Shown in pieces: positions 1 through 64,000 of a DNA stretch of 64,000 nucleotides (position 1 is the stretch's first letter; each line of letters starts with the position of its first letter). Source of the stretch: Kingdonia uniflora (Eukaryota; Streptophyta; Magnoliopsida; Ranunculales; Circaeasteraceae); assembly GCA_014058105.1 (NCBI GenBank), contig JACGCM010001798.1, forward strand, positions 186,001 through 250,000, written 5' to 3'. The position numbers were made by a program, and so were the translations under genes. The notes under the pieces are model-generated. The model was not told where the DNA came from. It searched no databases and saw only the letters and a program-made list of their open reading frames with translations.

Positions 1-922
1 GCTATTCTTATTCGATGGTGCTTGATGATGCTTATTGTGAGTGTGGTGCCAGATCGAGTTTGATCAAGAGGGATTTGTACATCTCCATCTTCCAACATCT
101 ATTAGTTCACTCCAATATCCTAACAACATATTCCTTTGTATATTTATCTGCCTCCTCAGTCCTCACTATCCCAAAAATTGTACGTACTACCACCACAGTA
201 AAGCTATTTACTCACTTTCTTACAATATTTAACCTTTTGCTCCAATGTGCAAATTAAACTGCAACTATTTTCCTCACAGTTTGAATCAGATAATGATATC
301 TTGTGATGCAAGAACATGCCTTGTTAATGACCCCATCTAGCATCGAAAGGTTGTTGCAAAAGACATACAGATATTACATTACATTTTCATACAATTTGTA
401 TCAACTCCAAAACAAAGAATATCTTGCAGAAGCTTCTCTATCCTCGTTTAGGAACAGATACGTATAAGAAGAGCCTCACTAATATTATTCTGGCTACAAG
501 GTCCTTAGGATTATAAGAATATATTTGAATCACTAGCTATAAAAATGCAAGGTTGTACAGAATATAGACAGGCCCATTAGACTGGATATCGAATATGCAA
601 AACCATCTTACAATACAGCAATAATAGAGGAGGTGGCATCTATTTGTTTTGCCATATATCCATAATATAAGCATCCCGAAAACAATCATTTTCTTCCACT
701 GATTCCTTTCTATCCTGTAAAGTATACCCTTTTCAACAAATTTCTGATCCTCCCATTTCAACTCACAATTTAATCAACATAGATCACTCATGTGTAGATG
801 TTTTTTTTTTTTTTTTTTTTTTTTTTTTCTGATCTTTGATCATTGGAGACTTCACAAGTTCACGATGTCAACATCCAATCGGTGCATGTCTTTAAGAGAA
901 AATATTTGTCATTTTATCTTTC
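1..922. other. Leading non-coding stretch
   Basis: I see no convincing gene here. The only open frames are short and resemble nothing I recognise. A run of 28 T lies at 801-828; it could be the poly(A) tail of an old minus-strand retrocopy or a simple repeat. A plausible splice acceptor at about 922-924 opens the gene remnant that follows. Confidence 0.5.
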
Positions 923-1790
923 AGATCCAGTTTACCTATATGTGTTTTGCATGAGTTGGAGGATACAATACTTGAAGGGCCATTCTTAAGAAGCGGGAGT
1001 GACACCGGTAAAGAAAACAGGACATTAGAACGGCCTTTCCTGCTTCCTGGTGGGTTGTCATTGCTTCCTTCAAAAGGCCCATAAAGTTCACGAGTGGAGA
1101 GTATTGAGAAGAGCGGGAGGCTGGTAGAACATTTGTGGATGGTGGTGATAATGTCCCAACTTTGAAAGGCCTGGGAAGTTAATAAGTGAAGTGAATACAA
1201 AAAATTAGGAGGACAAATAATAGTGAACTTTGGTAGTGATGATGCCTTTGTCGCTATAAAAAGTATTGCCAAACTCATGGATGGGATGGATAGAGAAGAT
1301 CAGGAGGGCATTCAAACACCCATTAATGGTGGTGAGGCCATTGTAATTTTTGAAAAGTGTGACAAGTTAATAACTGAAATGGATAAATTAAAGGTTAGTG
1401 AAGCCAAAAGATCAGGTGCCTCAGCAAAAAAAAAAACATGTTAGCCAAACGTGTTAGTGAGAATTGGACTGATCTGGATGCATCAAAGGCCAAGATGACA
1501 ATCTCAACAAAAATCCTTCACAAAGTTTTTGTGTGAAGTGTAACAAAGGAGGTCATTTATTGATTTGTTGTATCAGTATCAGTCAACGAGAATTGTATGA
1601 ACTCGTCGTCAACTAGTTTCGATAACACAGGTAATATCCATTGCCCATTTTTTTGCATGCACAAGCAAGTGGTGCATAGGTCAGTGAAAGCCGAAAAGGA
1701 AGAAGCTGCAATGGTGAAGGAAAAAATTGTCTTAGCAAGGAAACATCTAAATCAATTCATGCAAATGGTGCATGAACACTAAGAAGTGCA
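923..1790 (+). pseudogene. PHD-finger part of a broken PHD/Myb-like gene
   Basis: Seen: after an acceptor-like TTTCAG (919-924) a frame of about 50 codons (ELEDTILEGPF) ends at a stop near 1082. A second open stretch at 1223-1444 contains GGEAIVIFEKCDKL. From about 1527 the motif FCVKCNKGGHLLICC is followed, one frame over, by FDNTGNIHCPFFC and a charged tail (EKEEAAMVKEKIVLARKHL). The Cys/His pattern and the FD-GN-HCPFC ending match the PHD finger of a plant nuclear protein group that also carries a Myb/SANT domain. Stops and at least one frameshift inside the finger make this a pseudogene. It is interrupted at 1820 by Copia element A and appears to continue at 8431. The family call is from motif memory only. 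Confidence 0.5.
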
Positions 1791-1819
1791 ACTTTCATAC
1801 ATCATACCTACATCATACC

Positions 1820-2294
1820 TATGGAGATATTTATGTTTTTTGGTTTTGGGCCCAGGTCGTTCGAACGACTCTTGTATCCTCCGGGAAGTTTGGCCCAGGC
1901 ACAAAGTTTCGTTCGAACGACATAGGGAGTCGTTCGAACGAAATCTCGTAATTTGGTTTTTTTTTATGGTTTTCGAACTTTTTGTTTGCCTCGAGATTTG
2001 AGCGATTGTAATAGGTTTTCCCAAGTATATAAAGGGAAACCTAAGTCATTTGTGAACCACCTTTTGACAATCCTTTGGTGAGAACATTTGAGAGATTTCT
2101 TGAGTGAGAAATCCAAAATTGGGCTTGAGTGATTATAATTGGGACATTGAATAAACTTTCTCTCTCTTAAAAGTGGACGTAGGCAATTTGCCGAACCACT
2201 ATAATCTTGGTGTTGTGTGTTTTTCTGTTTGTGTTTGTTCATTGCTAACCCGAATCAATTTGGAGTTTGTGGCTTCCAGGCTTGCGGCTCAACA
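1820..2294 (+). repeat. 5' LTR of element A
   Basis: 475 bp, ending in CA just before the primer binding site. It contains copies of the palindromic motif CGTTCGAACG in U3, a TATATAAAG box near 2025-2033 and the phrase TTTGGCCCAG. It is about 88 bp shorter than the 3' LTR because it has fewer CGTTCGAACGACTCTTG units. Confidence 0.93.
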
Positions 2295-2296
2295 AT

Positions 2297-2308
2297 TGGT
2301 ATCAGAGC
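2297..2308 (+). other. Primer binding site, element A
   Basis: TGGTATCAGAGC lies two bases after the LTR. This is the common plant PBS, complementary to the 3' end of initiator tRNA-Met. Confidence 0.9.
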
Positions 2309-2386
2309 GAGGTCGATTCCTCGGTTGTGCGATTTTGAGATAACTTAGGGTTTCTCAATTTCATTTGATTTTGATTTGGTTAGTTC

Positions 2387-4962
2387 ATGAAAATTGGGGG
2401 AAACATGGGAGATGAAGTTGATGTTAAAACTAGTTCTTCGGCCCCGAAAAGAAATACGATGGTGATGTTCAACAATGCAAACATTGAAGTTGAAAATTTT
2501 AATGGCACAAATAACTTCGGCATGTGGAGATGCGAAGTCATTGATGCCCTAAGTCAACAAGACTTAGACGAGGTATTAGAGCATAAGCCAGATGAAATAA
2601 AGGAGAGTGTATGGCGGAAGATGAATAAGAGAGCATGTGGCCAAATTCGATCTTGTCTTGCTCAAGACATTAAATATCTTGTGATGAATGAGACTTCCGC
2701 AAAAGAAATTTGGCGGATATTAGAGGAGAAATATTTGGTAAAGAGCATCCAAAGTCGACTCCACTTGAAGAGGAAGCTTTATCGCTTTACTATGAGGCAA
2801 GGGATTAGTATGTCCGAGAATTTAAATGACTTCACTAAGTTGTTGGCCGACTTAGCGAATCTTGAAGAGATAGTTGGGGATGAAGATAAAGCTTTATTAT
2901 TCTTGAACTCACTTACGGAAGAATTCAAGCATTTCGTTACGACGATTACTTATGAAAAGAGTTCTTTGAAGCACACGGATGTGACTACGGCCGTAGTTAA
3001 CCACGAGTACCAAAGAAAAGAGAAAAGAGAGACTGACAAGTCCACATCCGAAGTACTAACGATTCGGGGTAGAAGCTCGGATAAGAAGAAGCCGTTTCGT
3101 AAAAACTCTCGATCGAAATCGAAAGGTCGTGGGGGAAACCAAAACAATTTGACTAAGGACCAATGCACGTTTTGCAAGGAAACGGGACATTGGAAGGTTG
3201 ATTGTCCTGGGCTCAAGAAGAAGAAAGTGGGAAAATTGGGTTCTTTTGTGAATTTGGCTCAAGACACGGAAATGGGAGGTAATGACTCTGATTACTCTTT
3301 TACTATAACTTCTAGTGCATGCATTATTAATACAAATGAATGGATTTTAGATTCGGGTGCTACTTATTATATTTATCCCGAGAGGGATTGTTTTCTAGTT
3401 TGAAATTGCTAGAAGATGGAGCGGTGGTAATGGGAAATGACAATTCATGCCGCATCACGGGGATAGGTACCATTCGACTAAAGTTGCACAATGGGTTGGT
3501 TAATGAGATTGATGAGGTTCGGTTTATTCTGACAATGAGTAAGAACATTATCTCGACGGGGACACTTGAAGCGCAAAGCTGCAAGGTTGTGTCTGAGAAT
3601 GAGTTAAAAAGGGTTCTTAAGGGAGCCATGGCGGTATTGAAGGGTTATAGAAGAAGTAACAATTTATACTATTTGGATGGTACGGCTGTTCTTGGTAAGG
3701 TTTCTACCGCGGGAAGAGAGGAAATCACTTCCAAAGATACGACACGGCTATGACACATGCGTTTGGTGCATGCGGGTGAAAAGTCTTTGAGAGCTCTCGC
3801 GAGCCGGGGGCTTTTGAAAGGTGCCAAGATATGCAAATTGGATTTTTGTGAACACTGCGTTCTGGGCAAGCAGACAGGAGTTAAGTTCGGCACCGCTATT
3901 CACAATACTCGTGGGACTCTTGATTATGTTCACTCTGATTTTTGGGGTCCCTCCAAGAATGCATCGCTAGGGGGGAAGCATTACTTCGTGTCTATTGTGG
4001 ATGACTTTTCTAGGCGAGTTTGGATGTACACTATAAAGAGGAAGGATGAAGTTCTAGAAATTTTCATGACGTGAAAGAAGTTGATTGAGACTCAGACAGG
4101 CAGAAATATCAAGTCGCTCCGTTCGGATAATGGTGGAGAGTACACTAGTTATCCATTCTTGCAAGTATGTCGAGATGAGGGGATAGTTCGATACTTCACG
4201 GTTAGAGAGACACCGTAACAAAACGGGGTAGCCGAGCGCATGAACCGTACTTTACTAGAGAAGGTTCGGTGTATGTTGTCCAATTCTGGGTTGGGCAAGG
4301 CATTTTGGGCTAAGACTTTGACTTATGCATGCTATCTTGTTAATAGGTTTCCTTCGGCTACAATTGAGGGTAAAACACCAATGGAGGCTTGGTCGGGAGA
4401 ACCTGCTATAGATTATGATACTCTTCGTATATTTGAGTGTCTGGCATACTATCATGTAAAGGATGGAAAGTTGGATCCGCGAGCAAGAGAGGCCATTTTT
4501 CTGGGTAAGAAGAAGGGTGTGAAAGGTTACAAGTTGTGGGATACGAGAGACCGAAAGATCATTCTGAGCAGAGATGTCACTTTTGATGAGGCTTCTATGA
4601 TGAAGTCACATGACTCTGGGCACACAGAGGAGACAACCAGTGGGGTATTGCAGCAGGTGGAGATTCATACGTCTTCACATTGGCCAGAGATGCCCATACT
4701 TAAAAGGGGATCATCTACCGGTGTGAGAACGGGTGATGAGCCATTGGTACATGTTCCAAATGATGAAGATACGGATGAAGGTGGAGCATTTGGTAGTACG
4801 GATGAAGAGATTCCGGTAGCAGAGTCGATCGTAAAGAGTAAACCAAAGAGGGATGTAAGCAAACCGAGTTGGCTTGCAAAGGATATGGTGTTTCCAAATG
4901 AGAAGGCCATGGTAGCCTATGCACTTTCGGTCGTTGAAGAGGATGTTCTTGAAAGTTTATAG
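2387..4962 (+). pseudogene. Copia A gag-protease-integrase (broken)
   Basis: Gag starts at 2387 (GTNNFGMW region) and carries the zinc knuckle CTFCKETGHWKVDC, followed by the aspartic protease motif ILDSGATYYIYP. The frame is lost near 3400 and continues in another frame. A TGA at 3751-3753 replaces an expected Trp just before the GAG-pre-integrase motif HMRLVHAGEKSL. Integrase carries a DFWGP motif, the DDFSR motif and the SDNGGEY stretch. A TGA at 4072 sits where Trp is expected and a TAA at 4216 where Gln of the PQQNG motif is expected. Integrase and the acidic linker end at 4962, where the antisense LTR begins. All three nonsense changes fit G-to-A or C-to-T transitions. Confidence 0.9.
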
Positions 4963-4967
4963 TAGCT

Positions 4968-5981
4968 TGAGGCTAATCAATTTTGATTGTTTTAGGTCTA
5001 AATCAAAAGGTCCATAAACCTTTAAATTAATGGCCTATACTTAACCTAAATCAAGTCGATCAATTATCTAAAGTCAAGCAAGCAAATGGAAATTAAAGAA
5101 CACAGACAAATATTTTTAACCCTGTGGAAAACCTTTCTCAGGAGAAAAACCCACATGTCACTGTCGAATCACCCGACGGCTAAACAATTCACTATTTAAA
5201 ATCAAATTACAAAAGTATAACTACTTACAGGCTCGATAAACACATCCCGTGGTTATCTCTCTTCTAATCACGCTCCGTGTATTCAATTCTGTGTTCTCGC
5301 AACGCCTCGCTACAATCTCCCGTCGAAGCTCCCAAAACTCAAATCACTCAAGCTCTTCAAATCACAATTAGGGTCTCTTGATCAAGGATGATTGATTCAA
5401 GAATTTAGAGGTTTAATTCTCTTTTGAATCACTCAAGAACAATTTCTCCTCACTCTAAAACTCAAGCCCTAGAAAAATAGGTTTTCTGAAAAGTTGAGTT
5501 CAAAAAAAAAAAAAAAAAAAAATTTTTTTATTAAAAAACTGAGTTTCACGATTCTTACTCGAATATTTTCTATTATATTTGAATATTTTTCTGTTGTCGA
5601 TAAAAATCGACAGATAGAAAAATAATCAAAAATTGAAAAAATTTAAGCAGAAAAAAAATATTTGAGCAAGATTAGAAAATATTCGAATATTTTTATTCTG
5701 CCGAAAAATATTCGAGCAAGATATAAAATATTCTAATATTTTTCCTATTTTTCAAATAAACTCTGTTTTTTCATAAAACAAACATTTTTCATATTTTTCA
5801 TTCCCCTTAGAATACTCAGGGCTTGATATTCTAGAATGAAGAGATAGAAACCCACTTACATGTTCAATGTCAGTCCAGCTGTAGTCGCTCCATGTACACT
5901 CACTGATAATGGATAACCACGAGATAGTGTCGACACCTATACTAGACACTAAATGAAACAAACTCCAAAATGGATGTTTCA
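4968..5981 (-). mobile_element. Probable solo LTR inserted antisense in element A
   Basis: A 1,014-bp insertion separates integrase from RT of element A. It starts TGAGGC and ends TTTCA (TG...CA), flanked by the weakly matching 5-mers TAGCT (4963-4967) and GTTCT (5982-5986). Read on the minus strand it has the look of an LTR: AT-rich with a poly-A/T run at 5503-5521 and repeated ATTCGAATATTTT units at 5550-5750. No coding region or primer binding site was found, so a solo LTR is the simplest reading. The TSD match is imperfect, so the ends are provisional. Confidence 0.55.
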
Positions 5982-7556
5982 GTTCTCTCCACCTATAAGG
6001 GAGCTATTTACGGTTTCGAGGCTAAACATTGGGAGGGAGCGATGAAAGAAGATATGTACTCTCTTTTCAAAAATGGAACTTGGAAACTTTTGAAGTTGCC
6101 GAAAGGAAAGAAAGAGATCGGTTATAAATGGGTTTACACTAAGAAGCAAAGATCTCTTGATGATGAAATACGCTTTAAGGCGAGATTAGTAGCCAAGGGC
6201 TATGCTCACAGGGATGGGATCGATTACAATGAGGTGTTTTCTCCGGTTGTGAAACAATCTTCCATACGGATCCTATTGGCCTTAGTAGCGCAATTCAATT
6301 TGGATTTGCAACAACTCAATGTTAAGACGGCGTTCTTACATGGGAATTTGAAAGAAGAGATCTATATGACTCAGCCGAGTGGGTTTACGGTTACGGGGAA
6401 GGAAGACTATGTGTGTAAGCTGAAAAAGTCATTGTACGGCTTGAAGCAGTCTCCAAGGCAATGGTACAAACGGTTTGATCAGTTTATGATTGGGCAGAAG
6501 TACAAGCAGAGTCATTATGACCATTGTGTCTACTTACGCAAGCTACGTGACGGGTCCTTTATTTACTTGCTTTTGTATGTGGATGATATGCTTATTGCGT
6601 ATAAGCACAAAAGCGTGATTAATAAGCTGAAAAAGGAAATGAATGAAGAATTAGAAATGAAGGATTTTGGTGATGCGAAAAAGATTATTGGTATGGAGAT
6701 TCATAGAGATAGAGAGAATGGAACGGTGCGTCTCTCTCAGAATTCGTATATGAGGAAGGTACTTCAGAGATTTGGCATTGATGGTAACACAAAATCTGTA
6801 AGTACTCCCCTTGCTCCTCATTTTAAGCTTAAGGCTTCTATGTCTTTAAACACTGATGAGGAACGTGATTATATGAGTCAAGTTCCTTATGCTAACGCGG
6901 TTGGTAGCTTGATGTATGCTATGGTTTGTACTCGGCCAGACATTTCACAGGCAGTTGGTATGGTTAGCAGATATATGCATGATCTGGGTAGAGATCATTG
7001 GCGAGCTGTGAAGTGGATTCTACGGTATATCAAAGGTACTGTGGATATCGGGTTGGAGTTTCGTAAACAGGATTTAACTGATCGTTTCTGTGTGGGTTAT
7101 GTGGATTCTGACTACATGGGTGACTTGGATAGATGGCGGTCAACTACCGGGTATGTATTTATATTGGGTGGAGGACCGGTTAGTTAGAGATCCACGCTAC
7201 AGTCAACGGTGGCACTGTCTACTATCGAGGTGGAGTATATGGTCGTGACTGAGCCGAGTAAGGAATCCATTTGGATTAAAGGTCTTCTGCGAGATTTGGG
7301 CATTAAGATGGATCATCTTGATGTCAACTGTGATAGTCAGAGCGCTATCTTCTTGGCCAAGGATCAGGTTCATCACCAGTGCACAAAGCATATTGATGTA
7401 CGCTATCACTTTGTCAGAGAAGTCTTGGAGGAGGGTGAGATTCTGTTGAAGAAGATTCACACCAAAGATAACCCGGCGGATATGTTTACGAAAGTTATTT
7501 CGGGAATTAAGTTCAATCATTGTTTGGACTTAGTTCAAATTCTTCATGTTGATTGA
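5982..7556 (+). pseudogene. Copia A reverse transcriptase-RNase H (broken)
   Basis: The frame resumes at STYKGAIYGFEAKHW and runs through the RVT_2 domain: KARLVAKGY, FSPVVKQSSIR, LYGLKQSPRQWY and the catalytic LYVDDML. RNase H follows, with YVDSDYMGD, the S-T-E-E-Y motif and DNPADMFTK. A TAG at 7185-7187 stands where Trp is expected (GGGPVSW), and the same frame then continues to 7556. A polypurine-like AGGTGGAGAA (7853-7862) lies just before the 3' LTR. Confidence 0.92.
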
Positions 7557-7862
7557 TTGGATGTTAGGTGAACTACGAGCGACTTGATCCACGGAGGTAC
7601 GTAGACAACTATTGATTTGGTGCAGTCGATTTTGTTTCCTTGGGACATTTGGTTTGCTTATTAGTCATTTGGGATGCTTGGTTTGGACTTGGTCCTTTTG
7701 AGGACGCTTGGTTTTGGTTGGTTTCCTTGGGCCGTTTGTATGTTTGGGTTTTTGGGGACATTTGATGATGGAGAGTGTTTGTTTGGGTCCGTTTGGTTGG
7801 TTTCTATGTTCGGCTCAGATTTCGGTTCACTGGTTTGGGAAATCTTCACCGAGGTGGAGAAT

Positions 7863-8425
7863 TGTGGAGATATTTATGTTTTTTGGTTTTGGGCCCAGGT
7901 CGTTCGAACGACTCTTGAATCCGTTCGAACGACTCTTGTATCCTCTTGGAATTTTGGCCCAGACGCAAAGTTTCGTTCGAACGACTCTTGAATCCGTTCG
8001 AACGACTCTTGTATTCTCTTGGAAGTTTGGCCCAGACACAGTTTCGTTCGAACGACATAGGGAGTCGTTCGAACGAAATCTCGTAACTTGGATTTTTTAT
8101 GGTTTTCGAACCTCTTGTTTGCCTCGAGATTTGAGCGATTGTAATAGGTTTTCCCTAGTATATAAAGGGAAACCTAAGCCATTTGTGAACCACCTTTTGA
8201 CAATCCTTTGGTGAGAACATTTGGGGGATTTCTTGAGTGAGAAATCCAAAATTGGGCTTGAGTGATTGTAATTGGGACATTGAATAAACTCTCTCTCTTG
8301 AAAGTGGACGTAGGCAATTTGCCGAACCACTATAATCTTGATGTTGTGTGTTTCTTTGCTTGTGTTTGTTCATTGCTAACCTGAATCAATTTGGAGTTTG
8401 TGACTTCCGGGCTTGCGGCTAAACA
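7863..8425 (+). repeat. 3' LTR of element A
   Basis: 563 bp, TG...CA. It is the fuller copy of the LTR. Five or more TTCGAA-centred palindromes lie in the first 220 bp, arranged as repeated units with the sense CGTTCGAACGACTCTT. It ends AAACA immediately before the TSD ATACC. Confidence 0.95.
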
Positions 8426-8430
8426 ATACC

Positions 8431-9180
8431 CACTGAAGTAGATCGAGATCAGGACACCTAAAATGAGAGAAGAGAAGTTGTACGATGTCATGATGTCCGC
8501 GAATTTCAAGAACCTACTATTTCACATGGGGATGTTGATAAATATCCTCCCTAGGATTTCACGAACTCTTAGTTGCACAAGCTCGTGATGATCAAGAACC
8601 TCTACTATGATCTACAAGAAGACACCAACTGTTTCCCTTTTGAAGAAAGGGAGCAAAGCAAAGGTCAAGAGCTACAACCTGAAACAGTAAAGCATGCTGG
8701 AATTGGTGGCAGTAAAGTTGACTTGGTTCCTCAAGAACACACTCATCTGGAAACAGATGCAGATTTACAATAGCAAAGTGATATGTCACAGTCTCACAGG
8801 GAACCTTTTCTGAACAAATTAAATAGTGATGAAAAAAAACTTCGTGAAAGTGAAGGTGAAGATGACACTTTTTTCGTGTTTAAGAAACGGCAGTGAATGC
8901 CTGTCAAACATTTCTAAAAATGCTTGTTTCCTTGTTTGAGGCGAAAAAATGTCCATTGGACTTCCGAGGAAGAAGTGAAGCTGAAGTACTACAATTGAAG
9001 AACCAACTTGCCGGCGAAAACACTAGTTATTCTAAAACAAATGTGCTTAAACTTCCAAACTCGTGGACCTTGCAGTTACCTCTAAGGAAAATAGATGGCA
9101 ACAAAGCTTTTGTGTACGTTATGAGAAGACGGTGCAAATAGAGCTGCAAGGCTTGGTCCCCTTACTAAGGAGTGGTTCTA
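8431..9180 (+). pseudogene. Myb/SANT part of the broken PHD/Myb-like gene
   Basis: This is the continuation of the 923-1790 remnant on the other side of element A. Seen: an acidic/polar stretch at 8640-8895 (EEREQSKGQEL, then DEKKLRESEGEDDTFFVF). After several frame changes comes RRKNVHWTSEEEVKLK (about 8938-8990), which resembles the start of a telobox/Myb-like domain (RRK-PWT-EEE-LK). GNKAFVYVMRRRC near 9100 is not clearly assignable. Multiple stops and frameshifts show it is not expressed as one protein. The link to the PHD part rests on shared orientation, adjacency before the insertion, and the known pairing of such domains in plants. Confidence 0.42.
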
Positions 9181-9622
9181 TGGGAAGCTAAATTTCTTGA
9201 AGAAACTGGAGGTTTCTTATGTAGTACTTCAGATTTGATTAACTGCATGCTCTTTCCTGTCTCAAATTTTAGCCAAGCTTTGTTGGCATGTCAACATGCT
9301 AGTAATATTTTTAGTACTGCAGGGACTGTGCAGACTATTACTATTTTCACATTTAATAAATTGCTTATCTTTTGCAAAAGGATATTCGTATCATTTATGA
9401 AGATGTTATTTTTCTCCATCCAGTGACGAAGAAACCACTACAGTGATACATCCATCTATCAGTAACTACTTAACTAGCAATAGATTAATGATCAATGCTC
9501 ATGGTCCAATTAAAACAATGCAAAAGGTATCTGTTAATCTATATGCACAAGCATGAATTACATATCTACAAAAAAAAAAAAAAAAAAAAAAGAGAACATG
9601 GCTTGCATATCCATACATGTAG
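9181..9622. other. Non-coding gap with poly-A tract
   Basis: No gene recognised. A 22-base A run lies at 9570-9591, just before the RNase H-like fragment; it may be an old insertion scar. Confidence 0.5.
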
Positions 9623-9955
9623 GCGGATATTGGTGCAGGTTATGACTCCTCTCGAGCGACAGACCCAGAAGAGACTGAGGCGATCTCCGTGATTAGAGGC
9701 ATGGAGGCGGCAAGTAGACTGGGACTGGAGAGAGTCATGGTGCTCACGAATTGTAGACAACTGGTCAGTGCTTTTGAGACAGGATCGGATGACCTTTCTT
9801 GGGGGGCACTCACACTGGCGCCGGACATGATAGCCATTGCCTCCAGTTTTTCAGCTTTTAGATTTTGTCATTTTAGTAGACTTTGTAATTACGAGGCTCA
9901 TGCCCTCGCCGCCAGAGGAATACACCCCCTGCGATGTCGTTTTTGGAGCCGTTAG
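9623..9955 (+). pseudogene. RNase H-like (RVT_3) domain fragment
   Basis: An open frame with EETEAISVIRGMEAASRLG, VLTNCRQLVSAF and NYEAHALAARG. This is the second half of the plant RNase H-like fold found in LINE-derived and stand-alone RVT_3 proteins: the E-A-A helix, then a D-C-L strand and a final N-x-A-H-x-L-A motif. The aspartate expected in the V-x-T-D-C motif is Asn here (TNC), and the N-terminal NTDG strand is missing. It is therefore probably an inactive fragment left by a retroelement or a domesticated RNase H protein. Confidence 0.65.
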
Positions 9956-10458
9956 AGGCTGCCCATTTTGTAAACACTATTATTTATGCTTCGGCCTCAG
10001 TGGCGTAATGCAACTCCCTTTTGCTTACAAAAATAAATATATCCATGCATGTATATGCTCATACATAACTAAGATGTCTGCGAGTGCACACACCCTCAGA
10101 ATTTTTTACATAGGTACAACATTGGCACGGAAAATTGAAAAATCAGAAGTTAAACAACCAAGATTCTTATAATAAACACAATATTTACATTTTCACAACC
10201 TTATCGAACGAAAATGACACTATAAGATCAAAGCAATTATGAGGTATGAACCTTCTAAAACAGTCATCCAAAAAAAGATCTGCAAGACACAAAATAAACA
10301 AATCTGTTCTGATTCTCAACGTGCGCCCATGGGATCTGTGAATACCCCAAAGCCTTCTGTTTAAAGTTTAATCATCGTACGTTTTTTCAGATGCGAGTTT
10401 TGACCAAGTATAAAGAGAATATTGGTGAGAATACAGCCAGTATTGCTCCACCGGTTGC
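9956..10458. other. 3' flank of the MFS gene
   Basis: This lies downstream of the minus-strand MFS stop codon and probably includes its 3' UTR. No other coding signal seen. Confidence 0.5.
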
Positions 10459-10954
10459 TCATTGATCTTCTATACTCAAGAATCTCATTTCTGAAGGTAG
10501 CAATCTCTTTAGATCATCACTGTCTTCATTCAAGAGACCCTCCTCACCTTCATAATCAATTTCAATTACACTTTCCTTTCCATACAGACCATCAGTAGGA
10601 GAATTATCATATTCTATCTGCTGCATCTCCGATTCTATCAACGCCTCCATCCGTGCTCGCTCCTTGTCTCTTGGATATGTACAATATAGGAAGGAATATA
10701 TTAAGAAGCAAAGAGTCATTGGAATTGCTATCGCAGTATAAAGTGCCTTGGATAATGATGCGGCATTCTCTCTATCCGTTTCAATCTCCATAGATTCGTT
10801 GGATCCCTTCGAAATTGGCTTATAACCATAAACTCGTTGAGACAAAATCCCGACTACTGGGGGAGCAAAGGATGCAAGAATGGACTCAAAAGATCGATCC
10901 AAAGCATATATGCTTGTCCGTGACTTTTCTGGGACAATCTCCGCAAATATTGGA
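10459..10954 (-). CDS. MFS gene exon 3
   Basis: Acceptor ATGCAG|TCCAAT. Begins [21 protein letters not shown], contains the last membrane segments and the acidic C-terminal tail, and stops at 10459-10461. Separated from exon 2 by an ordinary 395-bp intron. Confidence 0.92.
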
Positions 10955-13900
10955 CTGCATACATAGTTGAACATTCGTTACAACAGAAAGTATATATAAC
11001 CATTAAAATTTACAATAAATATTGAACTGAATACTAAGACACTGTTAAATAATAGAAGGGGACTTTTTTAATACATCACTCAACCATGATATGCCATTTT
11101 TCCAAAAGACTCCAATGGAAAAAAGTTACTAGGGGTTTTGAAAACATTGCTATACATTTTATGTTAAGAAATTCACTGCCTGTGACATTGCTGATTGGCA
11201 AGAACAAGTGGTTAAATGAGAAGAAAAAAAATCGATGTTAGTAATTCGTGGAAGCGCAATACATTGGAATTCTGTAATGTACTGAAAAACTTCCGACAAA
11301 AAGAGGACCAAAAAGAAAGAATGAAGCTATAAGTCAAGACAAGCCTTACTTATTTGTAGCTGAAGCACACCATGATATGACAAAGCCCATAACAAACAAG
11401 ATTATCCCATGCATGAATCCGCTAGAGGGGTCATCAGGTAAAACCAACATCAGAATTGCTGCCAGAGGAATAGCTGAACCCGAGCTTATCTGTGCAAGAA
11501 AAATCCTACCAGAATTTGGGAAACGTTTTGCGAGATTATCTCCCATCATTCCTCCAAATAGCCCCCCAAGAGAATTAGCAACTACAAATATAGCCATGAG
11601 AAAAGCTGTTTCTTTATGGGAAAAACCAATTAGCTCTAACCACATAGGCGCAAAGGATAAAGCTGACCATGGAAACGATCCGCTGACACCTTGGGCAACT
11701 ATTACTTGGAAAGATGGGATTTTTATAACTGACTTTGCTTCTAGAAGTAATCCCTTCACTTCTGACATGAATGGTTTACGCTGATATTTATCTCCACCTT
11801 TACTGCCTTCATATGAAAAACTTGGATCAACGGCAAAGATACGGACAAAAATTCCAATAATGACACTAAGTATTGCAACAAGGAGGAAGGAAATTCTCCA
11901 ACCAGAAATCCCCATGAATGACGTGGAAGCTATAAGAACTGAGCAAAGACCACCAACAATCGACCCTATGTTGCCTGTTAATTGTAGCCATCCAAAAGCT
12001 GTACCACGGTTGTTGTCGTCAGTTGAGTCCGCAACAAGGGACTGAATGGCAGGTGTAACAATGGCAAGCCCAATTCCATTCAGAGCGCGTGAAACTGCTA
12101 CCTAACAAATGCAATAAATTCAATAACTCCTCTAGAAACATCTGCCTTTCTAGTTAATCTAGATTTTATTGAAATTCGAGTAGCTGCAACTTAAACATTA
12201 CTGCATTGCATTATATAAGGTGCTTCAGCACCATTAGGATGACTCCATCTCAAACACGTGAGTTGACGCTTTCTTTATGCACCATATCATACAGATCTTT
12301 TTTGACACAGACTAACAAAAAAAGTCGATGATCCTATTTAAATATTATTAATCTTTCATCAATATATGCAAGCTTTAAAGTTCACATGTCTACGCTTCTA
12401 TTATTAGAACTATTAGAACTGGAAGTTCCAACTCAAACCAATTGGCTATGAGAGGAGTAGCCCCAATATTTATATTATTGAGGTGCAAGGCATAAATTCC
12501 CGAGGTAGGACTATACGCCCCCTTACGTGTGGGGTAATTTTTGAGCACAACCCGTGGATTAATATTTGGGTGACGCGGAGTAGCACGTGGGCCATTAGGC
12601 TCGACATGTGAAAGAAAGGCTCGTTCTAATACCATATCAGAACTGGAGGTTCTATCTCAAACTAATTACCTCTAATAACATTGGGTATTGTAGGGTATAT
12701 CTCTAAAAAGAAAAGCAAACCCTATGAGGGTTCGAACCCATGACCTCTAGGTATGGGTAGCTTATGTTTCGTCTTAGAACATAGTCCCACATTGTTAGGG
12801 AAATGAGAATATGAAAAGTTATATACCTTCTCACCTTATTGTTGGTTGTAGACATGTATAGGTGAGACACATGTGAGTGTGTGTGTGTAGGTGGCTTTTA
12901 TACCACCACTCTTGCACACACACCCTCGGATAGCCCGGTGGGCCGGTCCGGTCCGGCTTCGGGTAATTGGCTCTTCCTGGCTCTGGAGACCAAGGCCTTC
13001 TATCTTTTTACTGAAAAGCTTTTTGGGGTTGTGATCCAGGAGGATCTAGAGTTATTTGAAGATTTGTCAAAAGTCGTTCAAACGAAGTTGAGTGTCGTTC
13101 GAACGAGTTGTCATGTCCTCTGGAATTTTGGCCCAGAGCCATATTTCGTTCGAACGAGTTGGGTTTCGTTCGAACGATCAGGCAACTTTTCCAGGGTTTA
13201 GACCAATTAGTCGTAAAGTCGTCCGAACGACTTCCTAGTTCGTTCTAACGACTCTGGCGGTGTTTTGATTTTCATGTATTGTTTTGCCTCGAGAAGCGTT
13301 CTATTTTGCAATTTTGAGTTCCCTCTATATTAAAGGGACTTTGGTTTTTTTTTTTTTTTTCTTATGTTAGATCTAGAAAGAGTTCTGAAAGAAGCCTAAG
13401 GTATTGAAGTGATTTCTTGTAATTATTCCGTTTTTTAAGCAATTGAAGCTTTATTTTTCCCTATCAATTGGTGTTCTTCATACTTTTTAGCTAACTAGAG
13501 CTTCTCAATCGTATTGTGGATTAAGTGGTATCAGTTTTCCAGTTTCGATTCTCGGGGGGTTGATTGTGGTTTATGGTCTCTACACGTGACCGTCTCAAGG
13601 AAACGAAGGAAAACTAGTGAGTCCGTTGAAGATCCATCGCAAACCTAATTCGAAGAAGAAAGACGATTTAGAGATGGGCGATTCCGACAATCGACTCCCG
13701 ACTTTGGAAACGATAGTTTCCGGCCTAACTTCTATTGTAGGGGAGTTAGTTAAACAATTGCGTCTCACGAACCTCGCGAAGGCTTCCGCTTCGGGGAAAC
13801 GGCAAGGCCGCTCGAAGAAGAAAGGGGTTATGGAGGGGGATTGACAAGCGTACTACGGAGATCGATAGTGATTCTAGTGATGCCGAATCCGACGAGGAGT

Positions 13901-16900
13901 GATCGGTTATTGGTAAGTCCACGAATCCTATGCGTAATCTTCGTATTTGTTTTAAGATTGAAATTCTGGTATTCGACGGTTCGATTGATGCCGAGATATT
14001 GGATAACTGGTTAGATAGGTTAGAAACTTATTTTTCAGTTTACGAATACTCCAATGCTCAAATAATTTGCTTTCCTACGTTGAAATTCGCAAGTCATGCA
14101 CTCACGTGGTGGAAATCTTATCGGAAACGCCACGATGTAGGTGATTTGGGTTGGAAAGAATTCAAGGTTTTAGTGCGAAAGCAGTTTTATCCAATTGGGT
14201 ATGAGCAAGAGAGATGGTATAAAAGGCACAATTTGCGCCAAAAGTTTGAGCAATCCGTACAGAAGTACACTACGGCGTTCCATAACCAAGCTTTGGTTTT
14301 GGACATTGATGTGGACGAGTATGAGGTGTTCATGAAGTACACGGGGGGTTTGTCGGAGTCCATTAGGAGAGAGTTGAAGCTCTTTACTGTGGCCAATATC
14401 GAGGACGCTACCGTGAAGGCAAGTACTTGAAGAGTGACAAAGAAGACGACAAGAACAAGTCGGGGTACAAGTCTAGTTGGAAAAACAAGCATACGGGAGA
14501 GGCCAAAGGAGAAGGGTCTTCGTCCAAGGAGTTTTATTGCAATCATTGTAAGGCGAGTGGGCATCTTTCCGATTATTGTTGGAAACTTCACCCGGAGCTT
14601 AGGCCGAAGGAAGAGAAGCGCAATAAAGAGAAATATACACTAGCCGCTGAGGTTGTTGACCTTCCGGATTTAGATAAACCAAATCCTAAGCTTACACTTA
14701 TGTTTCAGCGAACTTTGGCTACCGAGGAGAGTCGGGAAGAGAGCTTTTTCATGTCAGTATTCAGGTAAAGCAGAGTTTAGTCAAGGCCATTATGGATCCG
14801 GGCAGAGTTTAGTCAAGGCCATTATGGATCCGGGTAGTCAGAAAATTTTGATTTCTGAGACGCTGGTGAAGAAGATGGGTTTGACGACTACAGCTCATCC
14901 TAAGCCGTATGGTTTGGGGTAGATTCAGAAAGATGCGGATGTGATGATCACGAAGCAATGTACATTCAAGTTTGTAATTTCTGAGAAGTTTATTGACGAG
15001 GTGACATGTGAGGTGGTTCCTTTGGATGTGTGTCAGTTAATCTTAGGTAGCCCTTATCATTGGGACCGAGATGCGATTCAATACCGTAGAGCTCGCAAGT
15101 ATCGTCTTGTGAAGAAGGGAAAGGAGTTTCATATCAATGCTTGTAAGGAACATGTCACTACGTCAAATTTGGTAACGACAACTCAGGTGAAACAGTTGGT
15201 TAATGTGAGCGGCAAGTTTGTGTTATTAGTGCGACCGGTTCAGGAGGGTATGTCGGCTAAAGTGTTGTCTACAATGACAACGTTTTTTAAGCAACAAACC
15301 GATATGGGGAAATTGCAAGAGGAGGTTGTGGTACATACTGATCATAAACCGTTCCAGTTTTTAGCTACACAGTCCAAGCCACAGCAAGCTCGCCAGATAA
15401 AGGGGTTGTCGTCTCTCCAACAATTTCCCTTGATTATGCAGTATAAGAAGGGAGTAGACAACAAATTGGCTGATAGATTATCTCGACCCCCATTACCAAC
15501 TACATCCGCTATGTTGATTTCTATGCAGATACAGCCTTTTGTTACGTCAGGATATGTTGCAGGATATGATGATCCTCAAGGGCGTAGTTTGTTTCGCCGA
15601 AAGTTGCTGCCAGGCAAAACATGTGTTCGTTTTGAGTCGTTCCGAGTTGGGAAGAAGGGGCAGCTACCTAGTAAGTCGAAGTGGTACAGCAGGGACATAG
15701 GCAGCGTCGCATTCCCACCTCTTTAGTTCCCACTTGAGCAGGAGCTCAAGGCTCCTAAAGGGGGGAGCCATGATCCAGGAGGATCTAGAGTTATTTGAAG
15801 ATTTGTCAAAGTCGTTCGAACGAAGTTAAGTGTCGTCTGGAATTTTGGCCCAGAGCCATATTTCGTTCGAACGAGTTGGTTTCGTTCGAACGATCAGGCA
15901 ACTTTTCTAGGGTTTAGACCAATTAGTCGTAAAGTCGTTCGAACGACTCTGGCGGTGTTTTGATTCTCAGGCATTGTTTTGCCTCGAGATGCGTTCTATT
16001 TTGTAATTTCAAGTTCCCTCTATATAAGGGGGACTTAGATTTTTTTTTTTCTTCTTATGTTAGATCTAGAAAGAGTTCTGAAAGAAGCCTAGGGTTTTGG
16101 AGTGATTTCTTGTAATTACTTCGTTTTTTAAGCAATTGAAGCTTTATTTTTCCATACCAATTGGTGTTCTTCAAACTTTTCAGCTAACTAGAGCTTCTCA
16201 ATCGTATTGTGGATTAGGTTGGGCTTGGGCTTTTACTTGGACGAAATATTTACTAGCCATTTTAAACTATCCGTTACATCTGACTTCGTTTTCCAGTCTC
16301 CGAATCTTTTTATCCGTTAAGGGAGTTGTGGGTTACGTGGTTCCTTGATTTCCTCTCCAACAACGTCTCCTTATTTGTTTATAAAAGAAAACCCTTCCGT
16401 GCAGTATTTTCTCAACTTAGAACACCATAGTTCCAGAGTTTTATTTTTGCTTCTCTTACTGTTTATCGAAACTTTATCGAATTACTAAATCCGAATATTA
16501 GTTGAAGTGCAAATCCATACGAACGGTTTCCTTCCCTGTAAAGGGAAACCAGGGAAACCGCAGTTTATATTACGCCAATTTATCCTGGGGGCGACATGCT
16601 TTCTACCTGTTTGCTTTGGGGTAGTTGCGTGAAACGTCTTTAAAAGAATGACCTAGTGCGCAACTCGGCCACTCCTTCTAAACCTATCAGAATTACTGCT
16701 GCTCCATTCCGGTTTGCTGTTATTAGTAATTCTCGTATGCAGTCAGTTATCTCTACATTCTATTTGTTGTTGCTAGAAACAAGGTAACCCATTTATTTAC
16801 AACAATTTTAAGACGTTTATCTGTAACTGCTATGGAGGACGATAAGCAAACCCAGACTTCTGTTTTCACTAACCATAACAAGCCCTTCAAGTTTGAAGGT

Positions 16901-19900
16901 TTGCATTTCAAACAGTAGAAGAAGAAAACGTTCTTTTACATTACCAGAAAAAAAGTTGCATATGTTACTGCGGCCACTAATCCGGTATTTCCGCTACCCC
17001 TAACTGTTGAAAATGCTGAAGCAATAGAAAAATTGACCAAACAAGACTTCCTTTGTAAGAATTATATCTGAAATGCCTTGGCTAATGATCTATATGATTA
17101 TTATGTTGTAATGAAATCGACCAAAGACATTTGGGATGCAATTCAAAAGAAATATGACACCTAGGAGGTTGGGTCGAAGAAGTATGTGGTTAGCCACTAC
17201 CTCAAATTTCATATGGTTGATGACAAATCTGTTATTACCCAGTCTCAGAAATTACAGAAGATAACTCATGAGATTGTGTCAAAAGGTATCCCGCTCGATG
17301 AACAATTCCAGGTAGTTATCCTCATAAACAAGCTGCCGCCTGGATGAAAAGAATTCAAGAATACCCTCCGACACAAATCAAATGAGTTTTCTATGGAAAT
17401 TCTCATTGTCCAGCTGAGGATTGAAGAGGAGGCTCAAAAATAGGATATCAAGGAAGAAATTATGATTGTCTTGAACAATAAGAATAAGGGAAAGATTGTT
17501 CTTAAGCCGAATATGAAAAACATGAAACCGAACCAGAATAAGAACAACCAAAATCAGAATAGGAACCAAAACCAAGGTGGACCCTCTTCTCAGGTAGCTC
17601 CTGTAACTGACTCTGTTCAATTCATTTGCTATAATTGTAATAGACCTGTCCATATGGCTAACTTCTGCTGGAACCCCAAGCGTCCTGGACCCCCCAGGCT
17701 CAGGCGCATGTGACCGAAGAGCCTTTTGTGGCTATGATATTAGAAGTTAGTTTGATAAGTGGAAGATAAGGGTAGTGGGCTGACTCTGGTGCTATCCGCC
17801 ATGTTTGCTATGACAAAGCCTGGTTCAAAACCTATACTGAGGCTGAAGACAAGAATGTCCTGTTGGGAGATTCCCACACCACAAAGGTACACGGAACTGT
17901 GGACGTTGAGCTCAACTTCATTTCAGGAAGGACACTTCTGCTGAAAGATGTCCTGCACACTCCAGAAATGAGGAAGAATTTGGTTTCTGGGTTTCTTCTC
18001 AACAAGGCTGAATTTTTGTAGACTATAGGATTGAATCAATACACGATCACGAAGAACGGTATTTTTGTTGGCAAGGGATATGCATGTAATGGAATGTTTA
18101 AGATGAATGTTGAAATCAATAAAATTGTTTCTTCTTACTCTGTTTGTACTTTAAATTTTTGGCATACTAGAGTTTGTTACGTTAATAAGAAACTTATTAA
18201 AAATATGAGCAATTTGGGGTTCATTCCTAACTTCTCCTTGGACAGCTTCGTAAAATGTGAGTCTTGTAGTCAGGCAAAAATTATAAATACTTTCACACAA
18301 ATCTATCCAAAGGGAAACGGAACCTCTAGATCTTATACATTCAGATATATGTAAATTGGACGGTGTCTTAACCAGAAATTGGAAAAAATACTTTATTACT
18401 TTTATCGATGATTATTCGAACTATAATTATGTTTACCTTATGGGGAACATAAGAGCGAGGCTCTGGAAATGTTTAAAATCTTTTTAACAAAAATTGAAAA
18501 CCAATTTGAAAATAAAATTAAACGTTTTCGTAGCGATAGAGGAGCTAAATATGATTATAGTGTTTTCAATGATTTTTACAAATCAAAAGGAATTATACAT
18601 GAAACTACTACACCTTATTCTATTGAAATGAACGGTAAAGTTGAGCAGAAAAAATGTACCCTTACTGAACGTGTAGTTGCTATTATGAATTATATCAGGG
18701 TCAGGGTCAGGCTCAGTGTAGAGTGTTTGCCGTCTAGCGTGATCAGAATGGAGACAAAGAGGTGGTGGAAGGTACTTTATTAGTATTCCATACTCCTCTT
18801 AGTCTTATTTGATACTAGTGCATCACATCCTTTTATTTCATACATCAACATGTGTTCCTTAGGTTTAGAGCGTAATACTTTAGAGATTCAGTTGTCTGTG
18901 ACTACTCCTTTGGATAGTTTGGCCTCGCTTAACCGCGTTTGTAGGGAGTGTCCGGTTGTTGTTTGTGATTTTGTTTTACCTACGGATTTGATTGTTTTGC
19001 CTATTAAAAAGTTTGATGTGATCCTCGGTATGGATTGGTTGTCTACCCACCACGCTAGAGTTAATTGTTTCAAGCGATCAGTTACTTTCTGTATACCATA
19101 CCAAGAACAGTTTCAGTTTTAAGGGTTCGGGTACTACAGATCTGTTGTGTTCGATGTTAGCATTTCTCCAGACTGATCCAGTTGAGATGTCTGTTGAGCA
19201 GCTTCCTATAGTCTCCGAGTTTCAGGATGTATTCTAAGAGATACCGGGATTACTGCAGAAGAGAGATGTTGACTTTGGTATCGACTTAGTACCTGGGACG
19301 GAACCTATTTCACGTACAGCGTATCATATGGCTCCTGTTGAGCTAAAAGAGCTAAAGGACCAGGTTCAGGATTTATCATAGCAGGGTTTTATCCGTCCAA
19401 GTGTTTCGCCTTGAGGTGCGCATGTGCTCTTTGTAAAGAAGGATGGTTTGATGCGGTTGTGTATTGATTATCGGCAGTTGAACAAGGTAACGATCAAGAA
19501 TAGGTATCCAATGCCTAGGATTGACGACCTATTTAGCCAGTTGAGAGGAACCCAGTATTTCTCCAAGATTGATCTAAGGTCTGGTTATTACCAACTTAGA
19601 ATCAAGGATGAGGATATTCCCAAGACCGTTTTTCGGACGCGATATGGCCACTATGAGTTTGTAGTTATGCTGTTTGGATTGACTAATGCCCTTGCGGTGT
19701 TTATGGATTTGATGAACCGGGTTTTCAAACCATACTTGGAACAATTTGTCGCTGTTTTTGTGGATGACATTCTGATTTATTCGCGGTCGAAGGAGAAGTA
19801 TGCAGAGCATTTGCGGATTGTCTTGCAGACACTTAGAGAGCATAAGTTTATGTTAAGCTCGAAAAGTGCGATTTCTGGCGAGAAGGGGTCAAGTTCATGG

Positions 19901-22900
19901 GTCATGTTGTGTCACGAGAGGGTGTAGTCGTAGATCCTTTGAAGGTTGAGGCTATGTTAGACTGACAGAGGCCTAGTACTGTTACTGAGATTCACAATTT
20001 TATGGGTCTGGCGGGTTACTATCGCAAGTTTATAAAGGACTTCTCACAGATTCCTATGCCATTGACTTGTTTGACTAGGAAGGAGGTCAAGTTTGTCTGG
20101 GATGACAAGTGTGAGCATGCGTTCGCAGAATTGAAGACTAGGCTTACTACAGCACCGGTTCTTACCCTTCCTTCAGAGGGAAAAAAGTTTGTGGTTTATA
20201 CCGTTGCTTCGTTGGGTGGTCTGGGAGGTGTGTTGATGCAGAATGAGAACGTGGTCGCTTACGCTTCTCGGCAGCTTAAGATTCATGAGAAGAATTATCC
20301 GATACATGATCTGGAGCTAGGGCTGGCAAAATGGGCCAAAGCCCGTGGCCCGACCCAGTCCAGCCCGAAAAAAATCCAGCCCAAACCGGCCCGATATGAT
20401 CTTCGGGTCAGCCCAAACCGGCCCAACTAATTGCATGGGCGGGCTATGGACCACCTTCTTTAGGCAGCGGGTCGGCTCAAGCCTGGCCCGAAAGTGACAC
20501 GTACAAAGCCCAGCCCGAAGTTAGCCCGAGCTCGGCCCGAACAAGCCCAAGTGTTTTAAAGTAGTCTAGATGTTACTGTTGAAGACTTGGAGTGGGCCAG
20601 TCTAAAGTTTCCGTTGGAGACTTGGAGTGGGCTAGTCTAATGTTACCGTTATAAGTCTTTGTTTCCATATTTAAAGGGTCAGCCTCATCTCTCATTATGT
20701 CATACTCTTCTCATCTCTCTGTTTTCTCTTATGCTTGATAGCTTGAGTTAAGCATTCAAATCAGAGTTGCATCCCTCTCAAGCACTAAGCTTTTGCAAGA
20801 AAAAAATATTCTCACTCAAATCAAAGTTGCATCTCTCTCAAGCACTCATCTTTATAAGGATTTCCTCTAATTCCTTTAATTTTTCTCAAGCATTCATCGG
20901 TTGTTGCATTTTGTGTTTTTGATAGCTGGGTTGGAGCTCCGATTTTTGCTTTTCTCGGTTGCTGCGTTTTGTGTTCTTGATTATTGGGTTGGAGCAAATC
21001 ACAGGTAAACAATTCCTTATATTTGTTGTGATAAATTATCAATTAGTTACAGATATTTGTTGTGATGAATCATGAATGTAAATTGCGTAGACTTCGTTGT
21101 TGTAAATTGCACATGCTATCTCAACGGTGTATAAATAGTGAGCAACATGTGTTAGATGAAATGCCGTCTATTTGGGAAGACTATAGATATCTGACTTGCT
21201 TCTTTCTCAACAAATTTTGATAAGCCAGTAGAGAAGTTTTGTGGCAAAATCTGTTCAGGCACAAAAATCATAAGGAGTTTGGATAGATCAGCAACCTTGT
21301 TTGTCTCCCTGAAAATATTTACTATCTCAAAATACTCAAATTTGCTTATTTGAGTTTACAATTGATATGAGCAGAGCTCTAGCTAGCATCCCACAAATCT
21401 TATTTACTATGTTGACAACTATTTAGGAATCATATCTCACAAATAATCTGATTGCATGAAGGGGTACCCAAGACTTTTATTTTCTGAGTATACCCTTAAA
21501 CCTTGTTTATGTATGACGAAGTGCTTGTAACTTTAGTTATTTATGCCTTCAAATCTTTGTTGTTTATGTTTTATAGAAATCACCTACCTAACCAACATTG
21601 ATAATGCTTGTGCAATATTCAAAAGCATGTAACACATCCATACCAGTACCACCATAATTAGCAAATGCATTAGACAAATATCAACTTGATCTCTTAAAAT
21701 TTGTTATCCTTTAGCATCCACAACATTTTTCCTATCTAATATCAACATTTTTCAATTTTCCTTTACTTTTACTACCTAGTGAGAATGTTTCCCATACTCC
21801 ATATAATAAATGGGGATGAGATGTATTGGAATGCCATTCGCAACATTTTATTAAGTTAGGGGCCTCCGTCGTGAGCTCTATAATTTGTGTCTTTGTCCAT
21901 TATAAGCTAAGCTACGACAATAATAACTATAAGCATCCAAAAACATCTCTTATATATGTTGCTTACTTGCTTTTATGATATTCTCTTTTGTCATCAAATT
22001 GATATTTAATGCCATATATCTTTTATTTTTTGTAGAATGATGAATAGAAATTTTTTGGCCATGTGTGACAGTAACGACTCGGATAATGCGCTAAGGTACA
22101 CCGAGAATGATTCATTTCCCACCCCACCATTTACTGATTCAAATTTGTCAACCGATGGAGAAGGTTCGCAGACCCAAATTCCAAGCTCCCAAAATACGAG
22201 CCCCAAAATTCCAACTTCTTCCAAAAAGCCTAATCGAAAGCAAAGAGAGACATTCGTAGTTTGGACATGGTTCACCAAGTATAAGGTACCACATCCTAAT
22301 CAGGTAAACAAAAAAGGTAAGACTATTTTAAGAGCTAAATGTAAAAATTGTGATGATGATGATTATATAGCCACCCCAGAAAGTGGCACTACTCACCTTA
22401 AAAGTCATGGAAAAATGCATTAAAAAATTATAGATAGATCCTTCACATCCACATTTTGATTTAACCAAGAAGTGGCTCTTGAGGAACTAGTTAGGTTTAT
22501 AGTTGTGGATGAGCAGCCCTTTACTTTTTCCGAAAAAGAAACATTTAAAAGGTTTATTAAGAGATCATTTGGGGATTCATTCCAAACACCAAGTAGAAAT
22601 ACCATTAAAATCGATATTTTTAAATTTTACAAAGCTGAAAAAGAGAAACTAAAAAGCCTATTGCAAAATACTTGTGGTAAAATATCTCTTACTAGTGATT
22701 TATGGAGCTCTCCTACAAAATTAGGATTTTCTTGTGTTACGACACACTTCATAGACTCTACATGGACAATGCAAAAAAGAATTATTTGTTTTGAGTTACT
22801 TGAAAGTCCCTATGATGGTGAAACTATAGCTCAATCAGTTTTTGACACAATAAACAAATATGGTATCTCAAGTAAAATATTTTTCGTGTCTTTAGATAAT

Positions 22901-25900
22901 GTCAGCGCAAATGACAATGCTAATACAAGATTAATGAGATGGTCGCCAAAAGCACATAATGGCAAATATTTTAAAAATAGATGTTGTTGTCAGATTATTA
23001 ATCTTATGGTAAAAAATAGACTAATTGTATGCAAAGATGCTTTAGAAAATGTTATGCAAACTATACTATATTTGTATAGTTCACAAAAACGTTTTCAAGA
23101 TTTTTCAAAAATATGTACATATCTAAGCATGAAACCAAGAAAGCCACCTTTTGATGTTCAACATAGGTGGAACTCCACATATTTGATGTTAAAGTCAATA
23201 CTCTCTTTAAAAGAACCAATTCGTCAATATCAAATGGGAAAATAACTTACTCATACAATCACGGATGATGATTGGGAAGTGGTAGAGTTACTCCAAGATT
23301 TTCATAAAGTCTTTTATGATGCAACATTATGTTTTTCCGGAAGTTATTATAAGGCATCTTCTGAAGTACTTAGACATTTAGTTAATATAAGTGAAGTATT
23401 TTAGCAACATAGACATCGTATACAATTTGTAGAAATTTGTGCGGAAATGGAAGCAAAATATAAAAATATTGGGGGGGAGTTCCATTAATTTGGGCAGTAG
23501 CTACCATTTTAAACCCCCAATACAAACTAAGAATATTAGAAGTTTTTTACCGTAATATCGTTAGCACTCGTATATATAATTCCCAACTTGAGTTGGCAAA
23601 AAATGTTATTACATCATTTTTTAAAGATTATGAGTCGACGGGCAAGTTCAACCAAGCTTGCTCAAAGCACGAGATAGCGTGGCGGGAAAAATACTTCAGA
23701 GTATCCAGCGTGGAGCACAAAGTAGTGGATCAAATGAATTGAGTCGTTACTTAGAGTCGGATTTAAATAGATCTAGATGATGATTTTGATATTTTGCAAT
23801 GGTGGAAAACCAATGAAAACAAGTTTCTCGTTCTTGCTACAATTGCTCGTGATATTCTCACAGTTCCAGTATCCACAGTAGCATCTGAGGCGACTTTCAG
23901 TAGTGCTAGAAGATTAATTATGGATTATAGATGCAGTTTAGCATATGACACAATCGAAGCAACTATGTCTCTAAGAGATTGGTATTTAGCAGAAGACAGA
24001 AACCAAGATTTGTTGATACTAAAAGAATCGCCAGAGGAGTTATCAGGATCAGAGTAGTTTTTTTCTTTTATTACTTAATTTGTAAGGCCATATGGGCACT
24101 TGATTCATTTTTTCTTTTCGTTTTTTTCTTAAATTGAAATTGTAGAGAGGTAAGGCTTTTATGTCCCCCCCCCCCCCCGGTGATTAACTTTTTTTTAATA
24201 TATATAATAAAAAAATTGTCCCCATGTTTCATTTAAACCCGGCCCGAAACGCCCCTTTTAGCCCGGCCCGGAATGGCCCGCTGAAACCCGGCCCGACCCA
24301 ACCCGATTATACCATGGGCTGAAGTAGGTTAACTCCGGGCCGGCCCGACCCGACCGCCCAAACTGCCAGCCCTATCTGGAGCTAGCCGCGATTGTTTATG
24401 TATTGAAGATTTGGAGACACTACCTTTATGGAGAGAAATTCCAACTTTTCTCATATCATAAGAGCTTAAAATATATGTTCACACAGTTAGAGTTGAACAT
24501 GAGACAACGCCGATGGATGGAGTTCTTAAAGGACTATGAGTACGATTTGCAGTATCACCCGGGTAAAGCCAATGTTGTAGCTGATGTATTGAGTCGCAAG
24601 CCACGTGGCATTATAGCACGTTTGATGGTTAGAGAGTAGCAGATGCTTGAGACGCTATCTGAGTTTGGGTTGCAGTTTGGTTCTGAGTCCTCAGATTACT
24701 TTCTGTTCAGTGTTGTTCAACCTTCGTTAATTAGTCAAATTGTTTAGGCTCAGCAGCAGCAGGATGTCAAGTTATAGTCCTGGGGAACAGATAGTAGTCT
24801 AGCAGATTGGGTTCTTGGTTCATATCGTAGTATTCATTTTCGTGACTGGTTATGTGTTCCAGACGTGGCAGAGTTAAAACGTGAAGTTCTGGACGAAGCG
24901 CATCGTACTAGATTTATTGTTCATCATGGGAGTACGAAGATGTATGAGGACTTGCGCAGACACTATTGGTGGAATAATATGAAGCGCGAGATAGTTGATT
25001 ATGTTTCCAGGTGCTTGAATTGTCAGCAGGTGAAGGCAGAGCATCAGAAGCCGGCTGAGCCGCTTTAGCCTTTACCTATTGCAGAGTGGAAATGGGAGCA
25101 TATTTCTATAGATTTCGTTAGCGGTTTACCCAAGGCTCGGAGTGGTTTTGATTTTATTTGGGTGATCGTTGATCATTGATCGGTTGACAAAATTTGTACA
25201 TTTCCTTCCCGTTCGCACTACTGCATCTATGGATAGCTTGTCGAGGTTGTACATCAGTGAGGTGAAGTTGCACGGGGTATCGGTATCCATTGTAGTAGCC
25301 TATCATAAGCACTTATTTGAGTTTGGGTTGTGAAATACCAAGTCAATTGTAACCCATCCTCTTTCCCCTCCACCTCCTTATTCTCTTCCTTCCACCCTTA
25401 ATCTTCTCCACTTCAACAACAATTGTAACCCATCTATTCCCAGCCGTCAAGCAAACCCAGAAGAGAGAGAAAACAAAATACTTTAAACCCATCTCTTCTC
25501 CTTGCATTCTAGAGAGAAAAACAAATCCCAACCCCTAATTCTTAAACCCAACATTTTCTCTTTTGTGAGAAGCTTCGAGAGAGTAAAATCAAACATTATC
25601 AAAGAGTAAAATCATACCTTATCAAAGCCCTCACTGATGTGTTGCGTCGATTGTGGATTTTAGCATATCGGAGTAATCTTCTCATCGTTTTCTTATCGTT
25701 TCACATTAGAGGCAAGTACCATTATCACCGAGTATTTAACATTGAGTGATTGTTATGATTTCGGATACGAATTGAGTATATTTAAATGTATGTGCCATAT
25801 TAGTTTCATCGTTAATTTCGTATACTCTGTTGAGATTTTAGGTTGGCATCGATAGTCTGATTATGTCCATGTTTGATAACTGGTTATGGACTGTATATAA

Positions 25901-28900
25901 AATAGATATTCATGTTCTGGACACTAGTTAAATTGGTACAGTAGGTCACATAAGGGTATAAGATTTAGAGGGGAACTTTTTATACCATGAGACATTTGAA
26001 TGTTATACATCAGTAGCATAGCTTGATGTGATTGTGGGGTAAATACTTCATCTTTAATGAACAACCTCTATTACATGTTTAACAACAGTTAACCACCATG
26101 CCTTTTAACTAATAAGTAATGCACAACCTGATGTTGTAGAAAATATTTATGGATTATGAGTTATATATTTAGGCAGACTATAGATATTCCCTCGACTTAA
26201 AATATATATTCCTTTAGTAGTTACTAGGACTATGTATCTATATATCGGCTATGCGATATTATTATTCACAACATGCGAGCAATAGAAGAGGCTCTTGTAG
26301 TAAGTTGTCTTGTGGTTGAGCATCGTGATTGTTAGTTCTTTTAATGTAAAGATTAGTGATGAGAGACCCAATGTACTTTTAGTACAATAGGGTAAGTGAA
26401 CAGATGTTTACTGACAAATAAATATATTTGACTTCGGCTTAACTTAGCCACAATTATAGGACTTCAATTGGTATAATCTTTATTAACTAAGGGTAGAGAG
26501 ATCATTGATAGTCAAAGTATAAAATCATCGACAGAGTCCCCACTCCTATACTTGTGAGGGTAAAAAGGTCGTTGAGCATAAGATCGCCAATCATATGATA
26601 TAGTCTCATTGCCTATAGAGCAAGGACAGATAGGTCATTTTGATTGAGTGGCAGTCTCCCAAATCATTCATGCATAGAAGAACTTAGAGTCATGTACGGC
26701 TATGTTGTTAGGGTCCTTGGGTTCGATTCCCTAAACAAAATATTTGGTAACTGTTTATTAGTGTTTCAGGGTTGTAAGCCCCTAAAATTCTTCCCCAGTT
26801 GCTTATCGGCCCTTGCATTGCGAGCATCCCCGTGGGCTTAGATCCCTAAAAGTGAAAAATAATTTAGGCTTTAGACCTTTAGGTTGAAACTCCTTGACTA
26901 CCTTGATCCGGTGATTTCCCCCGCTAATTCCTGGCTCGCTAAAAAGGAATCCGCCAATCTTTGGCTCGATAATAAGGGATACACTCCTGTTAAGGATAGA
27001 AAGGTGCAAGAGTGTGATCCCACTAAATTAAAAGTAACCCTATGTACATCGTCTGTTGGTTATCCCCCATACCTAATAATACTATAATACCGGTTGGCGC
27101 TGACACTTAATAACAACATTAATAATTAAACCTCATTTCCTCAGTAAGCATTGCATCATATATACTTATAGGTAAAATTATTATATCACTTTAGTCTCTT
27201 AATTATCTCACTCTGTCATGTTTAGTGACAGGTAATAATTGTATTTGCTGACGCCTTGTGCGCTATATTTTTCACAGGAGGCCAAGCATAGTAGATTTTG
27301 GTTAGTGAGGCTTGGGTGATCATTTCGGGATTCTTTGGAGTTTTATTGGATCGCTGAGCTGTGTCGTATGGTATTTATGAAATTTTATTTCAGATTTCAT
27401 TGTCGTAGTCTTTTTCTCGTTCTTTGATTTTGTTAAGAATATCATTAATTTTATTCAATAATTGAGATATTCCCACTGCGTTGCTTTGGTGTAAGTAGAT
27501 GTAGTTAATTTCGTTATAAATATATTACATCTGTGGGGTTCATCCGTGGGATGCCCGACTTATTATGCTTCAGGGTTTGCTTTATGATCTTACATCAAAA
27601 GCCTGATTTTGGGCCGTAACAGCTGCTGCGAGTGAGAAGGCAGAATGGCTAAGAAGCCTACTGTTAGATATCCCTTTTATGGGTTAAACCGATACCCATT
27701 GCAGCTATCGCTCTTGTACAGAACCGTTATTGCAACGGTAAGAAACTTGTGATTCGTCGTAAGCACAACTTAGTTAGAGGCAAGCTAACTGCAAAAGCTG
27801 TAAGAGTGGATTTTGTTAGGTGTGAAGCGAACCAAGCTGATCCTTTGATGAAAGGACTACCGCGGGCGAAGGTGTGGAACACCTCGAAAGGGATGGGGAT
27901 AAAACCCATTTAGATTTGAACACTCTGAGATGGTAACCCAACCTATAGACTGGGGATCCCAAGAAATTGGTTCAAAGGGAAGAACAAGTCATAGAGTGAT
28001 TTTGGAGAATCGTGCATGAAAAAAAGGGGTTTAACTCCTAGTCCATCCCTATAGAGCATGACATCCTATAACAAGTTAAGGATAAGTTATTTAACTCTTA
28101 ATGAGATCTATACTTCATTTGGAGTGAGGTGCCTATAGGAGCATCTCTGATAGACTCACCTCAATGATTGTGGAAGTGGGCCGCTTCCTATGGGAACTTG
28201 TGCAAGTTCTTTAGAACTTTCATTATGACTGAAATACAAGTGCAAGGCCATTAATGCGTTGGCTTTAAGAACTTTGCACTATAGGACTTGTGTGTGATAT
28301 AACTTCTTTGTACCCTTAAAATTTTAGAGTTCAAAACGAAAGTCACTCTATATTCTAGTCTCTGATCTTATATTCACTAATGTAAAGGTTCAAGTTGAAA
28401 GATACATCTACTTAAGCACAGTTTTAGATTTTTACTCAGATACTTTCTCGTATACGTTCGATATTGTGGGAGATTGTTGGGTATATCTCTAAAAAGAAAA
28501 GCCAACCCTATGAAGGTTCGAGCCCATTACCTCTAGGTATGGGTAGCTTATGTTTTGTCTTAGGACAGTCCCACATTGTTAGGGAAATGAGAATATGAAA
28601 AGTTATATACCCTCTTACCTTATTGTATTAGCAAGGTTATTTTATGTTATTTTAGTCCCACATTGGTCATTCATAGAAGTAGTTTACTATCTCTCCTATA
28701 TATAGAGAGTATGATGTAACCTAAATAATCAATTCAATAATAATATTTTTCTCTCTCTAATCTATTTTTACATATTGTTGGCTACAGACATGTATAGGTG
28801 AGACACATGTGAGTGTGTGAGTGTGTGGGTGGCCTTTATACCAACACTCTTGCACACACCTCCTCAAGCGACCCAGTAGGCCGGGTTGGGTCGAGTTCGG

Positions 28901-30145
28901 CTTCGGGCTTCGAGATTTGGGATTTGGACAATTAGCTCTTCCTAGCTCTGGGGCCAAGGGCCTTCTATCTTTTTACTGAAAAGTTCTTTGGAGTTGGGCT
29001 TGGGCTTTTACTTAAGCAAAATATTTACAAGCCGTTTTAAATTATCCGTTACATCTGACTTGGTTTTACAGTCTCCGAATTTACTTGGTCTTTCTATCCG
29101 TTGGGGGAGTAGTGGGTTACATGATTCCTCGATTCCTCTCCCACGACGTCTCCTTATTTGTCTATAAAAGAAAACCCTTCCCTGCAGTATTTTCTCAACT
29201 CAGAACGCCATAGTTCCAGAGTTTTATCTCTGCTTCTCTCTCTGTTTATCGAAGCTTTATCGAATTACTGAATCCGAGTATTAGTCGAAGTGCAAAGCCA
29301 TACAAACGGTTTCCTTCCCTGCAAAGAGAAACCATAGTTTATATTACGCTGATTTATCCTGGGGGCGACGTGCTTTCTACTTGCTTGCTTTGGGGCAGTT
29401 GCATGAAACGTTTTAAAGAGAGGGACCTAGTACGTGACTCGGCCACTCCTTCCAGACTTATTTTTTAGGCTCCATTCCGTTTTGCTGTTATCAGTTATTC
29501 TCCTATACCAGTCAGTTACTTATCTCTACATTCTATTTGTTGTTGCTGGAAACGAGGTAACCCATTGATTTACAACAGGTATTACCTCTAATCCAATAAA
29601 AATCCAGTTTTCTACTTCCACTTCTACATTTCGCAAAACCGATTTGGTTTAACAATATTCATTTGGTTCATGGTTGGCTACATCAACATTGTACTAATTC
29701 TCATCTGAAGACCATAAAAATGGTTAATTTCCAATTCCCACACATTAAAAGTAGTTCAAATGCGCAAATACTACCAAATTCAATGTACAAAACTCATTGC
29801 TACAATTCAAGAAATGACGAAAAACAAATTCAAATAAAGAGAGGGCATTACCTGGAAGAAAGTAGAGGATATGCCAACAAGGAACGTCGCGGCAGCCCAG
29901 AGAAAAGCGCCAAGGGCGATAACGTGGGTGCGGTCGTGGCGGACGGAGAGGTAAACTGCTAGAGGGTAGCAAGAGGACTGTACAATGGAGCGGAAAAGAG
30001 TGAGAGAGCCAAGACCAGTTGGGTCTGTATGAAGAGCTGCACCAACCTCTTTGTAAACTCCTGGGAGCAGAGACTCATCTGCTCTCTCCATGATCCCAGC
30101 TAGGTTTACCAGTACCAAGGTTAACGTGGTTGATTTCATCTTCAT
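10459..30145 (-). CDS. MFS transporter gene, 3 exons, giant first intron
   Basis: Gene model on the minus strand: exon 1 30145-29852, exon 2 12101-11350, exon 3 10954-10459. Exon lengths 294, 752 and 496 nt give 1,542 nt, or 513 residues plus stop, with phases matching at both junctions. The protein resembles the plant MFS-1 group that includes Arabidopsis UNE2 (At1g78130): N-terminal [20 protein letters not shown], then [33 protein letters not shown] and [16 protein letters not shown]. These are probably proton-coupled or facilitative carriers of unknown substrate with 12 membrane segments. The C-terminal tail is acidic ([17 protein letters not shown]). The start was chosen at 30145 because the family begins with M-K-x-x-T-L-T-L just before this point; an in-frame ATG two codons later is the alternative. 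Intron 1 is 17,750 bp and filled by nested transposons, yet both splice sites are clean. Confidence 0.88.
11350..12101 (-). CDS. MFS gene exon 2
   Basis: Acceptor TTGTTAG|GTAGCAG and donor AA|GTAAGG. It encodes [15 protein letters not shown] through [12 protein letters not shown], the membrane core and the middle cytoplasmic loop ([19 protein letters not shown]). Confidence 0.9.
12102..12688. repeat. MFS intron 1, part before element C, with a duplicated motif
   Basis: Contains an older repeat. The phrase AGAACTGGAAGTTCCAACTC near 12415 recurs in altered form (AGAACTGGAGGTTCTATCTC) near 12641. Between them lies GAGGTGCAAGGC...GGACTATA, which is seen again near 38131-38166. This suggests a dispersed non-autonomous repeat of unknown class. 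Confidence 0.5.
12689..13031 (+). repeat. 5' LTR of element C, left part
   Basis: Starts TGTAGGGTATATCTC, matching the 3' LTR start TGTTGGGTATATCTC. It is interrupted by element B at 13031/13032. It contains the tRNA-like GGGTTCGAACCCATGACC, which belongs to the LTR and not to a tRNA gene. Confidence 0.88.
13032..13523 (+). repeat. 5' LTR of element B
   Basis: 492 bp. Carries CGTTCGAACGA palindromes, TTTGGCCCAG and TTTTGCCTCGAGA, all also present in the LTR of Copia element A, and a CTCTATAT...AAAGGGACT promoter-like box near 13322-13338. Confidence 0.9.
13526..13534 (+). other. Primer binding site, element B
   Basis: TGGTATCAG, a shortened initiator tRNA-Met type PBS, two bases after the LTR end. 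Confidence 0.75.
13617..14768 (+). pseudogene. Element B gag with zinc knuckle (broken)
   Basis: A first open piece at 13617-13844 has a basic tail. A gag domain at 13930-14430 follows ([40 protein letters not shown]), typical of Ty3/Gypsy gag. It shifts frame near 14430 into a segment with the knuckle [14 protein letters not shown] at about 14537-14580. At least two frame breaks. Confidence 0.85.
14769..15726 (+). pseudogene. Element B protease and RNase H remnant
   Basis: A 32-bp tandem duplication (14770-14801 and 14802-14833) repeats KAIMDPGS just before the protease-like [14 protein letters not shown], and it shifts the frame. The open stretch 14941-15726 then contains a Gypsy protease C-terminal part ([16 protein letters not shown]). 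It jumps near 15250-15330 directly to the RNase H end ([33 protein letters not shown]). The whole RT and integrase are deleted. Confidence 0.82.
15771..16216 (+). repeat. 3' LTR of element B
   Basis: 446 bp, the same ends as the 5' copy, with about 46 bp fewer because two CGTTCGAACGA-containing stretches are deleted. Confidence 0.9.
16222..16804 (+). repeat. 5' LTR of element C, right part
   Basis: Resumes GGCTTGGGCTTTTACTT and ends TTTACAACA, colinear with 28995-29577 of the 3' LTR. Confidence 0.88.
16832..17713 (+). pseudogene. Element C gag remnant
   Basis: Copia gag with many stops: starts [14 protein letters not shown], then a UBN2-type gag core ([25 protein letters not shown]). A long Asn/Gln-rich stretch is followed by the knuckle [14 protein letters not shown] at about 17627-17670, where the usual Gly-His is Val-His. 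Confidence 0.82.
17720..18695 (+). pseudogene. Element C protease-integrase remnant
   Basis: Protease [15 protein letters not shown] near 17780, then the pre-integrase region ([23 protein letters not shown]) and integrase fragments ([31 protein letters not shown]). In-frame stops and shifts are present. It is cut at about 18695 where element D begins, in the middle of integrase. Confidence 0.8.
18696..20309 (+). pseudogene. Element D protease-RT-RNase H, first part
   Basis: Protease [14 protein letters not shown] and [17 protein letters not shown] at 19424-19927 with [17 protein letters not shown], the [13 protein letters not shown] motif and the catalytic FVDDILIYS. After a frameshift near 19860 comes the RNase H start ([48 protein letters not shown]). 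Several stops. The expected D-A-S of RNase H reads V-A-S. Confidence 0.88.
20318..20336 (+). repeat. Left TIR of hAT element E
   Basis: Starts TAGGGCTGGC, directly after the TSD. Confidence 0.92.
21005..22035 (+). other. Probable 5' UTR intron of hAT transposase
   Basis: Donor CACAG|GTAAAC and acceptor TTTTTTGTAG|AATGATG; the transposase ATG lies 2 bases after the acceptor. No coding sequence inside. Introns in the leader are common in Ac-like transposase genes. Confidence 0.55.
22037..24057 (+). pseudogene. hAT (Ac-like) transposase, damaged
   Basis: BED zinc finger at 22250-22415 ([21 protein letters not shown]). The RNase H-fold core at 22472-23245 has [11 protein letters not shown] and [11 protein letters not shown], with the first two acidic catalytic positions visible, and the later [14 protein letters not shown]4413-like stretch follows ([12 protein letters not shown]). 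The C-terminal dimerisation domain is at 23794-24057 ([20 protein letters not shown]). In-frame stops near 22421 and 22459, at 23243 and 23402, and a frame change at the G run near 23471-23478 make it inactive. Confidence 0.9.
24357..24374 (-). repeat. Right TIR of hAT element E
   Basis: Ends ...GCCAGCCCTA, the inverse of the left terminus, followed by TSD TCTGGAGC. Confidence 0.92.
24375..25300 (+). pseudogene. Element D RNase H end and integrase
   Basis: Resumes after the hAT insertion with [17 protein letters not shown] and [15 protein letters not shown]. The integrase zinc-binding region follows ([29 protein letters not shown]) and then the catalytic core start ([20 protein letters not shown]). 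It breaks up after HGVSVSIV near 25295, well before the integrase end. Confidence 0.85.
25331..27621 (+). repeat. Probable 3' LTR of element D
   Basis: About 2.29 kb without coding signal, starting TGAAATACC and ending GGGCCGTAACA, an ending common in Del/Tekay LTRs. The start is provisional because integrase is truncated and no second LTR exists for comparison. Short open frames inside (for example around 26644 and 26884) look fortuitous. Confidence 0.6.
27622..27912 (+). pseudogene. Element C RNase H remnant
   Basis: Copia C-terminal RNase [36 protein letters not shown] and [12 protein letters not shown]. One or more stops and a short deletion remove the C-D-N part. It shows that element C resumes right after the LTR of D. 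Confidence 0.8.
27913..28474. other. Element C 3' untranslated part
   Basis: No coding signal. Ends with the polypurine-like GTGGGAGA immediately before the 3' LTR. Confidence 0.6.
28475..29577 (+). repeat. 3' LTR of element C
   Basis: 1,103 bp, TGTTGGG...TACAACA. It has a ~150-bp segment (about 28626-28776) absent from the 5' LTR. That segment contains CTATATATAGAGAG and reads like an LTR promoter/leader, so the 5' LTR probably lost it. Confidence 0.9.
29583..29851. other. MFS intron 1, donor-proximal remnant
   Basis: Original intron sequence between the second TSD copy of element C and the exon 1 donor. No feature seen. Confidence 0.6.
29852..30145 (-). CDS. MFS gene exon 1
   Basis: 98 codons, ending ...STFFQ with donor CAG|GTAATG. 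Covers the first two to three membrane segments and the conserved MERADE motif. Confidence 0.88.
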
Positions 30146-30151
30146 CTCCAC

Positions 30152-30154
<3 letters not shown>

Positions 30155-30179
<25 letters not shown>
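30155..30179 (-). repeat. (GA)n microsatellite in the MFS 5' UTR
   Basis: CT run on the plus strand, GA in the transcript, 10 bases upstream of the chosen start codon. GA/CT tracts are frequent in plant 5' UTRs. It also produces a short in-frame upstream extension that I did not include in the protein. Confidence 0.8.
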
Positions 30180-30182
<3 letters not shown>

Positions 30183-31164
30183 AGATGTGAGAATTTGAGA
30201 TCTTTGGTTGGGGAGTTGGCAGTGACAGTTGACTGTAGATTTGTATGAAAATATTGAATATTTTGGACGTTAGATATCTTGAATATTTCCACGTGGAGTA
30301 ATAGAAATTAGTTTTCAAGTTGAGAGTCGTTAGGACAATTTTTTCTTTCTAACGTAAGAATATAGATTTGGATCGACCTCTGGAAACTTCAAGACTGATA
30401 CCAAAATTCCAAAGGCATATCCCTGATAGCTTCTATGGTTTTTGTTTAATTTGTCATGATATATCGCCCAAACATTCCCAAAGTTCATCCAATATTTCCT
30501 GATATTTTCAGATTAACCTGATGATATTCAATATCATGATATCAGCCAATTTTTCCTTCAGAGGGTCCTCGAAGTAGTCTAGTAGGTTCGGATAGGCTAG
30601 TAGGCCTGCCATGGATGCAAAGGAAGAGTCTACAAGGAGCCTCTAATGAGATGGAAGGGACAATAAACATGCCCATCCAAGCTTCAATCTCTCTTTCAAT
30701 GGAAACAAAAAACAGGGCCATCCAAACCGGATCAAATATCAAGTTGAAGCAATATGCAAAACTATGAGAAATCTCTAAATACTGCAACCTAAAGAGGACC
30801 TCATCAACAATTATCAGATTGCATACCTGGCACTGATCTGATTATGATTTTCCAAACCACCAGTCTTCAAATATCAAAGACACTCAAACAATTTCTCAAG
30901 TCAGAAGGCTGGTAATAGGGGAGATCAAGTTACATCTTTAACCCAAAATGTATGAAATATTATTTGAAATATTTTTGAAACATGACATACAGAAGAGACT
31001 GTGATCCATGATTTCCAACCATTCTGTTTCTATCCACATTTGTACTTCAGCTCTCTTTCCTACATCACAGCATCACTGACTAACAACTCTGACTTTGATT
31101 AGAGGCTTCCCTTCCCTATTCACTACTAGTAATATTTTCACCATTAATATACATGTGGAGCTAT
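30180..31164. other. Intergenic region between MFS promoter and HVA22/RNase H gene
   Basis: Should hold the MFS promoter and the 3' end of the neighbouring minus-strand gene. No further gene or clear promoter element recognised. Confidence 0.5.
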
Positions 31165-31941
31165 TTACAGTCTTCTTCGATACAGCTTCCCTTCAGCGTC
31201 TTCTTTGATTATAATGCAAAGGGGTTCCGGAAAATTCTTGGGCCATAACACTACATCTTTCCCACAAAGGTTCATCTTTGAAAGATGGTCAGCAGCTCTG
31301 TTGGCTTCTCTCCATGAGTGAGTTACACGATGCTTCTCGAACCTTTTCAAAAGCTTCCAAATGTGAGTCAAACAACTATGAGCATAAGGAGGATAAGAGA
31401 TTTCTTTGTTAATAACTTTCACAACACTCTCAGAATCTGACTCGACCCACACAGCTTTGATTCCATGACCTTGTGCTAGAACAAGACCCCGCCAAATAGC
31501 CCAAAGTTCGAGTGAGAAAATCCCATCTCGAGTAGTGTTGGAGACGAACGCACATATTGGATTTCCCATGTAATCACGAAGCAAACCACCTAAACGAGCA
31601 TTCTCAAGATCAAGAGATCCATCAGTGTTTAATTTTGTCCATCCAGCATCCGGTTTATCCCATATACACCAACGAGTATGCCCATTGAGGTTTACCCCAC
31701 CAGTTCTTTGCGGCACTAGGTCCAAAACAAGCTTTTCATTGGATGAACGTCTACGTATTTTGAGTCCATATCCCTCCATGACCTTGTGTTTCCTCCCCTC
31801 AATATGTTTCATGAAATCTGGCTCGCTGGTCGTACTCACAAGACAAGGAGTACATGTCCAAACTTTTTCTACTTTCTTCTCACTAGATAGTAGAAGGACC
31901 TCTGCATTCATCCTTGATATGTTCGACGGCCTCGACTTACC
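31165..31941 (-). CDS. HVA22/RNase H gene exon 3 (finger + RNase H)
   Basis: Acceptor TTGTAG|GGTAAG. One exon of 259 codons contains both the U1 finger and the RNase H fold, starting GKSRPSNISRMNAEV, clearly homologous to the VKSRQPYFP starts of the finger exons in the plus-strand gene. The RNase H part keeps the first Asp (NTDG), the Glu (SLELWA), the Asp of ESDSES and the last Asp (RAADHL), so catalytic residues may be present. Confidence 0.85.
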   Translation of the reverse strand, partial: GKSRPSNISRMNAEVLLLSSEKKVEKVWTCTPCLVSTTSEPDFMKHIEGRKHKVMEGYGLKIRRRSSNEKLVLDLVPQRTGGVNLNGHTRWCIWDKPDAGWTKLNTDGSLDLENARLGGLLRDYMGNPICAFVSNTTRDGIFSLELWAIWRGLVLAQGHGIKAVWVESDSESVVKVINKEISYPPYAHSCLTHIWKLLKRFEKHRVTHSWREANRAADHLSKMNLCGKDVVLWPKNFPEPLCIIIKEDAEGKLYRRRL

Positions 31942-34900
31942 CTACAATAATATTAAATTGAATCATAAGAATAAATTCAGTGCCAATAAAATTTTCAATA
32001 CACACAATTGTTGTTGTTTTTTTCTTTCAACAGATTTAATGAAATAAGAGAGTAGAATAGAAGCTTATCATGGATTGAATGTTCATCTTAATTACCCACA
32101 AGATTGCTAGGCTGAAACAGGCTAAAAATTAAGACTCGTAACCCTAATTCTTTCTTAAATGAAATCCAAGTATCTGCTCATCATTGCAAATCATATGTGA
32201 CTCCTGCTACTTCTCTGAAAGGATGCCCTTCCATCTCGCCACAATCTCATCTAAGAAACTACCTCTGAAGATTGCACAAGATCTGCCCAAAGAGAAGAGT
32301 AAGACCTAAATTTCAACTAACAGAGCAGGCATCTGTAGCTTCTTCCCTCCAAAATCTTGTTGTTTTATTCATTCTGTATACCCCAAAAGATAATAACTCT
32401 TTATCTTCCAAAGTTGACCTAAGCCAGCTGCAAAAGAGATTTGAAACCAGCATTGACATATCCCAACCCAAGCTAACTACCAAACCCCACAAACCGCCTC
32501 ACAATACAGATGCAGTTGATCACATGTTAAAGTGTAATATATTTACTAAACTTCAGTTTCTAGCAATAAGGATACACTACATATTTTTCCAAGAGCATTC
32601 ACTCTAGTGAAGAATAGGAATGTAGTTGTATTTTCGGAAGACCAAATGTGTCTTGATGGAAAAAATAGGAGATCTATATGATTAAATGTCAGGTAAAACG
32701 ATGTCACATGAGAAGGTTCTTTTTGTTATAAAACCATTTCCACTTATCACTTATGTTAGGATTATAACAAATTAGCTCCAACCTCTTGATTAGATTAGCA
32801 ATATATCCACATCATTAAGACCCCTCCTAAGATTGCAATTACAATCCCACTCATTTTGATTCCGAAGTATGACCTTGAGTCTTGACTTATGTCTAGTGAT
32901 GGGATACAACTCACAAAAATCCTCCGTAAGAGATAATTTAATTTACCACCCGAATAGCCTCCCAAATCTCACTCAATCTCCTGTCCCCATCACCAAATCC
33001 ACCCCTAGATTTTAACCTCTAGTCTTCCATCCTCCTCTCCTCTCACCGTATTTTGCGGTCATGATACTTGTCCACATTTCCCCTTTCTATCAAGTTTAAA
33101 TCGTCGCCTAGCCCCTAACTCAACTCTCTTATATAGGAACCTATGAAGAGCCTCCAGAACAAGAAAGAGCAAATTATGGATATTCATGCATAAGGCCGTG
33201 AGAACTCCATAAAAAAATACATTCGGAGAGCTATTCACAGGAATTGAGAAAATAACACAGTATATACGCTACCGGACTAGACGTGTCCATATGGGTCTGA
33301 ACTGCAATCAATCAAGCACGCAGTGAAGCCACTCCAAAGTCATGTAGTCATAAGCTTTATCCATATAAATTTTACAAAACCCCTGGATTCTCATCTTAGA
33401 ATCAATGGACTCGTTAATTAAACTTTGTAGAGAGATTGAATTGTAATGAACTGAACGATTTATTCTTCTCTCTAGGAGGCTTTATATAGAGATAATACAA
33501 GGGCAGTTACAACAACCATTAAGTAGTTGTTACTAAGCTAATAAAACAGGGGGTTGCAGACCTAATTAAGGGGTTGTTACAAACCTAGTTAATAGGCTGT
33601 TACAAACTTAGTTAAGGAGCTGTTACAAACCCAATTAAAAGGTAGATTTAATAACACTGAATAACCTATTACAATAAACTCTTTTCTATTATTGTCGCAA
33701 GGTAGTCAATGTGTATTGCGATACGAATATGACCATGGCTAGCAATATGCAGCATGGATCTTGCGGCCGCAACGCGACATGTTACGGTGCGTTGCGATAC
33801 ATCAGGTGAAATATTGCATATACTGATGTATGCACTCATTAAATGTATAATAATTAATCGCATATGGGTTTCTTTATTTTGTATGTAGATGATATTAATT
33901 AGGTTTGGGTTTTAAGTTTTATCAAGATTTAATATTATTCTTATTATGTGCTTTTGTTTGAGTTTCCTTGATGGAGTTTTAAACTTTGTGAATTATCAAA
34001 TATGAATGATCATAATCGAGGTTCTAGTTTTACATATATTTCAAAATCAAGTTTTGAGGTTTAAAAAATCCCTTACTCAACGTATGAGTTGAATTTCTCG
34101 TAGACCCTTGCAACGCATTATGTATTACGAAGTATTGCAACATGTTGCGATAAATTGCGTCGCAATTAAGTTATATGGATCAGAGGTGTTGCGAGGTGTG
34201 TTGCGTTACGCCCAAATGTAGCAACACTCGCATCAGTAGCAATTGCGCTCACAACACTTGTATCAGACTACCTTGGTCTTATGTCATAAAGTTTCTACCT
34301 GACCATTAGGAAAAACAATCTAATATCTTAATCTAGATATGATCTAAATTTATATTAGAATTTGATTTGTGAGAAATTAAAAACATAATAAAACAAAATT
34401 ACAAGTGGCAACCGTGAATTGAAAAATAAAGAGCTTCGTATAGAAGCATCCAAGGGGTACTTTGTGTCAGACGGTGTCCATATTAATTCCATAACGAATT
34501 AGATGGGTATGCCTTTCTGAAGTATCTATGAATCATAGCTAACAATTATATAGAGCAGGAATCCCCCTTACATAAAGACTGAAAGCAAGAATGTACCTTG
34601 CTGATGTATTTCTCTAATGTTTCAATTCCACTATGTTCTATATACTGCTTTGCTGCCAAAAGAAAGTCATATGAGCTAAGGATGTAGTTTTCATTCGACG
34701 GGATAAACCAGGCTCTAAATTGTTGCAGCTTCAAAAAAACACATGGTTTAGCAAAGTGTTGGTAGACATAAGAAGCACCACTGAAGTACGGAAGCACCAA
34801 CCAACAGGTGGTCACCAGCTTTAAATAAGGCCAGAATGGAAGCCTAAATTTGAACACAAACAAATTTGAGCAGATAGGCATTAGTTCCTTGCAGTATTCA

Positions 34901-37211
34901 AAATAGTATCTGATTGGGATAAGAATACATGGGGACTGGTATTCTGCAATCAAATATCAAAAATCTTTTCCTCTTTTTCATTAATAGACCTTTTTTTCTG
35001 CTTGACAAGTGGCTGCCTACATCCCTCAATTGGGATCAAGTTACTGTAGTAAGATTATTACAACCAGGCTAAAAGGCTAACATCTCAAGCCTGCAGATTA
35101 GCATCTTAAAATACAAAGACAAATGAAAATAAATTAAATCTATACAGCTGAAACCCGCACAAATATTATCTTCATCATTCCAAGTCACTTCATCTTTTAA
35201 TATATTAGGTTGTCTGATGTTAATAGACCTTTTTTTCTGCTTGACAAGTGGCTGCCTACATCCCTCAATTGGGATCAAGTTACTGTAGTAAGATTATTAC
35301 AACCAGGCTAAAAGGCTAACATCTCAAGCCTGCAGATTAGCATCTTAAAATACAAAGACAAATGAAAATAAATTAAATCTATACAGCTGAAACCCGCACA
35401 AATATTATCTTCATCATTCCAAGTCACTTCATCTTTTAATATATTAGGTTGTCTGATGTTACTTTTACGATTCTAGAACCTATTTTTCACAGTCGTCTCC
35501 TATCACACATGGTCTCTGCTTTAGTTACAAATTAAACAATGGACTTTCCGTAGCTAGTATAAAGGCATCTAGTTGGCCTTTTCTGCACACTTTGATATTT
35601 GGTGGTCGAAATTTTCATTCTAATAGTCAAATAAAGGGGCGAGTTATAGCCAAATGAACGCTCGGAAACAAACCAGCGAGATGCAGCCAAGTTAAGTGCT
35701 TTGTCCACTTATTTTCTTTCTTCTGACAAGCCTTTTTATTCTATCAAGGTATTTTAACGGCATCTAGGATAATAAAAACACTGACACGGTTTATAGGGAG
35801 ATCAAAACCAAAGTAAAATTGCATATCCAAAGGAGTACTAGTTGGTATATTATATTTAGTCTTTTCAGCACTATACCACAGTCCACTCCGTTCCTAAAGA
35901 TATTAGCTACTTTCCATCTTCACTCTCTACTTCAAGGATAAAATACAAGTCTTCCTTTTCTATACTTTCATCTTATTTTCTATGATTGACTTTTGATTAT
36001 CACCCGTAGTTATGGGAAGCTCTTCTTTTCTTTTGGTTTATGGTAGTTTTGGGATATGGCAGACTCGCTTCAAATTTCATTGAATCAAACTTGAAAGAAA
36101 CTACAATTGTCAAGATCTGAAACTAAATTTTCAGGAGTCCTAGAAAACGTTGCCAGGGCTATATTTTTTAAGATAGAACTGTATGCTGCATTTCCTGAAC
36201 AGTACATGAACGATGAAACATGATTAGAAACTATAACTACAATTAAATGCATTCAATATTAGGCCTTGTGTATGGTGTAAAAACAAATTAGGTTTGATGT
36301 GGCAGATTTTGAAGCAACAGAGAAACACAGAAGAATGTCCAACTTTAGTCTGATAGTCGCCAAAATTATACTCGACTAGAGGAATTTTTTCTTAAAATAC
36401 ATATTTGAGTGCCCAACTTTGGTGACGATCATCATCCAAACTGCGTCAGAATTTGACAAATCTTGGCTATTTGGAAAATGAAATGGAATTCGGGGGAGGT
36501 CAATTTCCCGAATTTTCTGGCTTGTTCGTAAAAAAAAACTCTGTATGTTAAATTCACTTGGGTCTTCTAATTAGGTTGGGTTTTCACTATTGGTGGAACT
36601 GATTTTAGACCTTTTTTAGGTTCCATATACCCATATGCAAGTAATGTAAGCTCTTACTAAGCTCATATACGAAAGAAACCTTACATTACATTTTATTTAT
36701 GAGTGTGGTTAAAGATAAACTCCACTTGAGAGTGTGAGTAACTTGTAAGTCGTAACCTTGATTAAGATAAGTGGATTCTTCACACTGGTCTCCCCTTCCC
36801 TTAAATTCTTGTGTTCTTCTTTTGTGTGTGTGTGTGTGTATGGTTGTCTTTGCATTTTTTGTTTAGTGTTTACTTCTTCATCCATGTATCTCTTGAGGCA
36901 AACTCTAGAACTAGCTACCCTAATTTCCCAACACCTTAAACACTAACATAACCGAGAACAAAGCACATTTACAAAACCCAAGTTAATTGCATCTCACATT
37001 GCTCATAAAACTATCTACATACATTTCACATTATACACATTCCCAAAACTTAAAAAATTATCATAATCAAACAAACATTCGGAGAAATCCAGACTTACCA
37101 TATAAGAATATCTGCGAGCATAAGCTCGAAGACACCGATAAGCGTGAAAATGACCCAATAAGCAATCCATTGTTGAATGTCACTGTTGGAGTTACAACTC
37201 TCAACTTCCAT
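31165..37211 (-). CDS. HVA22-like / U1 zinc finger / RNase H fusion gene
   Basis: Gene model: exon 1 37211-37099, exon 2 34843-34597, exon 3 31941-31165; 113+247+777 nt give 378 residues with matching phases. Domains: residues 1-about 105 are the TB2/DP1/HVA22 fold (QWIAYWVIFTLIGVFELM, LPFWPYLKLVTTCWLVLPYF). Residues about 145-170 are a U1-type finger (CTPCLVSTTSEPDFMKHIEGRKH, C-x2-C-x12-H-x5-H). Residues about 210-355 are an RVT_3-type RNase H fold (KLNTDGSLD, SLELWAIWRGL, VESDSESVVKV, REANRAADHLS). HVA22/REEP proteins shape tubular ER membranes; U1 fingers often bind double-stranded RNA. The first HVA22 hydrophobic segment is missing because the codon before the start (CGSIM) corresponds to the usual YPLYASIRA stretch, and the only upstream exon seen looks untranslated. 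Function of the combination is unknown. Confidence 0.78.
33430..33660 (-). repeat. LTR-like segment with ~27-bp minisatellite
   Basis: On the minus strand it reads TTATCTCTATATAAAGCCTC (a TATA box), then AATAAATCG...CATTACAATTC, as in a small Copia LTR. Next to it GTTACAAAC-CTAGTTAA-GG-CT units repeat about every 27 bp (33540-33650). It could be a solo LTR or TRIM; ends not resolved. Confidence 0.4.
33698..34275. mobile_element. Candidate MITE with CAAGGTAGTC inverted ends
   Basis: CAAGGTAGTC at 33698-33707 and GACTACCTTG at 34266-34275 are inverted copies. Both inner flanks are rich in GTTGCG/TTGCGATA words in opposite orientation. 578 bp, non-coding. No clear TSD could be read, so the class is open. 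Confidence 0.4.
34597..34843 (-). CDS. HVA22/RNase H gene exon 2
   Basis: Acceptor AAATTTAG|GCTTCC, donor AGCAAG|GTACAT. 82 codons: LPFWPYLKLV to YISK. Equivalent to exon 4 of the divergent paralogue. Confidence 0.85.
34981..35458. repeat. 239-bp perfect tandem duplication
   Basis: 34981-35219 and 35220-35458 appear identical base for base by eye. They lie in intron 1 of the HVA22/RNase H gene, about 140 bp upstream of exon 2 in transcript direction. Identity implies a very recent duplication or an assembly artefact. Confidence 0.9.
37099..37211 (-). CDS. HVA22/RNase H gene exon 1 (coding)
   Basis: MEVESCNSNSDIQQWIAY..., donor ATATG|GTAAGT. The exon itself begins at an acceptor TACACAG upstream of the ATG; an untranslated exon with donor TTGTCAG|GTACAA lies near 37365-37440. 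Confidence 0.8.
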
Positions 37212-38551
37212 GATTGAACCACACCTGTGTACAAGTTAAAACAGATATTAACCTAAAAAGTACAAAATTGATTAGTATTTCAGCAAATTAATCACATGGG
37301 TAAATCAAAGTAATTGGTGGAAACACAAAGAAACCCTAATTATTAATCAGAGAGAGAGTTGTACCTGACAAGAAGATGAAAGGTTTGAGCCAACAGTTGG
37401 AGAGAGATACTCCCTCCAGAAAGTTGTATTTATAAAAATGAGACAGCCAAATTTACTCAATTGCCCTTTTGTTTGCTTAGTCGCCAAGATAACGGTAACG
37501 GCCGCGTCTGTTATCACTACACGTTTTCTTCATTTCAACTCTTTGATAGTCTCCGTCCATCTCAACGCGGGTAACGATTTTGGGTTACGCGGGTATTTTC
37601 CAAGTCAACTCCTATTTAGCTTTTCAATCTGAGAAAGATGTAACTCGAGGATCTCATTCGATTTTCGCTATTAAGCACACATCCCCTAAATAAGTGAGAA
37701 GGCTGAAGATCACAGATAAAATTTCAGCATGACGGAATTTATTCAACTTGAAGTCAAGGCAAAGATCATGAGAAAACTGTTTATACTTTAGTTTGTATCG
37801 AGCTCACGATTAGCTGGCAGGCCTCACGAGTATTTACATATAAAAATAATATGGAACTCTCTTTACAAAGGGTTGGCAATTGTTTATTTAAAAACTATTG
37901 TAGATTTTCAAAATTGTTTTCCCGACCATTTAATTAATAATAATCATACATTTTATTAGACTGTCTTTATTAGTTTTTTTATATATATATTTAAACATTT
38001 TAGTAGGAAGGATTATTTGTACACAAATTAATCCTTTTAACAAATAAGATTAAAAAGTAAACAAATAAACATTACTTTGAATATTAACCGACTAAAAGTA
38101 TGAGGAGTAGCCGCATTATCTTATATTTTGAGGTGCAAGGCTTTTTGTGCCCGATGTGGGACTATATATCTCAATTCTCAACAAAAAGTATTGGATGAAA
38201 ACACTTAAAATACGAAAACTCTCACATCAATGTTATGTGTATTTTGTTCATATCTTAGACAAGCTCTAGAGCTCGAAACGCGTCTGACAAACTCCCAAAT
38301 CAATATCAATATTTGCTGAAACCCAAAATGCTGATATGGAAAAAAGAAAACCGAGGCAAGGGCGTGTTATCTAACGGAAGTATAAGGGTAGTTTCGCAAT
38401 TACATTAAAAACAACCCCATTTATAAAGTCAGCTCGAAACAAGTACTTTTATGCTTGTAAGTCTTCCCCAAGTCTTTTTGGTCTCAACAAGTGAAGGAGA
38501 CTAGAAATTGCACCCCCTTTTTTTTCTTGCTCTCTCCAAAGCAACAGAGTG
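37212..38551. promoter_or_regulatory. Shared upstream region of two divergent HVA22-like genes
   Basis: About 1.3 kb between the two start codons, including the untranslated first exon of the minus gene (about 37365-37440). It probably contains both promoters. It also holds a dispersed repeat at about 38100-38230 (GAGGTGCAAGGC...GATGTGGGACTAT) related to the one near 12470-12515. No individual promoter motif is claimed. Confidence 0.5.
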
Positions 38552-38607
38552 ATGGGTTTTGCTGATCTTGTCATGTTGATGCTGAAAAGCTTTGATCTTC
38601 TTGCCTG
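38552..38607 (+). CDS. HVA22-array gene exon 1
   Basis: 18 codons plus 2 bases, donor GCCTG|GTATGC; encodes the first amphipathic segment. Confidence 0.82.
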
Positions 38608-41600
38608 GTATGCATTCATTTCTCTCATAAGATCATCTGAAAATACTCAACTTCTCATATTTATTTTTTTATTTGTGTATGAAAAATATTTGATTCTACT
38701 TGTACCAAAATTATTTCTTTCTAATTTTCATCTTTGAGGGAAATATGAGGGGGACCAATTATTATTATTATTATTATTTTCTTCCTGTTCTTGAATGTTT
38801 TTTGTTGTTGTGGGAAACTGTAATGTTATTTTACTCATGCAAACTATTTTCTTACAATCAAAACTCATTTCCTTAGGAATACATGAGCTTTCTTGGATAT
38901 TTTTCTTTCTAATTTTCATGGGTTTTTCCTGGAGAAAAATTTTAGTTGTCGTAATGGAAAATGTATATAGTTATTAGTTAATTGCATGTATAGAGGTTGT
39001 ATGTGTTACTTATTATGAACTTAGGCCTTAGGGACTTATTATAAATGAGTAAAGTATGATCTATACTTTGTCTAAAGCACATAATTGCTTTGGTATTTGA
39101 TGCTATCTTTGGTTATGTTTGGTTTTGCAGGCCACTAATTTCTCTGGTTTATCCTATGTAAGTGGGAGTATTAATTTAAACATTTCGTTTAGCTTCTCAG
39201 ATGCTTTAGTTTGATACTCACTTAAAATCATGTTTTTATTCTTAACAGATGGGCTTCTATTAGAGCAATTGAGTCTAACTCGAACGGTGACAATAGGAAA
39301 TGGCTCACATTTTGGACTCTAGTTGCTTTGGCAATGCTCTTTGAGAATATATTTGAACCACTCATCAAATGGTAATTCTTGCATAGTGCATTAAAGACCT
39401 TATACGGGACCATTGCAAACCTTTAGGAAATTTTCCTAAGTTTTTATTAAGTTAGAATCCATGTTTTGCTGTGGTTCACGTCGCATTACAAGTGCACTTT
39501 CACGTGGAGAGATGTAATTTATTCTGATATTTTTGTATATTGATTTGTGTTTACATGTGACAGGATTCCATTTTGGCTTGAGATGAAGTTGGTGTTTACA
39601 TTCTCTTTGGCGGCTCCTCGCTTGAATGGGGCTATTTATGTTTATGAAAATTTTATTAGGCCTTGCTTTCTTCTTTACCCACAAACATGCAGGTGTTGGT
39701 TCAATAACACACGGAAGACTTTCTTACCTGATGTTAGTGATTCGGAGAATTTCCTATTTGTGGTTGACAGATACATCAAAGAAAACGGATCTGAAGTTTT
39801 GGAGAAGCTTATCGCTGAAAAGGTATAACTTCATCACTATGAAGTAGTTAATGATAACATTGCACTTTTGAGTTTCAAAGTATTTTGTTGCTTGGCATCA
39901 TTTAGAGTTTGGCAATGTAGGTTGAATTCTTGAAAGACAAGTATTACAGTGATAGCTGTTGGAAATATCTTACTAATTAAAGATCAAGGTGTATTAAGAC
40001 TTAAGAGAGAGGGAGAGAGGATCAGAATCTTTCTTTGTTCTAGACTGGAAGTATGGACTGCTGCCTTTATTGATTATATAATTCGTATGAGTCCTGAATT
40101 ATGGAGTATTGAGGAGTGTTAATAGTAGGGCCTTAGAAGCTCTCTGTAGATAATCCTAAATCGGAAATGTAGGTAAGGGAGATATGTAGCCTAAAAGTGG
40201 ATGTCTACTATATCCCAGGTATTGTAAAAACTTGAGAAATGAGAAAACTACTCTAACCTAAGCAAACCCCAAGTGGCCCGTGTAAGGGAAAATGCATGTG
40301 CGCAGAACAGTCCCATCCCTCAACAACACAATGGAGACTGAAGACTGTACCATAAAACTGAAATGAGGATTTAACAATCATTCTCTCTGTCGGAGTTCTT
40401 TATTACTTCTTTTTCCAAGCTCATTCCATTACAACAAAAAAGAACGTACAACAAAGTCCGGAACGGGTCCATAATCCAGGAAGGAACATCCCTTCCAGTA
40501 TACTGTACATCAAGTTCTGAAAACGGCCCCTAAAAGCAAGTTCATGTGATATTATATTATGATGATTATACTTTTTTATACTAGGTAAACTGAGGTTAAG
40601 GCAGGACCCCATGAACCAGGATTTATTAATCAAATAAAACCAAATTACATCCTTAAATATTTCATCCCCTAGCATCTTCATCAATCATGGTACAAAGAAT
40701 TGGAGGGAAGGAGCTAGGGTCCAGAACACTTTCACCTATTACATTGCAGTAGAGTGGGAAGCAAAATAATCAGCACACCTATTTGCCTCCCTAAAGATAT
40801 GAAAAACAACAAAGTAATCAAGAGAGGCAATGATCCTCGTAATAGCCATAGCTGTAAGGTAGCAGTGCCAAGGTGGAGGCTTGTTATCTCTGAAATCATA
40901 AGCTCTGAATCAGTTCCCAGTGAAATCCTCTTGAAACCTCTTTCAACCCCACCAAAATACCTTGCAGAATGGCTTGCGTCTCATGAAGTACCACACACTT
41001 CCCAACCACAGTTCCACTGTACCCAACAATCCCAGCACCTCAGCGGTTCTATACAGCCTACTATAGCCACCAAGATCATTCAGAGAACCATCAGTATTGA
41101 GCAACACTGAGTTATTTTAAGGAGGGGACCAACTGCAGTAAACTTTCTTAGGAAGAATAAAATGTGAAGCTATACTCCAAGCATGGCAGATATTTCTAAC
41201 CCCAGCAGTATCAGAAACCTGAGTAAGAGTTTCCCTTAGTCTATAAGTAACATCATAGCACAAGAGCTTAAAAGGGATCATATTATGTAAATTATGTTAG
41301 AAAATGCAGTAGCCATAAAGCTATATTATTAACTTTTATGATACAAGGATGTGCAAAAATACTAACTATTATACTCTTCTTTGAGATGAGCAACTTAGTT
41401 AAAATATGTCAAGGCATAAGACTTTTGAAAGTCTACATGAAAAGCTTAGCCTGTGATGCAGAAATGCTTTTCCTGAATAACTGGTGGCCTTTTGAGTAAG
41501 CCTTACCTTGAGGAATCTTCTTGAATAAACCTCTAAATGCAGGTTACATTCACAGAGTCTAATCTTTCTCAGCTTAAGGGAAGAAAAATCTTGAGTGAAG

Positions 41601-44600
41601 AGGAGAACAAAGTCACGACAGCAACATGCAATGAACTTCCTTGTTCTCCTGTTTTAGAGAAAACCCAAGAGGAATGGGCCTGTGCTCTTTGTCAAGTAAG
41701 CACTTCCAGAGAAGCAATATTCAAATGCCACCTTCAAAGTAAGAAGCATAGGAAACAAGAGGACCTCGAAGCTCTTAATATAACAGCGACAAGCAAGGAT
41801 AACTCTGATCCAAATGAAAAAGAAGAACCTGCAGTAAGACCAAGGATGGTATGTCATTCTTCCAGTATCAGTATTGTAATTAAGTCATTCATTTCAATAT
41901 CACGTTATGGCAATTATCATCCATCAAAAATGGAGAATAAACGTGGATAAGTAGAATATTTTGTAAAAGGAGTCTGCAAGATAGTAGGTATTTGTTAAAT
42001 TTGGTTTGGGATTATGAAGTGTAAGCCTCAACAAAAAGGTATTTCGGTGTTGTGTCTCCCTCAAGGCATAAGCCTTTGAAATGACTGTTTTAATATCAGA
42101 GAACCCTTTGTTAAATAAAAACCATTATCTGGCGCTTTTGTGAAATAAAACCATGATCTGGCGCCTAGAGGCATTTTAAAGGAGCCTTGTTCTAAGGCGG
42201 GCCTCAAAGCGTATGCCTCCTGATTCTGTGAAAAAAATGGGTAAGATTTTCTGTTTTACTTTTAGGACATGTGAAATTTCCATATGCTGGTTACTGAGTC
42301 TCCACCCTTGCTAATTAGCCTAACCTAGGCAATAAGGCCACAGCTCATTGATGAAATATTGACACCTTGCCCTATATTGCAGATTCCTTGCCCTGCTTTG
42401 CAGGTTAAGTCGATCCAACCTTATCTTCCTTGGGCTGAGAGAACAGAAAACATCTCTACCGAGAAGAAGAAAGTACCGGCTTCAAAACCTGATGATTCTC
42501 CTGGTTCCCCAGTTTTAGTGAAAATCCAAAAGGAGTGCACAGGTTGTCTTTGTCAATTGAACACTTCAAGCGAAGGAGATTTGAAATACCACTTTCTGGG
42601 TAAGAATCACAAGGAGAATCAGGATGAGCTCAGAACTGAATATATGGCCACCAGAAACAAGGGTAGCTCCGATCCAAATGAAGCAGATGAGAACAAAGTC
42701 ATGACAGCAAAATTCAAACTTCCCACTTCCCTTGTTTTAGATTTAACTCAAAAGGAGTGGACCTGTGCTCTTTGTCAAGTGAGCACTCTAAGCGAAGGAA
42801 CTTTCATAGACCACCTTCAAGGGAAGAAGCATAAAAAACAGGTGGTTCTCCAATCTCAGAAGACGGAAAGCAAAAACAAGGATAGCTCTGATGCAGATGA
42901 AACAGATAAACCTGTAGTAGGGCCAATGACGGTTTGTCATTCTTATTGTAATGAAGTCATTTCTGTTAATTTCCGATCACATTGACTATTATCTCCATCA
43001 TAAACAAGTGTATCGTAGTTTAATGAATGTGTGTTTTTTTGTAGACTAATTGCATGGAGGGTGATTGTGCTAAGACTACGAGCAACGCAGTAATTGCCAT
43101 AGAGAACAAAGACGCGGCACAGACAGTTATGGTAAGATTTTTTTATGAAAATGCCTAGGCATGGGATGAGTTGTTTTGCTAGCCAAAGCCTATAGACTTA
43201 AGACTCAAAGCATAAATTGTAATTAGGAGCATACACCTTTATGGTATATAATTATTATTTATGTACATATAAATACTTGAGCTTCCACTAAAATAAAAAG
43301 CGCGGGGAGATATTAAAAGTAGAAGACAAAAAGGTAAGTATGCTTCTAGATATAAATTATAAACTCAGGTTGTAGAACACCAAAAGAATTGTAGAATATA
43401 GTAAATAAGCGGAATATCTAGTGGAAGAAAACATACTATATTAATATGCGAGATGGACTAGATATTTTGAATATGGGCTGGGATTATGAAGAGTTAATCT
43501 CAATCAAAAGGCGATATGCGGTCACTCCTCCCTCAAGGCATAAGCCTCTAAAATGTGTATGTGTTTGACTTGGAACCCTTTGTCAAATATACCATTTCTT
43601 TGCGCCTTGGAGCATTTTAAGGGAGGCTCGCCGTGAGGCAAATCTCAAGGCATAAGCCTCCTGATTGTTTGGCAACATCCGTAAAACTTTCTATTTTACT
43701 TTCAGAACCAATTGAAAATTTTCAAATACCAGTTACTATTCTCCGACTTCACAAAGTTGCCTAACATAAATAGAAAGGCCATTTCTCGTTGATGAAATAT
43801 TTACACCTTGCCTTCCATTGCAGGTTAAATCCAGGCAACCTTATTTTCCGCTGATTGAGAGAAAAGAAATTGTCTATGCAGAGGAGAACACAGTCACAGA
43901 AACAAAACCCAATGAATCTCTTGGCTCCCCACTTTTAGTGAAAAGCCAGAAGGACAGTACTTGTTGTCTTCAATCAAACATTTCCGCTGACAAAATTTTA
44001 AAAGACCACTTTCTGGGTAAGAATAATAAGGAGAAACAAGAGAAGCTCATAGCTGAAAATATAGCAGCCAAAATCAAGTATAGCTCTGAACCAAATGAAG
44101 CAGATGCGAATCAAGTCACTGCAACAAAACGCAATGAGCCTCTTGGTTCTCTTTTTTTAGAGAAAAACCAAAAGGAATGGACTTGTATTCCTTGTCAAGT
44201 AAACACGCTCAGCGAAGCAACGTTCAAAGGCCACCTTCAAGGGAAGAAGCATAGGAAACAGGCTGATCTCCAGGCTCATAAGATGCCAGACAGCTCTGAT
44301 CCAAGTGAAACAGACGAACCTGTAGTTGGACCAAAGACGGTTCGTCATCCTTTCTTTCTTTTTGAAAATCATGTGTAGTTCTTTTATTATCAATATAATC
44401 ATTAAGTCGGGTTCTTAATTTCAGATCACGCTATGACCGTATTGTTATCCATCATAAATGTGTTTATTGAAAGTTTGATCTCTTACAGGCTAATTTCATG
44501 AAGCCTAATTGTGCCAAAACTGTGAACAGTGCAGAAATAGTCATAGAGAACAAGGAAGTGGCAGCTACAGTAATGGTAAGATTTAATTATTCTAAATGCC

Positions 44601-46158
44601 AAGGCATGAGGTGAGGTGCATCAGTGGCCAAAGCTTGTAGATGAAAAGGCATCTCTCATTAATGAATTCACACCTTGCCATGCACTGCAGGTGCCTTATC
44701 TTCCTCAGGCTGAAAGAAGAGAGATCATCCTTTCAGACAAGAAAGAAGTCACTGCAACTAAACTAAATGAATCGCCTGGCGCCCCGGCTCTAAAGAAAAC
44801 ACAAAATGGTGTGAATATTTGTCAATTAAAGACTTACAGAGAAGAAAATCTGAAAGACCACTTTCTGAGTAAGAATCATAAGGAGAAACAGGAGGAGCTC
44901 GGAGCCAAAAGTATGGCAGCCAGGAACAACGGACGCTCTGATACAAATGAAGCAGACAAGAACGAAGTCACTGCAACAAAACACGATGAACCTCCCGGTT
45001 CTCCTGATTTAGAGAAACCCCAAAAGGAATGGATCTCTGCACCTTGTCAAGTAAACACTCTCAGTGAAGCAACTTTTAAAGACCACCTTCAGGGGAAGAA
45101 GGTCAGAGCTCATAAGATGGCAACCAAATACAAGGATAGTTCTGACCCAAATGAAACAGCTGAAGCTGTTTTAGGACCAAAAACGGTTTGTCATTTTTCC
45201 CTTATTGATATTGTAATCAAGCCATTTATTTCAGTTGCACATCACATTATGACTATCGTTATCCATCAGAAATATGTGCTTAGTACAATCAATATGTTAC
45301 TTTACAGGTTAAGTGTACGGAGTCTAACTGTGCTAAGACCTTGGGTAATTCAATGATAGCCATGAAGAACAAAAAAGCGGCAGCAACTGTTCAGGTAAGA
45401 TTAACAAAAACCAAGGCATGAGGTGAGGACCGTCTCTGGCTAAAGGATCTAAGCGTACACTTCTTACAATAGAAAATCAATTGAACTTCCACTAAAATAC
45501 AAAACAAGCGACCGGTATCATCTGGTTAAACGTTAAAATGTTGTAGAAAAGGAATTACAATTAGAGCCTGCAGGATTGTCCAACTTCTTTAGAGATGTGT
45601 TAGAATCATGAAGCTTAATCCGCGTTCAAAGGCATCAAGGATTTAAGCCTCCCTCAAGGAGCAAGCCATTGATTTTTTTTTTGGAATAATAGTTATTCCT
45701 CAGAGACATTTTAAGGGAACCATGTCTCAAGGCGTAGGCTTCATGAGTTTTTGAAACATTCGTTAGAGTTTCTATTCATCCTTTCTGAAGTAAACCTTGT
45801 ATAGATGAAAAGGCAATATCTCGCTGATGAAATATTCACATATTGCACTATATTGCAGGTGAAGTGCACGCAAGTTTATCGTCCTCGGGTCTATAACCAA
45901 ACTCTTGCCGCTGAAAAAAATAAAATATCTGTAAGTGAAGGCAATGAGCCTCCCCGTTCCCCGGTTTTGTTGAACACACAAATGGAGTGGACTTGTGCTC
46001 TTTGTCAAGTGAGTACTTCTAGTGATGCAAATTTGAAGGACCACCTTGGAGGGAAGAAGCACTTGGAGAAGGAAGCTGAGCTCAAAGCAAGTAAGATGGC
46101 TGCTAAAAGAAAAGCTGGACCTGTTTGGATTCAAAACAAACATATCAACCCACAATAG
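38552..46158 (+). CDS. HVA22-like membrane protein with U1 zinc-finger array, 12 exons
   Basis: The twelve exons sum to 2,871 nt (956 residues plus stop), with every junction GT-AG and in phase. Residues 1-154 form the TB2/DP1/HVA22 domain: MGFADLVMLMLKSFDLLAW, PLISLVYPIWASIRAIE, KWLTFWTLVALAMLFENIF, IPFWLEMKLVFTFSLAAPRLNG. Such proteins wedge into the ER membrane and interact with tubule-shaping partners. Residues after about 154 are soluble, charged and repetitive. They hold eight finger positions: canonical C-x2-C-x12-H-x5-H fingers in exons 5, 6, 8 and 12, and decayed ones in exons 6, 8 and 10. Repeated linkers read SSDPNEAD, VTATK and PGSPVL. Exons 6, 8 and 10 are near copies, each followed by an 87-nt exon; all boundaries from exon 5 on are phase 0. 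The start codon is the first ATG after a pyrimidine-rich leader. What the finger array binds is unknown; double-stranded RNA or DNA is the family expectation. Confidence 0.82.
39131..39157 (+). CDS. HVA22-array gene exon 2 (27 nt)
   Basis: Micro-exon with acceptor TTTGCAG and donor AT|GTAAGT, encoding PLISLVYP. Its size and position match the second exon of many plant HVA22 genes. Confidence 0.82.
39249..39371 (+). CDS. HVA22-array gene exon 3
   Basis: WASIRAIESNSNGDNRKWL to EPLIK; acceptor TTAACAG, donor AAATG|GTAATT. Confidence 0.85.
39564..39822 (+). CDS. HVA22-array gene exon 4
   Basis: 86 codons: IPFWLEMKLVFTFSLAAPRL to KLIAEK; acceptor GTGACAG, donor AAAAG|GTATAA. End of the membrane domain. 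Confidence 0.88.
40742..41110 (-). pseudogene. Antisense RNase H-like (RVT_3) remnant in intron 4
   Basis: Read on the minus strand: NTDGSLNDLGG near 41080-41105, FHWELIQSL-type and DNKPPPWHC segments, then HIFREANRCADYFASHS near 40750-40810. These are first and last motifs of the plant RNase H-like fold. Stops and frame changes break it. It lies antisense in the intron separating the membrane domain from the finger exons. Confidence 0.65.
41543..41848 (+). CDS. HVA22-array gene exon 5
   Basis: 102 codons with one canonical finger (CALCQVSTSREAIFKCHLQS..KKH region). Donor GGATG|GTATGT. Confidence 0.85.
42404..42931 (+). CDS. HVA22-array gene exon 6
   Basis: 176 codons with two finger positions. 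The first has lost its first cysteine register (CTGCLCQLNTS). The second, CALCQVSTLSEGTFIDHLQG, is canonical with the final His in KKH. First complete repeat unit. Confidence 0.85.
43045..43131 (+). CDS. HVA22-array gene exon 7 (87-nt linker exon, copy 1)
   Basis: 29 codons: TNCMEGDCAKTTSNAVIAI... Acceptor TTTGTAG, donor TATG|GTAAGA. Confidence 0.75.
43824..44339 (+). CDS. HVA22-array gene exon 8
   Basis: 172 codons, second repeat unit. First finger decayed (CCLQSNISADKILKDHFLG, ending KNN), second canonical (CIPCQVNTLSEATFKGHLQG, then KKH). Donor GACG|GTTCGT. Confidence 0.82.
44489..44575 (+). CDS. HVA22-array gene exon 9 (87-nt linker exon, copy 2)
   Basis: 29 codons: ANFMKPNCAKTVNSAEIVI...; same size and phase as copies 1 and 3. 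Confidence 0.75.
44691..45185 (+). CDS. HVA22-array gene exon 10
   Basis: 165 codons, third repeat unit. Both fingers are decayed: the first lacks its first cysteine, and in the second the first cysteine is Ser and the last His is lost by a short deletion (GKKVRAHK). Confidence 0.78.
45308..45394 (+). CDS. HVA22-array gene exon 11 (87-nt linker exon, copy 3)
   Basis: 29 codons: VKCTESNCAKTLGNSMIAM...; donor CAG|GTAAGA. Confidence 0.75.
45859..46158 (+). CDS. HVA22-array gene exon 12 (terminal)
   Basis: 99 codons and stop. One canonical finger (CALCQVSTSSDANLKDHLGG, then KKH) and a basic C-terminus (KMAAKRKAGPVW). Confidence 0.85.
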   Translation: MKCTQVYRPRVYNQTLAAEKNKISVSEGNEPPRSPVLLNTQMEWTCALCQVSTSSDANLKDHLGGKKHLEKEAELKASKMAAKRKAGPVWIQNKHINPQ

Positions 46159-46475
46159 CATGGTACTGTTTATATGCTTCATCAACTTATGATGTTGAAA
46201 TTGAAAATGTCGTAAGTTCTATTGCAATGATATGCTGATATTTCGTGGTCTGTAAATTTAATGGGAATTATATTTAGTGGAACTGAATCCAACACAGCCT
46301 GCCTGTCCGTCCGGGGCGGTGTTTTTGCCGCTTTGGACAAGTCTGCTTTTTGTCCAGACAAAGAGAGGGGGGGGGGGTCAGGATTGCCTCGAGATTGCCC
46401 TTTTGGGAATGAACAATTATAAATATACCCCAAAATTTAAAAGCTCACCCCATTACATTATTTTTAAGTTCATTA
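46159..46475. other. 3' flank of the HVA22-array gene
   Basis: Probably holds the 3' UTR. A G run lies at about 46367-46378. The last five bases (CATTA) are the target-site duplication of element F. Confidence 0.6.
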
Positions 46476-46682
46476 TGTTTATGTTAGGAGTTTGGTCCGG
46501 CCTAAGGTGGGTACCTAACTGGGTTGGGATGTCCTACTGGACTCTTAACAAAGCTCATATAAACTAGAGTTTATGGGGAGATTTTTAGAGAGAATATTTA
46601 ACCCTTCTAAGGGTTTAGTAATTGTAACACATAACAACCTATCAATAATAAGCTCTCTATTCTAATAATTTATTATCCAACA
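46476..46682 (+). repeat. 5' LTR of element F
   Basis: About 207 bp, ending TATTATCCAACA, then the PBS-like TGTTATCAGTACTGCG. Confidence 0.85.
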
Positions 46683-48549
46683 TGTTATCAGTACTGCGAA
46701 TGGCTAGTGGATCAAAGAAAATAAAAAGCTCTCCAAAGAAGCTTTTTTGGACTTTTGTGTTATGGAGAGGTATAATTTTTAATTTTTTTTAATTTTGTTT
46801 TTATATATTAATTGCATGATCTAACATATAGGATATGTAGATCTGTAGATTAATACCTATTTTTAAAAAAAAATTTAAAGCTATTTTAGTGTTTTTTTCA
46901 CCCTTGTAAATGATTGTTTTCAAATTAAAATAGAGATCGTTCTAGTAATTGAATTGATGCACTTGTAATTTTGTTGCGTAGCTTACTATATAACGATCAC
47001 GTCCATTTATTACACTCATTCGACAGATGTCCCTGTCGTCGGGAAAATAGCATAGAAATTGGGCAGTTCACAGCCAAAAACCCAATTTTTGGCGGCGATT
47101 AGGTGAGGATAACGTTACCTACCTTTTAGGGGTTTTTTTAAATCATACTGACTTCACCTAGGTTAAACTTGATTCAGACCCATTTTAGGAAAGTTGGACT
47201 TAGATTAGACCTAATCCCCAAAATCAGACCGTATCAGTTTGGTAATGTGGCAGGGATCGGGCCTATACTGACACGTGTCAAGGACACGTGACAGATGGAC
47301 CCATTATATGTTTACATGGCAGGAGGGACCCACCATATGTTGATGTGGCAGCTGATGTGGCAAGAGGAACCTACCATATGCTGACGTGGCAAACACGTGT
47401 CATAGGCACATGACAGCTGACGTAGCATGTGGGACCTACCCAATGATGACGTGGTAGGCACGTGTCAAGGACACGTAGCATGTGGCACACATACTGTAGC
47501 AGTGATACATGCGACACTGTAGCAGTGACACGTGTCAACCCGGTCCAAGCATTGACCTATACCAAGTCAGACTGGCCTAGACTTGTTCAGACACTAAAAT
47601 TTGCTTTTAAAGCCCAATTTTTTTTATCAGATTTAGTCAAGTTTTTTTTGAAAAATTCTTTTTGACTGGACCTACCCCTTGGGGACCCATTTTTTACGAA
47701 AATTTTTTATGATTTTTTATGATTTTTTTGTTTTGGGAATGGATAAAAATTGACAAATTTTATATGTGATATAAGAATATATATTAATACCTACTTAAGT
47801 ATCTTACGATAGCTTATATGATATTAATGGTATGCCTCTATGATATTAATTATTTTGACCAGGGATCAGAGATAATACGAAAACCAATACTACTTTAGAA
47901 AATTATTGGGAGTCATATCTAAATCACGGTTAAAAGATAAAGACAATAATTAGATATCAATTGGAATTGACTTAGTCTTATTTTTTAAACACTTGGTGTC
48001 TGAGGAACCAATTTTATGTATCTAGGTGCAATTAGATATTATTTGATAACATTTGGAGGTATATGGGCACTAATAACAACCTATAGTACTCTAAAATGTT
48101 AGTTCAAAGACATAACTAATCTATATATCTTGTGAACTCGGTAAATTTCGGGGTGAGACCACTTGCCAGCTAAACATCTTACACCCCTCATATTCGTAGC
48201 AAATATGGCCATTTGACTAGAATATACACACCCTATAGAACTTTAAGGATTAAAACACCTTAGCTGTCAGAATAAGGAACGCACACATCTAGTAATTTTT
48301 GAATATCGATTTTGGCTAAGATTATAGTGAAACACACATCTAAGATTAAGATCATCATTTTACGGGGTAAAATTGGGATTTAATCATTAAAAAAAAATTC
48401 ATAAGTATTAGAATATGAATAAGGCTCAACTATAACATGATTAGAAATAATTTATTTTCTGTTATTCTAAATACTATAATCTGTTTATAATGTATTTAAA
48501 ATGTTTATCAAGAATTGTTACTAATTATGATCTATATTTTGCATAATAG
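46683..48549 (+). other. Long leader of element F with CACGTGTCA repeats
   Basis: 1.87 kb without an open frame. From about 47265 to 47545 it contains a degenerate tandem array built of ACACGTG/TGACGTGGCA/ACCATATG words. ACGT-core words are typical binding sites of plant bZIP factors, but a regulatory role is only inferred. Confidence 0.65.
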
Positions 48550-49550
48550 ATGTCTACAAAACTCAAGAACGTTGAATTCCCTCCATTACTGCTTATTGAA
48601 GCCAATTACCTCAATGGTACATTAACACTGACTTGTACTTGAAGTCTCTAGGTCTGCAAAAGACCATCGTCATTGCTAACACTGAAGATCCCGTGGATAA
48701 AGCAAAAGCTTTATTCATCCTCCGTCATCATATTCAGGATGACCTGATGACGGAATACCTCAACAAAGTTGAGTCAGCTGGCTTATGGGCAAGCTTGAAT
48801 GGGAGTTATGGTCAGCAAAAGAACATCATGTTCCCAAAAACGACGTACCAATGGAACAACCTTCGATTCTAAGATTTTAGGACCGTCGTTGATTATAACT
48901 TAGTAGTCACAAAATCACTTTTACACTTGAGTTGTATGATAAGAAAGTTAATGATGCTGAAATAGTAGAGAAGACTATATCTACTTTCCATGCTAGTAAT
49001 ATTGCGCTTTAGAGGTAATATCGGCGAGAGAAGATTACGACTCACGAAGTTTTGATTCAAGTATTGCTCCTCTCTGAGCAGAACGATGAATTTTTTATGA
49101 AGAATCACGAGATGCGGCCTCCTGGGAGTGCGTCGTTACCTGAATCGCACAATGTTCAGTTTCAGGGAAACCACTATGGCGATCAAGGACGCAAACATGA
49201 AAATGGCAAGGGAGGATACAAGGGAACTAAGAAGGGCGAGAACCACAAACCCAATCACCCCTAAGAAAGGTAAAGGATTTAAGAAATTTGGCAAACTAGG
49301 AAATGAGAAGAAGGAAAAAAAGCCAGATCAGGGATCTCCTTGCTTTAATTGTAGTGGCACAAGACACTGGGCACGGGATTGCCAGTCACCAAAGGTAGCC
49401 AGAGATAACAGAGTCCAGACTTACCACGCAGTTATTGACACTGACTCTACCCATATGGAGTTTGTAGCGTCAGACTTCTTCGGCGATACTGATGCAGGCA
49501 TGGATCAACATATGGGAGTAATCAGTAGCGATATCTCAGTAGATATGTGA
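48550..49550 (+). pseudogene. Element F gag (broken)
   Basis: Starts MSTKLKNVEFPPLLLIEANY and has a frame change near 48640. Continues with KTIVIANTEDPVDKAKALF, YLNKVESAGLWASLNGSYG, and the knuckle CFNCSGTRHWARDC at about 49342-49383. Closely parallels the gag of element G. Confidence 0.88.
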
Positions 49551-49729
49551 TGTCATAGTAGAGAGCACTAGTAGTTTTTTTTAGCTGCAAAGACTCGATT
49601 TACTTTTCTAGTATTCTTTTTTATTATGTTGGGAACATATTATTTATGTTTAATACACACACTCAGTATTCATCTATAAGATTTTAATTTTGTCCTAAAT
49701 TGTAATTATTCAAATTATTATTTGGGATA

Positions 49730-49978
49730 TGTTGGGATATGATCAATCTAGAACAAAACTATAGTAAAGCATGAACAAGAGAGAAAAAGATTTATTGAAT
49801 ATCATAACTATGTTCTCTGTACATAGTACAATAATATATATAGGTAACCCAGAAGGATTCCTTATTCTACTCTAACTCTTCCCATAACCCTATTGGGCTT
49901 ATGGGTTTGCTAGGAGTCTATATAGGACATCCCAACCCTGCTGGGCTCCTAACTTGGGCCTGGACCCAACTCCTGGCA
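49730..49978 (-). repeat. 3' LTR of element G
   Basis: 249 bp; on the minus strand starts TGCCAGGAGTTGGGTCC and ends ATCCCAACA. A purine-rich AAGGGGGAG lies just before it in element orientation. Confidence 0.9.
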
Positions 49979-50250
49979 CTCCCCCTTGGGGTGTTCCATA
50001 CTTGGACGATTTGCCTCATTAAAACCTCTGCCTAACAAAACTCCTTGGGCAAAAAGCTGTGCAGAGAAAGAGTACAATCATATGCCATGTATAGGTTGTA
50101 GACGCGTATACGTTGTCTCATAAAAACCTCCAGCCAGTAAAACCTCCTAGAATAAAAATTACGCTATCAGGAAAAAGAGTACAACACGCATATGTCCACG
50201 TCAGGTTGGGACTACTCCTCCTGACGTCGATCTCCCTGAGATCTATCTCC

Positions 50251-53200
50251 CTAAGATAATAAATCTTGTAAACTGCGCATGCCGATTCCATGAACTAATC
50301 TTTTGAATGTAGGATATGCAAGAGCCTTCGTGAATAGATCAGCCAGGTTGTCTGCTGAATGGACTTGAACAATGTCGATTTCATTCGTCTTCTGCAACTC
50401 GTGTATGTGGAAAAACTTTGGTGAAATATGCTTCGTCTTGTCACCTTTAATAAATCCGCCTTTGACTTGAACGATACAAGCTGCGTTGTCTTCATAAAGT
50501 GTCATCGGTTTATCTTGGATAGAATTCAGACCACAACTTTCGTTGATATGGTTGATCATAGAACGCATCCAAAAACATTCTCTGCCGGCTTCATGTAATG
50601 TAAGAATCTCCGCGTGGTTCAAGGATGTAGCAGCTATCGTCTGCTTGACTGACCTCCATGAAATCGCAGTATCTCCATACAAGAATACATAACCCGATTG
50701 TGATCGGCCTTTATGTGGATCTGACAAATATCCTGCATCGGCATATCCTATAAGTTCCCATTTACCAATATGTGGATAGAACAGACCCCAGTCTTTCGTA
50801 CCGATGAGATATCTCAGAATGTGCTTGATCCCATTCCAGTGCCTTTGGGTAGGTGCAGAACAATGGCGTGCCAAACAGTTTACTGTAAATGAGATGTCGG
50901 GTCAAGTACACCCTGCTAAGTATAGCAAAGTACCGATAGATCCTAGATATGGCATCTCAGGCCCTAGAAGTTTATCCCCCTCGTCAGGAGGATGATAGAT
51001 GTCTTTGTTCACATCCAATGAACGGATATGCATAGGCGTCTTGACATTATGTGCCGTATCCATACCGAAACGTTTTATGATTCTTCCGGTATATGTCGCC
51101 TGATGTACGATTATGCCGCGACCAAGATGTTCGATCTAATTTCCGGAAGCTTAAACCCTTTTGGCAGCTTCATGTAAATCTCCATATCTAATTTCCCATA
51201 TAGATATGTAGCAACTACATCCATAAGACGCATGTCTAGCTCGTTCTCAACGACTAACATACTGATCAAGTAGCGGAATGTTATAACGTCCATGACTGGA
51301 GAGTAGGTTTCATCAAAATCGATGCCAGGTCTTTGAGAAAATCCCTGAGCAACTAGTCTTGCTTTGTACCTTACTATGTCTCTGAGTTCATTACATTTCT
51401 GTACGAATACTCATTTATAACCGGCAGGCCTCATGACATCTTGCCTAAGGACTATTGGTCCAAACACTTCGCGTTTAGCTAATGAGCTAAGCTCCGTATT
51501 GATCGCAGACTCCCAATCTGGCCAATCTGTACGACTTCTACATTCGTCTACAGTGAGTGGTTCTGGATCATCATCCTCGATGGCGAGTGCAGCAACGAAA
51601 GTGAATACTTCGTCAACTACTACTTCTGAGCAATCCTACGTAGTGCCATTAGAAACAAAGTTAATCGAGATCTCTCGATTATCATGTGCATGTGCCTCGC
51701 CGGGCTTGTTTCCTAATGCTACACGTGGGTACGTAGTTACGATAGCCTTGTTGGTGGGTAGTGCCATCCCTGATGGACTGACTACACCATTAGTCTTTTC
51801 TTTTCCCGTACGCTGTATATTTTCCCTCGGCTCAGCGTCCATCTTTGCAGCGGGGCGTCCTCTCGTGACGCGCGGCTTGGATTCATTAGCAGGTTGCACA
51901 CCAGTTCCCTGAACATCCAGTCGTGTAGGCACATTACTTACAAGTATGTGCGTCTTGGTTATTTTAGCAGCATCGTTGAATGAATCAGGTAATTCATTAG
52001 CAATCTGTTGTAATAATAGAATATGCTGCACCTCCTTGTCACCATAATTGGTTAAGGGATCTAGATGAGACAACGATGGTGTGTTCCAACTAATCTTGGA
52101 AACATCCGCAACATTGACTATCAATTCTCCCCCCAATGCTGGGAAAATCGTCTCATCAAAGTGACAATCAGCGAATCTCGCAGTAAATACATCGCTCGTA
52201 GTGGGTTCCAAGTATCGAATGATAGATGGTGAATCATAACCCACGTAAATGTCGAGACGATGCTGAGGTCCCATCTTCGTACGTTGTGGTGGTGCAACGG
52301 ACAGCTGTACAGAACATCTAAATTTTTATAGATGGGCAACACCAGACTCCGACCCAATTATTAGTTGCAATGGGGAATATTGATTATTGGTTGTTGGACG
52401 AATCCTAATCAGGGCAGCAGCATGCAAAATTGCATAGCCCCACGCAGAAGCCGAAAGTTGAGATCATAATAACAATGGTCGAGCAATTAACTGTAATCGC
52501 TTGATTAGATTCTCCGCCATCCCATTCTGGGTATGGACATGGGGTACTGGATGCTCGACATCTATCCTATTAGCCATACAATAATCAAGAAACGCCTTTG
52601 AGGTAAACTCGCCAGTGCCGTCAAATCTTACAGATTAGATCGGGTGATCCGGGAAATAAGCCCGCAATCGTATAATCTGGGCAAGCAGTCGTGGAAACGC
52701 CATATTCCTAGAGGATAAAAGACAAACGTCGGACCATCTCACAGATGCGTCGATGAAGACCATATAGTATTTGAACGGACCACAATGTGGATGGATAGGT
52801 CCACAGATATTTCCATGGATACGTTGGAGAAAGGATGGAAACTCTAACTCCACCTTGGTCTTACTAGGTTGGACTATAAGCTTTCCCCGAGAGCAGGCGT
52901 TACATGGACAATCTTGCAAAATTCTGATCTTTTCGCCCTTCAGTGAATGTCCAGAGGTACTATTGATAATTTTCCTCATCACATGTCGAAAGGCAATAGA
53001 ATAAAGCCTTGAGGAATACATTGGACACCGTTCCAATATAAGTTCTTGACCGTTAGGCGAATAGGTGATGCATAGAATCTGATTCTCATCATCTCCTATC
53101 GTCCGAACTTGATAACCATTATCATGTATATCCCTAAAGCTAAGTAAATTCTCGGGAGATTTACTAGCAAATAACGCAGTCTGGATACTCAGTATCGTAC

Positions 53201-53412
53201 CGTTAGGGAGTAAAAGCGTGGTGCTCCCTGAGCCCTCTATGATACTGGCTGACCCAGTAACAGTGTGAATGTCCCCGACATACGCGGTCAATTGCGTGAA
53301 ATACTTTTTATCGCGAAGGATCGAGTGTGTGGTACCACTATCTACTAGACATGTGTCGCGACTCGTCCTATTATCAATTAGTGCCTTATAGGCAGAAAGA
53401 TCCATGGGCGAC
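50251..53412 (-). pseudogene. Element G pol: protease, integrase, RT part, RNase H
   Basis: Protease CLVDSGTTHSILRDKKYF near 53335; integrase region 53000-52330 (CPCNACSRGKLIVQPSK, DASVRWSDVCLLSSRN, FDGTGEFTSKAF); linker 52274-51636 (IYVGYDSPSIIRYLEP). RT starts ([34 protein letters not shown]) and then jumps near 51135 to what element F reads as LDRGIIVHQ. About 110 residues including the Y-V-D-D motif are missing. RNase H 50874-50251 is open (GYADAGYLSDPHKGRSQSGY, LYEDNAACI, ADNLADLFTKAL). Several stops upstream of it. Confidence 0.9.
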
Positions 53413-53657
53413 CTGTATATATAGCAGATTAAAAACTATATATGCAAATGAACGAATAGCAAAAAAAAATCATCATGGAATAGAACAAAATAAAATATCA
53501 TGTATGTCACGAGCACAGTACTGAAAGATAAATGATATGTTCCAAACAAAATCAAAAACACGGACAAAGAAAAGTAAAGTAAATCTATACTAGGAATAGA
53601 AACTACTGGTGCTCTCTCTAATGTAACATTCCATGTCTACTGGGGAATCGTGATGGA
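53413..53657 (-). other. Spacer between gag and pol of element G
   Basis: About 245 bp with several stops, T-rich toward the 3' end, closing with TATATATACAG directly before the pol start (a good splice acceptor). Element F has a similar untranslated stretch after its gag stop at 49548. Confidence 0.6.
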
Positions 53658-54629
53658 TTACTCTGTATGTTGAATCATGACGACATCAGTGTCGCCAAAG
53701 AAGTCTGACACTCCAAACGCCACAGGGGTATAGTTGGTGTCAACAACTGTACGATGGGTCTGAACTTTGTTAGTTTTAGCCACCCTTGGTGCCTGGCAGT
53801 CTCGTGCCCAATGTCCTTTGCCACCGCAGTTAAAACAAATAGATCCCTGATCTGGCTTCTTGTCCTTCTTCACTTTGCCTAGTGTTCCAGATTGATGTAA
53901 TTTTTTACCTCTCCGAGGGCCAAAGGGTTTCTGGTGCCCTCCCTTTTTGGTGTTCTGGTATCCTCCTCTACTCTTTCCATTTCTGCGTCCCTGACGTACA
54001 GAGTTGTTTCCCTAAAACTGAACATTATTAGATACAGGCAATGGCGTACTCCCAGAGGGCCGCATACCATGAATCTTTATCAGAAGTTCATCGTTCTGCT
54101 TAGAGATGAGCAGTGCCTGTATCAAGGCTTCATGAGTCTTCATGTTCTCGCGTCGATATTGCCGCTGAAGCGCAATATTACTAGCATGGAAAGTAGATAG
54201 AGTCTTCTCTACCATTTCAGCATAAGTGACCTTCCTCTCACACAACTCAAGTGTAGAAGTGATTTTATGGACTGCGGAGTTGTACTCAGCGACTGTCTTA
54301 AAATCTTGGAACCTAAGGTTATTCCATTGGTGCATGGCCTTGGGGAGCATTATAGTCTTCTGTTGACCATAGCGCCCCCTGAGACTTGCCCATAGGTCAG
54401 CTGGCCCAACCTTGTTGAGGTATTCGGTCTTGAGGTCATCCTGAATATGATGATGAATGATAAACAAAGCCCTTGCTTTGTCCACAGGTTCTTCCTTGTT
54501 GCCAATGACGATGGTCTTCTGCAGACCGAAAGACTTCAAGAACAAGTCAGCGTCAATGCACAAAGTATGGTAATTAGCATCAGTTAGCAGCAATGGTGCG
54601 AATTCAACATTTTCAAGCTTCGCAGACAT
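53658..54629 (-). pseudogene. Element G gag (one nonsense codon)
   Basis: ATG at 54629 (MSAKLENVEFAPLLLTDANY), gag core KTIVIGNKEEPVDKARALF and YLNKVGPADLWASLRGRYG. A TAG at 54009-54011 interrupts it where Gln is expected. The same frame continues to the knuckle CFNCGGKGHWARDC (about 53812-53853) and ends at 53658. Confidence 0.88.
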
Positions 54630-56297
54630 CTGTAATGCAAAAGAGATATCGTAATGAGATACAAAACATATCAATTGCATGGAAGACAAATCATAGTATT
54701 AAGAATAAAGCTAAAAATGATTTCGAATCATATTAAAGGTGAACCCCGTTCATATTCTAAAATACATGAAATTCCTCGAAAAGAATCAAATCCCAAATTA
54801 TACCCTGTAAAATGACGATCGGAATCTTAGTGTACAGTGAAATAGAATCCTAGTCAGGAGTGTTATTTAAAACTGTAAGATGTGTGTGCCCCGTAGTCAG
54901 AGAACTAGGGTGTTCTAAGCCCTCTAGTTCAATAAAAGGTTATATATTCTAGCCAAATGACCCTATTTGCTACGAATATGAGGGATATTAAATGTTGAGC
55001 TGAAGAGTGGTTCTATCCCGAAGTCAGCTGGGTTCACAAGATAGGTTGATTAGGCCTATCTTTAAACTAACAGTCTAAGGTATTATAGGTTGCTATTAAT
55101 GCTTATATACCTCTAAATGTTATGCTTGTAACATCTTATTGCACCTAGATACAAAAAATTGGTTCCTCATACACCAAGTTTTTAAAAATAAGACTAAGTC
55201 AATTCCCAATTGAGCTCTAGTTATTTGTCCTAGACAATTAACTATGATTTAGATATGACTCACAGTCGTATGCTAAATTAGTCTTGGTTTCGTACTATCA
55301 GTGATCCCCGATCATGATAATTAGTATATTAGGGGCATACCAATAATATCCTATTAGCTATCGTAAAGATACTTAAATAGGAATTACACAAAGTATTTAT
55401 ATCACATATAAGTGAGCCAAAGCTTCTATACGAGGCACCTATTCCCAAAAAAAATTAAAAAAATATTTTTTATAAAATAAATAAAAATAAAAAAGGGTCC
55501 CCCACGGGGTAGGTCCAGTCAATAGAAATTTTTTAAAAAATTGGGCTCAATTTGACCAAAACTAGGGCAATTTAAAGTCGTTTTAGTGTCTGGACCAGTT
55601 CTGAACTGGTCTGATTCGGTCTGGGTCAAAGCCTGGACCGGGTTGACATGGTCTGAACCAGTTTGACTCGGTCACACGTGCCCCGCACATACACCACACA
55701 TGTCACACACGCACACGTGTCACACACGTACACAGATCCGGTAAAGGCAAAGAATATTCCGTTCACCGGGAAGAATATTCCAGCAACCGTCCGGCAAAAA
55801 ATTTCCGACCATGGCGTGTGTCACAACTGATGTCACTATAGATAAGGATGACGTCATAAATAATATTAAAAAAAATTGATGACGTCAACGACCAAAAAAT
55901 GCCGTTTTTGGCCGTGAAACTGTCTAGCTTCAACGAGCTATTCCCGGCAATTGGGGAAACTTCCAGAGACGTGTCATATATTTTTGGAAAGCTCTCGGAG
56001 TAGGCTATCCAACCGAATTGGTCTTGCCTCCATCCAATCTCCACAGTGAAAGATATACTCGTTTGAAAATTGCCCTTTAACAAGGGTAAAAAATACTAAA
56101 AACCCTAGTTCTAATCCAAAAAAATAAGGAAAAAATAGGTTTTCGAAACATCATGATCTATGATATATTATAGATCTGAATATAATTATAAAAAAACGTA
56201 AAATACCTCTTCTCCTGATCGCTTTGTTTCCGTGAAATCTTTGATTTAGACAGAAAGATATGTTCTTCTCGTTCCTAGAGCTTGCGTGTTGATAACG
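54630..56297 (-). other. Leader of element G
   Basis: 1.67 kb untranslated. Near 55676-55735 it contains a few ACACGTG/CACACACG words, fewer than the expanded array in F. The PBS-like CGTTATCAACACGC follows the 5' LTR. Confidence 0.65.
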
Positions 56298-56554
56298 TGT
56301 TGGGATATGATCAATCTAGAACAGAACTATAGTAAAGCATGAACAGGAGAGAATGAGAGAAAGTGATTTATTGAATATCATAACTGTGTTCTTTGTACAT
56401 AGTATAGTGATATATATAGGTAACCTAAAGGGATTCCTTATTCTACTCTAACTCTTCCCATAACCATATTGGGCTTATGGGTTTCCTAGGAGTCTGTATA
56501 GGACACCCTAACCCTATTGGGTTCCTAACTTGGGCTTGGACCCAACTTCTAACA
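56298..56554 (-). repeat. 5' LTR of element G
   Basis: 257 bp, on the minus strand TGTTAGAAGTTGGGTCC...CCCAACA. Confidence 0.92.
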
Positions 56555-56599
56555 GGATAGTAGTTAATTTGTAGTATTTTTCTCCGTTACAAGAAAAAA

Positions 56600-59500
56600 T
56601 GTTTAGGATTTGGCATGACCATTTCGGATATCCTGGACAACGAATAATGAGGAAAATTATTAATAGTTATCTTTGGACATTCACTCACGGGAGAGAAGCT
56701 CCAAGTTTTGCAAGATTGCTCGTGTAACGCATGTTCTCAAGGAAAGCTTATAGTCCAACCTAGTAAGGCCAAGGTGGAGTTGGAGTCTCCAGTCTTTCTC
56801 CAATGTATCCATGGAGACATATGTAGACTTATCCATCCACATAGTGGTCCGCTTAAATACTATATGGTTTTAATTGACGCATCTACGAGATGGTCAAACG
56901 TTTGCATATTGTCATCTAGGAATATGGTGTTTCCACGGTTGCTTGCACAGATTATCCGATTGCGGGCTCATTTCCCGGATCACCCGATCAAATCTGTAGG
57001 ATTTGATGGCGCTGACGAATTTACCTCAAAGGCCTTTGTTGATTATTGTACAGCTAATGAGATATATACATCCAGTACCCCATATACATACCCATAATGG
57101 GATGACGGAGAATCTAATCAAGCGATTGTAGTTAATCGCTCGGCCACTGTTATTACGATCTCAGTTTTTGGCCACTGTGTGGGGCCATGCAATTTTTCAT
57201 GTTGCCGCCCTGATTAGAATTTGTTCAACAGCAAATAATCAATATTCCTCATTGCAACTAGTAACTGGGTCGAAGCCCGGTATCGCCCATCTACAAACAT
57301 TTGGATGTTCCGTACATGTGCCAATTGTACCACCATAACGTACGAAGATGAGACCCCAACGTCAACTCGGTATCTATGTGGGTTACAATTCACCATCTAT
57401 CATTCGATATTTAGAACCTACTACCGGCGATATATTTACTGCGAGATTTACAAATTCTCATTTTGATGAGACGTTTTTCCCAATATTGAGGGGAGATATG
57501 ACAGTCAATATTGAGGAAGTTTCCAAGATTAGTTGGAAAACACCATCGTTGTTTTATCTAGACCCCTAACCAATCACGGTGACAAAGAAGTGCAACTGAT
57601 TCTATACTTACAACAAATCGTTAATGAATTACCAGATGCATTCAATGATGTTGCTAAAGTAACCAATGCGCATGTACCTGCAAGTAATGCACCTGCACAA
57701 CTAGATGTTCAGGAAGCTGGGTCGCTGATCTGGGGGATAAGAAACAACATACAGGAAAAGAAAAAACTAATGGTGTAGTCGGTTCATCAGGGTTATAACC
57801 TCTCATTGACAAGGCTATAATAGCTACGTGTCCACGTGAATCATTAGGAAACAAGCTCGGCACGGCACATGATAGTCGAAAGATCTCAATTAACTTTGTT
57901 TTCAATAATACCACGTGGGATCGTTCAGAAGTTGTAGTCGACAAAGTATCCACTTTCGTTGGATAATGATCCAAAACCACTCACTGTAGACGAATGCAGA
58001 AGTCATACAGATTGGCCAGAGTGGGAGACTGTAATCAATGCAGAGCTCAACTCACTTGCTTAACGCGAAGTGTTTGGACCAATAGTCCATAGGCAAGATG
58101 CTATCAAGTCTGTCGGTTATAAATGGGTATTCGTACAGAAACATAATGAACTGGGAAATATAGTAAGGTACAAGGCAAGACTAGTTGCCCAGGGTTTTTT
58201 TTAAAGACCTGACATCGATTACGATGAAACCTACTCTCCAGTCATGGATGCTATAACGTTCCATTACTTAATCAGTCAGTCAGTCATTGAGAACGAGCTT
58301 GACATGCTTCTTATGGATGTAATTACTGCATATCTATATGGGAAATTAGATATAGAGATCTACATGAAGCTACCAGAAGGGTTTAAGCTTCCGGAAGTGA
58401 TAATGCCTAACATACGGGGTGCCTGTGTAATAAAATTGGATAAGTCATTGTATGGTCTGAAATAATCAGGGATCATGTGGTACAGCAGGCTGACTGAATA
58501 TTTAAAAGCCAAGGGCTTTGCAAATAGCCTTGTTTCCCCATACATTTTCATCAAGAAAATAAATGTTGGCTTCGTCATCATTGAAGTATAAGTAGACGAT
58601 TTGAATATCATTAGAACTACGGGGAAGATCGCGAAAGCCGCCGAATACCTTAGGAAAGAATTTGAAATAAAAGACCTTGGGAAGACCAAATTTTGTCTCG
58701 GTTTGCAGATCGAACATCTTGATCGCGGCATAATCGTACATCAGGTGACATATACCGAAAGGATCATAAAATGTTTCGGTATGGATATGGTACACAATGC
58801 CAAGATGCCTATGCTTGTCCGTTCATTGAATGTGAACAAGGACATCTATCGCCCTTCATACGAGGGGGAAAAACTCCTAGGGCCTTGGGTACCATATCTA
58901 GGAGCTATCGGAGCTTTGTTATACTTAGCAAGGAGTACTCGACCCGACATCTCATTCGCAGAGAACTGTTTGGCTCGCCATAGTTCTGCACCTACCCAAA
59001 GACACTGAAATGGATCAAACAAATTCTGAGGTATCTCATCGGCACGAAAGACTGGGGTCTGTTCTATCCAAAAAATTGTAAAAGAGAAATTATAGGATGC
59101 GCTGATGAAGGATACTTATTAGATCCACATAAAGGCCGATCACAATCGGGTTATGTGTTATTGTATGGAGATACGATGATTTCATAGAGATCTGTGAAGC
59201 AGGCGATGGTTGCTACATCCTCGAACCACGTGGTGATTCTTGCATTTCATGAAACTAGCAGAGAATGTTTTTGGTTGTGTTTCATGATTAATCATATCAA
59301 CGAAAGTTGCGATTTAAGTTTTATCCAAAATAAACCGACGACTCTGTATGAAGTCAACACAGCTTGCATCATTCATGTCAAAGGCAGATTTATTAAAGGT
59401 GACATAATGAATCACATTTCACCCAAATTCTTTCATATACACGAGTTGCAGAAGACGAAGGAGATTGGCGTCGTTCAAGTCCGTTTAGAAGATAGCTTAG

Positions 59501-59607
59501 CTGACCTATTCACGAAGGCTCTTGCACATCCTACATTCAAGAGACTGGTACACGGAATCAACATGCAAAGTTTACATGATTTATTATCTCAGGGAGATCG
59601 ATGTTAG
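56600..59607 (+). pseudogene. Element F pol: integrase, RT, RNase H (broken)
   Basis: Starts with pre-integrase FRIWHDHFGYPGQRIMRK. Integrase pieces at 56708-57097, linker at 57348-57778. RT at 58244-58465 (DMLLMDVITAYLYGK, LDKSLYGLK), then an altered catalytic site VXVDDLNII near 58590, and 58601-59008 (EIKDLGKTKFCLGLQIEHLD, RPDISFAENCLARHS). RNase H at 59194-59607 (LYEVNTACI, EDSLADLFTKAL). Many stops. The piece missing from G is present here, which defines the deletion in G. Confidence 0.87.
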
Positions 59608-59852
59608 AAGGAGTAATCTCGTCCTGACGTGGACAATTGCATATTGTACACTTTTTCCTGATAGTACAATTTTTATCCTACAAGGTTTTACTAACTATAG
59701 GCTTTGATGAGGCAGCGTATACGCGTCCACAACCCATACAGGGCATAAGATTGTACTATTTCCTTGCAGAACTTTGTTTGCCCAATGTGGTTTTGGTAGG
59801 CAGAGGTTTTGACGAGGCAAGTCATCCTGATATGGAACACCCCAATAGAGAG

Positions 59853-60034
59853 TGTTAGGAGTTGGGTCCGGGCCAAGGTGGGAACCCAACTGGGTTGGGG
59901 TGTCCTACTAGGCTCCTAACAAAGCCCATATAAATTAGGGTTTATGGGGAGAATTTTAGAGATAGTATTTAACACTTTTAAGGGTTCAGTAAGTGTAACA
60001 CATAACAACCTATCAATAATAAGCTCTATATTCT
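59853..60034 (+). repeat. 3' LTR of element F, left part
   Basis: TGTTAGGAGTTGGGTCC..., colinear with the 5' LTR to AAGCTCTATATTCT. The last 17 bases are displaced to 62203-62219. Confidence 0.82.
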
Positions 60035-61398
60035 TCTCTCATATTATTTGTGTATGATTGTCTAATAGTAGAATAGTCTATATATTATCCAAGAAGGGTG
60101 TTTTTCGTATAGACAAGTTCGCCCACAAGATAAAGACAAAGAGGGGCTGAGATTTAATGATAGGGCGAGATGGATAGACCATATTTTTTTTACCTATTAG
60201 AAGAGAAAGGGTATTTTAGACAAAATACATTAAAAGGGTAGTTTAGCCTATAGCCCTCAAGAGTCTCTATCTCACGTCTCTCTCTCTCTCCCTTTCCTTC
60301 ATGCCATCTATCCAACTCATAACTATCTATCTCTTTGCCAACAATTTGAAGGTATAATCCCCTGTACTTGGGGTTTTGATTTAAACTCAACAATTTTAAG
60401 GTATGGTCTCAACTTCTCTTCCTTATACTTTGATTTTGGTCTCTCTCTATCTTACTGTTTTATGAGTTTCTAAATTGTACATGGGTTTCTGAGTTTTTGA
60501 TTTGAAGGTATTCTCAGTTTCTGAATTTTGGGGTTTATTAGCATTAAAAAAATGAATCAAAATTGGGGCTTTTGAGTTTCTGAATTTTTTAGTTTATGAG
60601 TTTATGAATTGGGGTTTATATTAGCTTTAAAAAAATGGATCAAAAAATATAATGGTGTATGTAATGGTATGTATGTAAAACACTCATGAATTAAATGGTG
60701 TAGGTAATGGTGTATGTAATCAGAGAATATATAATGATGTAAATCTCTCATGAATGTATGTATGTAAAACATTTTGGTGTGAGAATTTATATATATGCTA
60801 AACTCTTTGGTGTGAGAATCTATAGTAATATGTATTGCATGTTCAATTGAGGTCTTTGGTATGAAGATCCACGACTCTATGCTCTACACGACCAAAGATG
60901 GGAATACTTCTATGAGTTCCGCTATAGTCGGTGTAGTTTTTTTTTAAACCACAACATCAGGTATGCGTTTTGGGCCTCCAGTAGGCTATCTGAAGGTCCT
61001 CTCATCTCTCTTATGATGGTCTAAGAGTGGGCATATCTGTTTGTTTGTTTTTTTTACACTCAGAGACTATTGATGCTTGGAGTTTAAAATGCAAAAGGAC
61101 CATCAGTACGCTATGGTTGCTTGGTCTGGCTGCTTGGCCGCTCAACGCTTCTGTCTCTAGGGAATATTGTATTTATCCAAATAAGAAGCACAGTGATATA
61201 TATATATATTGTAAATTTACAAGATATCGATATTATATCGTACAATATATTGGTTAAGATATACATAGTATCAATCTGCTTTGGAAATAATTGACAAATA
61301 TATTGTTTTGGACATATCTACTATTGATTACAAAGTTTGTATTTCTTTCAAGTAGTTATTTGAGCAGTTTGGTAGTAACGTGTGTCACAGGCTTTTTT

Positions 61399-61600
61399 TT
61401 TATCCAAGGCGGTAAAGCGGATTTAAAGACTGCAGCAAAGATGGTCCTTCATACTTTCACAAACGACGATACCAGTAATGGTGAACTCAAAAGAAGTAAA
61501 AGAGAGGAGGCTTGGTTCTTTAAAAAATTAGCATCAAGCGTTCATTACGAAAGTGGTTTTATGTTTGCTAAGGCAGTGGAAAATGTTTTTTTTTTTTTTT
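61399..61600 (+). pseudogene. Possible captured gene fragment (NUG2-like?)
   Basis: Open frame with GGKADLKTAAKMVLH, which recalls a C-terminal motif of nucleolar GTPase NUG2 (GGKADL-TAAKM-LHDW). The following residues (NDDTSNGELKRSKREEAWFF) do not fit that family. A gene piece picked up by the surrounding element would explain it. Low confidence. Confidence 0.25.
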
Positions 61601-61949
61601 GGTAGACAAATATTTTAAGTATAACAAACAGTCTTAAGATATATCATCATACAAGTATACAATGTGTGGTGGATGATTCTTTAAAGTGGTTTTTTCTAAC
61701 ATGATAATCTACAACTGTAGCTTTAAATTAGCATTTGAGCATCATTTTTCTTTATTAATTACTGTACACTTTGTTTCTTTTTCATACTTACTCTATAATT
61801 CATTTGGCTAATGGGAATTCTCAAATGGTGGTTGGGGTTTTAATTTATGTCATCAAAAAGTGGTGGTGTTGGTGATCCATCATAGAACACAATATTTTAT
61901 TTCTTCTTCAAATTGTAGTGTCGATGGCATGTGTTTGATAATATGGATA

Positions 61950-61962
61950 GCGCCGAAGGCGC
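61950..61962. repeat. Hairpin GCGCCGAAGGCGC, copy 1
   Basis: Five-base-pair perfect stem around GAA. Confidence 0.8.
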
Positions 61963-62149
61963 ATCGGCGCATTCAGCTTGTGGCATAGTTCTTCGGCCTT
62001 TTGCATTTTGATTTTGTGACGTCATTGGGGTACTTGATTTAATCTTTATACTCTATAAATCATTTTCCATGTTGCTTACAAACATTGTGACGTATCAACA
62101 CGTGGGATGAGGGGAGTGTCGAAGGCACGTTGATGAGAGCAATTATGTA

Positions 62150-62162
62150 GCGCCGAAGGCGC
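62150..62162. repeat. Hairpin GCGCCGAAGGCGC, copy 2
   Basis: Same word exactly 200 bp after copy 1. A related GTGTCGAAGGCAC lies at about 62116-62128. Confidence 0.8.
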
Positions 62163-62202
62163 GTGGACGTTGTTCATCGTGACGAGCCACAGGTATTACT
62201 AG

Positions 62203-62219
62203 TTTATTATTATCCAACA
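62203..62219 (+). repeat. 3' LTR of element F, displaced terminal 17 bp
   Basis: TTTATTATTATCCAACA matches the end of the 5' LTR (ATTTATTATCCAACA) and is followed by the TSD CATTA. Confidence 0.65.
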
Positions 62220-62285
62220 CATTATACCTCTAAATATTTAAAAACAAGTATGCCCCAAAATAAAAACAAATCTAAAAGCTCACAT

Positions 62286-62488
62286 TGTAGAAACTAATAC
62301 AAAGAATAAGAGATTCGGGAAGGACTAACTTTATTATTTTTGATTATTACAATGGAAAAAGACCTTCTCTATATAGTTACAATTACTTAGGCGTTAAGTA
62401 AGAATATCCTATATTTAGAGAATTCTATATTTAGTATATATCCTATATTAGGTATATTTTATATTCAACATATATTCAATATTCAACA
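62286..62488 (-). repeat. 3' LTR of element H
   Basis: 203 bp, on the minus strand TGTTGAATATTG...GTTTCTACA, rich in repeated AATATAGGATAT words. The polypurine tract GAGGGGGG (plus-strand complement CCCCCCTC, 62489-62496) abuts it. Confidence 0.85.
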
Positions 62489-62529
62489 CCCCCCTCAAGA
62501 TGGAGCATAGATGTCAATCATGCCCAGCT

Positions 62530-63998
62530 TGTCAATCATGTCGTTAAATATTCGTTTACAAACTCCTTTCGTAAGAATATCTGCAAGTTGATCTTCCTAC
62601 TTCACGAATGGAAAAGATATACACCCTTTGTCAATATTTTCCCTGATAAAGAACCGATCTACTTCAACATGTTTCATACGGTCATGTTGAATTGGATTGT
62701 GTGCAATCATAATCGCTGTTTTATTATCACAGTGTAGATCCATTGCTTTCATGAGTTTAAATCCAAGATCCTTCTTAGCTCTAAATGTCACCAAATTCCC
62801 ACATACAAACGTAAAATTGTCCGAGGTTAACCTCTTGTTCATCATATCTCCTGCCCAATCTGCATCGGTGTATCCCATTACTTCCATATCACCACCTTTC
62901 CGGAATAAGATACATTTTCCCAGAGATTTCTTCAAGTACCTTAGTATTTGAAAGACCGCCTTCATATGTTCTTCACTTGGATTATGCATGAATTGACTTA
63001 CGACGCTAATAGTATATGCAATATCCGATCTAGTATGGGAAAGATAAATTAGTCTTCCCACTAAGCGTTGGTACCTTCCTTTCTCACATGGAACTTGGTC
63101 GGAAAACATTCTCAATGATGATTCGCTTCAATCGGTGTATCTACCGGTTTGCAATCAAGCATCCCAGTTTCTGCAAGAAGGTCTAATATATACTTTCGTT
63201 GAGACATGAAAATACATTGACTTGATATTGCAACTTTAATGCCTAAGAAGTATTTTAACTGTCCCAAATCCTTCATCTCAAATTCCCGTGACAAATAATT
63301 CTTCAGTGCCTTTATTTCTACTGAGCCATTTCCAGTAATAACCATATCATCAACATAAACAATAAGAGCGGTAAACTTTCCTGACTTCCGTTTATAAATA
63401 AGGTGTGATCAGAATTACTTTGTTTATATCCAAATGCCTTCATGTTCTTCGAAAAACGTCCAAACCAAGCTCGTGGCGACTGTTTTAACCCATACAATGC
63501 ATTCTTTAATTTGTATATTTTTCCTCCTTCAGAATTCGCGACTCCAGGTGGTAACTCCATGTATACTTCTTCTTTTAAGTCTCAATTGAGAAATGTATTC
63601 TTCACTTCAAACTGTTGTAATGACCAACCTTGATTGGCTGCAAGAGAAATGAGTACACGAATAGTGTTTATCTTTGCCACTGGGGCGAAGGTCTCCTCCT
63701 AATCCACACCATACATCTGCATATACCCTTTGCCAACTAGTCTGGCTTTATACCTATCAATACTTCCATTTGAATTCATCTTTACAGTAAAGATCCAACG
63801 ACACCCAACAATACGATATCTGTGGGGTTTATCAACAAGTTCCCAAGTGGAATTCTTCTGTAATGCATTCATCTCTTCATTCATGGCTTTCTTCCATCGT
63901 GGATCTGATAGTGCTTCCTGCAAATTACTAGGAATAGATACAGAGGATAATTGATTCATAGTGCATGTAAACGACTTAGCTAACCTATGGGTGGACAC
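62530..63998 (-). pseudogene. Element H RT-RNase H (broken)
   Basis: RT: ALQKNSTWELVDKPHRYRIV, KARLVGKGY, LKNALYGLKQSPRAWFGRF. A frameshift near the catalytic site (DDMVITGNGS resumes at 63345) and FEMKDLGQLKYFLGIKV follow. RNase H at 63115-62597 (YTDADWAGDMMNKR, LHCDNKTAIMIAHNPIQHD) lacks the S-A-E-A-E segment (NLVTFRAKKDLGFKL jumps ahead), so its active site is incomplete. Stops near 63700 and at 62597. Confidence 0.88.
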
Positions 63999-64000
63999 AT

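Follow-up and report, generated by a model that had tools for sequence, protein, structure and literature searches.

The TB2/DP1/HVA22 domain is common to the ER-shaping proteins REEP5, Yop1 and barley HVA22, which to our knowledge are short and carry no zinc fingers. The Kingdonia uniflora protein described here has the same domain, followed by an array of zinc fingers of the class of ZNF346/JAZ, Xenopus ZFa and rice DRG9, proteins in which we know of no membrane domain. Binding of ZNF346 to double-stranded RNA (dsRNA) is stated in the excerpts used of a study on rice DRG9; this protein, for which five zinc-finger domains are predicted, is called a homologue of ZNF346, is described as cytoplasmic, binds dsRNA in vitro and protects a stress mRNA (PMC10957929).

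The closest described systems are HVA22 proteins of the Solanaceae. In the sections covered, a survey of cultivated tomato lists two HVA22 proteins, SlHVA22f and SlHVA22k, that between them carry additional ZnF_U1, ZnF_C2H2 and RVT_3 domains (PMC9602767), and a second survey reports 'Zf-met' HVA22 proteins of several Solanaceae as part of the HVA22 family and lists the combination of HVA22 with RVT-3 in SpiHVA22f, StHVA22g and others (PMC9933743). Judging from the wild-tomato letters, the finger type is probably represented by SlHVA22k, and SlHVA22f probably belongs with the RVT_3-bearing proteins and not with those that have an array. According to the same part of the tomato survey, SlHVA22f-GFP is found mainly in the ER of rice protoplasts, SlHVA22k is upregulated in drought and heat and downregulated in cold, and SlHVA22f is upregulated with ABA and downregulated in cold, heat and drought; drought induction is given as 2.5- to 8.5-fold for SlHVA22k, l and n together (PMC9602767). 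The stress regulation is thus mixed. The excerpts at hand from other HVA22 and REEP literature name zinc fingers in a reference only (cotton; PMC10025482), do not contain the word 'zinc' (passion fruit; PMC10835403) or name zinc fingers for Piccolo only (REEP/Yip review; PMC9437294).

The initial annotation had ranked the architecture as the best candidate in the window for an undescribed system. That it is undescribed does not hold, because HVA22 proteins with ZnF_U1 or Zf-met fingers already appear in these passages of the two surveys (PMC9602767, PMC9933743). The Kingdonia protein resembles them in joining an HVA22 domain to U1/Zf-met fingers and differs in that its finger positions number eight, owing to a two-exon unit present three times, and in that a terminal finger of the LWC type was not found; growth of the array is not discussed in the parts covered of either survey (PMC9602767, PMC9933743). 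The kind of protein is known; its function and array dynamics are apparently undescribed, as far as searches of the open-licence literature go. The literature searched yielded neither a study on the function of finger-bearing HVA22 proteins nor an RNA-binding or localisation result for the Kingdonia protein or an array-bearing orthologue, nor a test of whether finger-bearing HVA22 proteins hold RNA at the ER.

Gene model and HVA22 domain

The locus lies in a window of 64,000 nucleotides, which is the whole stretch of K. uniflora DNA analysed. Its predicted coordinates, twelve exons, GT-AG sites (11 of 11 introns) and open frame of 956 codons with no internal stop were all reproduced exactly (Table 1). 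The GenBank protein GIB67_026001, named HVA22-like, is 99% identical to the exon-model protein over the full length; the visible difference is seven residues (IPCPALQ) arising from an exon 6 acceptor 21 bases upstream, and in the intron alignment the sister units have their acceptors at the place of this upstream one.

Table 1. Coordinates of the HVA22-finger gene, its finger array and the adjacent gene, numbered from the first letter of the window
Feature	Position	Strand	Details
HVA22-finger gene, 12 exons, 956 aa	38552..46158	+	GenBank GIB67_026001, 963 aa
Exons 1-4: 38552-38607, 39131-39157, 39249-39371, 39564-39822	38552..39822	+	TB2/DP1/HVA22 domain and conserved C-terminal helix
Intron 4	39823..41542	+	phase 0; separates HVA22 part and fingers
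Finger 1 (exon 5)	41672..41758	+	CCHH intact
Finger 2 (exon 6)	42533..42619	+	first Cys of CX2C lost in register, by substitutions
Finger 3 (exon 6)	42755..42841	+	CCHH intact
Finger 4 (exon 8)	43953..44039	+	Cys side degenerate, one-codon gap, second His to Asn
Finger 5 (exon 8)	44175..44261	+	CCHH intact
Finger 6 (exon 10)	44808..44891	+	first Cys lost, two-codon gap
Finger 7 (exon 10)	45027..45113	+	without first Cys and second His region
Finger 8 (exon 12)	45985..46071	+	CCHH intact
Three tandem units: 42137-43196, 43579-44641, 44643-45445	42137..45445	+	each an intron end, a two-finger exon and a 29-aa exon
Neighbouring gene, HVA22, one CCHH finger and RNase H-like RVT_3	31165..37224	-	model 378 aa; GenBank GIB67_026005, 393 aa
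Exons of the neighbour model	37224-37099 (ATG at 37211), 34843-34597, 31941-31165	-	

The assignment of a full TB2/DP1/HVA22 domain proved correct, as the whole Pfam profile (PF03134, positions 1-77 of 77) is covered by residues 27-103 with an E-value of 3.1e-24 and 85.1 bits, above the gathering score of 27.2 bits. C-terminal to the domain, exons 1-4 also encode a helix with the conserved motif ..FL..V.RYIKENGSE.LEKLI..K. Mean hydropathy exceeds 1.6 at residues 7-25 only (19-residue windows, step 3), and the AlphaFold confidence (pLDDT) of the HVA22 part is 73-86 for residues 1-80, only 46-66 for residues 81-130 and 83-93 for residues 131-160. A location of the Kingdonia protein at the ER is supported indirectly, by analogy with the ER-located tomato SlHVA22f. 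A chance match is excluded by the Pfam E-values together with the identical architecture in other plants, and judged from its sequence the gene is real and belongs to a long-conserved kind of plant gene.

The HVA22-finger fusion in other eudicots

The search of proteomes for the HVA22-finger architecture gave 22 and 19 proteins (13 of them new), which with the neighbouring gene makes 36. Candidates sharing words with the query were scored (7923, 142 and 7991 in the individual searches), and plant groups missing from the result are uninformative. Both PF03134 and PF12874 are listed in 36 of the 36 proteins, two of which are the Kingdonia genes; the 34 others come from 22 genera, i.e., Camellia, Rhododendron, Olea, Nelumbo, Vicia, Macleaya, Solanum, Orobanche, Alnus, Fragaria, Rosa, Lonicera, Nicotiana, Salvia, Anisodus, Actinidia, Cornus, Fraxinus, Paulownia, Castanea, Ranunculus and Coptis, all of which we take to be eudicots. 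Some of the listed relatives (P0002, P0007) resemble merged models. In alignments of 12 and 30 members the HVA22 domain is followed by one or more fingers of the EWTC..C type, the order that defines the HVA22-Zf-met subfamily, and 11 of the 12 aligned proteins also have a second, C-terminal finger of the LWC..C type, which was not found in the Kingdonia window and is missing from a few relatives (P0027 and P0030, one finger each).

In a tree of the HVA22 part (28 rows), the Kingdonia gene groups with Macleaya, Ranunculus and Coptis (support 93/79), and this group adjoins Nelumbo (91/88); neither branch reaches the starred threshold of the tool. This position fits the expectation for vertical inheritance. 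By these comparisons, the gene is the K. uniflora copy of an HVA22-zinc-finger gene of many eudicots.

The recurrence of both domains in one model in the 34 further proteins from 22 other genera also supports the earlier proposal of a single fused gene. The competing explanation is that exons 1-4 are an HVA22 gene of their own, joined only in silico to an adjacent finger gene. Some features of the locus invite it: intron 4 is the longest intron (1720 bp) and contains an antisense RNase H-like fragment, an in-frame ATG stands at 41537 just 5' of exon 5, and mis-merged models seem to occur among the relatives. Besides the recurrent fusion, it is contradicted by the phase 0 to phase 0 joining of exons 4 and 5 and by the same HVA22-finger order in the neighbouring paralogue and its Nelumbo relative, and we judge such a chimera to be extremely unlikely.

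Class of the fingers

The initial annotation had counted eight finger positions, and eight are recognized by eye; the family HMM finds seven of them and misses finger 4. The ligands of the CX2CX12HX5H pattern are complete in fingers 1, 3, 5 and 8, and we count the incompleteness of the other half of the array against an RNA-binding role. The protein matches zf-met (PF12874; E 6.9e-40, 134.7 bits versus a cut-off of 21.2) and zf-C2H2_jaz, the 'double-stranded RNA-binding' family (E 9.9e-20, 70.7 bits versus a cut-off of 22.6). These scores above the gathering thresholds support the suggestion that the fingers are of a dsRNA-binding type. The label 'U1-type' is based on the spacing and the two family matches; a Pfam zf-U1 match is lacking, PF06220 being absent from the 10 families listed for the 956-residue protein at E up to 1; the same profile does match a relative, Ranunculus P0033. 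By profile and spacing, the tail fingers are of the ZNF346/JAZ dsRNA-binding class, with long linkers between them.

Structural comparisons were made with sequences and with predicted folds. A profile built from 30 of the 36 proteins gave 14 matches to PDB sequences at E up to 0.1, of which the best was the dsRNA-binding ZFa (1zu1, E 3.1e-6), followed by TUT1 (listed as Speckle targeted PIP5K1A-regulated poly(A) polymerase) and spliceosomal PRP11; ZFHX4 and an entry for TATA-binding protein, also among the 14, are no evidence for RNA fingers. The Kingdonia sequence alone gave no significant match in the PDB (best E 0.36). Its AlphaFold model has a mean pLDDT of 49, with linkers mostly below 50; among the finger blocks, finger 3 reaches 95-97, finger 5 68-96 and finger 8 50-89, intact finger 1 is left unmodelled (26-33) and degenerate finger 6 is modelled (79-92). 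A fold search with this model returned 140 matches at E 10, none of which reached E 0.001. The TUT1 finger in complex with U6 snRNA comes first (38 columns, rmsd 1.2, prob 0.99), JAZ ZF3 follows at rank 17 and spliceosomal fingers also occur, with unrelated rows, including membrane helices, in between.

Fingers of the zf-met/C2H2_2 kind are not exclusively RNA binders. The array could therefore belong to an ER adaptor whose fingers bind protein and recruit cytosolic partners to ER tubules, with array length tuning the number of partners. The long linkers, which AlphaFold models with low confidence, and an array length that varies between 1 and 14 positions across the 36 proteins (family HMM) would suit such a function. 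The HX5H spacing, which is typical of JAZ/U1-type fingers, argues for RNA instead, as do the RNA-associated fingers that stand first both in the PDB profile search and in the fold search. A plant precedent for RNA binding is given by rice DRG9, as described in the excerpted text (PMC10957929). We regard a protein adaptor as possible and rather unlikely.

Growth, decay and constraint of the array

The array contains three tandem units. In the self-comparison, introns included, 42137-43196 aligns with 43579-44641 at 68.8% identity over 1112 columns, 42419-43139 with 44694-45402 at 70.5% and 43773-44633 with 44643-45445 at 68.1%. The intron stretches between the units differ by JC values of 0.34-0.50 in nine pairs and of 0.34-0.46 in the six pairs longer than 100 columns. 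This self-similarity shows that the array expanded within the gene, where a two-exon unit was duplicated in tandem together with its introns. All joins of exons 5-12 are phase 0 to phase 0 and the exon lengths are divisible by 3 (exon 12 including the stop). The number of fingers can vary because phase-0 introns flank every array exon, so that gain, loss or skipping of a unit keeps the frame.

The origin of the fingers was assessed by comparing each finger with its flanks within its own protein and against other plant families, in 10 of the 36 proteins. The pool comprised 117 of 123 family-HMM fingers; those below 25 bits were dropped. Of the Kingdonia array, finger 6 was lost at this step, and finger 4 had not been in the pool at all. 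Five of the six scored Kingdonia fingers are nearest to each other, and finger 8 is nearer to a Camellia finger. The last EWTC-type and the terminal LWC-type finger of Camellia P0002, Salvia and Solanum P0013 match other families, and the remaining scored fingers of these proteins match within their own protein. The first finger of Nelumbo is a near tie between an own and an other-family match (145 versus 147), and none of the EWTC fingers of Orobanche, Olea and Camellia P0006 has a better match outside. Other parts of the protein are duplicated as well in Olea, Vicia and Lonicera. The simplest reading is an ancestor with an HVA22 domain, one EWTC finger and one LWC finger, in which the EWTC finger would have been amplified separately in several lineages. 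Of the earlier idea that the array has been growing and decaying in this lineage, the duplication of units and the degenerate fingers remain; an amplification peculiar to Kingdonia does not, since it also took place elsewhere.

Alternatively, the HVA22 part would do the work, and an inherited finger tail would expand and erode with little consequence under weak constraint. Degenerate positions are frequent, i.e., four of eight in Kingdonia and 5 of 14 in Salvia (family HMM), and the ligand losses in Kingdonia are different lesions, by substitutions in finger 2, one missing codon in finger 4 and two missing codons in finger 6. The terminal LWC finger was not found: four terminal fingers used as tblastn queries against the window had no match at E up to 0.05 other than the known array fingers. 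The HVA22 branch of Kingdonia is long (0.92 versus a median end branch of 0.28), and an elevated piN/piS is reported genome-wide for K. uniflora in the part of the source covered (PMC9866071). Exon 5 compared with the remaining A halves (single-finger) has a dN/dS of 0.88-1.01. Confidence limits that reach 1 occur in 4 of the 10 A-half pairs and in all three small-exon pairs. The two-finger exons behave differently, as their three pairs have dN/dS of 0.49, 0.43 and 0.45 with upper limits of 0.80, 0.69 and 0.71, all below 1. The estimated ratios thus show constraint on the two-finger exons, not on every piece of the array. With four fingers perfect and all array exons still in frame despite the divergence of the longer intron stretches, we find a dispensable array quite unlikely.

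A neighbouring paralogue with an RNase H-like domain

A second HVA22-finger gene, missed in the initial annotation, lies 1.3 kb away on the opposite strand, in head-to-head orientation. Its model has two introns in common with the array-bearing gene, one of phase 2 inside the HVA22 domain and one of phase 0 where the HVA22 part meets the finger; at this second place GIB67_026005 has 15 extra residues that the Nelumbo relative lacks. There is no counterpart of exons 1-2 of the array-bearing gene in its HVA22 part, and a Nelumbo HVA22 query found no match upstream of 37224, a search of low power (the array-bearing gene's own exons 1 and 2 scored E 5.3 and 4.8). The intergenic region (37225-38551) contains one ACGTG and one RCCGAC, and neither the ABA-response element ACGTGKC nor CACGTG.

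The RVT_3 domain of the neighbour is matched in Pfam with an E-value of 5.6e-25. All three domains recur in Nelumbo LOC104595530, which is 47% identical over 416 columns, with 43% in the HVA22 part, 57% in the finger and 72% in the RNase H part, which is therefore the most conserved part of the neighbour. The motifs LNTDG, SLELW, ESDS and HSWREANRAAD occur at matching places in both proteins, and they keep the acidic residues that we take to be catalytic in RNase H. The tree places both proteins on one side of a branch (88/79), with a very long Kingdonia row whose placement is unsure. AlphaFold gave the neighbour a mean pLDDT of 52, with the RNase H part mostly below 50; the PDB sequence search had no match at E 0.1 for the whole protein and one at E 1.6 for the RNase H part alone, which we take as chance. 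SpiHVA22f and StHVA22g resemble the neighbour and LOC104595530 in the combination of HVA22 with RVT_3; a finger is also present in Nelumbo and is unmentioned in the Solanaceae passages covered (PMC9933743), and the Kingdonia neighbour differs in its missing HVA22 exons 1-2.

Possible function and significance

We favour, with about even confidence, the reading of the Kingdonia protein as an ER-anchored binder of structured RNA. The HVA22 hairpins would keep the protein in the ER membrane with a cytosolic tail, in which the intact fingers, four in Kingdonia, could bind RNA that is structured or double-stranded, whatever its sequence. With flexible linkers between them, several weak fingers may bind jointly by avidity, and the protein would thus keep structured RNA at the ER surface. 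We propose that single fingers are free to decay because the remaining ones suffice. The most likely role would be the handling of mRNA during stress, i.e., its storage, stability or local translation. The ER location of SlHVA22f and the drought induction of SlHVA22k speak for this reading. Against it we count the probable RVT_3 type of SlHVA22f, the single hydropathy stretch, the low pLDDT of residues 81-130, the missing LWC finger, the lack of ACGTGKC between the two genes and the mixed stress regulation in tomato.

As a long shot, we hypothesize that the head-to-head pair could form one ER-surface RNA-handling module, in which the expandable array captures dsRNA, including that of viruses replicating at the ER, and the paralogue adds an RNase H nuclease. 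If this were true, a conflict with fast-changing RNA would have left its mark in the repeated, independent expansions of the array in Kingdonia, Camellia, Salvia and Nelumbo.

HVA22 proteins ending in RNA-type fingers have been kept from Ranunculales and Nelumbo to the relatives of tomato, as has the RNase H-like sister, and surveys class the finger-bearing proteins among the stress-response HVA22 genes. The Kingdonia gene offers a clean, testable case of a membrane anchor joined to defined fingers, and the 36 proteins form a natural series of array lengths that bears on the role of finger number.

The neighbouring paralogue and apparent local duplications

The RNase H part is the best conserved (72%) between the neighbour gene (GIB67_026005) and its counterpart in Nelumbo, LOC104595530. 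Resemblance to an RNase H-like domain also occurs within intron 4 of the HVA22 and zinc-finger gene (GIB67_026001), in two pieces with an E of 0.002 apiece, which are probably the remnant of a retroelement or of RVT_3. The tandem acceptors of exon 6, which encodes fingers 2 and 3, apparently arose by a short local duplication, and either preserves the frame, yielding a product of 956 or 963 aa. The repeat copies in the neighbour-gene intron are perfect, so either the segment was duplicated recently or the assembly introduced the second copy as an artefact.

Features of the window
Feature	Position	Strand	Remark
Retrotransposon reverse transcriptase, RVT_2	5970-7187	+	3.4e-75
MFS_1 match	11346-11915	-	Pfam MFS_1, profile positions 147-315
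Retrotransposon reverse transcriptase, RVT_1	19424-19927	+	1.7e-27
Two ORFs	22037-23245	+	resemble hAT-type transposase
MFS_1 match	29852-30145	-	profile positions 3-84; below gathering score
Neighbour gene	31165-37224	-	HVA22, one finger, RNase H-like RVT_3; head-to-head paralogue
Direct repeat, 242 bp, perfect	34981-35222 and 35220-35461		spacing 239; neighbour-gene intron
Antisense fragments	40665-40843	-	like C-terminal portion of RNase H-like domain; intron 4
Two tandem acceptors, exon 6	42383-42403	+	21 bases between them

Mobile elements and a possible transporter gene

The ORF pair looks like a hAT-type transposase, with no Pfam match at E 0.001. The two MFS_1 stretches share a strand at a separation of about 18 kb, and could belong to a single transporter gene with a retroelement-filled intron between them.
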